Assembly: GCA_026400815.1 (NCBI GenBank)
Contig: JAPLOI010000048.1
Coordinates: 1-62,365, forward strand
DNA: 62,365 nucleotides
Direction of reading: 5' to 3'
Source of the DNA: Alphaproteobacteria bacterium
GTDB lineage: Bacteria; Pseudomonadota; Alphaproteobacteria; Acetobacterales; Acetobacteraceae
Below the pieces are notes generated by a model. That model did no database searches, was not told where the DNA came from, and saw nothing but the letters and a program-made list of their open reading frames with translations. A program made the translations under genes and the position numbers. This document shows positions 1 through 62,365 of the stretch, in pieces. How positions within the stretch are numbered: the first letter of the stretch is position 1; every line of letters begins with the position of its first letter.

Positions 1-108
1 AACCGACGCCTGGCCCGCGATTTCGAGCGGCATTGCCGCATCGCCGCGGCCTTCGTGCGTATGGCGATGATCCGCATCATGCTGCGGAGACTGGCACCAA
101 AGCCCTGA
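1..108 (+). CDS. IS5-family transposase, C-terminal fragment (cut by window edge)
   Basis: The first 35 codons are open from the window edge and end in TGA. They read NRRLARDFE at the start and MLRRLAPKP at the end. This matches the usual C-terminus of IS5-group DDE transposases, where a NRRLAKDFE-type block carries the last catalytic glutamate region, followed by a short helix and an RRLA-like tail. The rest of the element lies outside the window, so it cannot be judged intact or broken. The right terminal repeat would be expected in 109-150, but I could not pair it without the left end. Confidence 0.75.
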   Translation, partial: NRRLARDFERHCRIAAAFVRMAMIRIMLRRLAPKP

Positions 109-176
109 GCATGATGCAGAACTTCCCGGATGGGTTCTTAGGGCGGGGGGCAGACTCTCGCGGTTCGCGCGCGGGG

Positions 177-1001
177 TCAGTCCAGCGCAGAGCCTGCCGT
201 GGGGCCTTGGCCGCGGCCGGGGGTCCAGACGGGGTCGGGGGTGCGCCACAGGATCGGGTCGGCCATGCCCTGGGCGAGGGCGGCGGCCATCGCGTTGAGC
301 AGGCGTTCGCCCTTCTCGGCGGTTCCGGCGCGGGGGTCGCCGATGGTGCCGGTGATGGGCGCGCGTTCGGAGAAGCTCCAGAAGCGGCTATAGCCGGGCC
401 GGCCGGTGATGGCGGCCGGGGCTTGCTGGACGGCTTCCTCCAGCTTGTCGGTGCGGACGGTATCCGGCGTCATGGCCAGCATGACGGAGGTTTCGGCCTC
501 GCAGGCATGGGCGGGGCCCTTCTGCTGTTCCAGGATCCCGGCCACGGCCTCGGCGGCCACGTTCCAGGGGGTGCAGGAGACGATCGGCAGGCCGTATTCC
601 ACGGCGAGTTCGCGGGCGGCGACCGAGAGCGGGTCGATATTGCCGCCATGGCCGTTGACCAGCAGCAGGCGGGCGAAACCGAGGGCGCGCAGCGAGCGGG
701 CAACGCCGGAGAGAACGCCGCGGAATTCGGCAAAGTTGAGCGTGATGGTGCCGCCGAAGGGCAGGTGGTGCTCGCTCATGCCGGTCCACATGCCGGGCAG
801 CACGAGCACGGGCATGTCCGGCGCGGCAAGCCGCGCCGCCCGAATCGCGATTTCCCAGGCCGTGCGGGTATCGGTGATAACCGGGAGGTGGGGGCCGTGC
901 TGTTCCAGCGAGCCGACGGGCAGAACGGCCAGCGCGTTGCCACGGGCGGCGACGGCACGGATCTCGGGGCCGGTGAGGCGGGTCCAGTCGACCTCGGTCA
1001 T
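177..1001 (-). CDS. Creatininase-family amidohydrolase
   Basis: A 274-residue protein of the creatininase/MftE-like family of metal-dependent cyclic amide hydrolases. The binuclear metal ligands are all visible: E33 and H35 in SLEQHGPHLP, D44 in ITDT, the histidine of NGHGGN near residue 118, and the glutamate of EAETSVML near 170. The length fits the family (about 250-280). Substrate cannot be told from sequence; members act on creatinine, formamidopyrimidines or peptide-derived cofactors. It is the last gene of the minus-strand run that begins with moxR, with 14 bases between it and the ankyrin gene, so co-transcription is likely. That does not fix its role. Confidence 0.85.
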   Translation of the reverse strand: MTEVDWTRLTGPEIRAVAARGNALAVLPVGSLEQHGPHLPVITDTRTAWEIAIRAARLAAPDMPVLVLPGMWTGMSEHHLPFGGTITLNFAEFRGVLSGVARSLRALGFARLLLVNGHGGNIDPLSVAARELAVEYGLPIVSCTPWNVAAEAVAGILEQQKGPAHACEAETSVMLAMTPDTVRTDKLEEAVQQAPAAITGRPGYSRFWSFSERAPITGTIGDPRAGTAEKGERLLNAMAAALAQGMADPILWRTPDPVWTPGRGQGPTAGSALD

Positions 1002-1015
1002 GGGGCGGGCGGTCC

Positions 1016-1603
1016 TTAGCGGGAGGGGCCGAAGCCGAGGAAGCCGGCCTGGGGCACGGGGGTGCCGGGGTCGTTGTAGGCCGGGCGCGGGCGGGGCGGC
1101 GCCGGCTGGGGCACGGCGGCAACGCGGGCCGGGGCGGGCTGCGCGGCCGCCTGGCGCGGTGGCGTGCGGGTGTCCGCGGGCGGCGGCGGCGGGGAGGAGC
1201 CGCTGGAGGCGCCACGCATCGACAGCAGCAGGAAGGTGAGGTCGTTGCGGCCGAGGTCGATGGCGGTTTCGAGCGCGGTGAGGCCGAGCATGTTGCGCGT
1301 ATCCACATCGGCGCCGCGGCCCAGGGCATCCCGCGCGGCGGCGATGTCGCCGCGGTTCACGGCATCGAACAGCGCCTCGTTGGGCGCCATGTCGGCGGCG
1401 GGGCGTTCCGGGGCGGCGGGCGTGGCCGAGGTGAAGCGGGACCCCGGCAGGGCGGAGGGCTTCTTCTGCTCCTTCCAGCGGTTGTTGTCCTGCCCGGCGT
1501 TGCTGAGGGGCGAGCTGCCGCCGAGGGCTGAGCTCTGCGCCGCCGCCGGGGACGCGGCGAGGGCGAGCAGGGTCGCGAGGGCGAGGCGGGAGGGAATGTT
1601 CAT
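1016..1603 (-). CDS. Exported ankyrin-repeat protein with proline-rich tail
   Basis: A 195-residue protein. Residues 1-22 form a signal peptide (LALATLLALAASPAAAQ, Ala-X-Ala cleavage). Residues about 73-130 contain two ankyrin-like units (NEALFDAVNRGDIAAARDAL, then NMLGLTALETAIDLGRNDL). Residues 135-190 are proline/alanine-rich and disordered. Ankyrin repeats are protein-binding scaffolds, so a periplasmic adaptor role is plausible, but the partner is unknown. It sits 19 bases downstream of tspO in the same run as the MoxR/DUF58/DUF4159 genes. Confidence 0.75.
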   Translation of the reverse strand: MNIPSRLALATLLALAASPAAAQSSALGGSSPLSNAGQDNNRWKEQKKPSALPGSRFTSATPAAPERPAADMAPNEALFDAVNRGDIAAARDALGRGADVDTRNMLGLTALETAIDLGRNDLTFLLLSMRGASSGSSPPPPPADTRTPPRQAAAQPAPARVAAVPQPAPPRPRPAYNDPGTPVPQAGFLGFGPSR

Positions 1604-1622
1604 GGGCGCCTTGCGGTTCCTG

Positions 1623-2135
1623 TCAGGGGTTCAGCCACCAGAACCCAAGGTTGAGATACGTCGCATAGAGGGTCCAAAGCAAATACGGCAGCATCAGGAA
1701 GGTGGCGCGGCGGTCCAGCATCAGGAGGGCACGCAGCGTGAGGGCGATGAGCGGCAGCAGCACGGCGAGGACCACAAGGCCGAGGCCTGGGCTGTTCAGG
1801 CCGAAGAAGGCAGGCGTCCAGAGCGCATTGGCCAGCAGTTGCCAGCCCCAGAGGCGCAGCGCGTGCCAGTGGCCGGGCTGGCGCCATGCGAGCCAGGCCG
1901 CCGTGCCCATCATGACATAGAGCGAGGTCCAGACCACCGGGAAGGCCCAGTTGGGCGGCACGCCGGGAGGGCGGTTGAGGGTGAGGTACCAGCCGCGAAC
2001 GCTCTCGGCGGTCAGCGTGCTGCCGGAGGCGCCGACGAGCAGGCACAGCCCGATGAAGCCGACCAGCGCCAGCAGCGCGGGCAGGCCGCGCGGGGGATGT
2101 TCAGGGGGTTCGAAGGCACTCTCCTCCCGTGTCAT
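1623..2135 (-). CDS. tspO: TspO/MBR family membrane protein
   Basis: A 170-residue polytopic protein of the TspO (translocator/peripheral benzodiazepine receptor) family, which binds tetrapyrroles and sterol-like ligands in the membrane. About five hydrophobic segments are visible. Typical family features include the P-P-W/N-W region (LNRPPGVPPNWAFPVVWTSLY) and a WxxQLxxNxxWTPxFF-type segment (WGWQLLANALWTPAFFGL). The frame is open further upstream, but the ATG at 2135 overlaps the stop of the preceding gene as ATGA and precedes the conserved part, so I chose it. Placement at the end of the MoxR/DUF4159 run suggests co-expression with an envelope-stress or assembly module. Confidence 0.85.
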   Translation of the reverse strand: MTREESAFEPPEHPPRGLPALLALVGFIGLCLLVGASGSTLTAESVRGWYLTLNRPPGVPPNWAFPVVWTSLYVMMGTAAWLAWRQPGHWHALRLWGWQLLANALWTPAFFGLNSPGLGLVVLAVLLPLIALTLRALLMLDRRATFLMLPYLLWTLYATYLNLGFWWLNP

Positions 2136-4267
2136 GCGCCTTCGCGCCGCCAGGCGAGCAGGGCGAGGCCGAGGATCAGCGGCAAGGCGAGCCAGGAGGG
2201 GAGCAGCGGGTTGGCGCTGATGCCGGTAACAACGTGGTCGTGGCGGCGCTGCAGGCCGATCCAACCGGTGCCGCTGGCCTCGCGATTGGGCTCGGTGCGG
2301 CGCAGGTTCGGCGCGCCACCATTTGCCAGTATGGGGGCCATGCCGTCCAGCCACTGGGTGCTGCCGCCGGTGGCCTTCACCTGCGGGGCGAGCAGCGTGG
2401 CCGTGGCGCGCATATCGGCCATCTCGACCGGATTGGCGGCGCCGGCGGCGGCATAGGCGGTGCGCACGCCATCCGAAACGCTCCAGACGCCCGGGGCAGC
2501 GGCCGGCATGGTGCCGACGGAGCGGCCGGGGCGCACCGGCTCCGGCGCCAGGCGGGTGGCGGCGCCGTCGGGGTCGGTGACGGTGAGCGGCAGGGGCGGT
2601 GAATCTTCCGTGGTGCGGCGTTCGACCGTCAGCTGGCCGCGTTCGATGCGGGCGAGCAGGGCGGTTTCCTCCAACTCCGGCTCCTTCATCAGCCAGTGGG
2701 CGATGCGGCGCAGGAGTTCGCCCTGCGGGCCACCGCCATCATGGCCGCGGGACCAGAGCCAGATATGGTCGGACAGCAGCAGCGCGGCGCGGCCTTCGCC
2801 GACATGCTCCAGCGTGAGCAGCGGGGCCGGCTCGCCGCCGCCCGGGGTGGGGGCGGCCAGGATCACGTCGCCGCGGAGATTGGCCGGCTCGATGCGGCGG
2901 TACCAGCGGCCCCAGCTGGGCGGCGCGCCGGCTTTCCAGCCCGGCAGGTTCTCCGTGACCGGGTGGCGGGCGCCAAGCGCCGTCACCTCCGGGCGGAAGG
3001 CATCCTCCACCAGGGCGTTGCCGCCGGGCGCCGGGCGGGCGGGCAGCACGGTGGCGAGCGGGCTGGCGGCGAGCGAGAAGGCGGAGGCGAATTCCGGCCC
3101 CGCGCTCATCAGCAGGGCGCCGCCCTCGCGCACGTAATCTGCGATGTTGCGCAGATAGACCGGCGGCAGGGTGGAGCGGTTGGCGAACCGGTCCATGATG
3201 ATCAGGTCGAATTCCTTGATCTTCACCTGGAACAGCTCGCGCACCGGGAAGGCGATCAGCGCCAGCTCGTTCAGCGGCGTCATGTCGTCCTTTTCCGGCG
3301 GGCGCAGGATGGTGAAATGCACCAGGTCCACCGCCGGGTCCGCCTTCAGCAGGCGGCGCCAGGTGCGTTCGCCGGGATGCGGCTCGCCGGAGACGAGCAG
3401 CACGCGCAGCCGGTCGCGCACGCCGTTGATGCTGACCACGGCGCGGTTATTGGCGTGGGAGACCTCGCCCTGCAGTGGATCGACGGACAGCTCCACCACG
3501 GTGGGGCCACCGCGGGTGATGGGGATTTCCACCTCGCGCTCCACGCCGGGCGGCGTCTCCTCCGTGCGCGGCGGCTCGCCATCGCGGCGGATGGTCAGGC
3601 GCGCGGCGCGGCCGGCGGAGAGGCTGCGATTGGGCAGGCCGAGATCCTCGACAACCACCTTCAGCGTCACAGTCTTGCCGACGATGCCGTAGCCCGGGGC
3701 CTCCACCACGCGCACGCGGCGATCCACCTCCTCCGCCTTGGCGGGGATCAGCACGTGCAGCGGGGCATCCGCCACCGGCGAGTCTGGGATGTCGTGTGCC
3801 TGGCCGTCGGTGATGGCGATGATCCCTGCGAGGCGGGAGCGGGGGATGTCCGCCAGGCCACGCTCGATGCCGGCAAACAGGCGGGTGCCCTCGCTGCCGG
3901 CTTCCGGCCCCGTCACAGTGCGCAGCTCCAGCCCCGGCAGGTCACGCGCCTGGGCCTCGATGCGGGCGCGGGCGCGTTCGGCCAGCGCGGCGCGGGTGCC
4001 GACCTGCATGGAGGCAGATTCGTCCACCACCAGCAGCGCGATGTCCGGCAGGCCCTCGCGGGTTTCCTCCACCACGCGCGGGCCGGAGAGCCAGAGCAGC
4101 AGCACGGCAAAGGCGAGGAAACGCCAGGGGGTGCCGCGGGCGCGCAGGAAGGCGGCCAGGACGAGGGCGATGAGGCACAACGCGGCAAGGGCGGCCAGCA
4201 GCCAGAGCGGCAAAGCCGGCTCGAAGCGGATGGCGGCGATGGCCTGTTCCATTCTCATGGGAAGCAA
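2132..4267 (-). CDS. VWA/glutamine-amidotransferase-like membrane protein of the MoxR-DUF58-DUF4159 cluster
   Basis: A 711-residue membrane protein. There are two N-terminal transmembrane segments (about 20-40 and 50-62). They are followed by a von Willebrand A-like start with DxSxS intact (D82, S84, S86 in VVDESASM), a beta-rich middle (BatA/Ig-like), and a class I amidotransferase-like fold near 300-520 (LLVSGEPHPGERTWRRLLK, LIIMDRF, LLMSAGPEFASAFS). One C-terminal helix (LPLILGLALLAW) ends the protein. No catalytic Cys-His-Glu triad is evident, so it is probably structural. Such proteins accompany MoxR ATPases in Alphaproteobacteria; the precise job is unknown. It overlaps tspO by 4 bases. 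Confidence 0.75.
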   Translation of the reverse strand: MLPMRMEQAIAAIRFEPALPLWLLAALAALCLIALVLAAFLRARGTPWRFLAFAVLLLWLSGPRVVEETREGLPDIALLVVDESASMQVGTRAALAERARARIEAQARDLPGLELRTVTGPEAGSEGTRLFAGIERGLADIPRSRLAGIIAITDGQAHDIPDSPVADAPLHVLIPAKAEEVDRRVRVVEAPGYGIVGKTVTLKVVVEDLGLPNRSLSAGRAARLTIRRDGEPPRTEETPPGVEREVEIPITRGGPTVVELSVDPLQGEVSHANNRAVVSINGVRDRLRVLLVSGEPHPGERTWRRLLKADPAVDLVHFTILRPPEKDDMTPLNELALIAFPVRELFQVKIKEFDLIIMDRFANRSTLPPVYLRNIADYVREGGALLMSAGPEFASAFSLAASPLATVLPARPAPGGNALVEDAFRPEVTALGARHPVTENLPGWKAGAPPSWGRWYRRIEPANLRGDVILAAPTPGGGEPAPLLTLEHVGEGRAALLLSDHIWLWSRGHDGGGPQGELLRRIAHWLMKEPELEETALLARIERGQLTVERRTTEDSPPLPLTVTDPDGAATRLAPEPVRPGRSVGTMPAAAPGVWSVSDGVRTAYAAAGAANPVEMADMRATATLLAPQVKATGGSTQWLDGMAPILANGGAPNLRRTEPNREASGTGWIGLQRRHDHVVTGISANPLLPSWLALPLILGLALLAWRREGA

Positions 4268-4270
4268 GCC

Positions 4271-4390
4271 TGCTTTTTGTGAACAAAAAGAAGCAAAAAA
4301 ACTTCATTCATGGCGCCTCGTTCTGCACGTGGAGAGCGAGGCCAGTCGGAAAAGTCTTTTTGCTTCTTTTTCTTCAGAAAAAGAAGAATC
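4271..4390. repeat. AT-rich paired palindrome element, locus 1
   Basis: Two hairpins face each other in the 130-base gap between DUF4159 and the 711-residue gene. At 4273-4290 lies CTTTTTGT-GA-ACAAAAAG followed by AAGCAAAAAAACTT. At 4363-4386 lies CTTCTTTTTCT-TC-AGAAAAAGAAG preceded by AAGTCTTTTTG. The second hairpin is identical, including the flank, to ones at 34061, 35441 and 42710. The strongly AT-rich composition contrasts with the surrounding GC-rich DNA. It might act as a bidirectional terminator or attenuator, or be an REP-like mobile palindrome. Confidence 0.7.
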
Positions 4391-4397
4391 CTTCCTG

Positions 4398-7085
4398 TCA
4401 TTGCCCAAGCCTTTCAAGAATGGCCGGGATATGCACCTGGTCCCCTTTGTAGTTGCCGGTGAGGGCGTACATCACGAGGTTCACCCCGAAGCGGTAGGCC
4501 AGGGTGCGCTGGCGGGCGCCGCCGGGGATGGTGGCGTAGGGGTTGCGGCCTTGCGCGTCGATCGCCCACGCGGCGGCCCAGTCGTGGCCGCCAATGATCA
4601 CCGGGGAGACGCTGTCGTTGGTGCGGTCCTGGGCGCGTTGCACCCAGATGGTGTCGCCGGTGAAGCGGCCGGGGAAGTCCTGCAGCAGGTAGAAGCTGCG
4701 CGCCAGCACGTGCTGCGGCGTGAGCGCGGCCAAAGGCGGCACGACGAGGTTGCGGGCGAGCTGTTCCAGCGCCTGCTCGCCGCCGGCGTTGAAGCCCTCG
4801 CCGCTGCCGCCGTTGCGGGTGTCGATCAGGATGATGCCGCCATGGGCCATGAACTCGTTCAGCGCCGTGACCTGCGCGCCGGAAAGCGGCGGGCTGCCGG
4901 GCACGATGGGCCAGTAGAGCAGCGGGTAGAACGAAAGCTCGGTCTCACCCAGCGTAATGGCCGCGGGCTCGCCCAGCGCGGCGTTGGTGCGGCGGTTCAC
5001 GTAGTCCGACAGCCCGGCGAGGCCGGCGCGGGCGATGCCATCCACCGTGGCGTCGCCGGTGACAACATGGGCGAGGCGGGTGACGAGCGCGGGATGGGCC
5101 GGAGTTTGCGCCGGGATCAGGGTTTGCGCCTGCGCCGGCAGGGCGGTGGCCAGCAGCAGGATCGCAGCCCGCGCGGCAACGCGGCCGCGCACCAGGCCGC
5201 GCAGGAACAGGGAGATCACGAGGTCGAGCGCGAACAGGGCCAGCGCGGCGGCGAGCAACCACGGCGCAAGCAGGCGTTCCGGCGCGGTGCCCGCCACCGG
5301 CTCCTCCCGCGCCCCGGCGATGGCCGGTGCGGCGGCGAGCGGGGGATGGCGGCTGGCGAGGTTCAGCGTGCGGCGGCCATTCTCCGGACCGTACAGCCCG
5401 GGCGGATGGCGCGGGGAGGCGGCGGTGGCAGCGAAGTCCCGTGCCGCGATCGGGCCGGCGGCGGCCTGGGGCGGGCCCAGCGTGCCGAAACCGTCCAGCG
5501 TTTCCACCGGGGCGAGGCGGGTATCGTCCGCTTCCGCCACGCCGGCGATCCCGGCCGAAAGTGCCACGAGCCGGCGCAGCATGTCCACGAACAGGCCCGA
5601 GAGCGACAGGTCCGACCAGTCGGCATTGGCGGTGGTGTGGAACAGCACCACCCGGCCCAAGCCGCGGCTGGCATGGGTGACGAGAGGGGTGCCATCGGCC
5701 AGGCGCGCCCAGGTGGCCTCGGTCAGGCGGGCATCGGGCTGGGCCAGCACCTGGCGCGTCACGCGCACCTCGGCCGGCACGCGCAGCCCGGCGAAGGGGG
5801 AGGCGGCCGGGAAGGCATCGAGCCCGGCCGGCTGGCTCCAGGACATCGCGCCGCCCAGCTGGCGGTCCCCGGCCAGCAGCTTCACCGGCAGCAGCGCATC
5901 AGGCTGCTCGGCCATGCGCGGCCCGGCAAAGCGCAGCAGCAGGCCGCCTTTTTCCACCCAGTTGGCGAGCATGGCCTGCTCCGGGCCACTGGCCACGACG
6001 TGGTCGAACAGGACCAGCACGGAGAGATCGCGCGACAACAGCGTGGCGAGATCGCCCAGGCGCAGCTCCACGTAAGGGTCGAGCGCGCGGCGCACATAAT
6101 ACAGCGCGCCGGTGAGCGGGATTTCGGCGGCCACCGCATCGCCGGCCAACAGCCCCACCGGGCGGCGGCGCCAGCGTTCATCCAGCAGCACCACGCTGCC
6201 GGCCGAAGGCGGGCCCTCGATCACCAGGCGGGCCAAGCGGTTGCGCAGCTCCGGCGGCAGCAGGAAGGCGATCTCGGCCTCCGTGGCGCCGGGCGGGACG
6301 GTGGCGGTGGCGCGGGCCAGGGTGCGGGCGTCGCCGGATTGGGCGAGCACGGCGACCTCCTCGGCCAGCGGGCGCGGGGCCTGCTGGATGGTTGCGACAA
6401 GCCGATCCGGCTCAGCGCGCGGGGCGAGCAGCAGGCGGGCCGGCGGCACCTCGTCGCGCAGCACGGTCACCGGGCCGATGGCGGCGAGCGCCGTGGCGAA
6501 GCCGTCCCAGCCCGGGCCGGTGAGGCCGTCCGCCACGTAGGCAGCGCCGCCCTTGCCGGCCCAGGGGCGCAGCGCGGCGGCGGCGGCGGCGCGATCCGCC
6601 GGCCAGGGCTTCGGGCGTAGCGCAGCAAGACGGGCGCGCATCTCGCTCACCGGCATCGCCGGGGTGGCGGACGGCGCTGCGGCGGTTTCGCTGGGCGCAG
6701 TGGTCACCAGCACCACCTCCCGCCCGGCCCGCTCGGCGCGATCCAGTACCCCGTTCGCTGCCGCCACGCGGCGCGGCCAATCCGGCGCGGCGGACCAGCC
6801 GTCATCCACCACCAGCACCAACGGGCCGCCGCCGGCCAGCGACGTGCCGGCATCGATCACCGGGCGCGCCAGGCCCACGATCACCAGCGCGGCGGCCAGG
6901 ATGCGCAGCGCCAGCAGCCACCACGGCGTGCGCGCCGGCGTCTCCTCCGGCGCCGTCAGCCCGAACAGCAGCCGGATGGCGGGGAAGGACTCCGTGCGCG
7001 GGCTCGGCGGCGTAATCCGCAGCAGCCACCACAGGATCGGCAGGGCGGCCAGCGCCAGCAGCACCCAGGGCGAGGCAAAGATCAT
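4398..7085 (-). CDS. DUF4159 / BatA-N domain membrane protein
   Basis: An 895-residue protein. The N-terminal BatA-type double membrane segment (ALAALPILWWLLRITPP) is followed by a VWA-like region whose metal motif is degenerate (LVLVVDDGWSAAPDW). A long middle domain and a further transmembrane segment near 615-640 come next. The C-terminal DUF4159 domain covers about 665-890 (GDATVDGIARAGLAGLSDYV, SFYPLLYWPIVPG, GGIILIDTRN). The family is always found with MoxR and DUF58 partners and is thought to form an envelope assembly or metal-insertion-like module. It overlaps the DUF58 gene by 4 bases (7082-7085). Confidence 0.85.
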   Translation of the reverse strand: MIFASPWVLLALAALPILWWLLRITPPSPRTESFPAIRLLFGLTAPEETPARTPWWLLALRILAAALVIVGLARPVIDAGTSLAGGGPLVLVVDDGWSAAPDWPRRVAAANGVLDRAERAGREVVLVTTAPSETAAAPSATPAMPVSEMRARLAALRPKPWPADRAAAAAALRPWAGKGGAAYVADGLTGPGWDGFATALAAIGPVTVLRDEVPPARLLLAPRAEPDRLVATIQQAPRPLAEEVAVLAQSGDARTLARATATVPPGATEAEIAFLLPPELRNRLARLVIEGPPSAGSVVLLDERWRRRPVGLLAGDAVAAEIPLTGALYYVRRALDPYVELRLGDLATLLSRDLSVLVLFDHVVASGPEQAMLANWVEKGGLLLRFAGPRMAEQPDALLPVKLLAGDRQLGGAMSWSQPAGLDAFPAASPFAGLRVPAEVRVTRQVLAQPDARLTEATWARLADGTPLVTHASRGLGRVVLFHTTANADWSDLSLSGLFVDMLRRLVALSAGIAGVAEADDTRLAPVETLDGFGTLGPPQAAAGPIAARDFAATAASPRHPPGLYGPENGRRTLNLASRHPPLAAAPAIAGAREEPVAGTAPERLLAPWLLAAALALFALDLVISLFLRGLVRGRVAARAAILLLATALPAQAQTLIPAQTPAHPALVTRLAHVVTGDATVDGIARAGLAGLSDYVNRRTNAALGEPAAITLGETELSFYPLLYWPIVPGSPPLSGAQVTALNEFMAHGGIILIDTRNGGSGEGFNAGGEQALEQLARNLVVPPLAALTPQHVLARSFYLLQDFPGRFTGDTIWVQRAQDRTNDSVSPVIIGGHDWAAAWAIDAQGRNPYATIPGGARQRTLAYRFGVNLVMYALTGNYKGDQVHIPAILERLGQ

Positions 7086-7951
7086 CGGCGGCCCGCCTGC
7101 GGCGCCAGCGCAGTATACAGCCCCAGCAAGGCCGCCTCCGGCGTGTGGTCCGTCCGGTGCACCGCAAACCCCCAGCCCGCCGCCGTGGCAATGGCCTGCA
7201 AGCCCGCCTGCTGCGCCGCCAGCCGCTCCGCATAGGCGCCACGCACGCCCTCCACCCTGGGGATCAGCATGTCGGACTCGCGCTCCAACCCCTCGAACCG
7301 CACCCGCCCCTCATAGGGCAGCAGCGCCTCCGCGGGATCCAACACTTGGAGCAAATGGCCGGTGGTCGGTGTGCCCGCCAGCCGCGCCACCACCTTCTGG
7401 ATCTCCTCCAGCGGCGACAGCAAATCCCCGATCAGCACCACCCTGGCGTGCCGCGGCACCGGCACCTCCGGCGGCATGCCCGTGCCCTCCGGCAAGCGCG
7501 CCATCTGGTCCGCCATCCGGTCCAGCCCCACCCGGCCCGACAAGCCCCTCGGCTCGCCCCCCATCAACCGCACCCGCTCGCCGCCGCGCAGCAACAACGA
7601 CGCCAAGGCCAGCAGCAACAGCTCCGCCCGCTCGATCTTGTCCACCGGCGCCGCCTTGGACCGCCAGCGCATGCTCGCCGACCCGTCCCGCCACAGACAT
7701 ACCGTCTGCGCCGCCTCCCACTCCGTCTCGCGCACATAATGCCGGTCCGACCGCGCCGACTGGCGCCAATCAATCCGCGCCGCATCATCCCCGGCCAAAA
7801 ACGGCCGATACTGCCAAAACGAATCCCCCTGCCCCACGCGCCGGCGCCCATGCACCCCCTGCGCCACCGTCGCCGCCACCCGCTCCGCCGCCACCTGCAA
7901 CGGCGGCAACCTGGCCCCCAGCGCCTCGGCCCGCCTGGCGGAAACGGTCAT
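7082..7951 (-). CDS. DUF58 domain protein (MoxR partner)
   Basis: A 289-residue DUF58/VWA-like protein. The signature GDDAARIDWRQSARSDRHYV lies near residues 52-71 and is followed by WRDGSASMRW, a VWA-type DxSxS variant. DUF58 proteins act with MoxR AAA+ ATPases in chaperone-like assembly of other complexes. The frame continues 168 bases upstream into the repeat at 7952-8189, where it encodes only repeat-derived residues. The ATG at 7951 (MTVSARRAEA) is therefore the real start. The repeat fills the whole gap between moxR and this gene, so it may modulate the relative expression of the two. Confidence 0.88.
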   Translation of the reverse strand: MTVSARRAEALGARLPPLQVAAERVAATVAQGVHGRRRVGQGDSFWQYRPFLAGDDAARIDWRQSARSDRHYVRETEWEAAQTVCLWRDGSASMRWRSKAAPVDKIERAELLLLALASLLLRGGERVRLMGGEPRGLSGRVGLDRMADQMARLPEGTGMPPEVPVPRHARVVLIGDLLSPLEEIQKVVARLAGTPTTGHLLQVLDPAEALLPYEGRVRFEGLERESDMLIPRVEGVRGAYAERLAAQQAGLQAIATAAGWGFAVHRTDHTPEAALLGLYTALAPQAGRR

Positions 7952-8189
7952 GGGTGGGTTGGGCCCGAGGGAAGGCAAGGCCAGGGGCTCTGCCCCTGGA
8001 CCCCGCCAAGGGCTGAGCCCTTGGAACCCGATACCTTTTCCGCCTTCGGCGGGGAGGGGCCATCGAGGCCGATCGAACCAGCGAGACGGCCCCTCCCCGC
8101 CGAAGGCGGAACAAAACATGTGGGTCCAGGGACCTCAGGTCCCTGGCGGGTCCAGGGCAGAGCCCTGGCCTTGCTGTCTCGGGCCCAAT
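7952..8189. repeat. Composite palindromic repeat (R element), copy 1, between moxR and DUF58
   Basis: The element fills the gap between two same-strand genes. In order it has a hairpin CCAGGGGCTCTGCCCCTGG near 7980, a hairpin AAGGGCTGAGCCCTT near 8008, and a central pair of perfect 24-base arms at 8038-8061 and 8088-8111 (core CCGCCTTCGGCGGGGAGG). It then has AGGGACCTCAGGTCCCT near 8127 and CCAGGGCAGAGCCCTGG near 8153. The whole is a near mirror image about the central arms. Three more copies lie at 16493, 21849 and 28132. Confidence 0.9.
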
Positions 8190-9206
8190 TCATCCAAGCC
8201 GTTCCACCAGCCGGGCGATGACGGTGTCGAGTGCGAGGCCGTCGGCGCGGGCGGAGAAGTTGAGGGCCATGCGGTGGCGCAGCACCGGCGGGGCGAGGGC
8301 GGCGACGTCGTCGATGGAGGGGGCGAGGCGGTTATCCAGCAGGGCGCGGGCGCGGCAGGCGAGCATCAGGGCCTGGGCGGCACGCGGGCCGGGGCCCCAG
8401 GCGACATGTTTGCGCACAGTTTCGTCGTCGCTGGCTTCGGGGCGGCCGGAGCGGACCAGGGCCAGGATGGCGTCCACCACCGTATCGCCCACGGGCACGC
8501 GGCGGATGAGGGATTGGGCGGCGATCAGGTCATCGGAGGTAAGGGCTTGATCCGGCTTGTCTTCGGCGGCGCCGGTGGTGGCCACCAGCATGGCGCATTC
8601 GGCGGCGAGGTCTGGGTAGGTGACCTCGATTTCCAGCAGGAAGCGGTCGAGCTGGGCTTCCGGCAGCGGGTAGGTGCCTTCCTGCTCGATCGGGTTCTGG
8701 GTGGCGAGCACGTGGAACGGACGCGGCAGGGGGTGTTCCACGCCGCCGATGGCCACGCGCTGTTCCTGCATGGCCTGCAGCAGGGCGGATTGGGTGCGGG
8801 GCGAGGCGCGGTTGATCTCGTCGGCCATCAGCAGCTGGCAGAACACGGGGCCGGGCACGAAGCGGAAGTGGCGACGGCCATCCTCGCCTTCATCCAGCAC
8901 TTCGGAGCCCAGGATATCGGCGGGCATCAGGTCGGGCGTGAACTGCACGCGCTTGGAGGCGAGGCCCATCACGATGGCGAGCGTTTCCACCAGCTTGGAT
9001 TTGCCGAGGCCCGGCACGCCCACCAGCAGCACGTGGCCGCCGGAGAGCAGGGTGATCAGGGTTTGGTCCACCACGTCTGGCTGGCCGTAGATGGCGCGGC
9101 CGATCTGGGTGCGGGCGGCGGCCACCTTGCGGCCCAGGGCCTCGATCTCGGCGAGCAGATCGTCGGACGCGGGGGCAGGCTGGAAGGGCGCGGGGGTGGC
9201 GGGCAT
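8190..9206 (-). CDS. MoxR-family AAA+ ATPase
   Basis: A 338-residue MoxR-type AAA+ ATPase. Walker A is GVPGLGKSK at about 63-71. Walker B is LLMADEINRASPRTQ, and sensor 1 is in LATQNPIEQEGTYPLPEAQLDRF. The lid domain follows (GPGPRAAQALMLACRARALL). These ATPases remodel or mature partner complexes together with DUF58/VWA proteins, and both are encoded directly downstream. The open frame reaches 9281. The ATG at 9206, with AGGATGAGG just upstream, gives the usual N-terminus and leaves the divergent region to the DUF1285 gene. This is the first gene of the minus-strand run. Confidence 0.9.
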   Translation of the reverse strand: MPATPAPFQPAPASDDLLAEIEALGRKVAAARTQIGRAIYGQPDVVDQTLITLLSGGHVLLVGVPGLGKSKLVETLAIVMGLASKRVQFTPDLMPADILGSEVLDEGEDGRRHFRFVPGPVFCQLLMADEINRASPRTQSALLQAMQEQRVAIGGVEHPLPRPFHVLATQNPIEQEGTYPLPEAQLDRFLLEIEVTYPDLAAECAMLVATTGAAEDKPDQALTSDDLIAAQSLIRRVPVGDTVVDAILALVRSGRPEASDDETVRKHVAWGPGPRAAQALMLACRARALLDNRLAPSIDDVAALAPPVLRHRMALNFSARADGLALDTVIARLVERLG

Positions 9207-9354
9207 CAACCTCATCCTGGTCGGAAGGTGGCTGGAATGGAGATTGTGCGCCTTTACCGGGTTACGACCCCGCGCGGGCATCTTTCACTCCGGGGGGGAT
9301 GCTACCTATATCTGCGCCCAGGGCGGAAGCATTCTCTGTCCCGGGGTATGCAAC

Positions 9355-9972
9355 GTGAATGAACTGATCCAACCAGAACCCGGCCGGCAGGCAACAGCGG
9401 CGCATCGCCCCGGCGGGGGGCCATCCGCCGCCCGATCGCCGCACGACCATGGAACGCTGCCATTCGTGATCCGGCGCGACGGGTCGTGGTGGTATCGCGG
9501 CAGCACGATCGGGCGGAAGGAGCTGGTCTGCCTGTTCTCCTCCGTGCTGAAGCGCGATGTGCGCGGGCAGTTCCTGCTGGAGACGCCGGCCGAGCGCGGC
9601 GTGATCGAGGTGGAGGACGCGCCGTTCGTGGCGGTGGAGCTGGGCTGGGCCGGGGTGGGCCGGGACCAGGTGCTCACCTTCCGCACCAATGTGGACCAGG
9701 TGGTGACGGCGGGGCCGAAGCACCCGATCCGCATGGCGCACGACGTGGTTTCGTGCGAGCCGACCCCCTACGTGCATGTGCGCGACGGCGCCGGGCGGTT
9801 CGCGCTGGAGGCCCGGATCGGCCGGGCGGTCTATTATGAACTGGTGGCGCTGGCCGAGCCCGGCATGGTGCAGGGGCGCCAGGTTCTTGGCGTGTGGAGC
9901 AGCGGGGCGTTCTTCCCGCTCGGCGACCTGCCGGAGGAGAGCGCACACGACGAGGACGACGCCGAGGGTTGA
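9355..9972 (+). CDS. DUF1285 domain protein
   Basis: A 205-residue protein of the DUF1285 family, which is widespread in Alphaproteobacteria with no defined function. The recognisable block is PFVIRRDGSWWYRGSTIGRK followed by VCLFSSVLKRD and, later, PYVHVRDGAGRFALEARIGR and YYELVALAE. I took the GTG at 9355 (VNELIQ) because residues encoded further upstream lie in the promoter region of divergent moxR and look non-coding. It is the first gene of a four-gene plus-strand run with the Nudix, DUF6111 and cca genes. This order is common in the group. Confidence 0.85.
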   Translation: MNELIQPEPGRQATAAHRPGGGPSAARSPHDHGTLPFVIRRDGSWWYRGSTIGRKELVCLFSSVLKRDVRGQFLLETPAERGVIEVEDAPFVAVELGWAGVGRDQVLTFRTNVDQVVTAGPKHPIRMAHDVVSCEPTPYVHVRDGAGRFALEARIGRAVYYELVALAEPGMVQGRQVLGVWSSGAFFPLGDLPEESAHDEDDAEG

Positions 9973-10009
9973 GCTTCCGGCTTCGCCCGGCCGGGCGTAG
10001 GATGGCCGG

Positions 10010-10666
10010 GTGAATCGCGATCTCCTGCGGGCGCGCCTGGCCGCGCCCATTCCCGCACCCGGCTCTGCCCTGGAACCCGCCCGCGCGGTGGCGGACCCGC
10101 CCTCGATCGGCGCGCCGTTGCAGAGCAGCGACGGCGAGGATCTCGCCGCTTGCAAGCTGGTTCCGGCCGCCGTGTTGGTTTCCCTGGTGCTGGGGGCGCG
10201 GCCTGGCGTGCTGCTGACCAAGCGCACCGCGCATCTGAACAAGCATGCCGGGCAGGTGAGCTTCCCCGGCGGGCGGATCGACCCCGGCGACGAAAGCGCG
10301 GAACACGCGGCACTGCGCGAGGCGGATGAGGAGGTGGGGCTGGCCCCGCGCCACGTGGAGCTGATCGGCCGGCTGGAGGATTACGTCACGGGCACCGGCT
10401 ATCGCGTCACACCGGTGCTGGGCCTGCTGCCGGATGGCGCGGAGCTGCACGATCTCGGCCTGGTGCCCTCCCCGCATGAGGTGGAGGCGGTGTTCTCCCT
10501 GCCGCTGTCGGTGCTGCTGGACCCCGCGTCGCCGGAGCGTCGGCGGTCTCATTTCCGCGGGGCGTGGCGCGAATTCTGGGTCTGGCCGCATCCCGAGCAC
10601 TACATCTGGGGCGCCACGGCGGCGATGCTGGTGCATCTGGCGCACCGGCTGCGCGCGGGCGGATAG
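10010..10666 (+). CDS. CoA pyrophosphatase (Nudix hydrolase, NudL-like)
   Basis: A 218-residue Nudix hydrolase expected to cleave coenzyme A and its derivatives to 4'-phosphopantetheine and 3',5'-ADP. The CoA-pyrophosphatase signature is present: LLTKRT (69-73), then HAGQVSFPGGR (79-89), then the Nudix helix ALREADEEVGL (101-111). The length fits the family (190-220). The start is GTG at 10010. It is 37 bases after DUF1285 and 3 bases before the DUF6111 gene, so it is probably co-transcribed with both. Confidence 0.88.
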   Translation: MNRDLLRARLAAPIPAPGSALEPARAVADPPSIGAPLQSSDGEDLAACKLVPAAVLVSLVLGARPGVLLTKRTAHLNKHAGQVSFPGGRIDPGDESAEHAALREADEEVGLAPRHVELIGRLEDYVTGTGYRVTPVLGLLPDGAELHDLGLVPSPHEVEAVFSLPLSVLLDPASPERRRSHFRGAWREFWVWPHPEHYIWGATAAMLVHLAHRLRAGG

Positions 10667-10669
10667 GCG

Positions 10670-10918
10670 ATGATCCGGTTGCTGGAGGTGGTGCTGTTCC
10701 TGATGCCCTTCGCCGGGTACGGGCTGTGGCTATGGAGTGGGCGGCAGTACACCAACCAGGTGCTGTGGGGCACGCTGGGCGCCATGTTCGTGCTTCTGTT
10801 GGCCGCCGGGTGGCTGGAGCTGAGCGGCGCGGTGCCGCCGGAGATGGGCTACGTGCCGCCGCATATGGAGGATGGCCGGATCGTACCGGGCCAGGCGGTG
10901 CGCCGGACCTCCCCGTGA
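10670..10918 (+). CDS. Small membrane protein, DUF6111-like
   Basis: An 82-residue protein with two predicted transmembrane helices (about 4-22 and 30-50: VVLFLMPFAGYGLWLW and LWGTLGAMFVLLLAAGWLEL). A conserved C-terminal segment, GYVPPHMEDGRIVPG, follows. This shape and the position between the CoA pyrophosphatase and cca genes match the DUF6111 family of Alphaproteobacteria. No function is known. Its TGA overlaps the GTG start of cca by 4 bases (GTGA), so translation is probably coupled. Confidence 0.78.
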   Translation: MIRLLEVVLFLMPFAGYGLWLWSGRQYTNQVLWGTLGAMFVLLLAAGWLELSGAVPPEMGYVPPHMEDGRIVPGQAVRRTSP

Positions 10919-12102
10919 CCGAGACCCCGGCCGCGCGGATCGACCCCCTGCCGGATTTCCTGGGAGAGGCGGGCCTGCGCGCGGTGCTGGCGGCCCTGCC
11001 ACGGGCGCGCATGGTCGGCGGCTGCGTGCGCGATGCCCGTCTGGGCCGACCGGTCGCGGACGTGGACCTCGCCACGCCGGATGCGCCGGAGGCAGTGATG
11101 GCCACCCTGCGCGCGGCGGGGCTGAAGGCGGTGCCCACCGGCCTGGCGCACGGTACCGTGACGGCCGTGGCGGCGCATCGCGGCTTCGAGGTGACCACGC
11201 TGCGGCACGATTTGGCCACCGACGGGCGGCACGCCGTGGTGGCATTCACCGAGGATTGGCGCGCGGATGCGGCGCGGCGCGATTTCACCATCAACGCCAT
11301 GTCCATGACCGCCGATGGCGCGGTGTTCGACTATTTCGGCGGGCTGGCGGATCTCGCGGCCGGGCGGGTGCGCTTCGTGGGCGATGCGGCCACGCGGATC
11401 GCCGAGGACTACCTGCGCGTGCTGCGCTTCTTCCGCTTCCACGCGCGCTACGGGCGCGGGGCGCCGGACCCGGCGGCGCTGGCTGCCATCCGCGAAGGGG
11501 TGCAGGGGCTGGCGCAGCTGTCGGCGGAGCGGGTGTGGAGCGAGCTGAAGCGCATCCTCGCCGGCCCGGACCCGGCCGGGACGGTGGCGCTGATGCGCGA
11601 GTGCGGCGTGCTGGCCGCCGTGCTGCCAGAGGCGGGCGGGACCGCGCTTTTGGCCAACGTGGTCGCGTCGGGAGCGCCGGCGGACCCGGTGCTGCGGCTC
11701 GCGGCATTGATTGAAGGCGATGGGGCAGCGGCGACGGCCCGGCTGAAGCTCTCCGGCGCGGAGGCGACGCAGCTTGTGGCGCTGCGGGCAGCCACCGCGC
11801 CGCCGGACGCGGCCGACGACGACGCGCTGCGGCGCGCGCTGGCCGATACACCGAAGCCGGTGCTGGTCGGCGCCTCCTGGCTGGCCGGGCGCGGCGAGGC
11901 GCTGCGGGCACGTCTGGCGGCGATGCCGGTGCCGGTCTTCCCGCTGGCCGGGCGCGATCTTGCAGCGCTAGGTGTGCAACCCGGCCCCCATATGGGGGCC
12001 CTGCTGCGCGATGTGCGGAACTGGTGGCTTGCAGGTGGATGCACAAGCCACAGGGGCTCGTGCCTCTCTCATGTGGAGAAGTTGATGTCTCTCAACGAGT
12101 AA
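10915..12102 (+). CDS. cca: CCA tRNA nucleotidyltransferase
   Basis: A 395-residue class II nucleotidyltransferase of the CCA-adding/poly(A) polymerase family. It repairs or adds the 3' CCA of tRNAs. Visible motifs are MVGGCVRDARLG with DVDLATP (GGxxRD and DxD catalytic motif), RRDFTINAMSM, and the nucleotide-recognition segment EDYLRVLRFFRFHARYG. The open frame starts earlier, but the GTG at 10915 overlaps the previous stop and directly precedes the catalytic core. Its last 11 bases overlap the convergent TM2 gene. The tail after LLRDVRNWWLAGG is somewhat longer than usual. Confidence 0.92.
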   Translation: MTETPAARIDPLPDFLGEAGLRAVLAALPRARMVGGCVRDARLGRPVADVDLATPDAPEAVMATLRAAGLKAVPTGLAHGTVTAVAAHRGFEVTTLRHDLATDGRHAVVAFTEDWRADAARRDFTINAMSMTADGAVFDYFGGLADLAAGRVRFVGDAATRIAEDYLRVLRFFRFHARYGRGAPDPAALAAIREGVQGLAQLSAERVWSELKRILAGPDPAGTVALMRECGVLAAVLPEAGGTALLANVVASGAPADPVLRLAALIEGDGAAATARLKLSGAEATQLVALRAATAPPDAADDDALRRALADTPKPVLVGASWLAGRGEALRARLAAMPVPVFPLAGRDLAALGVQPGPHMGALLRDVRNWWLAGGCTSHRGSCLSHVEKLMSLNE

Positions 12103-12412
12103 GCGTGTTGATCAGTTCGTTGTTCTGGGATCGGACCATGCCCGGAATGAGAAAAGCATCCACCAGCGCCCAAATGCCGATCGCCATCAGACCCAGAAAT
12201 CCAATTCCAACAAAGATTAAAATCGTCGAAATAATCGTAATAATCAACATCGCGACTGCACTACCAGTGTGCCCGAGATAGAAACGATGCCCACCGAGCC
12301 ATCCAAGAAAAAACCAGAGCAAATAAGCTACCAATGTGGACTTCTTGTTCGCATCATAGCGCATCGTGGTGACATCAGGACGGCTCGCCGTTTGTTGATT
12401 GTTGCCAGACAT
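12092..12412 (-). CDS. TM2 domain membrane protein
   Basis: A 106-residue protein with a polar N-terminus of about 25 residues. It then has the TM2 domain: two helices joined by a short turn, with the signature AYLLWFFLGWLGGHRFYLG (29-47) and IGFLGLMAIGIWALVDAFLIPGMV. TM2 proteins are small inner-membrane proteins of unknown biochemical role. GAGGGG lies 8 bases before the ATG. Codons are less GC-rich than neighbours, hinting at transfer. It overlaps the end of cca by 11 bases in the convergent direction. Confidence 0.88.
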   Translation of the reverse strand: MSGNNQQTASRPDVTTMRYDANKKSTLVAYLLWFFLGWLGGHRFYLGHTGSAVAMLIITIISTILIFVGIGFLGLMAIGIWALVDAFLIPGMVRSQNNELINTLTR

Positions 12413-12542
12413 CGCTTAGTCCCCTCGTTTATGACGAAACGATTGCATATCATTAAGCGTGTGGCAAGTGCTGTCTGAGTGCCAAGCGGCTGCCGCCACT
12501 GCGGCGATGGCGCGCCGGCTGGCCGGCTGATACACGGCGCCC

Positions 12543-14300
12543 ATGGCAGACCGTGTCGCGATCACGTCCGAAACCACCCAGGCGCTGGTGCGCCGGCTCT
12601 GGCGCGAGCATGTGCGCGGCCATCGCGGGCTGCTCACCGTCATCTTCATGCTGACCCTGGTGATGGCCGGCACCCAGGCGCTCTACCCGATCGCGATCGA
12701 TCACGCGTTTTCCATGTTCGAGCGCAAGGACCAGCGCATCCTCTACCAGCTGCCGGTGCTGGTGGTGGTGATCACCTCCGTGAAGGCGCTGGCGCAGTAT
12801 TTCCAGAACGTCGCGGTGCAGAAGGTGGTGCTGCTGGTGATCCGCGCCCTGCAGGAGCGGATGTTCGCCCATCTCTCCGCCGGCGACCTCGCCCGGATGG
12901 AGCGCGAGGCACCTGCCTCCTGGGCCGCACGCTTCACCACCGATGCCACGATCATCCGCGAGGCACTGACCCGCGCGGTGAACGGCATCGCCGATGCACT
13001 CACGGTGGTGGGGCTGGTCGGCTCCATGCTGTGGCTGGACTGGAAGCTGAGCCTGATCGCCGCGGTGCTGTACCCGATCGCCGGCATCCCGATCCAGCGC
13101 ATCGGCAAGCGCATCCGCCGCCAATCCGGCGGGATGCAGGAACAGATCGGCGTGACCGCCGCGCTGCTGAACGAAAGCTTCGCCCAGGCCCGCACCGTGC
13201 GCGCCTACCGGCTGGAGGGCCAGGAAACCCAGCGCGCCGCCGGTGCATTCGAGGCGCTGCACCAAGCGCTGATGCGCATGGCCCGCAGCCGGGCGCGTAT
13301 CGACCCGCTGCTCGAGGTGATCGGCGGCGCCGCGGTGGCCGCCGTCATCGGCTTCGTCGGCTGGCGCGCCGCCCAGGGCGACGGCTCGCTGGGGCATTTC
13401 ACCGGCTTCGTCACCGCGCTGCTCATTGCCTCCCGCCCGCTGCGGGCGCTGGGCTCGCTGAACGCGGCGGTGCAGGAAGGCCTGGCCGGCCTGGTGCGGG
13501 TGTTCCAGGTGATCGACGAGCCGACGGCCATCGCCGAGCGCCCGGGTGCGCGGGCGCTGCCGCCGGGCCAGGGGCGGCTGGAGTTCGAGCACGTCGCCTT
13601 CGCCTACCCCGATGGCCGGGCCGGGCTGCACGACCTCTCCTTCACCGCCCGGCCCGGCCTCACCGTGGCGCTGGTCGGCCCCTCCGGCGCCGGCAAGTCC
13701 ACCGCGCTGGCCCTGATCCCGCGCCTGCACGATGTAGCGGCGGGTATGATCCGGCTGGACGGGGCCGATATCCGCGAAGTGACGCTGGCCAGCCTGCGCG
13801 ACGCCATCGCCTATGTCGGCCAGGACACGCTGCTGTTCGACGACACCGTGGCGGCCAATATCCGCATGGGCCGCCCCGGCGCGACCGAGGCCGAGGTGCA
13901 GAAAGCCGCCCGTGCGGCCGCGGCGGAGGGGTTTATCGCCGCCATGCCGGAGGGCTACGAAACCCGCGTCGGCCCTGGCGGGCAACGCCTCTCCGGTGGC
14001 CAGCGCCAGCGCATCTGCATCGCCCGCGCCCTGCTGCGTGACCCCCGCATCCTGCTGCTGGACGAAGCCACCAGCGCATTGGACGCCGAAAGCGAGGCCT
14101 TGGTGCAGGAGGCGCTGGGCCGCCTGCGCGCCGGCCGCACCACGATCATCGTGGCGCACCGGCTCTCCACCGTGCGAGATGCCGACCTGGTGGTGGTGCT
14201 GGCCGATGGCCGGGCGGTGGAACAGGGCACGCACAGCGAACTGCTGGCCCGCGACGGCGCCTATGCGCGCCTGGTGCGCACGCAGGCGCTGGCGGCGTAG
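12543..14300 (+). CDS. ABC exporter, fused membrane and ATPase domains (MsbA-like)
   Basis: A 585-residue half-transporter with a type I exporter membrane domain (about 25-320, six helices) fused to a nucleotide-binding domain (345-580). Walker A is GPSGAGKST near 378, the signature is LSGGQRQRI near 483, Walker B is ILLLDEATSALD near 503, and the switch histidine is in IIVAHRLSTV. It works as a homodimer. Lipid A or other lipid export (MsbA-like) is the best guess, but similar proteins export peptides or drugs. It is a single-gene unit, divergent from the TM2 gene and convergent with yejE. Confidence 0.88.
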   Translation: MADRVAITSETTQALVRRLWREHVRGHRGLLTVIFMLTLVMAGTQALYPIAIDHAFSMFERKDQRILYQLPVLVVVITSVKALAQYFQNVAVQKVVLLVIRALQERMFAHLSAGDLARMEREAPASWAARFTTDATIIREALTRAVNGIADALTVVGLVGSMLWLDWKLSLIAAVLYPIAGIPIQRIGKRIRRQSGGMQEQIGVTAALLNESFAQARTVRAYRLEGQETQRAAGAFEALHQALMRMARSRARIDPLLEVIGGAAVAAVIGFVGWRAAQGDGSLGHFTGFVTALLIASRPLRALGSLNAAVQEGLAGLVRVFQVIDEPTAIAERPGARALPPGQGRLEFEHVAFAYPDGRAGLHDLSFTARPGLTVALVGPSGAGKSTALALIPRLHDVAAGMIRLDGADIREVTLASLRDAIAYVGQDTLLFDDTVAANIRMGRPGATEAEVQKAARAAAAEGFIAAMPEGYETRVGPGGQRLSGGQRQRICIARALLRDPRILLLDEATSALDAESEALVQEALGRLRAGRTTIIVAHRLSTVRDADLVVVLADGRAVEQGTHSELLARDGAYARLVRTQALAA

Positions 14301-14325
14301 GAACGAAGGCCTTTCGTCCTCTGCC

Positions 14326-15354
14326 CTATTTCGGCGCCTGCCGCGGGTCGAACGCGTCGCGCACGGCTTCGCCGACGAAGATCAGCAGGGTCAGCAGGCT
14401 GCCAAGCACGAAGAACGCGGTCAGCCCCAGCCACGGCGCCTGCAGGTTGTTCTTCCCCTGGCTCACCAGCTCGCCCAGCGAGGGTGAGCCTGGCGGCAGC
14501 CCGAAGCCGAGGAAATCCAGGCTCGCCAGGATCGTCACGGAGCCGGAGAGCGTGAACGGCAGGAAGGTGAGGGTGGCGACCATCGCGTTCGGCAGGATAT
14601 GCCGCCACATCACCCCGACATCAGACACGCCGAGCGCCTTGGCGGCGCGCACATAGTCCAGGTTGCGCCCGCGCAGGAACTCCGCGCGCACCACGCCCGT
14701 CAGGCTCATCCAGCTGAACAGCAACAGGAACACCAGCAGCACGGTGAAGCTGGGGGTGATGATGCTGGCCAGGATGATCAGCAAATAGAGCTGCGGCATG
14801 CCCGCCCAGATCTCGATGAAGCGCTGGAACAGCAAATCCGTCAGCCCGCCGCGGTAGCCCTGGATCGCCCCGGCCGCGATGCCGATGCAGGAGGAGATGA
14901 TCGTGAGGGTGAAGCCGAACAGCACGGAGATGCGAAACCCGTAGATCACCCGCGCCAGCACGTCCCGCGCCTGGTCGTCCGTGCCCAGCAGGTTCATCGC
15001 CGAGGGCGGTGCGGGGGCGGGGACATGCAGGTTCTTGACCACGGAGCGGTGGCTGTAGGGGATGGCGGGCCAGAGCATCCAGCCCTTCTCATGGATAAGG
15101 GCAGCGAGGGTGGGGTCGGTGTAGTCCGCCGCCGTCGGCAGCAGGTCGGGCGAGAAATCCTCCTCGGCGTATTCCACGAACACCGGCGTGAACCACCGCC
15201 CATCGTAGCGCACCAGCAGTGGCCGGTCGTTGGCGATGAACTCCGCGAACAGGCTCAGCACGAACAGCGTGGCGAAGATCGCCAGCGACCAGCTGCCCCG
15301 CTTGTTGGCGCGGAAAGCGGCGAGGCGCCGGCGCGTGAGCGGTGTCAGCTTCAT
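14326..15354 (-). CDS. yejE: Oligopeptide/microcin C ABC transporter permease YejE
   Basis: A 342-residue inner-membrane permease of the YejE type. The N-terminal helix (LAIFATLFVLSLFAEFIANDRPLL) is followed by a large periplasmic insertion characteristic of YejE, then five helices. The EAA loop lies in the segment RAAKALGVSDVGVMWRHILPNA. The frame runs up to 15429, but the ATG at 15354 (MKLTPLTRRR) gives the standard N-terminus and avoids overlap with yejB. Partners are YejB and YejA just upstream and YejF at 22895-24532. Confidence 0.88.
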   Translation of the reverse strand: MKLTPLTRRRLAAFRANKRGSWSLAIFATLFVLSLFAEFIANDRPLLVRYDGRWFTPVFVEYAEEDFSPDLLPTAADYTDPTLAALIHEKGWMLWPAIPYSHRSVVKNLHVPAPAPPSAMNLLGTDDQARDVLARVIYGFRISVLFGFTLTIISSCIGIAAGAIQGYRGGLTDLLFQRFIEIWAGMPQLYLLIILASIITPSFTVLLVFLLLFSWMSLTGVVRAEFLRGRNLDYVRAAKALGVSDVGVMWRHILPNAMVATLTFLPFTLSGSVTILASLDFLGFGLPPGSPSLGELVSQGKNNLQAPWLGLTAFFVLGSLLTLLIFVGEAVRDAFDPRQAPK

Positions 15355-15406
15355 GTTTTGCACGCCGCCACCCGCCAGCCCGGCGCGCGATGCCCGGAAC
15401 CGGGCA

Positions 15407-16492
15407 TCAACCGCGCGCCTCGAAATCAATGCGGGGGTCCACCACCGTGTACATCACGTCGCCCACGATGTGCATCACCAGCCCCAGCAGCGTGAAGATG
15501 TAGAGCGTGCCGAACATCACGGGATAATCGCGCCGAATGGCGGATTCGAACCCCAGCAGCCCCAGCCCGTCCAGCGAGAACACGATCTCCACCAGCAATG
15601 CCGACGAGAACAATATGCTGATGAACGCCGCCGGAAACCCCGCCACGATCAGCAGCATGGCGTTGCGGAACACGTGCCGGTACAGCACCCGCCGCTCGCT
15701 CGCGCCCTTGGCCCGCGCCGTCACCACATACTGCTTGCGGATCTCCTCCAGGAACGAATTCTTCGTCAGCATCGTCAGCCCCGCGAAGCCGCCGATCACC
15801 AGCGCCGTCGTCGGCAGCACCATGTGCCATAGATAATCCAGCGCCCGCGCCGGCCACGCCCAATGCTCGCTGCCGGCACTCGCCAGGCCACGCAACGGAA
15901 ACAGCGTCAGGAAACTCCCGCCCGCAAACAGCACCACCAGCAAGATCGCGAACAGGAACCCCGGCACCGCATACCCCACCAGCACCGCCGCCGAGGTCGC
16001 CACATCGAACCGGCTGCCATGCCGCACCGCCTTGGCAATGCCCAGCGGAATGGAGATCAGGTAGATCAGCAGCGTGGACCACAAGCCGAGCGAAATCGAC
16101 ACCGGCATCTTCTGCCGCACCAGCTCGATCACCGTCTGGTCGCGAAAGAAGCTGCGCCCGAAATCGAAGCGCAGGTAATCGCCGAGCATCTTCAGAAACC
16201 GCTCATGCGCCGGCTTGTCGAAGCCGAACATGCGCTCAATGTCCTTCACGATCGCCGGGTCCAACCCCCGCGCCCCGCGATACGCCCCATCCTGCGGCGG
16301 CACCGCCGAAATCGATTCCGCCCCCGTGCCCGTCATCCGCATGGTGGCGTCGCCACCCTTGCCCTTGATGTCGGAAATCATCTGCTCCACCGGCCCGCCC
16401 GGTGCAAACTGAACCACCACAAAATTGATCGTGATGATCCCCAACAACGTCGGAATCACCAACAACAGCCGACGCAGGATGTAGGCGGTCAT
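15407..16492 (-). CDS. yejB: Oligopeptide/microcin C ABC transporter permease YejB
   Basis: A 361-residue permease of the BPD type. It has the N-terminal helix [24 protein letters not shown], the family-typical periplasmic segment (about 30-125), and an EAA-like loop in [19 protein letters not shown]. The C-terminus is [25 protein letters not shown]. It forms the transmembrane pore with YejE. The gap to upstream yejA is filled by R element copy 2, which is odd for an operon whose products must be made in proportion. Confidence 0.9.
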
Positions 16493-16723
16493 CCGAGTAA
16501 GGCCGAGGGAAGCAAGGCCAGGGCTCTGCCCTGGACCCGCCAGGGACCTGAGGTCCCTGGACCCACATAGGTTCCGCCTTCGGCGGGGAGGGGCCGCCTG
16601 GGTCTCGCCACCGCCTCGACGGCCCCTCCCCGCCGAAGGCGGAAAAGGTATCGGGGTCTGGGGCCTAAGGCCCCAGTGGGGTCCAGGGGCAAAGCCCCTG
16701 GCCTTTCTCCCATCCGCCTCACC
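16493..16723. repeat. Composite palindromic repeat (R element), copy 2, between yejA and yejB
   Basis: The repeat fills the whole gap between yejA and yejB. Hairpins in order are CCAGGGCTCTGCCCTGG (near 16518), AGGGACCTGAGGTCCCT (near 16543), and central 24-base arms at 16572-16595 and 16621-16644 with a 25-base spacer. GGGGCCTAAGGCCCC (near 16660) and CCAGGGGCAAAGCCCCTGG (near 16683) follow. Relative to copy 1 the second-hairpin types are swapped between the two sides. Confidence 0.9.
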
Positions 16724-18556
16724 TCAGTTGACGCCGGCACGTCGTGCGGCGTCGGTGGCGTCGGCGCGGGCGGGGTCGATCCACCAAGCGTCGAAGGAGA
16801 AGCCGCTGCGGATCGGGATATCCACGCGGTTGAACCGATCCCAGTAGGCCACGCGCCAGGAGCCGAGGTGCCAGTGCGGCACCACGTACCAGCCCCACAG
16901 CAGCACCCGGTCCAGCGCGCGGGTGGCGGCTTCCAGGCCCGGCCGGTCCGGGGCGTTGATGACGGTTTCCACCAGCGAATCCACCACGGGATCGCAGATC
17001 CCGGCGCCGTTGCTGCCGCCTTCATGATTGGCGGCATCGCAGGTCCAGAACCCGCGCTGCTCGTTCCCCGGGGATTCAGACTGGCCGAACACCTCCACGA
17101 TCATGTCGTAGTCGTAGGTATCGGTCAGCCGCTGGAACTGGGCGGGGTCCACCGTGCGCACGCGGGCTTCCACGCCCAGGCGGGCGAGCCACTGCACGTA
17201 GGGCAGCGCCACGCGTTCGAAGGAGGGGTTGGCGAGCAGGATCTCGAAGCGCAGCGGCTGCCCGGCCGCGTTCACCAGCTTGCGGTCCTTGATCGTCCAG
17301 CCCGCCTGGCGCAGCAGGTCCAGCGAGGTGCGCAGCGCATCGCGGTTGTTGCCGGAGCCGTCGGTCACGGGCAGGCGGAATTCCTCGGTGAACAGCGCGC
17401 CCGGCAGCTTGGCGCGGTGCTGTTCCAGCAGCGCGAGTTCGGCCCCCTGCGGCAGCCCGGTGGAGGCGAGCGAGGAGTTGGAGAAGTAGCTGCGCGTGCG
17501 GGTATAGGCGCCGTGGAACAGGTTGGCGTTGGCCCATTCGAAATCGAACACCCAGGCCAGGGCCTGGCGCACGCGCACATCCTTGAACACCTCGCGGCGG
17601 GTGTTCATCACGAAGCCCTGCATGCCGGTCGGCAGCCGGTGGCGGAACTCCTCCTTCTTCACCAGCCCGCGCCGCACGGCCGGGAAGTCGTAGCCGGTGG
17701 CCCACACCAGGGCGATGTTCTCCTGGCGGAAATCCACCTGCCCGGCCTTGAAGGCTTCCATCGCCACGGTGGGGTCGCGGAAATATTCCACTCGCCGGCG
17801 GTCGAAATTGTTCAGCCCGCGCGCGGTGCCCAGGTCCTTCGCCCAGTAATCCGCCACCCGCGCCAGCACCAGCGTGCGGCCGAACTCGAACCGCTCGATG
17901 CGCCAGGGGCCGGAGCCCAACGGCGGCTCGGTCAGCGGCTTGGTGAAGTCCCGGCTGGCCCACCAGTGCTTCGGCAGCACCTCCAGCTGGCCGAGGATGG
18001 AGGGCAGCTCGCGGTTGTCGCCGTGCTTGAAGCGGAAGGTGATGCGCTGCGGTGATTCCACCTTCACCTCCGCCACGTCGGCCCAGTATTGCCGGTAATG
18101 CGGGCGGCCATGGGCCATCAGTGTCTGGAAGGTCCAGGCCACGTCCTCGGCCGTCATCGGCGTGCCATCGTGGAACCGCGCCTCGGGCCGCAGTTCGAAC
18201 GTCACGGAGTGGCCATCGGCGGCGGTCTCGATGGTGTGGGCGATGTGGCCGTAGCTGGTCTGCGCCTCGTCCGCGCTGGGCTTGGTCAGCGTGTCGTAGA
18301 TGGCGCTGGTGGCCCCGGCCGGCGTGCCGCGCACGATATGCGGCGAGAAGCTGTCGAAGGTGCCCACCGCGCCCAGCGTCACCTCGCCACCCTTGGGCGC
18401 GTTGGGGTTGGCATAGGGAAAATGCGCGAACCCCGGCGGCAGGGCGGGCGGGCCCATCAGCGACAGCGCATGGCTCCGCGTGGGCGCCTGGGCGTGGCTG
18501 GCCATGGGCAGGAGGCTGGCCGAGATGGCGAGCGCGGCGGCGGCGATCAGTCGCAC
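16724..18556 (-). CDS. yejA: Extracellular solute-binding protein YejA (SBP_bac_5)
   Basis: A 610-residue periplasmic binding protein for oligopeptides (microcin C-type Yej system). The signal peptide is about residues 1-23 (LIAAAALAISASLLPMASHAQ). The SBP family 5 body has the start HALSLMGPPALPPGFAHFPYANPNAPKGGE and the signature YDTLTKPSADE. The frame is open well upstream, but the GTG at 18556 has a strong AGGAGGAGG ribosome-binding site 6 bases before it and begins exactly at the signal peptide. It heads the yejABE group; the ATPase gene is missing here and found at 22895-24532. Confidence 0.9.
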   Translation of the reverse strand: MRLIAAAALAISASLLPMASHAQAPTRSHALSLMGPPALPPGFAHFPYANPNAPKGGEVTLGAVGTFDSFSPHIVRGTPAGATSAIYDTLTKPSADEAQTSYGHIAHTIETAADGHSVTFELRPEARFHDGTPMTAEDVAWTFQTLMAHGRPHYRQYWADVAEVKVESPQRITFRFKHGDNRELPSILGQLEVLPKHWWASRDFTKPLTEPPLGSGPWRIERFEFGRTLVLARVADYWAKDLGTARGLNNFDRRRVEYFRDPTVAMEAFKAGQVDFRQENIALVWATGYDFPAVRRGLVKKEEFRHRLPTGMQGFVMNTRREVFKDVRVRQALAWVFDFEWANANLFHGAYTRTRSYFSNSSLASTGLPQGAELALLEQHRAKLPGALFTEEFRLPVTDGSGNNRDALRTSLDLLRQAGWTIKDRKLVNAAGQPLRFEILLANPSFERVALPYVQWLARLGVEARVRTVDPAQFQRLTDTYDYDMIVEVFGQSESPGNEQRGFWTCDAANHEGGSNGAGICDPVVDSLVETVINAPDRPGLEAATRALDRVLLWGWYVVPHWHLGSWRVAYWDRFNRVDIPIRSGFSFDAWWIDPARADATDAARRAGVN

Positions 18557-18562
18557 GTGGAT

Positions 18563-18571
18563 CCTCCTCCT
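18563..18571 (-). promoter_or_regulatory. Strong ribosome-binding site of yejA
   Basis: AGGAGGAGG on the minus strand lies 6 bases upstream of the GTG at 18556. It is the decisive reason for choosing this start over the longer open frame. Confidence 0.75.
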
Positions 18572-18645
18572 GTCGGCACGGTATGCGCCGCTATGCGGTG
18601 TTGCGGCGCGCTTGGTGCAGCCCTGCCTTGTGGCAGGCGACGGGC

Positions 18646-19434
18646 TCAGGAGGCAAGGACGGCCAGCACCTGCGGCAGCAGCGCGGGGTCCCCCACCGCC
18701 AGGGTGCGCCCATCGCCATCCGGGCGCATCTTGTTGCCCTGCCAGTCGGTCACCCGGCCCCCAGCCCCTTCCACCACCGGCACCAGCGCCGCCCAGTCCC
18801 AGATCTTCATGGTGGCATCCACGCTGATATCCACCTGGCCCAAGGCCAGCAGCCCATAGGTGTAGCAGTCGCCGCCGTAATAGGTGCGGCCGACCTGCCG
18901 CGTCAGGCTGGTCCATTTCGCCGCATCAGGTCCCTGGAACATGTCCGGCGTGGTGGCCCCCAGCTCCGCCTGGCCGATGGCGGGGCAAAGGCGGGTGCCG
19001 GCCGCGCCGCCGAATGGCCCGCGGAACCGCGTCATCATCCCCTTCGCGCCCACCCAGCGCTCGCCGGTGATCGGTTGGTCGATGATGCCCACGATCGGGG
19101 TATCCCCGTCCATCAGCGCGATCAGCGTGCCGAAGCTCGGCCGCCCGGTGATGAAGGCGCGCGTGCCGTCGATCGGGTCCAGCACCCAGCGCAACTCGCT
19201 GCCGGGGTTCTGCAGCCCGAATTCCTCGCCCAGGATGCCATGGCCCGGAAACCGCTCGCCCAGCACCGCGCGCATCGCCTGTTCCGCGGTGCGGTCGGCA
19301 ATCGTCACCGGAGAGGCGTCGGACTTGAGATCGGAGGTCACGCCAGCCCGGAAAAACGGCCGGATCACCGCGCCGGCCACGTCGGCCGCCGCCTCGGCGC
19401 CACGCACCAGCGCCAGAAGGGCAGCCTCATTCAT
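18646..19434 (-). CDS. hisN: Histidinol-phosphatase (inositol monophosphatase family)
   Basis: A 262-residue member of the inositol monophosphatase superfamily. Metal and substrate motifs are visible: GILGEEFG (about 66-73), WVLDPIDGTRAFITGRPSFG (about 83-102), and IWDWAALVPVVEGAGG. The RAFITG form after the DPIDGT motif is typical of HisN, which removes phosphate from L-histidinol phosphate. Other IMPases usually read NF/YF there. No other his genes are adjacent, so the assignment rests on motif pattern. It lies 15 bases downstream of the cytochrome gene. Confidence 0.82.
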   Translation of the reverse strand: MNEAALLALVRGAEAAADVAGAVIRPFFRAGVTSDLKSDASPVTIADRTAEQAMRAVLGERFPGHGILGEEFGLQNPGSELRWVLDPIDGTRAFITGRPSFGTLIALMDGDTPIVGIIDQPITGERWVGAKGMMTRFRGPFGGAAGTRLCPAIGQAELGATTPDMFQGPDAAKWTSLTRQVGRTYYGGDCYTYGLLALGQVDISVDATMKIWDWAALVPVVEGAGGRVTDWQGNKMRPDGDGRTLAVGDPALLPQVLAVLAS

Positions 19435-19449
19435 GTCAGTGGCCTGGGC

Positions 19450-19983
19450 TTAGGGCAGCGGGGCAGGGGTGGCGGCCAGGCTGCGCAGATAAACGATGAC
19501 GTCGGCGCGCTGCTTCTCATTGTTCAGCCCGGCATAGGCCATGCGCGAACCCGGGATGTATGCGGCCGGCTTCTTCAGCCAGGCGTTCATCTCCTCGTAC
19601 ATCCACGGCCCCGGCTTGCCCTTGAGCGCGGCGGAGTAGGTGAAGCCCGCCGCGCCGCCATGGGCCCGGCCGATGATGCCGTAGAGGTTCGGGCCGACGC
19701 CATTCTTCCCGCCCTCGTTGAAGCTGTGGCAGGAGGCGCACTGCCGCTTGGCCAGCGCCTCGCCGGCCGCCGCGTCCGCGCTGGCGAGCAACGGCCCGAT
19801 CGGGGCCAGCGGCTCTTCCTTGGCGGGGGCGGCGGCGGTCTCGGTGCTGGTCTCGATCTTCAGCACGGAATGGTGCAGCGCATGCGGCTTCACCACCATG
19901 GACGCCACCACGCCCGACACCATGAACACGATGCCGGCCACGAGCACTGCGGCAGCGGCCTTGTTGAACTCCAGGTTGTCCAT
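19450..19983 (-). CDS. Membrane-anchored cytochrome c (CycM / c552-like)
   Basis: A 177-residue c-type cytochrome. One N-terminal helix (AAAAVLVAGIVFMVSGVVASMVV, about 9-31) anchors it in the membrane. The haem site is CASCHSF, and the axial methionine is in GSRMAYAGL. This class carries electrons between the bc1 complex and oxidases in Alphaproteobacteria. The open frame extends 39 codons upstream, but the ATG at 19983 (MDNLEFNKAAAAV) gives the normal anchor. It is divergent from kdsB across a 247-base gap (19984-20230) in which I see no gene. Confidence 0.88.
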   Translation of the reverse strand: MDNLEFNKAAAAVLVAGIVFMVSGVVASMVVKPHALHHSVLKIETSTETAAAPAKEEPLAPIGPLLASADAAAGEALAKRQCASCHSFNEGGKNGVGPNLYGIIGRAHGGAAGFTYSAALKGKPGPWMYEEMNAWLKKPAAYIPGSRMAYAGLNNEKQRADVIVYLRSLAATPAPLP

Positions 19984-20230
19984 TCGGCGCAGTTCCTCGT
20001 CAGGCGGCGATCCAGGGCCGGGTAGCCGGTGGGGCAGGCATGGCAGGCGGCAGCCCGCAATGCGCGACGTGGCCCGCCTACCAAAAGATGCGTCGCACAA
20101 TAGGCAACAGACCCGTCTGCATCAACCCGCCCCCGGGCCGCACCCCCAAAAACCCGCACCCGCACACGGCAGCCCCCTGGCGCACCGGCCCGTCCTGCGG
20201 CATGACACCGGTTCCGATGGTCCTGATCCC

Positions 20231-20965
20231 ATGAACCCGATCGTCCTCATCCCGTCGCGCCTGGCCGCCACCCGCCTGCCGGGCAAGCCGCTGGCCGATA
20301 TCCATGGCCGCCCGATGATCCTCCACGTGCTCGATCGCGCGCGTGAAGCCGGCATCGGCCCCGTCGCGGTGGCCGCCGGCGATGCGGAGATCGTCGCCGC
20401 CGTACAGGCCGATGGCGGCACCGCGGTGTTCACCGACCCATCCCTGCCGCGCGGCTCCGATCGCGTCCACGCCGCCCTCTCCCACCTCGACCCCTCCGGC
20501 CAGCACGACGTGGTGGTGAACCTGCAAGGCGATCTCCCCACCATCCCGCCCGCCTTCATCCGCGCCGTGCTCGCCCCGCTGTCGGAACCCGGGATCGACA
20601 TCGCCACCCTCGTCGCCCCCATCACCTCGGCCGACGAAGCCGCCGCCTCCTCCGTGGTGAAGGCCGCCTGCGCCTTCGAGGGCGGCCGCGCCGTGGCCCC
20701 CGCGCTGTATTTCTCCCGCGCCGCCATCCCCTGGGGCGAAGGCCCGCTCTGGCACCACATCGGCATCTACGCCTTCCGCCGCACCGCGCTGGCCCGCTTC
20801 GTCGCCCTGCCGGAATCCCCGCTGGAACGCCGCGAATCGCTGGAACAGCTGCGCGCACTGGAAGCCGGCATGCGCATCGCCTGCGCCCGCGTCAGCCACG
20901 CCCCCTTCGGCGTCGATACCCCGGCCGATCTCGAACGCGCCCGGCGCGAACTCGGCCCCACCTGA
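20231..20965 (+). CDS. kdsB: 3-deoxy-manno-octulosonate cytidylyltransferase
   Basis: A 244-residue enzyme that activates Kdo with CTP to CMP-Kdo for lipopolysaccharide core synthesis in the cytoplasm. Motifs: VLIPSRLAATRLPGKPLADI (nucleotide-binding loop), RGSDRVHAAL, VVNLQGDLPTI, and the C-terminal HHIGIYAFRRTALARFVALP and GVDTPADLERARREL. The usual motif is LQGDEP; here it is LQGDLP. The ATG at 20231 directly precedes the conserved start. pheA follows 22 bases later, so the two are probably co-transcribed. Confidence 0.92.
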   Translation: MNPIVLIPSRLAATRLPGKPLADIHGRPMILHVLDRAREAGIGPVAVAAGDAEIVAAVQADGGTAVFTDPSLPRGSDRVHAALSHLDPSGQHDVVVNLQGDLPTIPPAFIRAVLAPLSEPGIDIATLVAPITSADEAAASSVVKAACAFEGGRAVAPALYFSRAAIPWGEGPLWHHIGIYAFRRTALARFVALPESPLERRESLEQLRALEAGMRIACARVSHAPFGVDTPADLERARRELGPT

Positions 20966-20987
20966 GCCGATCACTGGAAGTACCGAC

Positions 20988-21848
20988 ATGACAGGCAAGA
21001 CCGGAATCATCGCCTTCCAGGGCCGGCCGGGGGCCTATTCAGACCTCGCCTGCCGCAACGCCTACCCCACCTGGACCACGCTGCCCTGCGACACGTTCCA
21101 GGCCGCCATGGAAGCCGTCCGCGCCGGCCGCGCCGACCTCGCCATGATGCCGACGGAAAACACCCTCGCCGGCCGCGTGCCAGACATGCACATCCTGCTG
21201 CCGGAATCCGGCCTCTACGTCATCGGCGAAGCCTTCCAACGCGTCGAACACTGCCTGCTCGCGCCCCGCGGCGCCACCATCGCCGGCCTCAAGCGCGCCC
21301 ACTCCCACGCCGTCGCCCTCGGCCAGGTGCGCAACATCATCGCCGAGCTCAACCTCCAGGCCATCATCGAAGCCGATACCGCCGGCTCCGCCGAACTCGT
21401 GGCCAAATGGAACAACCCCGAGGATTGCGCCATCGCGTCAGACCTCGCCGCCGAGATCTTCGGCCTCGAAATCCTGCGCCGCAACGTGGAAGACGCCTCC
21501 CACAACACCACGCGCTTCTACGTCATGTCCAAGTCCAAGCCGACCGTCAGCGCCGACCGGCCCGACCTCATGACCACCTTCGTCTTCCGCGTCCGCAACG
21601 TGCCGGCCGCGCTCTACAAGGCGCTCGGCGGCTTCGCCACCAACGGCGTCAACATGACCAAGCTGGAAAGCTACATGGTCGGCGGAAGCTTCGCCGCCAC
21701 CCAGTTCCTGTGCGACGTGGAAGGCCACCCCGAACAACCCGCCCTCCGCCGCGCGCTGGAAGAACTCCAGTTCTTCTCCCGCGAAACCCGAATCCTCGGC
21801 GTCTACCCCACCGCCACCTTCCGCAAGGAACAGGGCGCGGGGGACTGA
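20988..21848 (+). CDS. pheA: Prephenate dehydratase
   Basis: A 286-residue monofunctional prephenate dehydratase (prephenate to phenylpyruvate, phenylalanine pathway). The catalytic half has FQGRPGAYSDLACRNAYP and the TRF motif in NTTRFYVMSK. A C-terminal ACT domain binds phenylalanine for feedback control (LYKALGGFATNGVNMTKLESYMVGG). No chorismate mutase domain is fused. Its TGA is followed at once by R element copy 3, beyond which lies the convergent sod gene. Confidence 0.93.
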   Translation: MTGKTGIIAFQGRPGAYSDLACRNAYPTWTTLPCDTFQAAMEAVRAGRADLAMMPTENTLAGRVPDMHILLPESGLYVIGEAFQRVEHCLLAPRGATIAGLKRAHSHAVALGQVRNIIAELNLQAIIEADTAGSAELVAKWNNPEDCAIASDLAAEIFGLEILRRNVEDASHNTTRFYVMSKSKPTVSADRPDLMTTFVFRVRNVPAALYKALGGFATNGVNMTKLESYMVGGSFAATQFLCDVEGHPEQPALRRALEELQFFSRETRILGVYPTATFRKEQGAGD

Positions 21849-22055
21849 GGGCAGGAAGGCGAGGGGCTCTGCCCCTCGACCCCGCTGGGGCCTTAGGCCC
21901 CAGACCCCTCGACCTTTTTCCGCCTTCGGCGGGGAGGGGCCATCGAGGCGGTGGAGAGACCCGGGCGGCCCCTCCCCGCCGAAGGCGGAACTCATGTGGG
22001 TCGAGGGACCTCAGGTCCCTGGCGGGTCCAGGGCAGAGCCCTGGCCTTCCTGCCC
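21849..22055. repeat. Composite palindromic repeat (R element), copy 3, between convergent pheA and sod
   Basis: The repeat fills the convergent gap. Central 24-base arms lie at 21918-21941 and 21967-21990. Hairpins: CGAGGGGCTCTGCCCCTCG near 21858, GGGGCCTTAGGCCCC near 21886, AGGGACCTCAGGTCCCT near 22004, CCAGGGCAGAGCCCTGG near 22027. The 25-base loop is almost exactly the reverse complement of that in copy 4, so the two copies are inverted relative to each other. Between convergent genes it could serve as a two-way terminator. Confidence 0.9.
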
Positions 22056-22793
22056 TCAGATCCCCAGCGTCCCGGCCTTCGCGGCGGCGTAGCGGGTTTC
22101 GATGGCTTGCCAGTTCACGATGTTCCACCAGCCCGTGAGGTAATCGGCGCGGCGGTTCTGGTACTTCAGGTAGTAGGCGTGTTCCCATACGTCGTTCCCC
22201 ATCAGCACCATCTGCCCGTCCATGCGCGGGTTGTCCTGGTTGGGGCGGGAGGTCAGGGCCAGCTTGCCGGCGGCATCCACCGTCACGAACACCCAGCCGG
22301 AGCCGAACACCCGCACCCCGGCGGCGTTGAAGTCGGTCTTCATCTTCTCCATCCCGCCCAGGTCGCGCGTGATGGCCGCGGCGAGGTCGCCGGAGGGCTC
22401 ACCGCCCTTGCCGCCCATGATGGTCCAGAACATGGCGTGGTTGGCGTGCCCGCCACCGGAGTTGCGGATCACCCCGCGCACCGCTTCCGGCATTTCACCG
22501 ATCTTCTGCAGCACCTGGTGCATCGGCATCGCCGCGATCTGCGGGAAGTCCTTGGCGGCGGCGTTGAGGTTGCCGATGAACGCGTTGTGGTGGCGCCCGT
22601 GATGGATTTCCATCGTCATCTTGTCGATGGAGGGTTCGTTGGCCTCCGGCGCATAGGGCAGCGGCGGCAGGCTGAACGGTCCGGCGGCGGCCGGTGCCCC
22701 TTGGCCCAGGGCCGGGCTGCTGCGCAGGATGGGATAAACGCTGGCCAGGGTGGCGGCGCCGAACAGCGCACGGCGGCGGGTGATGGCGATCAT
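22056..22793 (-). CDS. Fe/Mn superoxide dismutase with Tat signal
   Basis: A 245-residue iron/manganese superoxide dismutase with an N-terminal twin-arginine signal (TRRRALFGAATLASVYP, cut near ALGQGAPA). It is therefore expected in the periplasm. Metal ligands are in EIHHGRHHNAF, GGGHANHAMFW and DVWEHAYYLKYQN (Asp and His). The ATG at 22793 begins the Tat signal; the frame extends 25 codons further without similarity. Exported Fe/Mn SODs occur but are less common than cytoplasmic ones. The metal (Fe or Mn) cannot be decided from sequence alone. Confidence 0.9.
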   Translation of the reverse strand: MIAITRRRALFGAATLASVYPILRSSPALGQGAPAAAGPFSLPPLPYAPEANEPSIDKMTMEIHHGRHHNAFIGNLNAAAKDFPQIAAMPMHQVLQKIGEMPEAVRGVIRNSGGGHANHAMFWTIMGGKGGEPSGDLAAAITRDLGGMEKMKTDFNAAGVRVFGSGWVFVTVDAAGKLALTSRPNQDNPRMDGQMVLMGNDVWEHAYYLKYQNRRADYLTGWWNIVNWQAIETRYAAAKAGTLGI

Positions 22794-22894
22794 CGGAAGG
22801 GGCTCCCCAGGATTTGTTGCGGCAACGCTAGCACGGGCGAAAGGCCCGGCACGAGCGCTACGAAACATTCATCTCCGTGGATGCAGGCCGGCGA

Positions 22895-24532
22895 TCAGCT
22901 CGCGACGATTCCGCTCTCATCGGCCTCCAGGCTGAAGGCCGCGGCCATCAGCGCGCGGGTATAGTCCTCGCGCGGCCGGGCGATCACCTCCTCCGCCGGC
23001 CCCTCTTCCACCACCTGACCGCCGCGCAGCACCACGATCCGGTGGGCCATGGCGCGTACCACCTTCAGGTCGTGGCTGATGAACAGGTAGCCCAACGCGT
23101 GTTCCTGCTGGAGCTTGCGCAGCAGCTCCACGATCTGCCCCTGCACGGACATGTCCAGCGCGCTCGTCGGCTCGTCCAGCACCACGAAGCGCGGCTTCAG
23201 CACCATGGCGCGCGCGATGGCGATGCGCTGGCGCTGCCCGCCGCTGAACTCGTGCGGGTAGCGCTCCACGCTGTCCGCCGGCAGCCCCACCTCCGCCAGC
23301 GCGTCCGTCACCCGCGCCTCACGCTCCGCCACCGGCAGCGCGGGCTCATGCACCGCCAGCCCCTCGGCGATGATCTCCCCCACCGAAAGCCGCGGCGAAA
23401 GGCTGCCGAACGGGTCCTGGAACACAATCTGCATGTCCGCCCGCAGCCGCCGCAGCGAAGCTGGGTCCAGCGTGGAAAGATCGGTCCCCACGAAGGCGAT
23501 CCGCCCCTCCGCCGGCTGCAGCCGCAGCAGCGCGTAACCCATGGTGGACTTGCCGGAGCCGGATTCGCCCACCAGCCCCACCGTCTCGCCCTCGCGGATG
23601 GAAACCGAAACCCCGTCCACCGCCTTCACATGGCCGATCGTCCGGCGAAGCAACCCGCGCCGGATCGGGAAATGCACCCGCACATCATCGCCGCGCATCA
23701 GCACCGGCGCGGCCGGCGCAAGCGGCGCCGGTGCCCCTCGGGGCTCGGCCGAGAGCAGCATGCGCGTGTAGGGATGCTGCGGCCGCGCGAACACCTCCGC
23801 CACCGTCCCCGCCTCCACCACGTCACCGTCCTTCATCACCACCACGTCATCGGCGTAGCGCCGCACGATCGCCAGGTCGTGGCTGATCAGCAGTAGCGCC
23901 AGGCCGCGCGCCGCCTTCTCGGCCGCCAGCAGCTTCAGGATCTGCGCCTGGATGGTCACGTCCAGCGCCGTGGTCGGCTCGTCGGCGATCAGCAGCGCGG
24001 GGTCGTTGGCCAGCGCCATGGCGATCATCACCCGCTGGCGCTGCCCGCCGGAAAGCTGGTGCGGAAACGCATCCAGCCGCTGCGCGCCATCCGGGAACCC
24101 CACCTCCCCCAGCAGCTCCACCGCCCGCGCCCGCGCGGCAGAAGCGGACAACGCGCCACTCGGGCGCGGATGCAGCTGGATCGCCTCGATCACCTGCGCC
24201 CCGATCCGCGCCAGCGGGTTCAGGCTGTTCATTGGCTCCTGGAACACCATCCCCGCGATGCCGCCGCGCAACCGCCGCAGCGTCTCGGGCGCCGCCCCGA
24301 TCACATCCTCCCCGGCAATCCGCACCCGCCCGGTTGCCGCCGCCCCCGCCGGCAACAGCCCCAGCAATGACAGCGCGCTGAGCGACTTGCCGGAGCCCGA
24401 TTCCCCCACCAGCGCCAGCGTCGCCCCGCGTGCGAGGCGGAACGAAACGTCGCGCACCACACGGCGCGCTCCGAACGCCACGCACAGCCCCTCCACCTCC
24501 ACCAGGGAAGATGCCGCCGGCGCGCCGCTCAT
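22895..24532 (-). CDS. yejF: ABC transporter ATPase YejF (two fused nucleotide-binding domains)
   Basis: A 545-residue protein with two complete ABC ATPase domains (about 8-260 and 285-530). Walker A sequences are [12 protein letters not shown] and [12 protein letters not shown]. Signatures are [12 protein letters not shown] and [12 protein letters not shown]. Walker B sequences are [13 protein letters not shown] and [12 protein letters not shown]. The tandem layout matches YejF, the ATPase for YejABE. It lies 4.3 kb upstream of yejA with hisN, a cytochrome, kdsB, pheA and sod between, so the transporter genes are split. It overlaps the upstream hydrolase by 4 bases. Confidence 0.9.
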
Positions 24533-25887
24533 TCGGTCAGCTCGATCACCGTCACCCGGCGCTCCGCCAGCGGCCAGGTCAGCCCGGCCAGGCGCTCATT
24601 GTTGTGCACCACCTGCATCGGAATCTGCGTATCGGCGGGCCCGATCGCGCGCAGCATGTTCTCATGCGGCACGTCCGGCGGGCCGCCGACCACCTGCCCG
24701 CCAATCGTGATCCGGTCCCGCCCGGCATCGAAAAATCCGCGCGGGCGGCTCACCAGCACCAGCGATCCCTCCTTGGGGTCATCCGCCGAAGGCAGATAGG
24801 GCCGCAGATGCACATGCTCGCTGCCGCGCGGAAACGGCGCGCGATAGATGTGGGTGATCGGGTAGCCACGCACCGTCAACTCAAACTCGCAATGCATCTC
24901 GGGGTCGACATCCAACGGCCCCCAGGCGCCATCCATGCCCGTAATGCGCTCATGCAGCAGCGGGCCCGTCCGCCGCCCGGTGGCGGCTTCCACCGCGAAC
25001 ACCCGCACCCGCGCGCCCGCCACGCCGATATTCGTTGGCGCGCCATTCTCCCAGGCGCTCACGCGGCCACTGATCGTGGGCTTCACCTCCGGCCGGATGC
25101 GGCTGTTCGTCGGCGCCTCGCCGGTGGCCATGCGGTGGATCTCGGTGAAGGCATCGGCGGAATACCCCACCTCCATGTGGTCCGCCCCCGGCAGCACCAC
25201 GTTGGTGGCCCCGCGCAGCGCCGGGCCCAGCCCGTCGATCCCCGTCGGCACGCCCGGCAGCCCCAGGAACCGCCCATCCGCCTGCGCCCACTTGTCACGG
25301 TTGTCGCTGGAAAGCGTGAACACCGGCACCCCCGCCGGCACCTCCCCCGGCATGGCGTTCAGCGCCCGCAGGAACGGCGAGGCCCCGTTGAACTCGCTGC
25401 CCACCAGATGCTTGTCCGACACGATCAGCCCATGGCTCGGCGCGGCAGCCAGGATCGCGGCCTTCATCTTCTGGCCCGGGTTCAGCCGCAGGAAGTTGCG
25501 GATGATGTTCCCCCCGCGGCCATGGCCCACCAGCACCAGCCGCTCCACGCCCGTCACGCGGCGCACCCGCGCCACCTCCTGCGCCAGCTGCGCCGTCGCC
25601 TCCTCGGTGGAGGACCGGCCGGCCTCGCGCACCGTATCCACGCGCCGCGCGGTGGGCAGGCGCATGTCCAGCGCGAACAGCCGGGCGCGGGAGTAGAAAT
25701 TGGATTCGAAGCGCCAGATCGTCGGCATCCACAGCGCGGCGCTGTCGCCGTTGCCATGCACGAACAGGATCGGCGCCACCTCCTGCCCGGCGGGGCGCTC
25801 GCGCAATTCCTGCGCCCCGGCGCCGCGCGCCACCGCACCCGGCAGCGCCACCGCGCCGGCCAGCAACAGGCGTCGCCCTATCCGCAT
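24529..25887 (-). CDS. Tat-exported alpha/beta-hydrolase-like protein lacking the nucleophile serine
   Basis: A 452-residue protein. The N-terminus MRIGRRLLLAGAVALPGAVA is a twin-arginine-like signal. Residues about 37-280 form an alpha/beta-hydrolase fold (PILFVHGNGDSAALW, then the nucleophile elbow LVLVGHGRGGNIIRNFL). The elbow reads G121-H-G-R-G, with glycine at 123 where serine is expected (codon GGC at 25519-25521). The C-terminal 170 residues are beta-rich (PTISGRVSAWENG). The ATG at 25887 starts the signal. Because it overlaps yejF by 4 bases, a role linked to peptide uptake is possible. It is probably not a normal esterase. Confidence 0.75.
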   Translation of the reverse strand: MRIGRRLLLAGAVALPGAVARGAGAQELRERPAGQEVAPILFVHGNGDSAALWMPTIWRFESNFYSRARLFALDMRLPTARRVDTVREAGRSSTEEATAQLAQEVARVRRVTGVERLVLVGHGRGGNIIRNFLRLNPGQKMKAAILAAAPSHGLIVSDKHLVGSEFNGASPFLRALNAMPGEVPAGVPVFTLSSDNRDKWAQADGRFLGLPGVPTGIDGLGPALRGATNVVLPGADHMEVGYSADAFTEIHRMATGEAPTNSRIRPEVKPTISGRVSAWENGAPTNIGVAGARVRVFAVEAATGRRTGPLLHERITGMDGAWGPLDVDPEMHCEFELTVRGYPITHIYRAPFPRGSEHVHLRPYLPSADDPKEGSLVLVSRPRGFFDAGRDRITIGGQVVGGPPDVPHENMLRAIGPADTQIPMQVVHNNERLAGLTWPLAERRVTVIELTE

Positions 25888-26006
25888 GGGAATCCCATCT
25901 CCGTCATCCCAGCCCTCCTCCTCCTGCATATAGCGGGATGCGTCCGCCAAGTCGCGCCCCCGCGCCACGCCTTGTGCCCGGTCTGCGCCACCCCCAGCTT
26001 TCCGCC

Positions 26007-26780
26007 ATGAAACTCCTGTTCTGGCGCAAGCCGCGCATCCCCGTCCTGGTGCTGCACGGCATCCTGGCCCGCCGCGCCGCCCTCAACATCGCCGCCTACG
26101 GCCCGCTGATCGACCGCGCCTGCGCCGCCGCGAAGGGCGCCCACCTGGTGCTGGACATCGAAAGCCCCGGCGGCTCCCCGGTACAGTCGGATCTCATCGC
26201 CCGCCGCATCCGCGATGGCGCCGCCCGCCACAACGTCACCGTCACCGCCGTCATCGGGGAGGTCGGCGCCTCCGGCGGCTACTGGCTTGCCTGCGCCGCA
26301 GACCGCATCCTGGCCAACCCGATGAGCATCGTCGGCTCCATCGGCGTCGTCAGCGGCGGCTTCGGTTTCGACCAGGCCCTGGCCCGCCTCGGCATCGCCC
26401 GCCGCCTGCGCATCGCCGGCACCAACAAGGCCCGCAACGACCCCTTCTCCCCCGAACGCCCGCAGGATGCCGAATTCACCCAGGCCCTGCTGGACGATTT
26501 GCACGAGCGCTTCAAATCCTGGGTCCGCGACCGCCGCGGCACGAAGCTCAAGGGCGACGAAGCCGCCCTGTTCGACGGCGGCTACATGCTCGGCGCCCGC
26601 GCCCTGGAACTCGGCCTCATCGACGGCCTCGGCGATACCGCCACCCTCATCCGCGACCTCGGCGGCGAACGCGCCCGCCCGCACCCCTTCGCCCCCCGCC
26701 GCCGCGGCCTGCTCTCCCGCCTGCCGCGCATGCTGGCCGAAGCCGAAGCGGAACTCCACGCGCCCCGCCTGCGGCTATAG
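26007..26780 (+). CDS. S49-family (SppA-like) serine peptidase, short form
   Basis: A 257-residue S49 peptidase. The fold shows HLVLDIESPGGSPVQS, then GEVGASGGYWLACAADRILANP with the nucleophile serine, then the general-base lysine in AGTNKARNDPFSPERPQ. A C-terminal basic tail follows. The length matches the short single-domain form, and it lacks a clear N-terminal membrane helix (MKLLFWRKPRIPVLVLHGIL is short), so it may be cytoplasmic or peripheral. Signal-peptide degradation is the usual role. The ATG at 26007 is preferred over an upstream in-frame start in non-conserved sequence. Confidence 0.85.
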   Translation: MKLLFWRKPRIPVLVLHGILARRAALNIAAYGPLIDRACAAAKGAHLVLDIESPGGSPVQSDLIARRIRDGAARHNVTVTAVIGEVGASGGYWLACAADRILANPMSIVGSIGVVSGGFGFDQALARLGIARRLRIAGTNKARNDPFSPERPQDAEFTQALLDDLHERFKSWVRDRRGTKLKGDEAALFDGGYMLGARALELGLIDGLGDTATLIRDLGGERARPHPFAPRRRGLLSRLPRMLAEAEAELHAPRLRL

Positions 26781-26844
26781 TCCCCCTGCGGCTATAATCA
26801 ACCCGGGCGCTGGGCTATAGCGGCCCGGCCTCGGAGACCGCCTG

Positions 26845-28131
26845 ATGCCCCGCCCCACCTTCCCCAGCTACGCCGATCGCTGCGGCTGGAACGCCATGCT
26901 CCCCCCGCGCACCCCGCGCCCGGCCCTGCACGGCGACCACCGCGCCGATTTCGCCGTGGTCGGTGCCGGCTTCACCGGCCTGGCCGCCGCCCGCCGCCTC
27001 GCCGAACTCCACCCACAGGCCCGCATCATCGTCCTCGAAGCCACCGAGATCGGCGAAGGCTCCTCCGGCCGCAACTCCGGTTTCGCCAGCCCCACCGACA
27101 TCCCCGGCGGCACCTCCCCCGCCGCCCTGGCCAGCGCCGCCGCGCAAGACCGCTTCGGCGAAGAAGGCTTCAACTGGCTCGTCGCCCTCACCCAGCAGCA
27201 CAACATCGAGTGCGGCCTCCACCTCAGCGGCCGCATCAAGGGTGCCGCCACCGAACGCGGCGAGGCCATCGTCCGCAGCATGCTCGCCACAGTCCAATCC
27301 CTCGGCCTGCCCCACGCGCTCCTGGGCCCCGACGACATGGAACAGCGCATCGGCACGCGCTACTACCGCCTCGGCCTCTTCACCGAAGGCGGCTACCTGC
27401 TCGACCCCGCCGCCCTCATCCGCGGCCTCGCCGACTCGCTCCCCGAAAACATCCAGCTCCACGAATCCTCCCCCCTCCAAACCCTGCGCCGCGATGGCCC
27501 CCACTGGCGCCTCGAAACCACCAACGCCACCGTCACCGCCCCCACGGTGGTGATGGCCACCAACGCCGCCATCAAGCAGTTCGGCCACCTGCGCGACCGC
27601 ATCGTCACCATCCACACCTACGCCGCCATCAGCGCCCCCGTCCCGCCCAGCGCCTTCGGCACCCAATCCAGCTGGGGCCTCCTCTCCTGCCACCGCCTCG
27701 GCACCACCGTCCGCCGCGTCGGGCCCGACCGCCTGATGGTCCGCTCCCTCTACGCCTACGAACACGGCCTCCCCGAACCCCGCGTCCGCGACGAACTCCG
27801 AAGCCGCTTCCATCGCCGCTACCCCGCCCTCTCCCATGTCGACCTGGACCACGTCTGGGGCGGCACCACGGCGCTGACCCTCAACGGCGCCCCCTGGTGG
27901 GGCCAACTCGACCAGGGCCTCTACGGCTTCGCCGGCTGCAACGGCTCCGGCATCGTCAAAGGCACCGTCCTGGGCAAACGCCTCGCCGAACAAATCTCCG
28001 GCCAAGACAGCACCGCCGCCATCCTCGCCGCCTTCGGAACCCCCAACCGAATCTCCCCGGAACCCTTCCGAACCCTCGGCTTCCACACCATCGCCGCCAT
28101 CGAACGCCGGCGCGCTGGGGCGGAGTCGTAG
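26845..28131 (+). CDS. FAD-dependent oxidoreductase (DAO family)
   Basis: A 428-residue flavoprotein of the D-amino acid oxidase/GlpD superfamily. The FAD-binding Rossmann motif is DFAVVGAGFTGLAAARRLAEL (GxGxxG at 40-45). It then has the DAO hallmarks EIGEGSSGRNSGFASP and, near the C-terminus, GLYGFAGCNGSGIVKGT. The SSGRNSGF form resembles gamma-glutamylputrescine oxidase (PuuB/OrdL type), so an amine substrate is likely. No polyamine genes adjoin it. Its TAG is followed directly by R element copy 4. Confidence 0.85.
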   Translation: MPRPTFPSYADRCGWNAMLPPRTPRPALHGDHRADFAVVGAGFTGLAAARRLAELHPQARIIVLEATEIGEGSSGRNSGFASPTDIPGGTSPAALASAAAQDRFGEEGFNWLVALTQQHNIECGLHLSGRIKGAATERGEAIVRSMLATVQSLGLPHALLGPDDMEQRIGTRYYRLGLFTEGGYLLDPAALIRGLADSLPENIQLHESSPLQTLRRDGPHWRLETTNATVTAPTVVMATNAAIKQFGHLRDRIVTIHTYAAISAPVPPSAFGTQSSWGLLSCHRLGTTVRRVGPDRLMVRSLYAYEHGLPEPRVRDELRSRFHRRYPALSHVDLDHVWGGTTALTLNGAPWWGQLDQGLYGFAGCNGSGIVKGTVLGKRLAEQISGQDSTAAILAAFGTPNRISPEPFRTLGFHTIAAIERRRAGAES

Positions 28132-28335
28132 GAAGCAAGGCCAGGGGCTTTGCCCCTGGACCCCACCAGGGACCTGAGGTCCCTGGACCCACAATAGTTC
28201 CGCCTTCGGCGGGGAGGGGCCGCCCGGGTCTCTCCACCGCCTCGACGGCCCCTCCCCGCCGAAGGCGGAAAAAGGTCGAGGGGTCTGGGGCCTAAGGCCC
28301 CAGCGGGTCCAGGGCAGAGCCCTGGCCTTGCCTTC
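28132..28335. repeat. Composite palindromic repeat (R element), copy 4, between convergent genes
   Basis: The repeat fills the convergent gap between the FAD oxidoreductase and the DapA-family gene. Hairpins: CCAGGGGCTTTGCCCCTGG (28141-28159), AGGGACCTGAGGTCCCT near 28168, central 24-base arms at 28198-28221 and 28247-28270, GGGGCCTAAGGCCCC near 28288, and CCAGGGCAGAGCCCTGG near 28308. Confidence 0.9.
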
Positions 28336-29229
28336 CTACGTCTTCATCGCCCCCAGCGCCTGGGCGAACCGGTCGACGGCGGCGAGGCCGAAGGCATTGG
28401 GGGCCAGGCCGGGCTCGCGGTCGAACACGGTCAGTCCCAGCCGCGCCGCGGTCAGTCGTTTGCCGTAGCAGATCAGGTGATCCACGGACTGCATCACGAA
28501 CACGATGGCCGGCAGGATCTCCCGGTACAGCCGCTCCGCCTCCGCCTCGTCCCCGCGCCGCATGGCGTCGTAGATGGCGATCTGCGCCTCGAAGCAATCG
28601 GGCGCCGGGATCAGCCCGGCGCAGCCCGCGCGGAGGTTATCCGGCAATTCCAGCCCACCGCGCCCGTTGAACACCGCGAGCTTGCCGTCCGTCTCCTCCA
28701 CCACCCGCGCGATCAGCGTCGCCGGCCCTTCGCCCTTCAGCACCGTGAAATTCGCACAGCGCCGCGCCAACTCCCCGATCGCCGCCGGCCCCAGCCCGAT
28801 CCCGATCAGCTCCGGCGCATTCTGGATCCCCGCCGGCACCGGCGACCGGTCGATCACCGCGGCAAAGAAATCCACCAGCGCGGCTTCCGAAATCCCCGGA
28901 ATCCGCGGCGGCTGCAGCACCACCCACGCCGCCCCGCACGCAGCCGCCTGCGCCACCGCGGCACGCTGCTCCTCCACCGTCGCCCCGAAGATCGTCACCG
29001 CCAGCGGAATCCGCCCGCCGAGATCCTCGGCCGCCCATTCCACCACCTGCCGCCGCTCGGCCGGCGAGAGCTTCCCCACCTCGGTGGCCAGCCCCATCAC
29101 CGCCATCCCCGGGGCGCCTGCTGCCAGCACCGCCCGCGCCTGCAACCGCATCGCCGCACGATCGAGCCCCCCCTCGCGGGTGAAGAACGCATACAGGATC
29201 GGCCAGATGCCGGCGGGCGCTTGGGTCAT
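28336..29229 (-). CDS. DapA/N-acetylneuraminate lyase family protein
   Basis: A 297-residue TIM-barrel aldolase of the dihydrodipicolinate synthase family. The Schiff-base lysine is K165 in FTVLKGEGP. The substrate-carboxylate motif, usually GTTGE, reads GLATEVGKLSPAER. The catalytic tyrosine of the usual YNxPxRT motif is absent: the segment reads AGIQNAPEL (residues 133-141). It is therefore unlikely to be DapA itself; a pyruvate- or keto-acid-dependent lyase with other substrates fits better. It is a single gene, divergent from pgsA. Confidence 0.82.
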   Translation of the reverse strand: MTQAPAGIWPILYAFFTREGGLDRAAMRLQARAVLAAGAPGMAVMGLATEVGKLSPAERRQVVEWAAEDLGGRIPLAVTIFGATVEEQRAAVAQAAACGAAWVVLQPPRIPGISEAALVDFFAAVIDRSPVPAGIQNAPELIGIGLGPAAIGELARRCANFTVLKGEGPATLIARVVEETDGKLAVFNGRGGLELPDNLRAGCAGLIPAPDCFEAQIAIYDAMRRGDEAEAERLYREILPAIVFVMQSVDHLICYGKRLTAARLGLTVFDREPGLAPNAFGLAAVDRFAQALGAMKT

Positions 29230-29312
29230 CCCGCCCCGCTACGCCAGCGTCCCCCAATCGTCAAACACCACGGGCTGACCGCGCGCGAATTTCCCTCTAC
29301 TGTCCGCCGCGC

Positions 29313-29912
29313 ATGATGACCGACCTGCCCAACGTACTCACACTGTCCCGCATCGCCGCCATCCCGGTGATGGTGGTGCTCGCCTCCATCCGCAGCCCCG
29401 CCACCGATTTCGCCGCCTGCGTCGTCTTCGGCCTGGCCGGCATCACCGACTATTTTGACGGCAAGCTCGCCCGCGACTACGGCCAAACCTCCGACCTCGG
29501 CCGCATGCTCGACCCGATCGCCGACAAACTCCTCGTCGCCGCCGCCCTCATGATGCTCGTGGGCACGGATCGCCTCAGCGCCGTCGGCCTCTACCCCGCC
29601 ATCGTCATCATGCTGCGGGAACTCCTGGTCAGCGGCCTGCGCGAATACCTCGCCGGCATGCGCATCGGCCTGCCCGTCACCGTGCTCGCCAAGTGGAAAA
29701 CCGGCGTCCAGATGGGCGCCCTCGGCACGCTCCTCGCCGGCAACCCCTCCGCCGAGTTCCTCGGCATCCCCTGGCTCCCGGTTGCGATCATCGGCGAGGC
29801 GATGCTCTTCACCGCCGCCGCCCTCACCCTCATCACCGGGTGGGACTACCTGCTGGCCGGCCTGCGCCACGCCTCCCAGCCGCATCGCGCCCCCGATCCC
29901 GTCCGCGAATGA
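29313..29912 (+). CDS. pgsA: CDP-diacylglycerol-glycerol-3-phosphate 3-phosphatidyltransferase
   Basis: A 199-residue membrane enzyme that makes phosphatidylglycerol phosphate from CDP-diacylglycerol and glycerol 3-phosphate. The CDP-alcohol phosphotransferase motif is complete (ITDYFDGKLARDYGQTSDLG followed by RMLDPIADKLL). About four to five hydrophobic helices are present. ATG codons at 29313 and 29316 are both possible starts. It heads the run pgsA-mobB-lipoprotein-moaD-moaE, and its TGA overlaps the mobB ATG by 4 bases. Confidence 0.92.
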   Translation: MMTDLPNVLTLSRIAAIPVMVVLASIRSPATDFAACVVFGLAGITDYFDGKLARDYGQTSDLGRMLDPIADKLLVAAALMMLVGTDRLSAVGLYPAIVIMLRELLVSGLREYLAGMRIGLPVTVLAKWKTGVQMGALGTLLAGNPSAEFLGIPWLPVAIIGEAMLFTAAALTLITGWDYLLAGLRHASQPHRAPDPVRE

Positions 29913-30415
29913 CCCTGCTCGGCATCACCGGCTGGTCCGGCAGCGGCAAGACCACCCTGCTCACCGCCCTCATCCCCGTCCTCGCCGCCCGCGGCCTCAC
30001 GGTCTCCACCGTCAAGCACGCCCATCACGATTTCGATCTCGACCAGCCCGGCAAGGACAGCTGGCGCCACCGCGCCGCCGGCGCGCAGGAGGTCCTGATC
30101 GCCGCCGGCCGCCGCTGGGCCCTCTTGCACGAGAACCACGGCGAGGAACCCGATCTCGCCGACCTCCTGCGCCGCCTCGCCCCCGTCGACCTCGTCCTGG
30201 TCGAAGGCTACAAGGCCTCGCCGCACCCGAAGCTGGAGGTCCACCGCCCGTCCCTCGGCAAGCCCCCGATCTGGCCCGGCCGGCCAGACATCATCGCCGT
30301 CGCCTCCGACACCCCCCTCCAGGGCTGCGATCGCCTCTGCCTCCCCCTCTCCGATCCCCCCGCCATCGCCGCCTGGATCGCCGCCTCCCTGCCCACCCTG
30401 CGACCCGAAGCTTGA
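29909..30415 (+). CDS. mobB: Molybdopterin-guanine dinucleotide biosynthesis protein MobB
   Basis: A 168-residue P-loop GTPase. Walker A is GWSGSGKTTLL (8-18), followed by VSTVKHAHHDFDLDQPGKDSW, the MobB signature, then VDLVLVEGYKASPHPKLEVHR. MobB assists MobA in converting molybdopterin to its guanine dinucleotide form. It starts at the ATG overlapping the pgsA stop (ATGA). With moaD and moaE downstream it forms a molybdenum-cofactor group. Confidence 0.92.
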   Translation: MTLLGITGWSGSGKTTLLTALIPVLAARGLTVSTVKHAHHDFDLDQPGKDSWRHRAAGAQEVLIAAGRRWALLHENHGEEPDLADLLRRLAPVDLVLVEGYKASPHPKLEVHRPSLGKPPIWPGRPDIIAVASDTPLQGCDRLCLPLSDPPAIAAWIAASLPTLRPEA

Positions 30416-30519
30416 GCCGGAGCCTCCGCACGGGCACATTGCACCCCGGCACACCGTACAAAGCCCCCCGGCCGGCCCCCCGCCGACCCCGGACCCGCCC
30501 CGACAAGGAAAAGACCCCC

Positions 30520-31116
30520 ATGCGGCGCACCGCCCTCCGTCCTGCGGCCTATGCCTTCGCCGCCACCCTGCTGCTCTCCGGCTGCGCCTCCTACGTGGGC
30601 AACCCCACCGACGGCATGGGCGGCTTCCTGGGCGACGTCTTCTCCTGGCGCGGCGCCCCCAACCGCCCCGCCATCGAAAGCGCCAACGCCCGCCGCGTCA
30701 CCGGCACCGGCGAGGAAGTCGAACCCCTGCAGACCGAGCCCGGCAATGTCTGGCCCGGCCCGCTCCCCCCGCCGCGCACCATGTCCGACATGCAGCGCGA
30801 AATGGGCAACCCCCTCCCGCCGATCGACGCGCCCATGCCGCGCGGCAGCGGCTTCCCGCCGCCGGCCGCCAGCCCCGCCGCCCTCTCCGCGCCGCGCGCC
30901 ACCGCCCCCACCCTGCCGCCGGCCGCCCAGCCCTCCCCCGCCAGCCGCGTCCTGCAAACCCCGATGGGCCCCGCCACCACAATCATGGGCGGCAACGGCG
31001 TCGAAACCTTCACCCTGCCCGGCGGCCGCACCGGCATCGTCATGCCCAACGCCAACGGCACCCTCACCCTCATCGGCCCCGACGGCACCACCCAGACCAT
31101 CCCCGCCCCGCGTTAG
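30520..31116 (+). CDS. Proline-rich lipoprotein
   Basis: A 198-residue protein with a lipoprotein signal: MRRTALRPAAYAFAATLLLS then G-C (lipobox LLSGC, lipidated C22). The mature part is low-complexity, rich in Pro and Ala (residues 85-150), and ends in TFTLPGGRTGIVMPNANGTL followed by LIGPDGTTQTIPAPR. AAGGA lies about 12 bases before the ATG. No family was recognised. An anchored spacer or envelope structural role is possible. Confidence 0.75.
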   Translation: MRRTALRPAAYAFAATLLLSGCASYVGNPTDGMGGFLGDVFSWRGAPNRPAIESANARRVTGTGEEVEPLQTEPGNVWPGPLPPPRTMSDMQREMGNPLPPIDAPMPRGSGFPPPAASPAALSAPRATAPTLPPAAQPSPASRVLQTPMGPATTIMGGNGVETFTLPGGRTGIVMPNANGTLTLIGPDGTTQTIPAPR

Positions 31117-31182
31117 CTGGATCGCGTGATTCACGTCTCCGGCGCTTCCGCCTCCGACGACCACGCTCTGCACACGAGACCC

Positions 31183-31452
31183 ATGGCTGAACCCCGCCCC
31201 CTCCGCCTGCTCTACTTCTCCTGGCTGCGCGAACGCATCGGCACCGGGGAGGAGGAACTCACCCCACCCCCGGGCACCGATACCGTCGCCGCCCTCGTCG
31301 CCTGGCTGCGCACCCGCGGCCCGGGCTACGAGGCCGCCTTCGGCACCACCGCCCCGGTCCGCTGCGCCATCAACCAGGATTTCGCCCAGCCGGAGGCCAC
31401 CATCGCGCCGGGCGACGAGGTCGCCTTCTTCCCGCCGGTCACCGGGGGCTAA
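31183..31452 (+). CDS. moaD: Molybdopterin synthase small subunit MoaD
   Basis: An 89-residue ubiquitin-fold protein ending in the diglycine VTGG, which is thiocarboxylated and donates sulfur to precursor Z. The start LRLLYFSWLRERIGTGEEEL and the later INQDFAQPEATIAPGDEVAF are typical. An in-frame GTG 57 bases upstream is less likely than the ATG at 31183. moaE follows after 4 bases. Confidence 0.92.
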   Translation: MAEPRPLRLLYFSWLRERIGTGEEELTPPPGTDTVAALVAWLRTRGPGYEAAFGTTAPVRCAINQDFAQPEATIAPGDEVAFFPPVTGG

Positions 31453-31456
31453 GTCC

Positions 31457-31948
31457 ATGGCCACCATCCGCGTCCAGCACGACCCCATCGATGTAGGCGC
31501 CGAATTTGCCGCCCTCATGTCCGACGCCCACGGCAACACCCGCACCGACATTGGCGGCATCGGCAGCTTCATCGGCACCGTCCGCGGCACCGCCAAGGGC
31601 CGCCCGATCACCGAAATGGCCCTGGAACACTACCCGGGCATGACGGAACGGGCCCTCTCCGCCATCGCCGACCAGGCCGCCGCGCGCTGGAACCTGCTCG
31701 CCACCACCCTCATCCACCGCGTCGGCCCCATGGCCCCGGGCGAAACCATCGTCCTCGTCCTCGCCGCCTCCCCCCACCGGGCAGACGCGCTGGAAGCCAC
31801 CGCCTTCCTCATCGACTGGCTGAAAACCAAGGCGCCGTTCTGGAAGAAGGAAACCTTCACCGACGGCACCCATAGCTGGGTCGACGCCCGCGAAACCGAC
31901 GAAGCCGCCGCCGCCCGCTGGGGCACCGAACCAGGCCACCCGGCGTAG
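31457..31948 (+). CDS. moaE: Molybdopterin synthase catalytic subunit MoaE
   Basis: A 163-residue MoaE. Typical segments: GGIGSFIGTVRGTAKGRPI, LEHYPGMTERALSAIADQA, the HRVG motif (IHRVGPMAPGE), and the active-site lysines in KTKAPFWKKETF. It joins two MoaD C-termini to convert precursor Z to molybdopterin. The stop codon TAG at 31946-31948 lies inside a short palindromic repeat (31945-31975), so the repeat supplies the terminator codon and the end of the protein. Confidence 0.92.
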   Translation: MATIRVQHDPIDVGAEFAALMSDAHGNTRTDIGGIGSFIGTVRGTAKGRPITEMALEHYPGMTERALSAIADQAAARWNLLATTLIHRVGPMAPGETIVLVLAASPHRADALEATAFLIDWLKTKAPFWKKETFTDGTHSWVDARETDEAAAARWGTEPGHPA

Positions 31949-31975
31949 GGCGGGTCGCGCAGCGGACCCGCCATC
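31945..31975. repeat. Short REP-like palindrome after moaE
   Basis: GTAGGGCGGGTCGCGCAGCG followed by GACCCGCCATC. The arms GGCGGGTC (31949-31956) and GACCCGCC (31965-31972) pair. The same layout, with compensating changes, occurs at 34121-34151. This YAGGGCGG...CCGCC form resembles short palindromes scattered in many Proteobacteria. Confidence 0.7.
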
Positions 31976-32073
31976 TTCTCCCCCACCTCCCCCACCCACC
32001 TTCCCCCCAACCGCACCCCCCGGTAGCGGTCCCTTCACCTTTGCACGTCAGGTTGGCCCCCGGAGAGCCAGCC

Positions 32074-34050
32074 ATGTCCGACCCCACCGCCGCGCACCTG
32101 CCCCCCCAGGCAGCCCCCGCCTTGCCCTTCGACACCGCCTCGGGCCTCGTCGCCCCCCAGCCGCGCGAGTCCGTCCCCTCCGCCGAAGCCCTCGCCGGGC
32201 TCGCCGAGGCGCTGGCCACCCATCGCGCCGGCGACATCACCCGCGCCGAGGCCCTCTACCGCGGCGTGCTCGCCGAAGCCCGGCACTTCCCCCAGGCGAT
32301 GCACCTGCTCGGCATCCTGCTCACCGAAACCGCCCGCCCGCAGGAAGCCGCCGCCCTGCTGCGCCAGGCCATCGCCCTGCGCCCCGGCCACGCCGATACC
32401 GCCACCGCCCTGGCCCGCGCCTGCGCCGAGTGCGGCGAGCTGCCCGAAGCCATCGCCCTGGTGGAACACGTCCTCGCCACCCGCACGCGCGATGTCGGCC
32501 TGCGCCTCGCCCTTGCCCAGCTCCAGGCCCGCGCCGGCGATCCGCGCGCCGCCGTCGCCACCGCCCGCCAGGCCGTCGGCCTCGCGCCGGATGATCCGCG
32601 CGCCCGCGCCGCCCTGGCCTGCCATCTCGTCGCCGCCGGCCAGCCCGAAGCCGCCCTGGTGGAAGCCGAAGCCGGCCTCGCCCGCCGCGGCGACATGGCT
32701 GATGCCTGGCTCGCCCGCGGCGTCGCCCTGCGCGCCCTCGGCCGCGCCCCCGAAGCCGTCGCCGCGCTGGACCGCGCCGCGAACCTGGCACCAGACCAGG
32801 CCCCCATCCTCCTCGCCATGGCCAATGCCCGCGCCGATTCCGGCGATACCGCCACCGCGCTGGATCTCCTCCGCCAGGCCATCGCCCGCGCTACCCCCCC
32901 GCCGGCAGCAGCCCTCCCCGCCCGCACCCCCGGCACTCCCCCGCCCGGCCTCGCGGAGGCCTATGCCAGCCTCGGCGCCGTCCTCACCGCCGAAGCCCGC
33001 CTGCCCGAAGCCGTCACCGCCTGCACCGCCGCCATCGAGGCAGCACCCGGCTACGCCCCCGCCTACTGGAACCGCGCCATCGCCCGCCTCCTCGCCGGCG
33101 ATCTCGAAGGCGGCTTCGAGGATGCCGAATGGCGCAAGCGCCACCCCCGCTTCGCCCCTGATTTCGCCGCCCTCGCCACCGCCCCCGGCGCCCGGCCGGA
33201 ATGGCAGGGCGAACCCCTCCAGGGCCGCCACCTTCTGGTCCATGCCGGGCAGGGCATGGGCGACACCCTCATGTTCGCCCGCTACCTCGCCCCGCTCGCC
33301 GCCCGCGCCGCCACCGAAGGCGGCGCCCGCGTCACCCTGGCCTGCGCCGCCTCGCTCATCCCCCTGCTGGCCAGCCACGGCATCGCCGCCGTACCCCGCG
33401 CCGAAGGCCTGCCGCCGCACGATCTCTGGATCGACCAGATGAGCCTGCCGCGCCTCCTCCCCCCGCCCGCCGGCGGGTTCGAGCCGATCCCCCGCGCCCA
33501 GGGCTACCTGGCTGCCGACCCGGACCGCATCGCCGCCTGGCGCCGCGAGATCGGCCTCGGCGTGCGCATCGGCGTGGTCTGGGCCGGCAACCCCGCCCAT
33601 GCCAACGACCGCCACCGCTCCCTGCCGCAAGGGGCCGCCGCCCGCCTGCTGCGCCCGCTGCACCGCCTCGCTGCCGCCGTGCCCCGCCTGCGCCTCGTCG
33701 CCCTGCAGCATGGCCCGCGCCACGCCGAACTCGCCCCGCTCGGCATCCCAGACCTCTCCGCCGGCCTCGCCGACTGGTCCGAAACCGCCGCCCTGATCTC
33801 AGCCCTCGACCTCGTCATCACCGTCGACACCGCCGTCGCCCACCTCGCCGGCGCCCTCGGCCGCCCCGCCTGGGTCATGCTCCCGCACGCGCCCGATTGG
33901 CGCTGGCAACTCGCCCGCACCGATTCCCCCTGGTACGCCTCCCTCCGCCTCTTCCGCCAAGCCGTCCCCAACGACTGGGACAGCGTCGTCCGCGCCACCG
34001 CCGCCGCCCTCCGCGCCCGCTACGCCCCCCGGGACCCCGGCCACCCCTAA
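32074..34050 (+). CDS. TPR protein with C-terminal heptosyltransferase-like (GT9) domain
   Basis: A 658-residue protein. Residues about 45-370 are tetratricopeptide repeats (ALATHRAGDITRAEALYRGV, ALLRQAIALRPGHADTATAL, and so on). Residues about 385-650 resemble the ADP-heptose-LPS glycosyltransferase fold (HLLVHAGQGMGDTLMFARYL near 390-410, and VITVDTAVAHLAGALGRPAW near 590). The TPR part would recruit protein partners and the C-terminal part would bind a nucleotide-sugar. The target is unknown. The ATG at 32074 is chosen over an in-frame TTG at 32041. It may be co-transcribed with moaE. Confidence 0.82.
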   Translation: MSDPTAAHLPPQAAPALPFDTASGLVAPQPRESVPSAEALAGLAEALATHRAGDITRAEALYRGVLAEARHFPQAMHLLGILLTETARPQEAAALLRQAIALRPGHADTATALARACAECGELPEAIALVEHVLATRTRDVGLRLALAQLQARAGDPRAAVATARQAVGLAPDDPRARAALACHLVAAGQPEAALVEAEAGLARRGDMADAWLARGVALRALGRAPEAVAALDRAANLAPDQAPILLAMANARADSGDTATALDLLRQAIARATPPPAAALPARTPGTPPPGLAEAYASLGAVLTAEARLPEAVTACTAAIEAAPGYAPAYWNRAIARLLAGDLEGGFEDAEWRKRHPRFAPDFAALATAPGARPEWQGEPLQGRHLLVHAGQGMGDTLMFARYLAPLAARAATEGGARVTLACAASLIPLLASHGIAAVPRAEGLPPHDLWIDQMSLPRLLPPPAGGFEPIPRAQGYLAADPDRIAAWRREIGLGVRIGVVWAGNPAHANDRHRSLPQGAAARLLRPLHRLAAAVPRLRLVALQHGPRHAELAPLGIPDLSAGLADWSETAALISALDLVITVDTAVAHLAGALGRPAWVMLPHAPDWRWQLARTDSPWYASLRLFRQAVPNDWDSVVRATAAALRARYAPRDPGHP

Positions 34051-34058
34051 CAAGCAAG

Positions 34059-34096
34059 CCCTTCTTTTTCTGAAGAAAAAGAAGCAAAAAGACTTC
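34059..34096. repeat. AT-rich palindrome element, locus 2
   Basis: CTTCTTTTTCT (34061-34071), GA, AGAAAAAGAAG (34074-34084), followed by CAAAAAGACTT. The hairpin and flank are identical to the A-type unit at 4363, 35441 and 42710. This locus has only the single A unit, with no opposing partner. It follows the TPR-glycosyltransferase stop by about 10 bases, so it may work as its terminator. Confidence 0.7.
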
Positions 34097-34120
34097 AATA
34101 ACCAAACCCCACCACCGGGC

Positions 34121-34151
34121 GTAGGGCGGAACGCGAAGCGGTTCCGCCATC
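34121..34151. repeat. Short REP-like palindrome
   Basis: GTAGGGCGGAACGCGAAGCG followed by GTTCCGCCATC. The arms GGCGGAAC (34125-34132) and GTTCCGCC (34141-34148) pair perfectly. It is the second copy of the form seen at 31945-31975, differing by compensated bases in the stem. Confidence 0.7.
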
Positions 34152-34210
34152 CCCCTTTTCCGCAGTAGAGCAGGCTCAAGCCCGCCACCGCGCGGAGCAA
34201 AAGCAAGCAT

Positions 34211-34434
34211 GCGGACACAAAGACACTAAGACACAAAGAAGCAAGCCGAGGGAGAAAAAAATCATCTCTCCTACCCGAAGGCGGACGAACCGAGAATCGG
34301 TTCTTCCACCTGCTTCTTCCCCTATTGCATTGTTTCTTTGTGTATATTTTTTTCTAAGGCTCTTTTTTTTTATTAATATCTCCACACCCCAGCCTCTTCC
34401 CACTTTCTTTGTGTCTTAGTGTCTTAGTGGCCGC
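34211..34434. repeat. 224-base element with 30-base terminal inverted repeats (MITE-like)
   Basis: The left arm 34211-34240 contains GACACTAAGACACAAAGAA; the right arm 34405-34434 is its reverse complement. 28 of 30 positions match, with 20 consecutive matches. The arms enclose 164 AT-rich bases with a small hairpin GAACCGA-GAA-TCGGTTC at 34287-34303 and no open frame of note. I could not find a target-site duplication in the flanks. The arrangement resembles a miniature inverted-repeat element, but the mobilising enzyme is unknown. Confidence 0.6.
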
Positions 34435-34541
34435 TTTCTTCCTTACTTCTCTCCCCTCGCCGCAGGCGGGGGGAGCCGGAGGGGGGCATCTTGGGATGCC
34501 GACACCCCAACCCACTCCAGAAAAATATCCCAAAACACCCC

Positions 34542-34570
34542 TTGCACCGCCTCTGACAGTTAGTTATATA
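34542..34570 (+). promoter_or_regulatory. Sigma70-type promoter candidate for a leaderless transcript
   Basis: A -35 candidate TTGCAC (34542-34547) and a -10 candidate TATATA (34565-34570) are separated by exactly 17 bases. Transcription would start about 7 bases later, at or next to the A of the ATG at 34578, giving a leaderless mRNA. No Shine-Dalgarno sequence precedes the ATG. The -10 box lies in the centre of the palindrome at 34558-34577. Confidence 0.5.
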
Positions 34571-34577
34571 ACTAACT
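34558..34577. promoter_or_regulatory. Perfect 20-base palindrome, TetR-type operator candidate
   Basis: AGTTAGTTATATAACTAACT is a perfect inverted repeat ending one base before the ATG at 34578. Its length and half-site form (AGTTAGTT) are typical of operators for small homodimeric repressors such as TetR-family proteins. It covers the -10 box and the predicted transcription start, so binding would block the gene. No such regulator is encoded in the window. Confidence 0.6.
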
Positions 34578-35261
34578 ATGATCCAGTTCGCCCCCTTCCT
34601 CACCGGCCTGATCCAGGGCCTGCGCCGCGTCATCGCGCGCGCAGCCCCTGTCGTCAGCGCGCCCGCACGCCCGATCTGGGCCGGGCCCGAGCTGCGCTGG
34701 ATCATCGCCCCCCACGGCGACCTCCCCCTCCTCCCCGCCCCCGTCTGGACCCTCCTCTGGTTCCGCCTCGAACGCCTCGGCAACCGCCTCACCCGCCTCT
34801 ACGACCGCTGGCAACAAGCCACCCTCCCCAAACCCCGCAAACCCACCCAACGCCCAAAAACCACCCCCCGCCCCACGCCGCCCCAGATCCCCGAACTCCC
34901 CGCCCCCGGCATGCCCCTGGTCGATGCGCCCCCGCGCCTCCCCCGCGGCCGCGGCTGGATCACCCGCCGCATCCCGGAAGCCGGCCCTAGCGCCGGTGCC
35001 CTCCACGACCTCCTGCAAACCACCAACATCCAGGATTTCGTCCAGGCCGCCCCCCAGGCCGCCCGCCTCCTGCGTCCGCTCTGCCACGCCCTCGGCGTCG
35101 ACCAGCCCGCCTGGCTCCAACTCCCGCCTCGCCCGCGCCCCCCGCGCAAGCCCCGGCCGGCAAAACCCCGCCGCCTGAAACTCACCGACCCCGAATTGAA
35201 CCTGCGCCCCTACGAAATCGCTGCCGCTCGCTACTTCCTCAAAAAATACGGCCGGGACTGA
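34578..35261 (+). CDS. Hypothetical basic, proline-rich protein
   Basis: A 227-residue protein of no recognised family. Residues 1-80 may form amphipathic helices (MIQFAPFLTGLIQGLRRVIA, WTLLWFRLERLGNRLTRLYD). Residues 85-125 are proline- and lysine/arginine-rich. Residues 145-175 look helical (ALHDLLQTTNIQDFVQAAPQ). The C-terminus is KLTDPELNLRPYEIAAARYF then LKKYGRD. It is strongly basic overall. It appears to be expressed from its own promoter with an operator directly at the start codon and no ribosome-binding site. The codon pattern is normal for this genome, which supports a real gene. Confidence 0.65.
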   Translation: MIQFAPFLTGLIQGLRRVIARAAPVVSAPARPIWAGPELRWIIAPHGDLPLLPAPVWTLLWFRLERLGNRLTRLYDRWQQATLPKPRKPTQRPKTTPRPTPPQIPELPAPGMPLVDAPPRLPRGRGWITRRIPEAGPSAGALHDLLQTTNIQDFVQAAPQAARLLRPLCHALGVDQPAWLQLPPRPRPPRKPRPAKPRRLKLTDPELNLRPYEIAAARYFLKKYGRD

Positions 35262-35348
35262 CCAGGGCAACCCATGCCCAAAATATTACGATATCAAAAT
35301 TAAAAGTCATCTTGCCGCCACCGGGCGGTTCCAGTATCAAGGCAAGCA

Positions 35349-35466
35349 CGTTCTTTTTTGAAAAAAAGAACCAAAAAACTTTCAGAACTTTGGCCCCGAT
35401 GGTCCCCACCGCTGCGAACCAAATGTATGAAGTCTTTTTGCTTCTTTTTCTTCAGAAAAAGAAGAC
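35349..35466. repeat. AT-rich paired palindrome element, locus 3
   Basis: A B-type unit, GTTCTTTTTT-GA-AAAAAAGAAC (35350-35371) followed by CAAAAAACTTT, faces an A-type unit, CTTCTTTTTCT-TC-AGAAAAAGAAG (35441-35464) preceded by AAGTCTTTTTG. About 50 ordinary bases lie between. The A unit ends 8 bases before the TTG start of the next gene and would occupy its ribosome-binding region. Confidence 0.7.
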
Positions 35467-35472
35467 CTTCAT

Positions 35473-36753
35473 TTGATCCCCGTCATCACAGGCGCCCTGT
35501 TCCTCGCCTGGCCCGCCCTGCTGAACCACTATCCGCTGGTCTTCAGCGACACCCACGCCTTCCTCGTCCAGGGCGGCGAGCCGCAGATGGTCTGGGACAA
35601 GCCCTTCATCTACGGCCCCCTGCTCGCCCTCTTCCATCTCCGCCTCACCCTCTGGCTCCCCATGGCCGCGCAATGCCTGCTGGTCTCCCACCTGCTCTGG
35701 CTCACCCGCGCCACGGTCGCCCCACCCACCGCCCGCTTCCACCTCGCCCTCTGCGCCGCGCTGGCCATCTTCTCCGCCGCCCCCTGGTTCACCAGCCTGC
35801 TGATGCCAGACATCCTCGCCCCCACCGTCGTCCTGTCCCTCACCCTCCTCGGCTTCGCCAAACTCTCCACCCCTCTCCGCCTCTGGCTCCTCCTCCTGGC
35901 CCCGATCGCCATCGCCAGCCACCTCTCCTACCTCCCCCTCGCTTTGGCGCTCACCCTCCTCGCCCTCCTGCTGCGCGCCCATCGCAGCATCCTCATCCCG
36001 CTCCCCGCCGCCCTCGCCCTGCTGCTCGCCACCAACGTCATCGGCCACGGCAAATGGGCGATCTCCCCCTACGGCGCCGTCTTCGCCCTCGCCCGCCTCA
36101 CCACCGACGGCCCCGCCCAAGCCGTCCTCGCCCGCGAATGCCCGCGTCCCGACTGGAAACTCTGCGACTGGCAGGGCCGCTTCCCCCCCGACAGCGACGA
36201 TTTCCTCTGGAAGGACTGGGCCCCCGTCTGGTCCACCGGCGGCCCCATCGCCCTGGCCCCCGAAGCCAGCGCCATCGTCCGCGCCACCCTCCTCCAGGAA
36301 CCCATCGCCGTCCTGAAAACGGCCATCGCCAACACCGCCCACCAGCTCACCCGCGTCGCCCTGGGCGACACGCTGGGCAACGATTGGCTGGAATCCTCCA
36401 TCACCGGCAGCCTGCGCGCCTATTTCCCCGCAGCCGAGATGGCCCGCTTCCGCGCCGGCCTACAAATGAACGAACGCCTCCGCCCCTGGGCCGAACCCCT
36501 CAACCCACTCCACCTCGCCGCCCTGCTCGCCGGAACCGCCGCCACGACATGGCTCGCCTGGCGCCGCAACCGCCTCGCCGCGATGATCCTCTTGGCCCTG
36601 CTCGCCAACGCCGCCGCCACGGGCGCCCTCTCCAGCCCGCACGACCGCTACCAGGCCCGAATCGCCTGGCTCGTCCTCGTACCCGCCCTGCTTACAATTG
36701 GATCTCGCGCCGCCGCAGATACCGCAACGCCACCGCGCAGGTCGTCGCAATGA
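35473..36753 (+). CDS. Polytopic membrane protein, possibly GT-C-type
   Basis: A 426-residue protein with about nine transmembrane segments and a soluble insertion near 200-300 (RECPRPDWKLCDWQGRFPPD). The first loop reads NHYPLVFSDTHAFL; an acidic residue in the first extracytoplasmic loop is usual in GT-C glycosyltransferases. That makes a lipid-linked sugar transferase possible but unproven. The start is a TTG at 35473 immediately after an AT-rich palindrome, with only AGAAG as ribosome-binding sequence. Its last 62 bases overlap the convergent permease gene. Confidence 0.65.
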   Translation: MIPVITGALFLAWPALLNHYPLVFSDTHAFLVQGGEPQMVWDKPFIYGPLLALFHLRLTLWLPMAAQCLLVSHLLWLTRATVAPPTARFHLALCAALAIFSAAPWFTSLLMPDILAPTVVLSLTLLGFAKLSTPLRLWLLLLAPIAIASHLSYLPLALALTLLALLLRAHRSILIPLPAALALLLATNVIGHGKWAISPYGAVFALARLTTDGPAQAVLARECPRPDWKLCDWQGRFPPDSDDFLWKDWAPVWSTGGPIALAPEASAIVRATLLQEPIAVLKTAIANTAHQLTRVALGDTLGNDWLESSITGSLRAYFPAAEMARFRAGLQMNERLRPWAEPLNPLHLAALLAGTAATTWLAWRRNRLAAMILLALLANAAATGALSSPHDRYQARIAWLVLVPALLTIGSRAAADTATPPRRSSQ

Positions 36754-37621
36754 ACAGGAACATCAGCACCGCCAGCGCGCTGCCCCGCCCGAAATCCTGC
36801 AGCCCCGACGTCGTGTTGCCGAACGCCGTCCGGTAGAAATACAGCCCGAGCACGTCGGTCGCCCCACCCGGCGAGCCGTTCAGCCCCGTCATCACATAGG
36901 GCAGCTCGAACCAGTTGAAGCTGCCGATGAAGGTCAGCGTGAAGATGATCGTCGTCGCCGGCGCCACCAGCGGCCAGATGATCCTGGTCAGCAGCACCCG
37001 GTCATTCGCCCCGTCGATCCTTGCGGCCTCCAGCGTCTCCTTCTGGATGCGCTGCATCCCCGCCAGGAAGATCAGCGCCGGAAACCCCACCCAGTGCCAC
37101 GCATTGGTGAAGATCAACGAGCCCAACGCCGTCGCCTCATCCCCCAGCCACGGCCGCCCCGGCAGCCCCACCAGCGCCAGCGCCGCATTCACCATGCCGA
37201 ACATCGGATGCAGGAACAGCTTCCACAGGAAGCCCACGATCACGGCGGAGAGCACCACCGGCAGGAACACGATCACCTGGTGCACCCGATGCCCCGGCAA
37301 CCCCTTCAGCAGCGCGAACGCGATCAGATAGGCAAGCCCGTTCTGCACCACCATCAAGGAGGTGAACACGATCACGTTGTGCCACAGCGCCCGCCACGTC
37401 CAACTGGCATAGGGCTCGCTGGTCAGCACATCGCGGAAATTGGCCAGCCCCACGAACGCATCGGGGGCCACGCCCTTGAAGCTGAAGAACGCATAGCGCA
37501 GCGCCGACAAAAGCGGCCATGCCACGAAAAGGGACATGATCGCCAATGCCGGCGCCAGCAGCAGAAGAATCCAAAGACCAAGCCGCGCCCGCGAACGGGC
37601 ACGGCCTGCAACGGCGATCAC
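36692..37621 (-). CDS. Sugar ABC transporter permease (MalF/UgpA type)
   Basis: A 309-residue permease with six helices. The first is LGLWILLLLAPALAIMSLFV, and the EAA loop lies in the segment KETLEAARIDGANDRVLLTR. It belongs to the carbohydrate uptake (CUT1) family and pairs with the binding protein directly upstream, overlapping its stop by 4 bases. A CUT1 importer needs a second permease and an ATPase. Neither follows here, because the convergent membrane gene begins to overlap at 36753. Confidence 0.88.
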   Translation of the reverse strand: MIAVAGRARSRARLGLWILLLLAPALAIMSLFVAWPLLSALRYAFFSFKGVAPDAFVGLANFRDVLTSEPYASWTWRALWHNVIVFTSLMVVQNGLAYLIAFALLKGLPGHRVHQVIVFLPVVLSAVIVGFLWKLFLHPMFGMVNAALALVGLPGRPWLGDEATALGSLIFTNAWHWVGFPALIFLAGMQRIQKETLEAARIDGANDRVLLTRIIWPLVAPATTIIFTLTFIGSFNWFELPYVMTGLNGSPGGATDVLGLYFYRTAFGNTTSGLQDFGRGSALAVLMFLFIATTCAVALRYLRRREIQL

Positions 37622-38868
37622 TTCTGGAACGGCTTGAAGTAGCGGGTGATGCCCTGCGTCATGGAGGCACCTACCTCGGCCGGCGTCATGCTGCCAGCCA
37701 TCATCTTCTGGATGCCCGCCTGCAGCAGCTCGGAGCCCGTCGGGCTGTCATAGCGGAAATACACCGCCGTGATGTACGGCGCTGACGTCTCGTTCAGCTT
37801 CGCCACCTCGGCCAGCATCGGGTCGGCGATGGTCACGCCCTTGATGGGGGAGATGTTGCCCAGCAGCGCCGAGAACCTGTCGCCAAATTGCTTCGTGCCC
37901 ATCCAGCGCACCAGCTTGAGTGCATCGGCCTGGTTGCTGCTCTTGGCGTTCACCGCATAACCGCCATCGAAGAACTTGGAGACCAGCCGCGGCGCGCCAA
38001 CCTGCGGGGCGGGCGGGGCGATGAAGGTCATGTCCAGCTTCGGGTTCTGCTTGCGGAAATTGGCGATCTCGAAGCTGCCACCCGCGAACATCGCCGCCCG
38101 GCCCGAAAGGAACAGCTGCTGCGCCGTCGGGTAGTCGATGCCGGTGAAGCCTGGCGGCATGTAGTCACGCAGCTCCAGCAGCTTCGTCAGCGCACCCACG
38201 TAGCGCGCATCGGAGAAAGTCGCCTTGCCCGACAGCAGGTCCGCCGAGAACTCCGGCCCCACCAGCGGGTTGGTGAAGACGGATGTGAACACCTCCGCCA
38301 TCCACGCGGTGGCCATGCCGTTGGCCAGCGGCACCACGCCCTTGTCCTTCAGCGTCTTGGAAACCGCGATCAGCTCGGCCCAGGTGGTCGGCGGGGTGAC
38401 ACCGGCGCGCTTGAACACCTCGTTGTTCACATAAAGCCCCAGCGTCTGGCTGGCGAAGGCATAGGAGTACACCTTGCCGTCGGCCCGCAGCGTCAGGCTC
38501 GCCTTGGCGTCATCACCCAGATTGGCCAGCTCCGGCACGTTGGCATTGTCCAGCGCCAGCAGGTAGCCGGCCTTGGCGAACTGCTCCAACCCGCCATAGG
38601 CACGGGTATGGATCACATCCCCGCCCTTGCCGGCGGCCAGCGCGGTGGAGAGCACGGTGGCGTACTGCTCCACGGCGAAGGACTCGAACTTCACCGTGAT
38701 GCCGGGATTGGCCTTCATGAACTCGGCGAACAACTCGGCATAGGCAGCGCGGTCTTCCTGGCGCCACGTCCAGAACGTGACCTCGCCGGCCTGCGCCAGG
38801 GCCGGGGCGAACAGGACGCCCGCCGCGATGGTGGCCGCCAGCATGCGCCGGCCGATGCGCTTCAACAT
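37618..38868 (-). CDS. Sugar ABC transporter substrate-binding protein
   Basis: A 416-residue extracellular solute-binding protein of family 1. The signal peptide is about residues 1-27 (RMLAATIAAGVLFAPALAQA). The mature start EVTFWTWRQEDRAAYAELFA and later FFDGGYAVNAKSSNQADALK with GNISPIKG fit CUT1 sugar-binding proteins. The ligand is probably an oligosaccharide or glycoside. It is the first gene of a two-gene unit with the permease at 36692. Confidence 0.9.
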   Translation of the reverse strand: MLKRIGRRMLAATIAAGVLFAPALAQAGEVTFWTWRQEDRAAYAELFAEFMKANPGITVKFESFAVEQYATVLSTALAAGKGGDVIHTRAYGGLEQFAKAGYLLALDNANVPELANLGDDAKASLTLRADGKVYSYAFASQTLGLYVNNEVFKRAGVTPPTTWAELIAVSKTLKDKGVVPLANGMATAWMAEVFTSVFTNPLVGPEFSADLLSGKATFSDARYVGALTKLLELRDYMPPGFTGIDYPTAQQLFLSGRAAMFAGGSFEIANFRKQNPKLDMTFIAPPAPQVGAPRLVSKFFDGGYAVNAKSSNQADALKLVRWMGTKQFGDRFSALLGNISPIKGVTIADPMLAEVAKLNETSAPYITAVYFRYDSPTGSELLQAGIQKMMAGSMTPAEVGASMTQGITRYFKPFQK

Positions 38869-38901
38869 GGTCCCGTCTCCCGGTTCGTTGGTGGCTCGAA
38901 G

Positions 38902-39534
38902 CTATGAACCGCGCGATTTCGAAGTCAAGCGCGCCAGCGCCGCCCGCGCCTCCGAGGCATGGCCGGAGAGCGCGATCAGCGCCGGTATCTGCCCGGGCCG
39001 GCGCAGCACGGAGCGCAGCACGCGCCACGGGCCGATCCGCCCGCCGGAATCCAGCGCCTCCAGCGCCAGCGGCGGCAGCGCGAACCCGGCGGGATCGCAC
39101 ACCGCCCGCACCGCGGCAAACGGCAGCCCATGCCGCGCCGCCACCCGCGCGACGGCCCCGGATTCCATGTCCACGATCACCGAGTAGGTGTCGTAATGCG
39201 CGCGCACCTTCGATTCCGGCGTGGCCAGGATGTGGTCGGTGGCCAGGGCCCGCACCGGCATCTGGCCGCCGAACCGGGCGCACAGGGCATAGGTGGTGCG
39301 GTAGCGCTGGCCATGCTCCATCACCTCCGCCGGGATCACGATGGCCCCCGCGATCAGCCCGGGATCAAGCCCGCCGGCCAGGCCGAAACTGACCAGCGCG
39401 GTGGCGCCTTGGGCCACCAGCCGCTCCGCCGCCGCCTCCGCCCCCGCCGGCGTGCCGCCACCGGCCTCCGCCGTGCCGAGGCGGCGGGCAAGCTTGGCTT
39501 CCGCGGTGAGGCCTGTGACGAAGCCGAGAATCAG
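38902..39534 (-). CDS. hpnG: Hopanoid phosphorylase HpnG (adenosylhopane nucleosidase-like)
   Basis: A 210-residue member of the nucleoside phosphorylase superfamily. In hopanoid synthesis HpnG removes adenine from adenosylhopane. Segments: LILGFVTGLTAEAKLARRLG, VSFGLAGGLDPGLIAGAIVI, IVDMESGAVARVAARHGLPF, AVRAVCDPAGFALPP. No ATG, GTG or TTG lies in frame near the conserved N-terminus. The best start is CTG at 39534, which forms CTGA with the shc stop, just as ATGA and GTGA overlaps are used across this genome. The nearest standard in-frame start, GTG at 39681, would add 49 unrelated residues. Confidence 0.82.
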   Translation of the reverse strand: MILGFVTGLTAEAKLARRLGTAEAGGGTPAGAEAAAERLVAQGATALVSFGLAGGLDPGLIAGAIVIPAEVMEHGQRYRTTYALCARFGGQMPVRALATDHILATPESKVRAHYDTYSVIVDMESGAVARVAARHGLPFAAVRAVCDPAGFALPPLALEALDSGGRIGPWRVLRSVLRRPGQIPALIALSGHASEARAALARLTSKSRGS

Positions 39535-41447
39535 AACCCCCAGGCAACGCGCCGGTCGTTGCTGCGCTGGAGGTTGCGGTAGCGCGCCAGGGCGAGCAGC
39601 GGGAAGAACAGCTTGTAGCCGTGGTAGCGCAGGTAGAACACGCGCGGGAAACCAACGGCGGTGTATGGCGTCTCCTCCCACCCGCCATCCCCGGTCTGGG
39701 TGGCGGCGAGATAGGCGATGCCACGCGCCACCGCCGGATGCTCCGCCTCCCCAGCCGCCATCAGGCCCAGCAGCGCCCAGGCGGTTTGCGAGGGGGTAGA
39801 GACGCCGTGCCTGCCATGCGGCGCATCGGCGTAGCTCTCATTGTCCTCCCCCCAGCCGCCATCCTCGCGCTGCACGGAGAGCAGGAAATCGACGGCGCGG
39901 CGGAAGCTGGGATCGCTGTGTGGCAACTGGGCGGCATTCAGCGCGCAGAGCACGGACCAGGTGCCGTAGATGTAGTTGGTGCCCCAGCGCCCGAACCAGG
40001 CGCCATCCGCCTCCTGCTCCGCGATCAGCCACGCCACCGCACGCTGGACCACGGGGCTGTCCAGCGGTTCGCCGATCTGCGCCAGGAACGAGACGCAGCG
40101 GGCGGTAACGTCCGCCGTGGACGGATCGAGCAACGCGCCATGGTCGGCGAAGGGGATGTGGTTCAGGTAGTGGTGGGTGTTGTCGGCATCGAAGGCGCCC
40201 CAGCCGCCATCCTTGCTCTGCATGCCGATGATCCAGTCCCGCGCCCGGCGGATGGCTTCGGCATGGCGCTCCGGATCTTCGCGGTGCAGCAGCATGCCGA
40301 CCACGGCGGTGTCATCGACATCGGGGTAGTGGGCGTTCTCGTACTGGAAGGCCCATCCGCCGGGGGGCACGTGCGGGCGGGCGGCGGCCCAGTCACCCAC
40401 CAGATCGTTCACCTGCTTGGAGCGCAGCCAGGCATTGGCGGCGGAGACCTGGGGGGCATCGTTGCCCTCCGCCTCCGCGATGGCGTGGCCGGCCAGGCTG
40501 GTGTCCCAGACCGGGGAGAGGCAGGGCTGGCAATAGGCCTCGTCATTCTTGATCACCAGCAGCTTGCGCAGCGCCTGCCAGCAGATGGCGGGATCGGGAT
40601 GGTCCGCCGCATAGCCCAGCGTATCGAACATCATCATGGCGTTGGCCATGGCGGGGTAGATGCCGCCGAGCCCGTCCTCGCCATTCAGCCGGGGCACGAC
40701 GAACTCCACCGCCTTCCGGATCGCGCGCTGGTGGGTGGCGCGGGGGAACAGCGGCGTGGCGACCTGCAGCACGCGATCCAGATGCTTGAACACATGGCCC
40801 CAGCCAGAGCGGAACGGGCCGCGGATCCAGTCCTTCACCTGCGCCGGCTTGGTGCGGAACAGTTCCGGCACGTGCACGCCGCGCGGGTTGCGGGCCCGCG
40901 GGCGCAGCGCCATCAGCACCAGGAGCGGGACGATCACGGTGCGCGACCAGTAGCTGACCTTGTCCAGATGGAACGGGAACCAGCGCGGCAGCAGCATGAT
41001 CTCCACCGGCATGGCCGGAACGGCATGCCAGGGCACCTCGCCGTACAGGGCCAACTGGGCGCGGGTGAAGACGTTGCTGCGCTCCGCCCCGCCGGCCGCC
41101 AGGATCGCGTCGCGCGCGCGGGCCATGTGGGTGGCGGCGGGATCGTCGCCGATCATCTTGAGGGCGAAATAGGCCTTCACGCTGGCCGAGATGTCGAACG
41201 CGCCATCGTGGAACAGCGGCCAGCCACCGTGGCTGCCCTGGATGCGGCGCAGATAGACCGCGATGGCCTGCTCCAGCTCCATATCGGGCCGGTTGAGGAA
41301 ATGCGTCAGCAGCACGAATTCGGCCGGGATGGTGGCATCCGCCTCCAGCTCGAAGACGAAATGGCCATCCGGCTTCTGCTCGCGCAGCAGCCGGGCCTGG
41401 GCGCGGGCGACGGAGTCGTCCAGGGCGGTGGGGGCCAGGGTGTCCAT
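39531..41447 (-). CDS. shc: Squalene-hopene cyclase
   Basis: A 638-residue cyclase (HpnF) that folds squalene into hopene and hopanol at the membrane. The catalytic acid motif DVDDTAVVG is present, together with many QW repeats (such as QSKDGGWGAFDADNTHHYLN, QREDGGWGEDNESY and QTGDGGWEETPYTA). The length fits the family (about 630-680). It lies 13 bases after hpnE and overlaps hpnG. Confidence 0.95.
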   Translation of the reverse strand: MDTLAPTALDDSVARAQARLLREQKPDGHFVFELEADATIPAEFVLLTHFLNRPDMELEQAIAVYLRRIQGSHGGWPLFHDGAFDISASVKAYFALKMIGDDPAATHMARARDAILAAGGAERSNVFTRAQLALYGEVPWHAVPAMPVEIMLLPRWFPFHLDKVSYWSRTVIVPLLVLMALRPRARNPRGVHVPELFRTKPAQVKDWIRGPFRSGWGHVFKHLDRVLQVATPLFPRATHQRAIRKAVEFVVPRLNGEDGLGGIYPAMANAMMMFDTLGYAADHPDPAICWQALRKLLVIKNDEAYCQPCLSPVWDTSLAGHAIAEAEGNDAPQVSAANAWLRSKQVNDLVGDWAAARPHVPPGGWAFQYENAHYPDVDDTAVVGMLLHREDPERHAEAIRRARDWIIGMQSKDGGWGAFDADNTHHYLNHIPFADHGALLDPSTADVTARCVSFLAQIGEPLDSPVVQRAVAWLIAEQEADGAWFGRWGTNYIYGTWSVLCALNAAQLPHSDPSFRRAVDFLLSVQREDGGWGEDNESYADAPHGRHGVSTPSQTAWALLGLMAAGEAEHPAVARGIAYLAATQTGDGGWEETPYTAVGFPRVFYLRYHGYKLFFPLLALARYRNLQRSNDRRVAWGF

Positions 41448-41460
41448 GGTGGAGCGTGCT

Positions 41461-42699
41461 TTAGCGCAACGTCCCGGCGCGGAGAAGCACCTGGGCGGCG
41501 GCCATGCCGGAGCGGATGGCGCCTTCGATGGTGGCGGGCAGCCCCGTGGCGGTCCAGTCGCCAGCCAGGACGAGGTTGGCGAGCGCGGTGTGGGCCGGGG
41601 GGCGGCGGCGTTCCTGTTCGGCGGTGGCGGCGAAGGTGGCGCGTTTTTCCTTCACCACGCGCCAGGGCGGCATGGGACCGGGGAGAGCAAGGGCGCGGGT
41701 GATCTCGGACCAGGCCTGGGTGGCGAGGGTTTCGGCGGGCTGGTCCACCACGCGGTTGGCGGCCGATGTGGTGGTGGAGACGATGCCGGGCTTGGTGAAG
41801 ATCCACTCCACCAGCCCGCCGACCACGCCGATGAAGCCCGGCGGCGCTTCGGCGCGGAAGTGGATGTTGACGATGGACTCGAAGGCATCCGGCGCGGTGA
41901 GGCCGGGAAGCAGGGTGGTGGCGACCCAGGGCGGGGTGGCGAGCACCACGACATCATCGGCGGCGATCGGGGCGGGGCCGTCGGCGGTGAGGAGTTCCTG
42001 CACGCGGCCGGCATCCTGGCGCAGTGCGGCAATGCGGCGGTTGGTGTGCAGCGTGGCGCCGCGCGCGGTGAGCCAGGCCAGGGCGGGGTCGATGAAGGAT
42101 TCGGACAGGCCCTCCTGCGGCACCAGCGGGCGGCAGGCGGCGCCGCCCTGGGCGAGGGTTTCATCGACCACGGCGCCGAGCAGGCGGGCCAATCCCACAT
42201 CCGGCATGGTGTTGAGGGCTGCGATGGCGAGCGGTTCCAGCAGGCGCCGGTAGAGCGTGCCGCTGCCGGCGAGTGTTTCGGCCACGGTTTGGTCGCCGCG
42301 GGCGAATTTCAGCCGGAGCAGGCCGGCGAATTCGGACAGGCGGGCACCAGGCACGCTGCGGGACTTCGCCAGGATCCACCAGGGGATGCGGCCGGCATTG
42401 GGGGCGACGGTCCAGGCCTCGCCGGTGGTGAGATCGAAGAAAGGGAACTGGGGTGTTGGCGGGCCGGTGAGCGTATCGGCGGCGCCGATGGTTTCGAGGT
42501 AGGCCAGGGCGGCACGGTTGCCGGAGAGCAGGAGGTGGTTGCCGTTGTCGATGCGGCAGCCCAGCTCGCGGTCGAAATAGGAGCGGCAGCGGCCGCCGGC
42601 GGCGGGGCCGGATTCGTAGAGTGTGACACGGTGGCCGGCCTGGGTGAGGGCGATGGCGGCAGACAGGCCGGCGAGGCCGGCGCCGATGATGTGGATCAT
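41461..42699 (-). CDS. hpnE: Hydroxysqualene dehydroxylase HpnE
   Basis: A 412-residue FAD-dependent enzyme of the phytoene desaturase-like family. The N-terminal dinucleotide motif is IIGAGLAGLSAAIALTQAGH then YESGPAAGGRCRSYFD, and the C-terminal FAD motif is LVLAGDWTATGLPATIEGAI. HpnE converts hydroxysqualene to squalene after HpnC and HpnD. The gap to upstream hpnD is filled by an AT-rich palindrome pair (42706-42818). Confidence 0.93.
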   Translation of the reverse strand: MIHIIGAGLAGLSAAIALTQAGHRVTLYESGPAAGGRCRSYFDRELGCRIDNGNHLLLSGNRAALAYLETIGAADTLTGPPTPQFPFFDLTTGEAWTVAPNAGRIPWWILAKSRSVPGARLSEFAGLLRLKFARGDQTVAETLAGSGTLYRRLLEPLAIAALNTMPDVGLARLLGAVVDETLAQGGAACRPLVPQEGLSESFIDPALAWLTARGATLHTNRRIAALRQDAGRVQELLTADGPAPIAADDVVVLATPPWVATTLLPGLTAPDAFESIVNIHFRAEAPPGFIGVVGGLVEWIFTKPGIVSTTTSAANRVVDQPAETLATQAWSEITRALALPGPMPPWRVVKEKRATFAATAEQERRRPPAHTALANLVLAGDWTATGLPATIEGAIRSGMAAAQVLLRAGTLR

Positions 42700-42705
42700 G
42701 AGGAA

Positions 42706-42818
42706 GAGTCTTCTTTTTCTGAAGAAAAAGAAGCAAAAAGACTTTTCCGACTTTGCGCGGGGGCTCCACTGCGCCAGGTCGTAAAAGTTTTTTGGTTCTT
42801 TTTTTCAAAAAAGAACAT
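42706..42818. repeat. AT-rich paired palindrome element, locus 4, between hpnD and hpnE
   Basis: An A-type unit, CTTCTTTTTCT-GA-AGAAAAAGAAG (42710-42733) followed by CAAAAAGACTT, faces a B-type unit, GTTCTTTTTT-TC-AAAAAAGAAC (42795-42816) preceded by AAGTTTTTTG. About 50 bases lie between. The element occupies the whole gap between two genes of the hopanoid operon, where it could reduce read-through into hpnE, shc and hpnG. Confidence 0.7.
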
Positions 42819-42824
42819 TCTTGC

Positions 42825-43658
42825 TTATCCCAGCAGATGCCGCAGCGCGATGCGGATCTTCGCCCATTTGGACAGCTTCACGGGCTGATCCAGCTTTGCC
42901 CAACCGCGCGCTTCGAGCTTCGAGAGGATGGCCCCGTAGGTGGCGCCCATCAGGCGGGCGGGTTTCATCGCCGTGCGGTCGCAGCGCGCCATCGCGGCGA
43001 TGGCGCTGGCGTAATGGGCATGGGCACGGCTGGCCAGGGTGGCGCAGACGGCAGGCAGGGCGGGGTGCATGAGGGCGGCCTGGGCGTCGTGCGGGATGCC
43101 GAGGGGGTCGAGCAGGTCGCGGGGGAGGTAGAGGCGGCTGCGCTGCGCGTCTTCGTGGATGTCGCGCAGGATGTTGGTGAGTTGCAGGGCGCGGCCGAGG
43201 TGGTGGGCGACCTCGTCGGCGGCGGGGGAGGCATCGCCGAACGCGCGGACGGAGAGGCGGCCGACAGCGGCGGCGACGCGGTCGCAGTAGAGATCCAGCG
43301 TGGCTTCATCGGGGGCGACGATGCGGGCGTCGGCGTCCATTTCCATGCCGTCGATGACGGCGGCGAAGTCTTCCTGGCGCAGGGCGTAGGCCTGGATGGC
43401 GCGCAGCAGCTCGCGGGTGACGGGATCGGTGGCTTCGCCGCGGTAGAGGGCGGCGAGGTGGGCGCGCCATTCCTCCAGCCGGGGCTTGCGGGTTTCGAAG
43501 GGGGACTCCTCATCGGCGATGTCATCGACGATGCGGCAGAAGGCATAGATGGCGTACATCGCCTGGCGGCGCGGCGGCGGCAGGATGGCCATGCCGCGAT
43601 GGAAGCTGGTGCCGGCGGCGCGGACGATGGCTTCAACGTGTTCGATGTCGGACGGCAT
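42825..43658 (-). CDS. hpnD: Presqualene diphosphate synthase HpnD
   Basis: A 277-residue squalene/phytoene synthase family enzyme. The first aspartate-rich motif is YAFCRIVDDIADEE, and the second region is RALQLTNILRDIHEDAQRSR. HpnD condenses two farnesyl diphosphates to presqualene diphosphate. The frame is open upstream through hpnC, but the ATG at 43658 (MPSDIEHVEAIV) lies 2 bases after the hpnC stop and starts the conserved domain. Confidence 0.93.
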   Translation of the reverse strand: MPSDIEHVEAIVRAAGTSFHRGMAILPPPRRQAMYAIYAFCRIVDDIADEESPFETRKPRLEEWRAHLAALYRGEATDPVTRELLRAIQAYALRQEDFAAVIDGMEMDADARIVAPDEATLDLYCDRVAAAVGRLSVRAFGDASPAADEVAHHLGRALQLTNILRDIHEDAQRSRLYLPRDLLDPLGIPHDAQAALMHPALPAVCATLASRAHAHYASAIAAMARCDRTAMKPARLMGATYGAILSKLEARGWAKLDQPVKLSKWAKIRIALRHLLG

Positions 43659-43660
43659 GG

Positions 43661-44527
43661 CTACCAGTGACGGAGTGCGCCGAGCAGGGCGCCGATGGCG
43701 TTGGGTTTGGTGAGCTTCACGCGCCGGGCGATCGGGTCGCGCCGGCGCAGGCGGGCGGCGAGGCGTTCGGCGAGGCCGACGATGACCGCTGTTTCCAGGC
43801 GCAGCCGGCGATTGCGCACGCGGGTGGGCAGGGCGCGGGCGGTGCGGTTGAGGGTGTCGCACTCGTCCAGCAATTCGTCGATCACCGCGCGCAGGCCGGT
43901 TGTGGCGGCGGGGCGGGAGAGGTCGTCGATGCCGGCGCCGTGGCGGTCGAGCAGGTCCTGGGGCAGGTAGCAGCGATCCAGTGCCAGCAGGTCCTTCTGC
44001 AAATCCTGCAGGTGGTTGAGGACCTGGAGCAAGGCGCAGAGGGCATCGGACGGCGGGAAGGTGTCCTCGGATTCGCCGTGCAGGCACAGCACGTGGCGGC
44101 CAACGGGCATGGCGGAGTAGCGGCAATAGTCGAGCAGCTCGGCCCAGTTGGCGTAGCGCAGCTTGGTGGCATCTTGCCGGAAGGCGACGAGGAGGTCGGT
44201 GGCGTGGCGCGGGTCGGTGCCGGTTTCGGCGAAGCTGGCGCGCAGGCCGAGCGCGCTGGGGCTGCCGGTTTCAAGCTGGCCGAGGAGCACGGCTTCCATG
44301 ATGTCCAGCCGGCGGATCTTGTCGGCGGCGGGCAGGTCTGCGCTGTCCGCGATATCGTCCGCGTTGCGGGCGAAGGCGTAGTAGGCGTGGACGTGCGGGC
44401 GCAGCTGGGCGCTGATGAGGGCGGAGCCGACCGGGAAGTTCTCGTCGCCGCGTGCCTTGCCGGACCAGGATTCGACGTTGTCGTCCTGGGCGGGGGCTCG
44501 CGCGGTGGGGGGCTTGTTGTCGTTCAT
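43661..44527 (-). CDS. hpnC: Hydroxysqualene synthase HpnC
   Basis: A 288-residue squalene synthase family enzyme that converts presqualene diphosphate to hydroxysqualene. Motifs: FPVGSALISAQLRPHVHAYY, the aspartate-rich ARNADDIADSADL, and LQVLNHLQDLQKDLLALDRC. Its ATG overlaps the hpnB stop by 4 bases, and it is 2 bases from hpnD. Confidence 0.93.
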   Translation of the reverse strand: MNDNKPPTARAPAQDDNVESWSGKARGDENFPVGSALISAQLRPHVHAYYAFARNADDIADSADLPAADKIRRLDIMEAVLLGQLETGSPSALGLRASFAETGTDPRHATDLLVAFRQDATKLRYANWAELLDYCRYSAMPVGRHVLCLHGESEDTFPPSDALCALLQVLNHLQDLQKDLLALDRCYLPQDLLDRHGAGIDDLSRPAATTGLRAVIDELLDECDTLNRTARALPTRVRNRRLRLETAVIVGLAERLAARLRRRDPIARRVKLTKPNAIGALLGALRHW

Positions 44528-45633
44528 GCGCGGCCGGCCTGGTAGGCGCGGCCCTTCCAGGCGACGCCGCGGCCGGAATGGTGGCGCCAGGCGGCCCCCA
44601 ATGTCGCGGCCATGTAGAACAGGGCGATGAGCGGCAGGAACGGGGCCCAGGCGCGGCTGCGGCCGTAGCGGCGCAGGGTGGGCAGGAAGCTGGCGGCCAT
44701 GGCGGCCCAGGCGAGCAGGCCGGCGGCGCGTTCATTGCCGTGACCCAGCAGGGCGAAGGCCGGCGGGGCGAGGAAGATGAGGCCGAGCCCGAGCGTGGTG
44801 CCCAGCAGCAGGAGCGGGGAGTGGCGCAACTGCACATAGGCGGAACGGGCGATCATCGCCCAGATGCTGGCGGGGCCGGGGTACGGGCGGATGGAGCGGG
44901 CGAGGTCGCTGTGGCCGAGCCAGATGCGGCCGCCCTGTTTCACCTTCGCGGCCAGGGCGCAATCGTCGATCAGGCGGTCGGCAATGGCGGGGATGCCGCC
45001 GATGCGATCGAGGGCTTGGCGGGTGACGAGCATGGTGCCGCCGGCCGCCGCCGCGGTGGCGTTCAGCGGGTCGTTGGCGCGGGCGAAGGGGTAGAGCAGC
45101 TGGAAGAAATAGACGAAGGCCGGGATGAGGGCGCGCTCGGCGGCGGTTTCGGTGTTGAGGCGCACCATCTCGCTGACCAGGTCGCAGCCGGTGCGCTGCT
45201 GCTGGGCGACGAGGGTGGCGAGGTGGGTGGGGGCGTGCTCGATATCCGCGTCGGTCAGCAGCACCAGGGGTTCGCTGGTGGCGGTGACGCCCTGGTGCAC
45301 GGCCCAGAGCTTGCCGGCCCAGCCGGCGGGGCGGGGGGCGCCGCGGAGGACCGTGAGGCGTTCGGCGCCGGGCAGGGCGCGGGCGATAGCGGCGGTGTTG
45401 TCCTGCGAGGTGTCGTCCACCAGCACCACGCGGAAGCCCCCGGGGTAGTCCTGGGCGAGGAGGCTGCCGATGGAGCGGGCGATGACCTCGGCCTCGTCGC
45501 GTGCGGGAACGATGATGGCCACCGGGGGGGCGTGATCCGGGCGCATGGGGGCCAGGGCAGGGCCGGACTGCCAAAAGCGGCCGTGCAGCGCCAGCAAATA
45601 GAGCCAGGCCAGAAGGGCGAGGGCGGCGATCAT
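44524..45633 (-). CDS. hpnB: Hopanoid biosynthesis glycosyltransferase HpnB
   Basis: A 369-residue membrane-linked family 2 glycosyltransferase. An N-terminal helix (IAALALLAWLYLLALHG) precedes the GT2 domain: VAIIVPARDEAEVIARSIGS, VVLVDDTSQDNTAAIARA, LLTDADIEHAP and DRLIDDCALAAKVKQGG. Three to four C-terminal helices follow. It is linked to hopanoid biosynthesis by position, although the exact sugar acceptor is not settled. The ATG at 45633 overlaps the hpnA stop; the frame's earlier start at 45663 is inside hpnA. Confidence 0.9.
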   Translation of the reverse strand: MIAALALLAWLYLLALHGRFWQSGPALAPMRPDHAPPVAIIVPARDEAEVIARSIGSLLAQDYPGGFRVVLVDDTSQDNTAAIARALPGAERLTVLRGAPRPAGWAGKLWAVHQGVTATSEPLVLLTDADIEHAPTHLATLVAQQQRTGCDLVSEMVRLNTETAAERALIPAFVYFFQLLYPFARANDPLNATAAAAGGTMLVTRQALDRIGGIPAIADRLIDDCALAAKVKQGGRIWLGHSDLARSIRPYPGPASIWAMIARSAYVQLRHSPLLLLGTTLGLGLIFLAPPAFALLGHGNERAAGLLAWAAMAASFLPTLRRYGRSRAWAPFLPLIALFYMAATLGAAWRHHSGRGVAWKGRAYQAGRA

Positions 45634-46628
45634 GCCGGAACCATACCATTCGCCCGGAACCACGCCACGGCATCCGCAATGGCGGCCTGGGCGGGGCGGG
45701 GGGTGTAGCCGAGCTCGGCGATGGCCTTGGCGGAGGAGAAATACATCTTCTTGCGTGCCATGCGCAGGTGGTCGCGGGTGACCATCGGCTCAATGCCGAA
45801 GCGGGCAAGGCCTTCGCAGGCCAGCGCCACGGGCCAGAGCAGCCCGGCGGGCAGGCGAATGGAGGGCGGGCGGCGGCCGGAGGCGGCGGCGACCAAAGCG
45901 AGGATGTCGCGCAGGGAGAGGTTCTCGCTGCCGAGGATGTAGCGCTCGCCGATGCGGCCGCGTTCCAGGGCGAGGAGATGGCCCTCGGCCACGTCGTCGA
46001 CATGGACCACGCAGAGGCCGGTATCGATATAGGCGGGCATGCGGCCGGCGGCGGCGTCGGCGATCATGCGGCCGGTGGGGGTGGGCTTGATGTCGCGCGG
46101 GCCGATGGGGGCGGCGGGATTGACGATGACGGCCGGGATGCCTTCGTCGCGCACCAGGGCGAGCACGGCCTGCTCGGCGCGGTATTTGGATTTCTTGTAG
46201 ATGCCGGCGATGGCGGCTTCGGTGACTTGGGTGTCCTCCGTGGCCGGCGTGCCATCCGGCATCAGGCCAAGGGCGGCGACGCTGCTGCAATGGACGATGC
46301 GTTCCACCCCGGCGGCGTGGGCGGCGCGCAGCAGGGCGACGGTGCCGTCCACGTTGGCGCGCAGCATCGCCTCGGGGTCCGGGACCCAGATGCGGTAATC
46401 GGCGGCGACGTGCAGCACGAAGCGGCAGCCCTGCACGGCGCGGGCCAGGGAGGCGGGGTCGGAGAGGTCGCCCTCGGTGATCTCCAGGTCCAGGCCCTGG
46501 AGGTTGCGGCGGTCGGAATTCGGGCGGGCGAGGGCGCGCACGCGGTGGCCGCGGGCGAGCAGGGCGCGCACGACGGCGGAGCCGACGAAGCCGGTGGCAC
46601 CGGTGAGGAGGGTAGGGGGCGTGATCAC
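45630..46628 (-). CDS. hpnA: Hopanoid-associated sugar epimerase HpnA
   Basis: A 332-residue extended short-chain dehydrogenase. The nucleotide-binding motif is LLTGATGFVGSAVVRALLAR, and the catalytic YxxxK is in IYKKSKYRAEQ (YKKSK), with the serine in VHCSSVAALG. It belongs to the family named for its constant association with hopanoid genes; its substrate has not been established. It is the first gene of the hpnABCDEFG run. Confidence 0.93.
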   Translation of the reverse strand: MITPPTLLTGATGFVGSAVVRALLARGHRVRALARPNSDRRNLQGLDLEITEGDLSDPASLARAVQGCRFVLHVAADYRIWVPDPEAMLRANVDGTVALLRAAHAAGVERIVHCSSVAALGLMPDGTPATEDTQVTEAAIAGIYKKSKYRAEQAVLALVRDEGIPAVIVNPAAPIGPRDIKPTPTGRMIADAAAGRMPAYIDTGLCVVHVDDVAEGHLLALERGRIGERYILGSENLSLRDILALVAAASGRRPPSIRLPAGLLWPVALACEGLARFGIEPMVTRDHLRMARKKMYFSSAKAIAELGYTPRPAQAAIADAVAWFRANGMVPA

Positions 46629-46661
46629 CGCGGCCTTATAGCCGCCTGGGGCGGGGGCAGC

Positions 46662-47537
46662 CTAGTTGCGCGGTGGCAGGGCGGCAATGAAGCCGGCGGC
46701 GTCGTCCAGCGCCGGGGAGGCGCTGCGGGTGGCGCGGGCGAAGCCGAGCACGATGCCGACATGGCCCACGCCCTCATACAGCCGCAGCGTGGCGGGCACG
46801 CCGGCTTCGCTGAGCCGTGCGGCAAGGGACTGGCTGTTGCGCGGCAGCACGGTGGTATCCGCCGTGCCATGCAGCAGAAGGGCGGGCGGGGCGTGGCCGT
46901 CGGCGAAGGTCACGGGCTGGGTTTCGCGCAGATCCGGCGCCGGGGCGAAGACGCGGATGATGTCTGGGCGGACGATCGGCAGGAAATCATAGGGTCCGGC
47001 GAGGCCGACCAGGCCGGCGATGCGGCGGCGGTCTTCGCCGGCTTCGGCCAGCCAGCGCGGATCCAGCGCCAGCATCGCGGCGATGTGGGCGCCGGCGGAA
47101 TGGCCCATCAGCACCAGGCGGGTGGGATCGCCGCCATGGCTGGGGGCGAGGCGGCGGGCGGCGGCGATGGCGGCGGCGCCATCCTGCAGGAAGGCGGGGT
47201 AGGGCGCCTGGGGGGCGACGCGGTAATCTGGCACCACCACCACGAGGCCGCGGCGGGCGAGGCCGGCGGCGACGAAGGCGTAGTCTTGCCGGGCGCCTTC
47301 CTGCCAGGCGCCGCCGTAGAAGAACACCACCACGGGCAGCTTGGCGGCGGCATCGGCCGGGCGCCAGATGTCCAGCGCCTGGCGTGTTTCGGGGCCGTAG
47401 GCGATGGCGCGTTCCACCGTGAGGCCGCGCTGGCTGACGGTGGCGTTCAGCAGATCCACCGGCGCGCAGCCGGGCAGGCTGGCGAGCAGGGCGAGGGCGG
47501 GGCCGGCGGCGCGGTTCAGCAACTTGCGGAGGGGCAT
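46662..47537 (-). CDS. Alpha/beta-hydrolase (esterase), probable lipoprotein
   Basis: A 291-residue esterase of the hormone-sensitive lipase/BD-FAE type. The oxyanion-hole segment is VVVFFYGGAWQEG, the nucleophile serine is in LVLMGHSAGAHIAAM, the aspartate is in LLLHGTADTTVLP, and the histidine is in YEGVGHVGIVLG. The N-terminus (PALALLASLPGC) contains a lipobox-like LPGC, so it may be anchored to the outer membrane. The frame extends upstream, but the ATG at 47537 (MPLRKLLNRA) is the first that gives the signal. It precedes hpnA by 33 bases. Confidence 0.85.
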   Translation of the reverse strand: MPLRKLLNRAAGPALALLASLPGCAPVDLLNATVSQRGLTVERAIAYGPETRQALDIWRPADAAAKLPVVVFFYGGAWQEGARQDYAFVAAGLARRGLVVVVPDYRVAPQAPYPAFLQDGAAAIAAARRLAPSHGGDPTRLVLMGHSAGAHIAAMLALDPRWLAEAGEDRRRIAGLVGLAGPYDFLPIVRPDIIRVFAPAPDLRETQPVTFADGHAPPALLLHGTADTTVLPRNSQSLAARLSEAGVPATLRLYEGVGHVGIVLGFARATRSASPALDDAAGFIAALPPRN

Positions 47538-47578
47538 GGCTCCGCTACGTGGGGGCGGGCGCGGTGGATGCCAGGGGC

Positions 47579-49006
47579 CTACAATCTCTGGCCGAAATCG
47601 ATGTAGGTCTGGCGGCCGAAGCGGGTGCGGTGCAGGCGCTGGCGGTAGGGGCTGTCGGCGGGTTCCCAGGTTTCCGGGGCGGGGGCGGCCTCCGGGCGCA
47701 TGGTTTCGTCCAGCGCTTCCTGCAGCACGCGGCCATCCATGTCCGCCCCGCCGGGCAGGCCGAGCAGGGAGAGCGCGGTGGGGGCGATGTCCGCCAGGCC
47801 GGCGGGCCATTCGCTGAGATGGCCGCGCCGGGTGCGGGCGCCGGCCAGGATCATCACGATCGACATCTCCGCGGCCGTCAGCCCGCCATGGGTGCCGCCG
47901 CCGATCGGCAGTGCGCCGTCGTTGAGGGTAACGCCGGGCAGGCCGGAGGGGGCGCGCTCCCCGCCGGCGCGCAGGGTGAACAGCACTTCGGCGGTGCGCG
48001 GGTGGTCCACCAGCACGGCGCTGCGCGGCAGCACGCCGGGGGGCAGGTCGGCCCCGTCGGCGGCGAAGACGTGGCCGACCCAGTCCTGCCGGGTGAGCCA
48101 GGCGGAGACCTCGGCGATCAGCCCGGCATCCCCGCCCGGCACGACGATGCCGCCGCTGGCGCCGGGAATGAGGCGGCAGGGGGCGAAGCGCTGTTCCTCG
48201 ATGAAGCGCGGGGTGGCGTGGACGGTGCCGGTGATGGTGGCGTGGCCGTGGTCGGAGGCGGCCATGATGTGGAGCTGCTCGGCCATCGGGCCGGCCTGCC
48301 AATCGTCCAGGATGCGGCCGAAGGCGGCGTCGGCGCGCTTGAGGGCGGCGAGATTGGCCTCGCTGCCCAGGCCCAGGTAGTGGCCGGAGGTATCGGGCTC
48401 GCACAGCCACAGGATGGTGGCCGCCGGCGGGTTGGGCAGGAACTGGGTGCGGAACACCTCGGCGATCCATTCGGCGCGGCCGACGGGGTCTTTCGGCGGG
48501 GGTTCCAGCGTGGCGAGCAGGGCGGCGCCGCGGGGCGAGCAGGCCTCCGCGCCATGGGCGGAGAGGGTGAGCTGGCCGAGGGCGGCGGCGGTGGGGTTGA
48601 GAACGTGGCTCTGCCCGGTGGTGCCGCTGGAGAGCACCACCAGCTCCTGCCCGGCGGTGGCGAGCAGGGCGCCGAGGGTGGGGCGCTGCAGCAGCGGGGC
48701 GCCGAGATCCTGCTCCAGCTCCAGCAGGGCCTTCATCTGGCCGGTATCCACGGTGCGGCCGGCGGGGCCGGGGCGGGCGGAATCCTGCGGGTGGGCCAAA
48801 CGGTTGGCGACCAGGCCGTGGCGGCGCGGCATGCAGCCGGTGGCCACGGTGGCGGAGCAGACGCGGGTTTCGGAGGGGAAGACGGAGCGCGCCTTGGCAA
48901 AGCGCGTGCCCATGGCGGCCAGCCGCAGCAGGTTGGGGGTAGTGTCGGGGCGGACGAGGTCGGGGCGCAGCCCGTCGAACACCACCAGAAGGAACCGTTC
49001 GCCCAT
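47579..49006 (-). CDS. Alkaline-phosphatase superfamily phosphodiesterase
   Basis: A 475-residue type I phosphodiesterase/nucleotide pyrophosphatase-like protein. Metal ligands and nucleophile are visible: LLVVFDGLRPDLV (first Asp), SVFPSETRVCSATVATG (nucleophile Ser or Thr), DTSGHYLG, and MAASDHGHATITG (Asp-His). No signal peptide was seen, so it may be cytoplasmic. The substrate is unknown. It is the likely first gene of the unit leading into the esterase and hpn genes. Confidence 0.82.
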   Translation of the reverse strand: MGERFLLVVFDGLRPDLVRPDTTPNLLRLAAMGTRFAKARSVFPSETRVCSATVATGCMPRRHGLVANRLAHPQDSARPGPAGRTVDTGQMKALLELEQDLGAPLLQRPTLGALLATAGQELVVLSSGTTGQSHVLNPTAAALGQLTLSAHGAEACSPRGAALLATLEPPPKDPVGRAEWIAEVFRTQFLPNPPAATILWLCEPDTSGHYLGLGSEANLAALKRADAAFGRILDDWQAGPMAEQLHIMAASDHGHATITGTVHATPRFIEEQRFAPCRLIPGASGGIVVPGGDAGLIAEVSAWLTRQDWVGHVFAADGADLPPGVLPRSAVLVDHPRTAEVLFTLRAGGERAPSGLPGVTLNDGALPIGGGTHGGLTAAEMSIVMILAGARTRRGHLSEWPAGLADIAPTALSLLGLPGGADMDGRVLQEALDETMRPEAAPAPETWEPADSPYRQRLHRTRFGRQTYIDFGQRL

Positions 49007-49158
49007 CGCCGCCCTCGCCGCATCGCCGGGGGTGCTTTAGCGGCTGTGGGGCGTGGCGTCATCCCATGCGGCGCGGATGGGCCGGGCTGCTTCCGGCGCG
49101 GGGGCGGGTTCCTGTAGGGTCGGCCCGTGTCGCATGACCTGATCCCGGAGGACCGCCG

Positions 49159-50949
49159 ATGAGCGCCCCGGCCGGCCACGCCGTGTTGGCGGCGCTGGCG
49201 GCGGGCGGGCTGGCGTTGCTGGCGCTCGCGCTGGCGGCGGGCGTGGTGCGCGCGCGCCTGCTGCGCGGGGTGGCGATCGGGCTGGTCGTGGCCGCGGCGC
49301 TGGCGGCGCTGGGGTATCTGGCGCTCGGCGCGCCGGGGGCGCGGCTGGTGGTGCCGGTGCATCTGGCCGGGGTGGCGCCGGGGCTGGCGCTGGATGGGTT
49401 GGCCGCTTTCATCTTGCTGGTGCTGCTGCCCGGCCTGGCCGGCTGGTTGGCGGTGGTGCCGCGCCTGGCGCTGCCGCTGGCGGTGGCCGGGGCTTCGGTG
49501 CTGGCGGTGCTGGCGGCCGATGCGGGCACGCTGGGGCTGGCAGTGCTGGCGGCGGGGCTGGGCGCGGCGGTGATCGGCGGGCGCGGCGTGGCCTGGGCAG
49601 CCGGTGGGGCTGTGGCGGCGTTGGCGGTGGCGCTGGCGTTGGCGGCGGGGGATGGGCGGTTCGTGTCGGCCCGGGCGCAACCGGCGGAGGGTGCGGCGCT
49701 GTGGCTGATGGTCTTGCTTGTATTGGGGGCTGGGGTGTGGCTCGCCGCGCGGGCCGAATGGCGGCAGGGGCGCGAGGGCGGGCCGGCCGGGTCCGTGCTG
49801 GCGACGCTGGGGCTGTATCTGCTGGTGCGGCTGGGGCTGGATGTCGCGGGGCCGGTGGCCGGGGTTTGGGCAGGCGTGCTGGTGCTGGCGGGCGCGGCCG
49901 GGGTGGGGCTGGGTGGCGTGGCGGCGGTGCGGGCAGAGGCGCTGGGCGGCGTGGCCGCGGCGATTGGCGGGGTGCGCAGCGGGCTGGTGATGCTGGGGCT
50001 TGGCATCGCGGTGGCGGCGCGGGCGGGGGATGACGGGCCGGCGGCGGCGATGGCGCTAGGCGCCGCGCTGGTGCTGCTGGCGGTGCTGGGCTGGGCGCAG
50101 GCGCTGTGGGGGCTGGTGGCGGACGGGCTGGTCGGCGGTGCCGGCACGGAGGCGCTGGGCCGGCTGGGCGGGCTCGGGCGGCGGATGCGCATTACGCTGG
50201 TAGGTGCGCTGGCGGCCGGCTGGGCGGTGGCGCTGCTGCCGCCGGGCGGCGGGTTTGCCGGGCTGTGGCTGATGCTGCGCGCGGCGGTGACGCTGCCGCG
50301 CGGCGGCGGGGCGGCGGAATGGGCGATGGCCGGGCTGGTGGCGCTGGCGCTGGGCGCTGCGGCGGCGCTGCTGGGCTTCGCGATGCTGCGGGTGCTGGGC
50401 GTGGCCTTCCTCGGCCGGCCGCGCGGGCCACGTGCGGCGGCGGCGGAGGAGGTGGCGCCACGGCTGCGCTGGGCGATGCTGGGCCTCGCGCTGCTGCTGG
50501 GGCTGGCCGGGCTGCTGCCCGGGCTGGTGCTGCGCCTGGCCGCGCCGGCGGTGGCGCCGCTGGCCGGGGCGGCGCCGCCGGGCGGGATTCTGGGCGTGAT
50601 GGGCTATGCGCCGCTGGGGCTCGTGCTGCTGCTGGCGCTGGCCGCGGTGGCAGTGGCGCTGCTGGTGAAGGCGGCGAGCCCGGCCGGGCATCGCGTGGCG
50701 GCGAACTGGGATGGCGGGGCGCCGCCGCCGGCCTGGCTGCCGTTCGGCGATCCCTCGACGCAGGTGGGGGCCGCCGGGTTCGCGGCGGCGCTGTTGCGGC
50801 ACATGCCGAGCGCTGGGCTGGGCTGGCGAGTGGGACGATGTGCGGGGATGGCGCGCTGGCTGGGGGCCGTGCCGCGCCGCGTGGCGCCGGTGGCCGGCTT
50901 GGCGCTGCTGGGGGCGATGCTGCTGCTGCACGGGGTGGGGCTGTGGTGA
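49159..50949 (+). CDS. HyfB-like antiporter subunit of an Ehr-type complex
   Basis: A 596-residue protein with about 15 hydrophobic helices, extremely rich in Ala, Gly, Leu and Val. It aligns by eye with HyfB through LGLYLLVRLGLDVAGPV, GLVMLGLGIAV and EALGRLGGLGRRM, and its C-terminal helices. The residues that move protons in this family appear lost. The PLHxWLPxAH loop is replaced by ARAEWRQGREGG, the lysine of the DLKRLLAYSS-type segment by EALGGVAAAI, and the HALFK-type segment by GWAQALW. GGAGG-type Shine-Dalgarno sequence precedes the ATG. It heads a six-gene operon. Confidence 0.75.
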   Translation: MSAPAGHAVLAALAAGGLALLALALAAGVVRARLLRGVAIGLVVAAALAALGYLALGAPGARLVVPVHLAGVAPGLALDGLAAFILLVLLPGLAGWLAVVPRLALPLAVAGASVLAVLAADAGTLGLAVLAAGLGAAVIGGRGVAWAAGGAVAALAVALALAAGDGRFVSARAQPAEGAALWLMVLLVLGAGVWLAARAEWRQGREGGPAGSVLATLGLYLLVRLGLDVAGPVAGVWAGVLVLAGAAGVGLGGVAAVRAEALGGVAAAIGGVRSGLVMLGLGIAVAARAGDDGPAAAMALGAALVLLAVLGWAQALWGLVADGLVGGAGTEALGRLGGLGRRMRITLVGALAAGWAVALLPPGGGFAGLWLMLRAAVTLPRGGGAAEWAMAGLVALALGAAAALLGFAMLRVLGVAFLGRPRGPRAAAAEEVAPRLRWAMLGLALLLGLAGLLPGLVLRLAAPAVAPLAGAAPPGGILGVMGYAPLGLVLLLALAAVAVALLVKAASPAGHRVAANWDGGAPPPAWLPFGDPSTQVGAAGFAAALLRHMPSAGLGWRVGRCAGMARWLGAVPRRVAPVAGLALLGAMLLLHGVGLW

Positions 50950-51878
50950 GCTCCCTGCTCTCGGGCCTGGCGCAACTGCTGCACATGGCGCTGGTGCTGG
51001 CCGCGGCCCCGCTGCTGGCCGGCGTGCTGGCGTGGCTGGAGGCGCGGATGCAGGGCCGGGCCGGGCCTTCGCCATTGCAGCCCTGGCGTGACATGCGCCG
51101 GGCGCTGGGGCAGATGCCGGTGGTGGGCGAAGGTGCCTCCTGGGTGATGCGCGCCGCGCCGGGCCTGCGGGTGGCGGTGCTGGTGGTAGCGGCCTTTCTG
51201 GTGCCCGGGTTCACGCTGCACATGGCGCTGGCGCCGGCGGCGGACCTGCTGGTGGTGCTGGGGCTGCTGGGGCTGGCGCAGGCGCTGGGCGTGCTGGGCG
51301 CGCTGGACGAGGGAGCCGCCGCGCCGGGCCAGGCCGCGCTGGGTGCGGCGGTGCGGTCGGCGCTGGAGCTGCCGGCGCTGCTGGCCGTGGTGGCGGCGCT
51401 GGCACTGGCGGCCGGAGACACCGCGCTGCCCGCCATCCTGGAATTGCCATACGACGAGGCGCCGGGGCTGCTGCCGGCGCTGCTGCCACTGGGGCTGGCG
51501 CTGATGCTGGTGGCGGCCGGCCAGGGGGGAGTGCCGGTCGGCGGGCTCTCTGGCCGGTACCTGGCGCTGCACGAGGCGGCGGAGGCCTTGCGGATGGTGG
51601 TGTGGCTGGGGCTGGTGGCGGTGCTGGTGCTGCCACCCGGGCTGCCCGCCGCGCGCAACGACCCCGCGGCAACGGTAGGCGACTGGCTGGTATTCCTGCC
51701 GATCTGGCTGGCGAAGCTGGGGGGTCTGGCGGTGGCGGTGGCGGCGCTGCGGGTGCTGCTGCCGGCGCGGACGGCGCGGCAGGCGGCGGCGCTGGCGGGG
51801 CTCGCCTGCCTGTTGGCCCTGCTGGGTCTGGCGCTGCTGCTGGCCGGGCAGGGCGTGCGGGCGGAGTGGGCGCGATGA
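50946..51878 (+). CDS. HyfC/NuoH-like membrane subunit
   Basis: A 310-residue membrane protein similar to HyfC and NuoH, the subunit that links the soluble arm to the antiporters. Recognisable loops are WLEARMQGRAGPSPLQPWRD (30-49), GEGASWVMRAAPGLR (61-75), SALELPALLAVVAALALAAG, and LSGRYLALHEAAEALRMVVW. The last keeps the glutamate of the family's quinone-side loop. GTG at 50946 overlaps the previous TGA (GTGA). Confidence 0.78.
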   Translation: MSSLLSGLAQLLHMALVLAAAPLLAGVLAWLEARMQGRAGPSPLQPWRDMRRALGQMPVVGEGASWVMRAAPGLRVAVLVVAAFLVPGFTLHMALAPAADLLVVLGLLGLAQALGVLGALDEGAAAPGQAALGAAVRSALELPALLAVVAALALAAGDTALPAILELPYDEAPGLLPALLPLGLALMLVAAGQGGVPVGGLSGRYLALHEAAEALRMVVWLGLVAVLVLPPGLPAARNDPAATVGDWLVFLPIWLAKLGGLAVAVAALRVLLPARTARQAAALAGLACLLALLGLALLLAGQGVRAEWAR

Positions 51879-52471
51879 CGGGGGTGCTCGACAGCGCCGT
51901 GCTGGCGAACGCCGCCTCGGTGCTGGGCGCGGCGGCGCTGCTGGTGCTGGCGCTGGCGGTGCCGCTGGTGCGGCGGGCCACTTCGGCCGGTGTGCTGGTG
52001 GCGGGGCAGGCGGCGTGCCTGGTACTGTTGCTGCTGGCGCAGGCGTGGCTGCAGGGCAGCTGGCAGTGGCTGGCGCTGGCCGCGGCCACGGTGGCGGTGA
52101 AGCTGGTGGCGTTGCCGCGTGGGTTGCGCATCCTGGCGCCGGCCCTGGGCGAAGGCGCCGCGCCGGCCTGGCTGGTGGTGGCGGGCGCGGCGCTGGCCGT
52201 GCCGGTGGTCGCTTTGGCCGCGCCGGCCGCCGGGCTGGGCATGGCCGCCGCGCTGGCCGTGGTGCTGCTGGGCGCGCTCTGGGCGGCGCTGCGGCGGGAC
52301 GCGACCGGGCAGGTGGCCGGGGTGCTGACGCTGGAGAACGGGCTGGTGCTCGCCCTGGCCGGGCTGCCGGTGGTGCCGGGTGCCGCACTGCTGGCGCTGG
52401 CGACGCTTGCGCTGCCGGCGGCGGTGGGCGTGGCGCTGCTGCGCCGGGTGCTGCCGGAGGAACGGGCGTGA
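51875..52471 (+). CDS. HyfE/NuoK-like membrane subunit
   Basis: A 198-residue protein with about six helices, matching HyfE in length and in LVALPRGLRILAPALGEG. Near the C-terminus it retains LTLENGLVLALAG. E154 is the equivalent of the functional membrane glutamate of NuoK/HyfE. It is thus one of the few charged membrane residues kept in this complex. The start ATG overlaps the hyfC-like stop by 4 bases. Confidence 0.75.
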   Translation: MTGVLDSAVLANAASVLGAAALLVLALAVPLVRRATSAGVLVAGQAACLVLLLLAQAWLQGSWQWLALAAATVAVKLVALPRGLRILAPALGEGAAPAWLVVAGAALAVPVVALAAPAAGLGMAAALAVVLLGALWAALRRDATGQVAGVLTLENGLVLALAGLPVVPGAALLALATLALPAAVGVALLRRVLPEERA

Positions 52472-53703
52472 GCGCGCTGGGCTGGGTGGCGGCTGGGGTG
52501 CCGCTGGCGGGGGCCGCGGCGGTTGTGCTGCTGCGGCAGCGGCCGGCGGCGCCGTTCGTGGCGCTGGCCGCGGCGGCGGTTTCTCTTGTGGTGGCGATGG
52601 CGCTGCCCTGGCAGGGCGGTGCCGGGGCGATACTGCGGGTGGATGCGCTGGCGGCGCACATGGCGATGGCGGTTGGGCTGTGCGGGCTGCTGGCGCTGTG
52701 GCTCGGGCGCGCGCCGCCGGCCGTGGCCGCGCAGGGGCTGGCGATGCAGGCCGGGCTGCTGCTGGCGGTGATGGCGGAGGGGCCGGTGCTGGCCTGGGTG
52801 GGGCTGGAGGGGGCGGTGCTGGCGCTGCTGCTCGCCCCTGCCCGCGGCGGCGAGGCGGCGTGGCGCGCGGCGGTGGCGCTGGTGCCGGCGCTCGGCCTGG
52901 CCTTGCTCGGCGGGCTGGTGCTGTGGCTGGCGGCCGGCGGGGCGGGATCTTGGGTCGGGCTGGTGACGGCGTCGCCGGGCCTGGCGCCGGAGCTGCTCAA
53001 CCTGGCGTGGATGCTGCTGCTGGGCGGGCTGGCGACCGTGGCGGGCCTGGCGCCACTGCACGGCTGGATGCGCGCGGCGTCGCGCGGCGGCGCGGCGGTG
53101 TGGCTGCCGGCGCTGGGGGCTGCGGCATTGCTGCTGCTGCTCCGCGCGCGCGGGGTGGTGGTCGCGCAGGATGACGCGGTGGAGCCCGGCCCGCCGCTGC
53201 TGGCGCTGGGGCTGGCGAGCCTGGCCTGGGCGGTGCTGGGGCTGTGGCGTGAGGACAGGGTGGCGCGCGATGCGGCGCTGTTCGTGGCCGGGCTGGTGGC
53301 GGTGGCGTTCGGGCTGGGCGGCGATGCCGTGCCGGCCGGGCTGGTGTTGTTGAGCGCGGGTGTGGTGCTGGCGCCGCTGGTGGCGTTCGGGCCCGGCCGG
53401 GTGCGCGCGGCCGCCCTGGCGGCATTGGCGCTGCTGCCGCCCTTCCCGAGCTTCGGCGCCGCGCTGGCGCTGCTGGGCGAGGCGGCGGATGCGATGCCGT
53501 TCCTGGCCGTGCCGCTGGCGGCGCTGATGGTGGCTGGCGCGGGCGGGCTGGCGCGCGCGGCGCTGGCTTCATGGCGGGCGCCGGTGGCGATGCCGCCCCG
53601 CGACCTGTTGCCGGCCGGGCTGGTGCTGGCGGGGTTGGTCGTGGCGGGCATGGTGCCCGCGGCGGCGCGCTGGTTCGAATTTGTGGCGGAGGGCCTGCGA
53701 TGA
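52468..53703 (+). CDS. HyfF-like antiporter subunit, shortened and degenerate
   Basis: A 411-residue membrane protein, shorter than usual HyfF (about 480-530). The segment GLATVAGLAPLHGWMRAASR corresponds to the family's TKAGLxPLHxWLPDAH loop. It keeps PLH but has valine for the lysine and loses the LPDAH end. The later HALFK-type helix reads AALFVAGLVAVAFGL. It is therefore doubtful as a proton channel. GTG start at 52468 overlaps the hyfE-like stop (GTGA). Confidence 0.72.
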   Translation: MSALGWVAAGVPLAGAAAVVLLRQRPAAPFVALAAAAVSLVVAMALPWQGGAGAILRVDALAAHMAMAVGLCGLLALWLGRAPPAVAAQGLAMQAGLLLAVMAEGPVLAWVGLEGAVLALLLAPARGGEAAWRAAVALVPALGLALLGGLVLWLAAGGAGSWVGLVTASPGLAPELLNLAWMLLLGGLATVAGLAPLHGWMRAASRGGAAVWLPALGAAALLLLLRARGVVVAQDDAVEPGPPLLALGLASLAWAVLGLWREDRVARDAALFVAGLVAVAFGLGGDAVPAGLVLLSAGVVLAPLVAFGPGRVRAAALAALALLPPFPSFGAALALLGEAADAMPFLAVPLAALMVAGAGGLARAALASWRAPVAMPPRDLLPAGLVLAGLVVAGMVPAAARWFEFVAEGLR

Positions 53704-55166
53704 CCCTGGCAGCCACGTTGCGGGCCCAGCCCGGGCTGCCCTGCCGGCCCTGGGGGCGGCATGCCGTCTCCCCGGAGCAGTGGGTGGCGCTGGGGCAGGA
53801 CCCGTCCCAGGCCTTCGTGGCGCTGTGGGGCGATGCGCTGGTGGCCCATGCGCTGTGGCGCGATGCGGCGGGGATGCTTGCGGTCTCCGTGCCGGTGGCG
53901 GATGGGCGCTACCCCGCGCTGTCGCCCTGGCGGCCGGGGGCGGTGCTGTTCGAGCGCGCGCTGCGCGAGCTGTGGGGCCACGCGGCACAGGGCGGCGATG
54001 CCGGTGGGTGGCTGGACCATGGCGCCTGGGATGTCTCTGCGCCGATGCTGGCGCGCCCGCCGGCGCGGGAGGCCGCGGCGCAGTCTGGGCCGGAGGACGG
54101 CGAGGCGCCGGAGCAGCTGGCGTTCGGGCCGCTGGCGGGCGGCATCGCGGAGGCCGGGCAATTCCGGCTGTTCCTGTGCGATGGCGTGGTGGCACGGGCG
54201 GAGGCGCGGCTGGGCTGGCTGCACAAGGGCATTCCGGCGCTGATGCGCGGCAAGTCTCCGCGCGCGGCCAGCCGGTTCGCCGCAAGGCTGGCGGGCGATG
54301 CGCCGGTGGCCCACGGCATCGCCTTCGCGCGCGCCGCCGAGATTGTCTCCGACGTGGCGCCGCCTTCGCGCGCGCTGTCGTTGCGGGCGGCGATGGCGGA
54401 GGCGGAGCGGATGGCGAGCCATCTGGCCGATATCGAGGCGCTGGCGCTGGCGGCCGGCGTGCCCCTGGTGGCCGCGCTGTGCCAGCGCCATGTGGAGGCG
54501 TTGCGGCGCGCGGCGCTGCGGGCCTTCGGGCACCGGCTGATGATGGATGTGGTGGTGCCCGGCGGGCTGGCGGTGGATGCCTCGGCCGAAGGGGAGGAGG
54601 CGCTGCGCTTGGCGGCGGCGGCGCTGGGGCGCGAGCTGGCCGCGCTCGGCCGGCTGTGCGAGCCACTGCTGCGCGGGATCGAGGGGGTGGCCGTGGTGCC
54701 GGCGGCGCTGGCCGCCGCGCTGGTGCCGGGCGGGCCGGCCGGGCGGGCCAGCGGGCGCGATGCCGATCTCCGGCGCGCGCCGGGCTACCGGCCCTACCAC
54801 GACCTGGTGGTGGCACCGGTGCAGGAGCCGGATGGCGACGCGGCGTCGCGGCTGCTGGTGCTGCTGGCGGAGCTGCGCGATTCCGCGCGCATGCTGCGCA
54901 CCGTGCTGGCCGACCTGCCGGCGGGCGAGATCATGGTGCCGCTGCCGATGGTGTCTGGCGAGGGGTTCGGCTGGGCCGAGGGGCCGCGCGGCGATGTCTG
55001 GACCTGGCTGCGGCTGGAGGGCGGGCAGATTGCCGGTGCCTTCCAGCGCGACCCCGGCTGGCTGCACCTGCCGTTGCTGGAAGCGGCGGCGCTGGGGGCG
55101 GAGCCGGCGGAATGGCCGGTGATCCGCGCCTCCTTCGGCCTGTCGCATGCGGGGATGGATCTGTGA
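53700..55166 (+). CDS. HyfG-like large subunit without [NiFe]-binding cysteines
   Basis: A 488-residue protein of the NuoCD/HyfG type. The N-terminal about 115 residues are NuoC-like. The catalytic part begins LAFGPLAGGIAEAGQFRLFL and continues ARLGWLHKGIPALMRGKSP. Where group 4 hydrogenases have RxCGxC, this protein reads R196-L-A-G-D-A201: both cysteines are alanine. The C-terminus, ending VIRASFGLSHAGMDL, has no DPCxxC motif. It cannot hold a NiFe centre. This matches energy-converting-hydrogenase-related (Ehr) large subunits. It overlaps both neighbours by 4 bases. Confidence 0.8.
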   Translation: MTLAATLRAQPGLPCRPWGRHAVSPEQWVALGQDPSQAFVALWGDALVAHALWRDAAGMLAVSVPVADGRYPALSPWRPGAVLFERALRELWGHAAQGGDAGGWLDHGAWDVSAPMLARPPAREAAAQSGPEDGEAPEQLAFGPLAGGIAEAGQFRLFLCDGVVARAEARLGWLHKGIPALMRGKSPRAASRFAARLAGDAPVAHGIAFARAAEIVSDVAPPSRALSLRAAMAEAERMASHLADIEALALAAGVPLVAALCQRHVEALRRAALRAFGHRLMMDVVVPGGLAVDASAEGEEALRLAAAALGRELAALGRLCEPLLRGIEGVAVVPAALAAALVPGGPAGRASGRDADLRRAPGYRPYHDLVVAPVQEPDGDAASRLLVLLAELRDSARMLRTVLADLPAGEIMVPLPMVSGEGFGWAEGPRGDVWTWLRLEGGQIAGAFQRDPGWLHLPLLEAAALGAEPAEWPVIRASFGLSHAGMDL

Positions 55167-55699
55167 GCGAAGAGGCACCCTCGCCGCTGCGGCGTCTGTG
55201 GCGGAACCTGCGCGGGCGGCCGGGCGCGGTGCCGCTGGCGCCGCTGGACACGGTGGCGGTGGAGGATCTGGCGGCGCGGTTGCAGGCGGCGGGGATCCGC
55301 CGGCTGGGCCGCGGGCTTTCCTTGCACGCGATCGACCCCGGCAGCTGCGGCGGCTGCGAGCTGGAACTGCGGGCGCTGCGTGGCGTGGTGTACGAGTTGG
55401 AGCGCTTCGGCCTGCGCTTCGTGGACAGCCCGCGCCAGGCGGAGGTGCTGCTGGTAACCGGGCCGGTGACCCGCGCGTTGCAGGCACCGCTGGTGGCGGC
55501 GTGGGAGGCGACGCCGGACCCCAAATTCGTGATCGCGATCGGCGACTGCGCGATCGATGGCGGCGTGTTCAAGGGCAGCTACGCGGTGGCCGGCGGGGTG
55601 GACAGCACGCTGCACGTGGATTTCGTGGTGCGCGGCTGCCCGCCGGCGCCGGAGGAGATCCTGGAGGGGCTGCTGCTGCTGTTGGAGGCCGGAGCGTGA
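55163..55699 (+). CDS. HyfI/NuoB-like iron-sulfur small subunit
   Basis: A 178-residue NuoB/HyfI homologue. All four ligands of the proximal [4Fe-4S] cluster are present: C62 and C65 in GSCGGCELEL, C129 in IAIGDCAIDGGVFKG, and C159 in VVRGCPPAPEEI. The GTG at 55163 overlaps the hyfG-like stop (GTGA). It is the last gene of the operon. No NuoI/HyfH-like ferredoxin subunit is encoded. The RTX gene ends 52 bases away on the other strand. Confidence 0.85.
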   Translation: MSEEAPSPLRRLWRNLRGRPGAVPLAPLDTVAVEDLAARLQAAGIRRLGRGLSLHAIDPGSCGGCELELRALRGVVYELERFGLRFVDSPRQAEVLLVTGPVTRALQAPLVAAWEATPDPKFVIAIGDCAIDGGVFKGSYAVAGGVDSTLHVDFVVRGCPPAPEEILEGLLLLLEAGA

Positions 55700-55751
55700 T
55701 CGTCGGAGGCGGCACCGCCGAAGACGTGAATCACGCGACCAAGGGAGAGAG

Positions 55752-58700
55752 CTAGGTGAGCATGAACCAGTCCGCCGCGACGGTGCTGGTGATACCGCTG
55801 AGCACGATAGTGAGGTCGGCGGTGCTGTCGCCGTTCACATCGCCCTGGATCAGCGTCTGGCCAGGGAGGCTGGTGAAGCGCAACTGCCCGGCGGTGCCGG
55901 AGAAAGCCGCTGCGCCGATGAAGGCGAAGGGGTTGGTGCCGGCCAGGATCGTGTTCGCGTCGATCGCCGCGAGGTTCAGCACCTCGCCCGCAACACGGTC
56001 GAAATCGGTGATGGTGGTGGAGTGCGCCGCGGCCGGGCCGAGCGCGGCGGCGGTGAACAGGAAGCGGTCGACGCCCACGCCGCCGGTGAGCGTATCGGCG
56101 CCGCCGCCACCGGTGAGGGTATCGATGCCCGCGCCGCCGGAGAGCACGTTGGCCAACACATCTCCGGTGACGATGTCGTTGCCGGTGCCGCCAATGATGT
56201 TCTCGATGTTGCGCAGCGTGTCCTCGGCGATGCCGCCGACGCTGACCGTGGCGGCGGTGGCGCCGGCCAGGGTCACGACCACGGGCAGGGTTTTCTCGCT
56301 GTAATCCGCCGTGTCTATCCCGGCGCCGCCATCGATCGTGTCGGTGCCGGCGCGGCCGGCGAACATATTGGCCTGGGCATCGCCGGTAAGGCTGTCATTG
56401 CCGCTGCCGCCGATGATGTTCTCGATGCTCCGCAGCATGTCCTCGGCCAGTCCGCCGACGCGCACCAGCACGAGCGAGGCGCCGTTGAGGATGACCGAAA
56501 CCGCCAGTGTTTTTTCGCTGAACATCGCGGTGTCGCTGCCGGTGCCGCCATCCAGCGTGTCGGAACCCGCGAGGCCGGCCAGCGTGTCGTTGCCGGCGCC
56601 GCCGGTCAACCCGTTGCCGCCGGCATCGCCGGTGAGGGTGTCGTTGCCGTTGCCGCCGATGATGTTCTCGATGGCGACGACGAAATCGTTGGCCACGCCG
56701 CCGACGGTGGCTTGCGCCGGGGTGGCGCCGGCCAGGGCGAGCACCACGGGCGACGTGGCACCGGCAAAGGTGACCGTGTCGCTGCCCGCGCCACCGTCCA
56801 GCGTGTCGACCCCCGCGCCGCCGGAAAGCGTGTCGTCGCCCAGCCCGCCGGAGAGGGTGTTGACCGCGCTGTCGCCGGCCAGGATGTCGTTGCCGCTGCC
56901 GCCGATGATGTTCTCGATGTTGCGCAGCGTGTCCTCGGCCACCCCGCCGATGGTGACGGTGGCGTTGGTGGCGCCGTTCAACGTGATCACGACGGCGTCG
57001 GTGCGGTCGCCGTAGTCCGCGGTGTCGGTGCCCGCGGCACCATCCAGCACGTCGGTGCCGGCACCGCCGGAAAAGCGGTTGGCCAGCGTATCGCCGGTGA
57101 GCGTGTCGTTGCCGCTGCCGCCGATCAGGTTCTCGATGTTGCGCAGCGTGTCCTCAGCCACGCCGCCCACGGTGGCGGTGGCGGCGGTGGCGCCGTTGAG
57201 CGTGACGACGACGGCGGTGGTTTTCTCGGCGAAGGAGGCGGTGTCGGTGCCGATGCCGCCATCCAGCGTATCGGTGCCGGCGCCGCCGGTGAGCAGGTCG
57301 TCGCCGCCGGCGCCGTTCAGCACGTCGTTGCCGCCCTGGCCATCGAGCTGGTTGGCCAGGGCATCGCCGGTGAGCGTGTCGGCCGCGCTGCCGCCGGCGA
57401 TGCCCTCGATGTTCGTGACCGTGTCTTCGGCCACGCCGCCGACGCTGACCGTGGCAGCGATGGCGCCGTTCAGCGTGGCCACCACGGCCAGGGTCTTGTC
57501 GGTATAGTCGGCGATGTCGATGCCGGTGCCGCCATCCAGGATGTCGTTGCCGCCGCCGCCGCGCAGCCGGTCGTTGCCGCCCCCGCCATTGAGGGTTTCC
57601 ACGGCGGCGCTGCCGGCCAGCATGTCGTTGCCGCTGCCGCCGATCGCGGCCTCCACGTTGCGCACCATGTCGTCGGCGATGCCGCCCACGGTGGCCTGGG
57701 CGAAGCTGGCGCCAGCCAGGGTGAGCACGACGGGATCGGCCATGTCGGAGAAATCCACCGTGTCCGTGCCGGTGCCGCCATCCAGCACGTCGGCGCCCAC
57801 GCCGCCGCGCAACGTGTCGTTGCCGCCGCCGCCCTCGATCCGGTTGACCAGCGAATCGCCGGCCAGGATGTCGTTGCCGGTGCCGCCGAGGATGTTCTCC
57901 ACATCGCGTACCGAACCCTGCGCGACGCCGCCAATGGTGATCGCGGCCGGGATGTAGCGCTTGAGCGTGAGCACAACGGCGTTGGTGGCGGTGGCGAAGC
58001 TGATCGTGTCTGTGCCCGTGCCGCCTTCGATCTGGTCGAGGCCGCCGCCGCCGGAGAGCGTGTCGTCGCCTGCGCCGCCGACGATCCCGTTGGCCTGGGC
58101 GTCGCCGGTGAGCGTGTCGTTGCCGCTGCCGCCCACGATGCTCTCGATGTTGCGCAGCGTGTCCTCCGCCACGCCGCCCACGGTGACGGTGGCGGCGGTG
58201 GCGCCGTTCAGCGTGACGACGACGGGCGTGGTCTTCTCGGCATAGCTGGCTAGGTCCTGGATGCCGGCGCCGCCATCCAGCGTGTCGTTGCCGGCGCCGC
58301 CGATCAGCGTGTCCAGGCCGTCGCCGCCGGACAGCGTGTCGTTGCCGGCACCGCCCTCCAGCGTGTTGGCGAAGGCATTGCCGGTGAGCGTGTCGGCGCC
58401 GGAGCCGCCGACGATGCCCTCGATGCTGATCAGCGTGTCCTCGTCCACGCCGCCGACCTTGACGGTGCTCGCGAGGGAGTCGTCCAGCGTGACCGTGACC
58501 GCCAGGGTCTTGTCGGAATAGTCGGCGATGTCGAACTGCAGGCCGCCATCCAGCGTGTCGTTGCCGCCGCCGCCGCGCAGCCGGTTGGGACGCATATCGC
58601 CGGTGAGCGTGTCGTTGGCGCTGCCGCCGATCAGGTTCTCGATATTGGCCAGCGTGTCCTCGGCGATGCCCCCCACGGTGACGGTGGCGGCGGCGCCGAG

Positions 58701-60359
58701 ATTGAGCGTGACGACAACGGCGGTGGTCTTTTCGGCATAGGAGGCGGTGTCGATGCCCGCACCACCATCCAGCACGTCGGCGCCGGCATTGCCCTGCAGC
58801 AGGTCGTTGCCGGCGCCGCCGGAGAGCGCGTTGGCGTTGGCATCGCCGGTGATGCTGTCGTCGGTCTCGCCGCCGATGACATTCTCGATGCCGCGCAGGA
58901 TGTCCTCGGCCACGCCGCCGATGCTGGCCGTGCCATCCAGGGCGGCGCGCAGCACCACCGTCACCGGCAACTGGGTGCCGGTGAAATCGGCGGTGTCGAT
59001 GCCGATGCCGCCATCCAGCGTATCGGCACCCAGGCTGCCCTTCAGCCGATCGTTGCCGCCGCCGCCGAGCAGGGCGTTGGCGCCGGCATCGCCGGTGAGC
59101 ACGTCGTTGCCGCTGCCGCCGGTGATGTTCTCGATGTTGCGCAGCGTGTCCTCGGCCACGCCGCCGATGGTGACGGTGGCGGCGGTGGCGCCGTTGAGGG
59201 TGACGGCGACGGCGGCGGTCTTCTCGCTGTAGTCGGCGGTGTCGATCCCGGCGCCGCCATCGATCGTGTCGGCGCCCGCGCGCCCGGCGAAGCGGTTGGC
59301 CTGGGTGTCGCCGGTGAGCGTATCTGCGCCGCTGCCGCCAATGAGGTTCTCGATATTGCGCAGCGTGTCTTCCGCCACGCCGCCGACGGTGACGATGGCG
59401 CTGGCGGCGCCGTTCAGGGTCACGACAACGGCGGTGGTCTTCTCGGAATAGCTTGCCGTGTCGATCCCTTGGCCGCCATCCAGCGTGTCCGCTCCGGCCA
59501 GGCCGGCCAGCACGTCGTCGCCCGCCCCGCCTTCCAGCGTGTTGGCCGCGGCGTCGCCGGTGAGGCTGTCGTTGCCGGCGCCGCCGCGCAGGTTCTCGAT
59601 GCCGGCCACGCTGTCCTCGGCGATGCCGCCGACGAACACGGTGGCGGGGGTGTCGCCCGCCAGCACCACGGCGACCGCGGCAATCTTGTCGGCATAGTCG
59701 GCGGTGTCGATGCCGGCGCCGCCCTGCAGCGTGTCGGCCCCCTCGCCGCCGCGCAGCGTGTCGTGGCCCAGCCCGCCGGACAGGGTGTTGGCCATGGCGT
59801 CGCCGAACAGCGTGTCGTTGCCGCTGCCGCCGATCACGTTCTCGATGTTGCGCAGCGTGTCCTGCACGATGCCCTGGATGGTCACAACGGCGTCCGCCGC
59901 CCCGTTCAGGGTGACGGCGACGGCCCCGGTGGCCTCGGCGAAGCTGGCGGTGTCGATGCCGGCGCCGCCGTCGATGGTGTCCTTGCCGGCAAAACCGGCC
60001 AATACGTCGGCGAAGGCAGAGCCGGTGATCGTGTCCGCACCGGCCAGCAGGGCGGCCCAGGCGGTGGCGGCGGGCCCGGCCGCCAGCGCCTGGGCCGCCG
60101 GCAGCGCCAGGTTGAGCCCGGACAGGAAGCGCACCGGCGTGCCGGCCGCGTTGATGCGCAGGGCGGTGATGGTGCCGGCGCTCGGCAGCCCGGCGGTAGC
60201 GGTGAAGCTGCCGAACAGGTCCAGCGAGCGATTGTCCGGCAACGTGATCCGGAACCCGTCCGGCAGGGTGGAGAATGTGGCCAGCGACAGCTGCGCGAGC
60301 CCGGCGAGCGGGTTCTCGGTGGTGACGTTGATCGACGTCGTGGCAGAGAAACTGGCCAT
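55752..60359 (-). CDS. Large RTX (hemolysin-type calcium-binding) repeat protein
   Basis: A 1535-residue secreted-type protein. An N-terminal domain of about 105 residues with no recognised fold is followed by 16 modules of 82 or 73 residues. Each module has a beta segment (such as VVVTLNGATAATVTVGGVAE then DTLRNIENIIGG) and one to three RTX nonapeptides (GGxGxDxLx) that bind calcium. The C-terminal 120 residues (STTITDFDRVAGEVLNLAAI to VAADWFMLT) resemble the type I secretion region of serralysin-like proteins. No catalytic domain is seen, so an adhesin or matrix role is likely. The ATG at 60359 is preferred to a TTG at 60371. No type I secretion genes lie in the window. Confidence 0.85.
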   Translation of the reverse strand: MASFSATTSINVTTENPLAGLAQLSLATFSTLPDGFRITLPDNRSLDLFGSFTATAGLPSAGTITALRINAAGTPVRFLSGLNLALPAAQALAAGPAATAWAALLAGADTITGSAFADVLAGFAGKDTIDGGAGIDTASFAEATGAVAVTLNGAADAVVTIQGIVQDTLRNIENVIGGSGNDTLFGDAMANTLSGGLGHDTLRGGEGADTLQGGAGIDTADYADKIAAVAVVLAGDTPATVFVGGIAEDSVAGIENLRGGAGNDSLTGDAAANTLEGGAGDDVLAGLAGADTLDGGQGIDTASYSEKTTAVVVTLNGAASAIVTVGGVAEDTLRNIENLIGGSGADTLTGDTQANRFAGRAGADTIDGGAGIDTADYSEKTAAVAVTLNGATAATVTIGGVAEDTLRNIENITGGSGNDVLTGDAGANALLGGGGNDRLKGSLGADTLDGGIGIDTADFTGTQLPVTVVLRAALDGTASIGGVAEDILRGIENVIGGETDDSITGDANANALSGGAGNDLLQGNAGADVLDGGAGIDTASYAEKTTAVVVTLNLGAAATVTVGGIAEDTLANIENLIGGSANDTLTGDMRPNRLRGGGGNDTLDGGLQFDIADYSDKTLAVTVTLDDSLASTVKVGGVDEDTLISIEGIVGGSGADTLTGNAFANTLEGGAGNDTLSGGDGLDTLIGGAGNDTLDGGAGIQDLASYAEKTTPVVVTLNGATAATVTVGGVAEDTLRNIESIVGGSGNDTLTGDAQANGIVGGAGDDTLSGGGGLDQIEGGTGTDTISFATATNAVVLTLKRYIPAAITIGGVAQGSVRDVENILGGTGNDILAGDSLVNRIEGGGGNDTLRGGVGADVLDGGTGTDTVDFSDMADPVVLTLAGASFAQATVGGIADDMVRNVEAAIGGSGNDMLAGSAAVETLNGGGGNDRLRGGGGNDILDGGTGIDIADYTDKTLAVVATLNGAIAATVSVGGVAEDTVTNIEGIAGGSAADTLTGDALANQLDGQGGNDVLNGAGGDDLLTGGAGTDTLDGGIGTDTASFAEKTTAVVVTLNGATAATATVGGVAEDTLRNIENLIGGSGNDTLTGDTLANRFSGGAGTDVLDGAAGTDTADYGDRTDAVVITLNGATNATVTIGGVAEDTLRNIENIIGGSGNDILAGDSAVNTLSGGLGDDTLSGGAGVDTLDGGAGSDTVTFAGATSPVVLALAGATPAQATVGGVANDFVVAIENIIGGNGNDTLTGDAGGNGLTGGAGNDTLAGLAGSDTLDGGTGSDTAMFSEKTLAVSVILNGASLVLVRVGGLAEDMLRSIENIIGGSGNDSLTGDAQANMFAGRAGTDTIDGGAGIDTADYSEKTLPVVVTLAGATAATVSVGGIAEDTLRNIENIIGGTGNDIVTGDVLANVLSGGAGIDTLTGGGGADTLTGGVGVDRFLFTAAALGPAAAHSTTITDFDRVAGEVLNLAAIDANTILAGTNPFAFIGAAAFSGTAGQLRFTSLPGQTLIQGDVNGDSTADLTIVLSGITSTVAADWFMLT
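56185..59990 (-). repeat. Sixteen tandem 246/219-base modules within the RTX gene
   Basis: Counting the DTLRNIEN-type block gives 16 units. Typical units are 82 residues (246 bases). Shorter ones are 73 residues (219 bases) and lack one nonapeptide. Several units near 56900-57200 and 58100-58250 differ by only a few bases, suggesting recent duplication or gene conversion. Confidence 0.8.
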
Positions 60360-60427
60360 ATCGAAATGCAACCGTCAGGTAACTGAGCGGCGCTGATCCG
60401 AAACAGAGCGTTTCAAATCTGCTACAG

Positions 60428-60449
60428 CCCGGCGGATTGCCCCGCCGGG
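60428..60449 (-). terminator. Stem-loop downstream of the TauD-family gene
   Basis: CCCGGCGG (60428-60435) and CCGCCGGG (60442-60449) pair with a 6-base loop, 10 bases past the dioxygenase stop. No long T run follows on the minus strand, so it is a weak intrinsic terminator candidate. Confidence 0.4.
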
Positions 60450-60459
60450 CCGGGAGCGA

Positions 60460-61524
60460 TCAGGCCGCCACGCGTTCCCCGCTCTGCGGTTGCACCACGC
60501 CGCCGCGGACGGCACCGGGGGCGGTGGTGCCCCAGAGGGTCTCGAACCCATCCGGCAGGCGGCGGCTGTTGGGGGTGGCGAGCCAGAGGCGCAGCAGCAG
60601 GCGGTCGCGGCCGGAGGGGGCGTCATCCGCATAGGCGGTGCGGCCGTGGTAGATGACGTGGTTGTTGAGCAGCTGGATGTCGCCATCCTCGAAGGCCGAG
60701 TGCAGGCACAGCGCCTCGGCGGTGGCGGCGAGCATGTCCAGCGCCTCGTTCTGTGCGGCGGAAAGCTTCGGTACGCCCGGCACTTCCTGGGCCTGCTCCA
60801 CATAGGTGCGGGAATACTGGCTGGTGATGCGGCCATCGGCGAAGCCGAACACGGGCTGGGCATAGACGTTGCCGCCGGAGAGCCCATCCTCGTCGGCGGG
60901 GCGGGAGCGCCAGTAATCCTGGCACAGCAGCTCCAGCAGATCCGGCCGGCGTTCCAGCATGGCGTTGTGGATGGCGGGGATGGAGACGAGCTTGGAAATG
61001 CCGCCCTCCATGGCGTTGCGGGCGCAGAGCAGGGCGATCACGTCGCAGCGGTCGGTGTGCCAGCGCAGCGGGCCGGTGGAGCGGGAGCGGGCGCGGGCGG
61101 AGGCCACCCGGCCTTCCTGCGTGGGGTCGAAGCTTTTGTCCTCGCGCCTGGTTTCGTCGCGCACCTCGCCCATGGCCTCGCCGCGGGCATTCTGGAACAC
61201 GGCGGTGCCAAGGTGGCGGCCGATGCCCCAGAAGATGCGGCGCAGGTCGTTCGGCTCGTAGCGTGCCACCGGCAGGCCGCGCAGGCGAACCGCGCCGCGG
61301 CCATGCTCCAGCTCGTTGGAAACGTCCGCGAGCAGGGCGGCGGTGCGCGGCAGGGGGAAGGCGTCCTTGGGGAAGCCCAGCACGGGGCAGAGGTGCTTGA
61401 TGTTGGCCAGCGCGCCCTCGATCTCGGCGATGTGGGCGGCGTCGAAGCTGCGGACCCAGTCGCCGCTGGCGGCAAGCTCGGCGCCGGTCCAAACGCTGGG
61501 GCCTGTGAGGGGGGCGCGGGTCAT
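60460..61524 (-). CDS. TauD/TfdA-family Fe(II)/2-oxoglutarate-dependent dioxygenase
   Basis: A 354-residue oxygenase of the TauD superfamily. The iron ligands are the HxD pair in LRWHTDRCDVIALL and the distal histidine in LLNNHVIYHGRTAYADD. The 2-oxoglutarate-binding arginine is in RDRLLLRLWLATP. The substrate is unknown; family members hydroxylate sulfonates, herbicides, carnitine precursors or peptides. The ATG at 61524 (MTRAPLTGPSVW) is chosen over an upstream in-frame ATG because the extension is not conserved-looking. It is a single gene upstream of the RTX gene on the same strand. Confidence 0.86.
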   Translation of the reverse strand: MTRAPLTGPSVWTGAELAASGDWVRSFDAAHIAEIEGALANIKHLCPVLGFPKDAFPLPRTAALLADVSNELEHGRGAVRLRGLPVARYEPNDLRRIFWGIGRHLGTAVFQNARGEAMGEVRDETRREDKSFDPTQEGRVASARARSRSTGPLRWHTDRCDVIALLCARNAMEGGISKLVSIPAIHNAMLERRPDLLELLCQDYWRSRPADEDGLSGGNVYAQPVFGFADGRITSQYSRTYVEQAQEVPGVPKLSAAQNEALDMLAATAEALCLHSAFEDGDIQLLNNHVIYHGRTAYADDAPSGRDRLLLRLWLATPNSRRLPDGFETLWGTTAPGAVRGGVVQPQSGERVAA

Positions 61525-61861
61525 GGAGGTCTCCCTGGCGTTCGTGCCAGGGGAGCGTGGCGGCGGGGCCAAGTCAACGGCCCCGCGGCCGCGCGCAAAG
61601 CAAAGACCCAGACCGGCCCGCTTTGACCCATTCCTGATGGGTCAACATCAAGGCGCCCGGTATGCGACGGATCTCGGCTTTCGCGGTGCCGCCCTGGGGT
61701 CTTCACCATATGCCGTGAACAGTGATGTTCCAGGAGCGTGTCATCCTGCCTATCTGGCTGACAGATCCCACCGCGACATGAACTGCTTTGCCACAGCCCG
61801 GATCTTGAACGCCGCGACGTATGCCGCGCAGGGCGCCGTCGTGGGCTGCATGGAAAGAACT
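61525..61861. other. Gap without a recognised gene
   Basis: 337 bases. It contains an inverted repeat TGACCCAT-TCCTG-ATGGGTCA at 61624-61644. A stretch at 61760-61850 is open on both strands but gives no protein I recognise. It may be a remnant of a mobile element, since an IS630-type transposase end lies nearby. I see no RNA gene. Confidence 0.5.
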
Positions 61862-62245
61862 TCAATACAGTTCTCCATCCAGCTCACGCAGCTTTTGCTC
61901 GATTTTGGCGATCTTGGCTTCATGTTCCGCCACTGCGGCGAAATCACCACCGCGCGTTGCTGCTGCACGGTTGTTCCATGCCTGCGCGAGATCGCCACGT
62001 AACGCGCTTATCAAAAACTCCCGACGCTGGTCAGGCGCCATGCGCGCGAGAATAGCAGCACGAGCACGTTCCTCTTTTTCGTTGCTCGCATTGAGATCCA
62101 GGAAAATCCAAAGAGAGATAATTGTGATTGAACCGAACAAAAATAACATTAGCAAATCATAAAAGAAAGAGGTGTGTCGGTAGCTAATCCAAATAAAAAA
62201 TATCAAAACACCGAAAAAACAAACACTAGAGCAGAATCCTATCAA
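61862..62245 (-). CDS. Hypothetical protein with two membrane helices and a coiled-coil tail
   Basis: A 127-residue frame. Residues about 5-20 and 28-50 are hydrophobic helices (SSVCFFGVLIFFIWISY and LLMLFLFGSITIISLWIFL). Residues 55-127 are charged and helical, likely a coiled coil (AKIAKIEQKLRELDGELY). The only available start is TTG at 62245, overlapping the IS630 transposase stop as TTGA. A later ATG at residue 33 is possible. The first half is AT-rich and the second GC-rich. No family was recognised. Confidence 0.5.
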   Translation of the reverse strand: MIGFCSSVCFFGVLIFFIWISYRHTSFFYDLLMLFLFGSITIISLWIFLDLNASNEKEERARAAILARMAPDQRREFLISALRGDLAQAWNNRAAATRGGDFAAVAEHEAKIAKIEQKLRELDGELY

Positions 62246-62364
62246 TCTGGCTCATAGCCTGTCGCCGTGAAATAGTTGGCGCATTCCTGTGGCGTGAAGG
62301 CGTCCAAGGCATCGCGGATCGCGTCCCATAGCTCGCTGATGCTGCGTGCGGCGGCCTTTCGGAG
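62242..62364 (-). CDS. IS630-family transposase, C-terminal fragment (cut by window edge)
   Basis: Read from the window edge, the last 40 codons give LRKAAARSISELWDAIRDAL then DAFTPQECANYFTATGYEPD and TGA. The block FTPQECANYF is the usual end of IS630-group transposases. The rest lies outside the window, so integrity is unknown. Confidence 0.8.
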   Translation of the reverse strand, partial: LRKAAARSISELWDAIRDALDAFTPQECANYFTATGYEPD

Positions 62365-62365
62365 G

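Follow-up and report, generated by a model that had tools for sequence, protein, structure and literature searches.

A six-gene operon of the Ehr type

The window analysed here, the whole stretch of 62,365 nucleotides from an Acetobacteraceae genome, carries on its plus strand (49159-55699) six open reading frames joined by five consecutive 4-base ATGA/GTGA overlaps, and these coordinates agree with the original prediction of a hyfB-C-E-F-G-I operon. In order, the genes encode a HyfB/NuoL-like antiporter-like subunit whose pump residues are lost (B; 49159..50949, 596 amino acids), a HyfC/NuoH-like subunit (C; 50946..51878, 310 amino acids), a HyfE-like membrane subunit (E; 51875..52471, 198 amino acids), a HyfF/NuoN-like antiporter-like subunit with no lysine at all (F; 52468..53703, 411 amino acids), a HyfG/NuoCD-like large subunit without NiFe ligands (G; 53700..55166, 488 amino acids) and a HyfI/NuoB-like [4Fe-4S] subunit (I; 55163..55699, 178 amino acids). 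Pfam models are matched above cut-off by C (NADHdh, 6e-10), G (Complex1_49kDa) and I (Oxidored_q6). For B and F, the matches to the corresponding hydrogenase-4 subunit models fall far short of cut-off, and E, recognized by an iterative profile, matches only at 0.05.

The large subunit has cysteines at positions 15, 160, 261 and 320 and no others. RLAGDA (residues 196-201; 54285..54302) replaces RxCGxC, and the C-terminus, ASFGLSHAGMDL (55128..55163), replaces DPCxxC, exactly the loss of NiFe ligands that had been claimed; the canopy Asp/Asn position is Gly. Both NiFe cysteine pairs are absent from the aligned sites in 68/68 homologues, so the window copy is not a lone broken copy; taken with dN/dS values well below 1, this rules out a singly mutated, decaying hydrogenase-type complex, as the original prediction had held. 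The alanines, whose fixation across the clade it had proposed to check, are lineage-specific: the first alanine position is Ser in 35/35 pump-intact copies. The source genome (5.1 Mb, 97.6% complete) yielded no NiFe large subunit over cut-off and no HypD, the only maturation family searched, in line with the predicted lack of hydrogenase maturation genes. A ferredoxin-type subunit, also predicted to be missing, is absent from the operon.

Subunit I contains exactly the four predicted cysteines, C62, C65, C129 and C159, which are the set for one [4Fe-4S] cluster, and all four are present in 63/66 alignment rows. Residues H175, R196, R237, H241 and R358 of G are kept, and some of these presumably lie near the cluster. 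In one genus (g100), three of the four cluster cysteines of I are lost in 3/3 genomes, which makes a redox role hard to keep there. The I gene lies apart from G in locus L116 (genus g33) and probably also in genome G062, and it was not seen in the fetched stretches of loci L067, L076 and L080.

These subunits and their order, together with the absent NiFe ligands, fit the energy-converting-hydrogenase-related (Ehr) complexes with which kinship had been proposed. The Ehr-type subunit set (NuoL-like, HyfC-like, HyfE-like, NuoN-like and small subunit) is present, with the fold of B taken from a low-confidence model. The original Ehr papers are said to be Coppi 2005 and Marreiros 2013. In its available portions, the literature describes Ehr as a widespread class without NiFe ligands (PMC6349859, PMC10432482, PMC10284858, PMC7894505), names NuoL-like, HyfE-like, large and small subunits for the Geobacter sulfurreducens complex (GSU0739-45; PMC7894505), suspects charge translocation (PMC6349859) and establishes no reaction. 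Because the class is already described there without NiFe, the NiFe loss is not what is new, and the original interpretation is supported in part. Pump-intact family members correspond to Ehr as the literature describes it, whereas the window clade additionally lacks the proton path, a trait undescribed in those portions of the cited Ehr literature. The open-licence literature yielded no description of a complex of this kind in Acetobacteraceae. Relatives occur in genera close to the named acetic acid bacterium Komagataeibacter.

The relative order B-C-E-F-G-I is shared with Hyf and formate hydrogenlyase-1 (FHL) of Escherichia coli, and the folds of G and B match FHL chains: the AF2 model of G (pLDDT 79) has E. 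coli HycE (7z0s_E) as its top fold match, and that of B, of low confidence (pLDDT 56) and used for fold only, matches HycC, then NuoL and Mrp chains. Unlike those systems, the window operon lacks the NiFe site (RxCGxC, DPCxxC) and the HyfA, D, H and J genes, its genome lacks a detectable HypD, and its E-channel is lost. Complex I shares homologues of NuoB, NuoCD, NuoH and NuoL/N, and many conserved residues of G are those of NuoCD. In contrast to complex I, however, the operon has no NADH or other electron-input module, no antiporter Lys/Glu residues, and Ala in place of the beta1-beta2 loop His that is the quinone-site His of NuoD. Separate complex I-type genes exist in the same genome, among them its one further NuoB-like gene (contig C7). 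The closest solved relative of G by sequence is 6cfw_L of MBH (1e-18), but MBH and Mbx/MBS of Pyrococcus differ from the window operon, which has neither a ferredoxin-type subunit nor Mrp-type extra subunits. MBS likewise lacks NiFe.

Loss of the proton path and its distribution

The pump positions of B read L-TQL instead of EKKKE (profile read-out of L005, a 95%-identical sister), and the region aligned to TM7-TM8 (49732..49830, plus strand) is lysine-free where pump-intact copies have KAGLxPLHxWLPxAH...SGAMTKV. B as a whole has a single lysine (residue 504) and 35 arginines. In F, the TM7 stretch GLATVAGLAPLHGW (53026..53067) has V191 instead of the pump Lys, and the TM5-type Glu E114 is retained. 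The key columns of the two subunits are mostly occupied by Leu, Ala, Val, Gly or Gln instead. In C, the conserved Glu of pump-intact copies is replaced at residues 134 and 142 of the E-channel stretch (51297..51377), and the quinone-loop/E-channel motif (RxPxDNPxxHLExTMxHE region; 51513..51575) is mostly deleted. Residues 121 and 172 of E are Leu in the window and Glu in pump-intact copies, with E154 retained, and the beta1-beta2 pocket loop of G, FGPLAGGIAEAGQF (54123..54164), has Ala for the His of pump-intact copies. The losses in C, E and G fall in the same clade as those of B and F. On residue evidence, the antiporter-like subunits of the window lack the ion-moving residues that would go with the charge translocation suspected for Ehr. 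The original prediction mentioned neither the pump-residue loss in B and F nor the proton-path loss in C, E and G.

Elsewhere the pump positions are well preserved. Across 14 other alphaproteobacterial families, EKKKE of B is kept in 15/15 readable loci and EKE of F in 16/16. Both subunits are readable in 61 of 92 loci, of which 46 are intact in both, 15 (12 distinct genomes, and including L085, where the loss is partial) are not intact in both, and none is mixed. The other 31 loci, left out because at least one of the two subunits went undetected or B has at least three gaps at the five positions, include every acetic-acid-bacteria-like locus except L112. The coupled loss suggests a single function, in ordinary Ehr, that the two antiporter-like subunits shared. 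In the acetic-acid-bacteria-like loci, which offer the best measure of selection, B and F are mostly unrecognized by profiles, and pump loss there seems likely from their clade, the losses in C and E, and few lysines (none in B and three in F for g33; two in B and one in F for g54); B of L115 has 17 lysines, located elsewhere. Quick trees place the pump-lost copies in two clades, the second comprising L079, L103 and L010, with partial loss in L085 and L089. Pump loss thus appears to have occurred more than once or in stages, but an AU test, run on a group chosen once a tree had been inspected, leaves a single clade acceptable (p 0.087).

Selection and gene neighborhood

Purifying selection acts on the six-gene set, on subunit I and on many conserved positions of G. 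In the window's genus, dN/dS (Nei-Gojobori; GC3 about 92%) ranges from 0.017 to 0.44 over 15 comparisons, with all six genes below 0.5 and zero stops. I (0.02-0.09) has the lowest value in two of the three pairs and comes close to the lowest in the remaining one, while F and B evolve fastest, reaching 0.44. Two acetic-acid-bacteria-like genera give 0.02-0.34 in 53/65 comparisons yielding a value; G is present in all 23 of their genomes, 22 of which have no other NuoD-type match with this query. Among the five subunits measured in g33, E shows the strongest constraint (0.02-0.07), and g100 gives 0.13-0.14 for G and 0.35 for I.

A functional tie to hopanoid synthesis was considered and rejected: hpn genes also adjoin five pump-intact copies (L087, L090, L091, L094, L095), and different genes, which we take to resemble pssA, psd, pepA and holC, flank the acetic-acid-bacteria-like loci. 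The position of the operon thus seems inherited. No linked partner is present in the window. The one recurrent same-strand oxidoreductase neighbor elsewhere is an aldo/keto reductase gene (Pfam Aldo_ket_red), which lies upstream, frequently no more than some 300 bases from B, in 22/103 scanned sequences (one duplicate pair, L009/L103, included); it accompanies pump-lost loci and four pump-intact ones (L062, L063, L072, L098). The gene is not beside the window operon, and the genome's best match is unlinked (C30, 55% identity). Because aldo/keto reductases use no flavin or FeS, we regard this candidate partner as a lead only.

Possible functions of the stripped complex

With the metal site and nearly all known proton-moving residues lost and the genes kept by selection, a new, non-pumping job is probable. 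The reading that we favor, with a probability of roughly 50%, is that the operon encodes a non-pumping Ehr derivative, anchored in the membrane, that serves as a redox relay or sensor with a single cluster. Its ancestor would have been a proton-coupled Ehr of the complex I/group 4 hydrogenase superfamily. In the descent from it, B and F lost their Lys/Glu residues, C its E-channel and quinone loop, E two glutamates, and G the loop of the substrate pocket. The six subunits most likely assemble and work without pumping, with the cysteines of I binding a cluster that may exchange electrons with a soluble partner encoded elsewhere.

A possible, more tentative view is of a pseudo-enzyme machine, six subunits that would assemble in the membrane without catalytic metal, substrate pocket or proton path and be selected for a non-bioenergetic function, with one genus no longer needing the FeS cluster. 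A possible but less likely alternative to the favored reading is a non-redox scaffold, a structural membrane assembly that might organize lipids or another enzyme and in which the cluster of I is structural only. The retention of constrained G and I in g100 despite its lost cysteines, the lost pocket loop of the clade and the strong constraint on E in g33 would all suit a scaffold; the near-universal cysteines of I and its very low dN/dS in the window's genus argue against it.

An ordinary energy-conserving Ehr is unlikely, given that the window lineage has lost its proton path. Pumping might proceed through substitute residues (Arg, His, Asp), for which the many arginines of B and the retained E114 of F and E154 of E could be cited. 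In HycC of E. coli FHL the TM7 lysine is likewise missing, according to the available part of one report (PMC9474812), so that one lost lysine does not prove that pumping is lost. Yet a single clade combines losses in B, C, E, F and the loop of G, lysines are nearly absent from B and F, and the replacements are mostly residues such as Leu and Ala. A decaying Ehr heading for loss is more improbable still, for the repeated or staged pump loss, the fast F and B and the displaced or missing I genes are set against zero stops, dN/dS well below 1 in all measured genes (among them those of small genomes in which NuoD was not detected) and the universal retention of G in two genera.

Sister operons within one family, with the proton path either intact or stripped, amount to a collection of naturally occurring complex I mutants, and intact and stripped operons coexist in one genome in at least two cases (G047 and G062, each with one copy of either kind). 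That B and F lost their pump residues together is also informative about the role of Ehr. Should the stripped complex work, as the non-pumping reading holds, this fold would have a use other than energy conversion.

Operon, subunits and NiFe ligand sites

Re-reading the window upheld the original prediction for the operon at 49159-55699 (+ strand): six ORFs, encoding the HyfB-, C-, E-, F-, G- and I-like subunits (here B, C, E, F, G and I), are joined by five 4-base overlaps; RLAGDA occupies residues 196-201 of the large subunit G (54285-54302), which lacks a C-terminal DPCxxC; and the small subunit I carries four cysteines. C, G and I exceed the Pfam cut-offs for complex I families, the sole matches for the antiporter-like B and F were distant hydrogenase-4 models, and E was matched at 0.05. 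By sequence, G has solved relatives in MBH (6cfw_L) and HycE of E. coli formate hydrogenlyase (FHL; 7z0s_E), the latter being also the best match to an AF2 model of G (pLDDT 79, pTM 0.84). For B, the AF2 model (pLDDT 56) matched HycC, NuoL and Mrp chains. No electron-input gene lies within the operon.

Neither NiFe cysteine pair is present at the aligned sites in any of 68 aligned G homologues. One of the 68 has a single Cys at position 4 of the first motif, and in 25 one Cys directly precedes the first C-terminal ligand position. Scanning the rows as unaligned text for RxCxxC or DPCxxC returned one string, in locus L108, where both pairs are absent at the aligned sites. In the window's genome (97.6% complete; 5.1 Mb in 89 contigs), there is no NiFe large subunit over the cut-off and no HypD, and the sole other NuoB-like gene resides on contig C7 with a NuoD-type gene and three antiporter-type genes; thus, neither a hydrogenase nor a second energy-converting-hydrogenase-related (Ehr) complex was found there. 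Contig C20 holds two more antiporter-type genes.

Relatives of the operon and the proton path

Searched family-wide, G matched 391 of 397 genomes (E <= 0.001), a count that includes complex I NuoD. Among the 150 matches listed, which include the window, E was 4.3e-90 or better and identity at least 43%, and 149 covered residues 51-488 or more. In a class-wide draw, this type of G occurred in 17 of 142 genomes at E < 1e-90. Fifteen of these belong to other families, and 16 loci were retrieved from 14 of the 15, every genome representing a different family. Among the named loci that have relatives are Caldovatus aquaticus (L009), Caldovatus sediminis (L010) and Komagataeibacter melaceti (L024). 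Three MAG records titled Asaia bogorensis (L002, L004, L006) carry operons near those of the window genus (identity 77-96% for I, 69-92% for G) and distant from the Komagataeibacter locus, and these names appear wrong. Ehr large and small subunits (identities near 30% and 46-55%) also occur in records titled Thermoplasmata archaeon, bacterium and Methanospirillum MAGs (L014, L015, L016), where mis-binning is possible.

Using profiles built from pump-intact copies (those with proton-path residues in B and F) plus E. coli HyfB and HyfF, we read B at five positions (HyfB E142, K221, K252, K352, E407) and F at three (HyfF E143, K232, E406). Out-of-family loci have EKKKE in B (15 of 15 readable) and EKE in F (16 of 16). 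In the window's sister, L005, B reads L-TQL and F reads EVA; the window's own F (411 aa) has zero lysines and its B (596 aa) a single one, residue 504. Both subunits were readable in 61 of the 92 loci given. Scored on B K221, K352 and E407 and F K232 and E406 (Asp accepted), 46 are intact in both, including L069 with Asn for K252, 15 are not intact in both, and none is mixed. The 15 represent 12 distinct genomes (L005/L082, L006/L084 and L009/L103 are genomes counted twice), and one of them, L085, is half-way (B EKKGQ, F EKL). L085 and L089 (F ETE) lie within pump-intact groups, and their partial losses look as if loss were beginning anew. PMC9474812 describes a partial precedent, in that Leu replaces the TM7 Lys in HycC of E. 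coli FHL.

The losses extend to other subunits of the pump-lost clade: C lacks E-channel glutamates and most of the RxPxDNPxxHLExTMxHE loop, glutamates 121 and 172 are missing from E, and G lacks the beta1-beta2 loop pattern GPxHAGxxEPGHF. E154 of E is retained in the window and not in acetic-acid-bacteria-like rows. At the acetic-acid-bacteria-like loci, B and F are mostly unrecognised by the profiles, and we infer pump loss from their membership of the pump-lost clade, the losses in C and E, and their few lysines. The references for two such genera have 0, 0 and 3 (g33) and 2, 1 and 1 (g54) lysines in B, E and F, respectively; B of L115 is exceptional with 17, zero of them at the read positions. 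Pump-intact G copies resemble RLSGDSTVAH...KSFNCSYSGVDL: all 35 have Ser where the first ligand would lie, and all 35 have Asn at the site of the canopy Asp; this Asn occurs in 0 of 31 rows of the derived set, window included.

In quick trees, built from 69 rows for G and 65 for G+I, pump-intact copies are paraphyletic. The main pump-lost clade, with the window genus inside, holds 27 rows in the G tree (SH-aLRT 98) and 25 in the G+I tree (99), and a second, composed of L079 and the Caldovatus loci, lies amid other intact copies (98 and 99). One clade for all pump-lost copies was not rejected (AU p 0.087). The Caldovatus aquaticus genome (G047) and G062 each hold one intact and one pump-lost copy, and G065 and G096 probably do so too, with second copies that are incomplete.

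Selection and the small subunit

The original prediction's four cysteines of I are complete in 63 of 66 rows, drawn from 69 loci of which three yielded no I. The three incomplete rows are L016 (titled Methanospirillum MAG), L104, and L076, whose I match is a poor fragment. In genus g100 (L104, L129-L131), three of the four cluster cysteines are replaced in 3 of 3 genomes and G is kept. I-type genes lie ~4 kb beyond G in L116 of g33 (16318-16836) and ~0.38 Mb from the pump-lost G of G062 (L180); the Ehr loci L067, L076 and L080 have G and no I within the retrieved stretch of ~20 kb. Residues retained in G include H175, R196, R229, E234, R237, H241, R279, R349, D356, R358, D380, R384 and E391.

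Nei-Gojobori dN/dS between the window and three congeners (15 comparisons, none with stop codons), rough in absolute value because operon GC3 is ~92%, was 0.02-0.09 for I, 0.06-0.10 for C, 0.10-0.12 for E, 0.15-0.24 for G, 0.28 for B (one pair) and 0.27-0.44 for F. Genera g33 and g54 belong to the clade holding Komagataeibacter. There we compared five genes with seven genomes (g33, where I is outside the retrieved stretch) and six genes with five genomes (g54); 53 of 65 comparisons gave values, all 0.02-0.34, and 12 were saturated. G is retained in 23 of 23 genomes of these genera, and with G as query no other NuoD-type match was found in 22. In g100, dN/dS is 0.35 for I and 0.13-0.14 for G, versus 0.02-0.03 for the nuoB frame; I is therefore looser in this genus.

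Neighboring genes and a possible role

A hopanoid cluster lies at 38902-46628 (- strand), with squalene-hopene cyclase and HpnA, B, C, D and E over model cut-offs and an HpnG-like phosphorylase slightly under its own. Parts of this cluster adjoin Ehr operons at several other loci. HpnA-D adjoin five pump-intact loci, as well as two derived loci outside the window's genus, and thus the window copy occupies the position of an intact Ehr. Convergent to the operon is a 1539-aa RTX calcium-binding repeat ORF (55752-60371, - strand) with 21 HemolysinCabind stretches and a serralysin-type C-terminal domain. An aldo/keto reductase gene precedes the operon on its own strand in 22 of 103 sequences scanned (e.g. 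L187:521-1363), both pump-lost and pump-intact loci among them (it adjoins pump-intact L098), and at many loci it lies within ~300 bases of B. The window lacks this gene, whose closest match in that genome lies elsewhere; we regard it as a pointer to a possible partner and no more than that.

The joint loss in B and F, accompanied within the same clade by losses in C, E and the G loop, is expected if the whole proton-coupling function was dispensed with, and purifying selection argues that the remaining assembly is in use. A scaffold role for the complex is kept open by g100 and by the lost pocket loop of G. Because the [4Fe-4S] ligands are kept in nearly all rows, the most economical reading is that the complex would serve, with a putative partner and reaction, as a membrane-held single-cluster redox relay or sensor.
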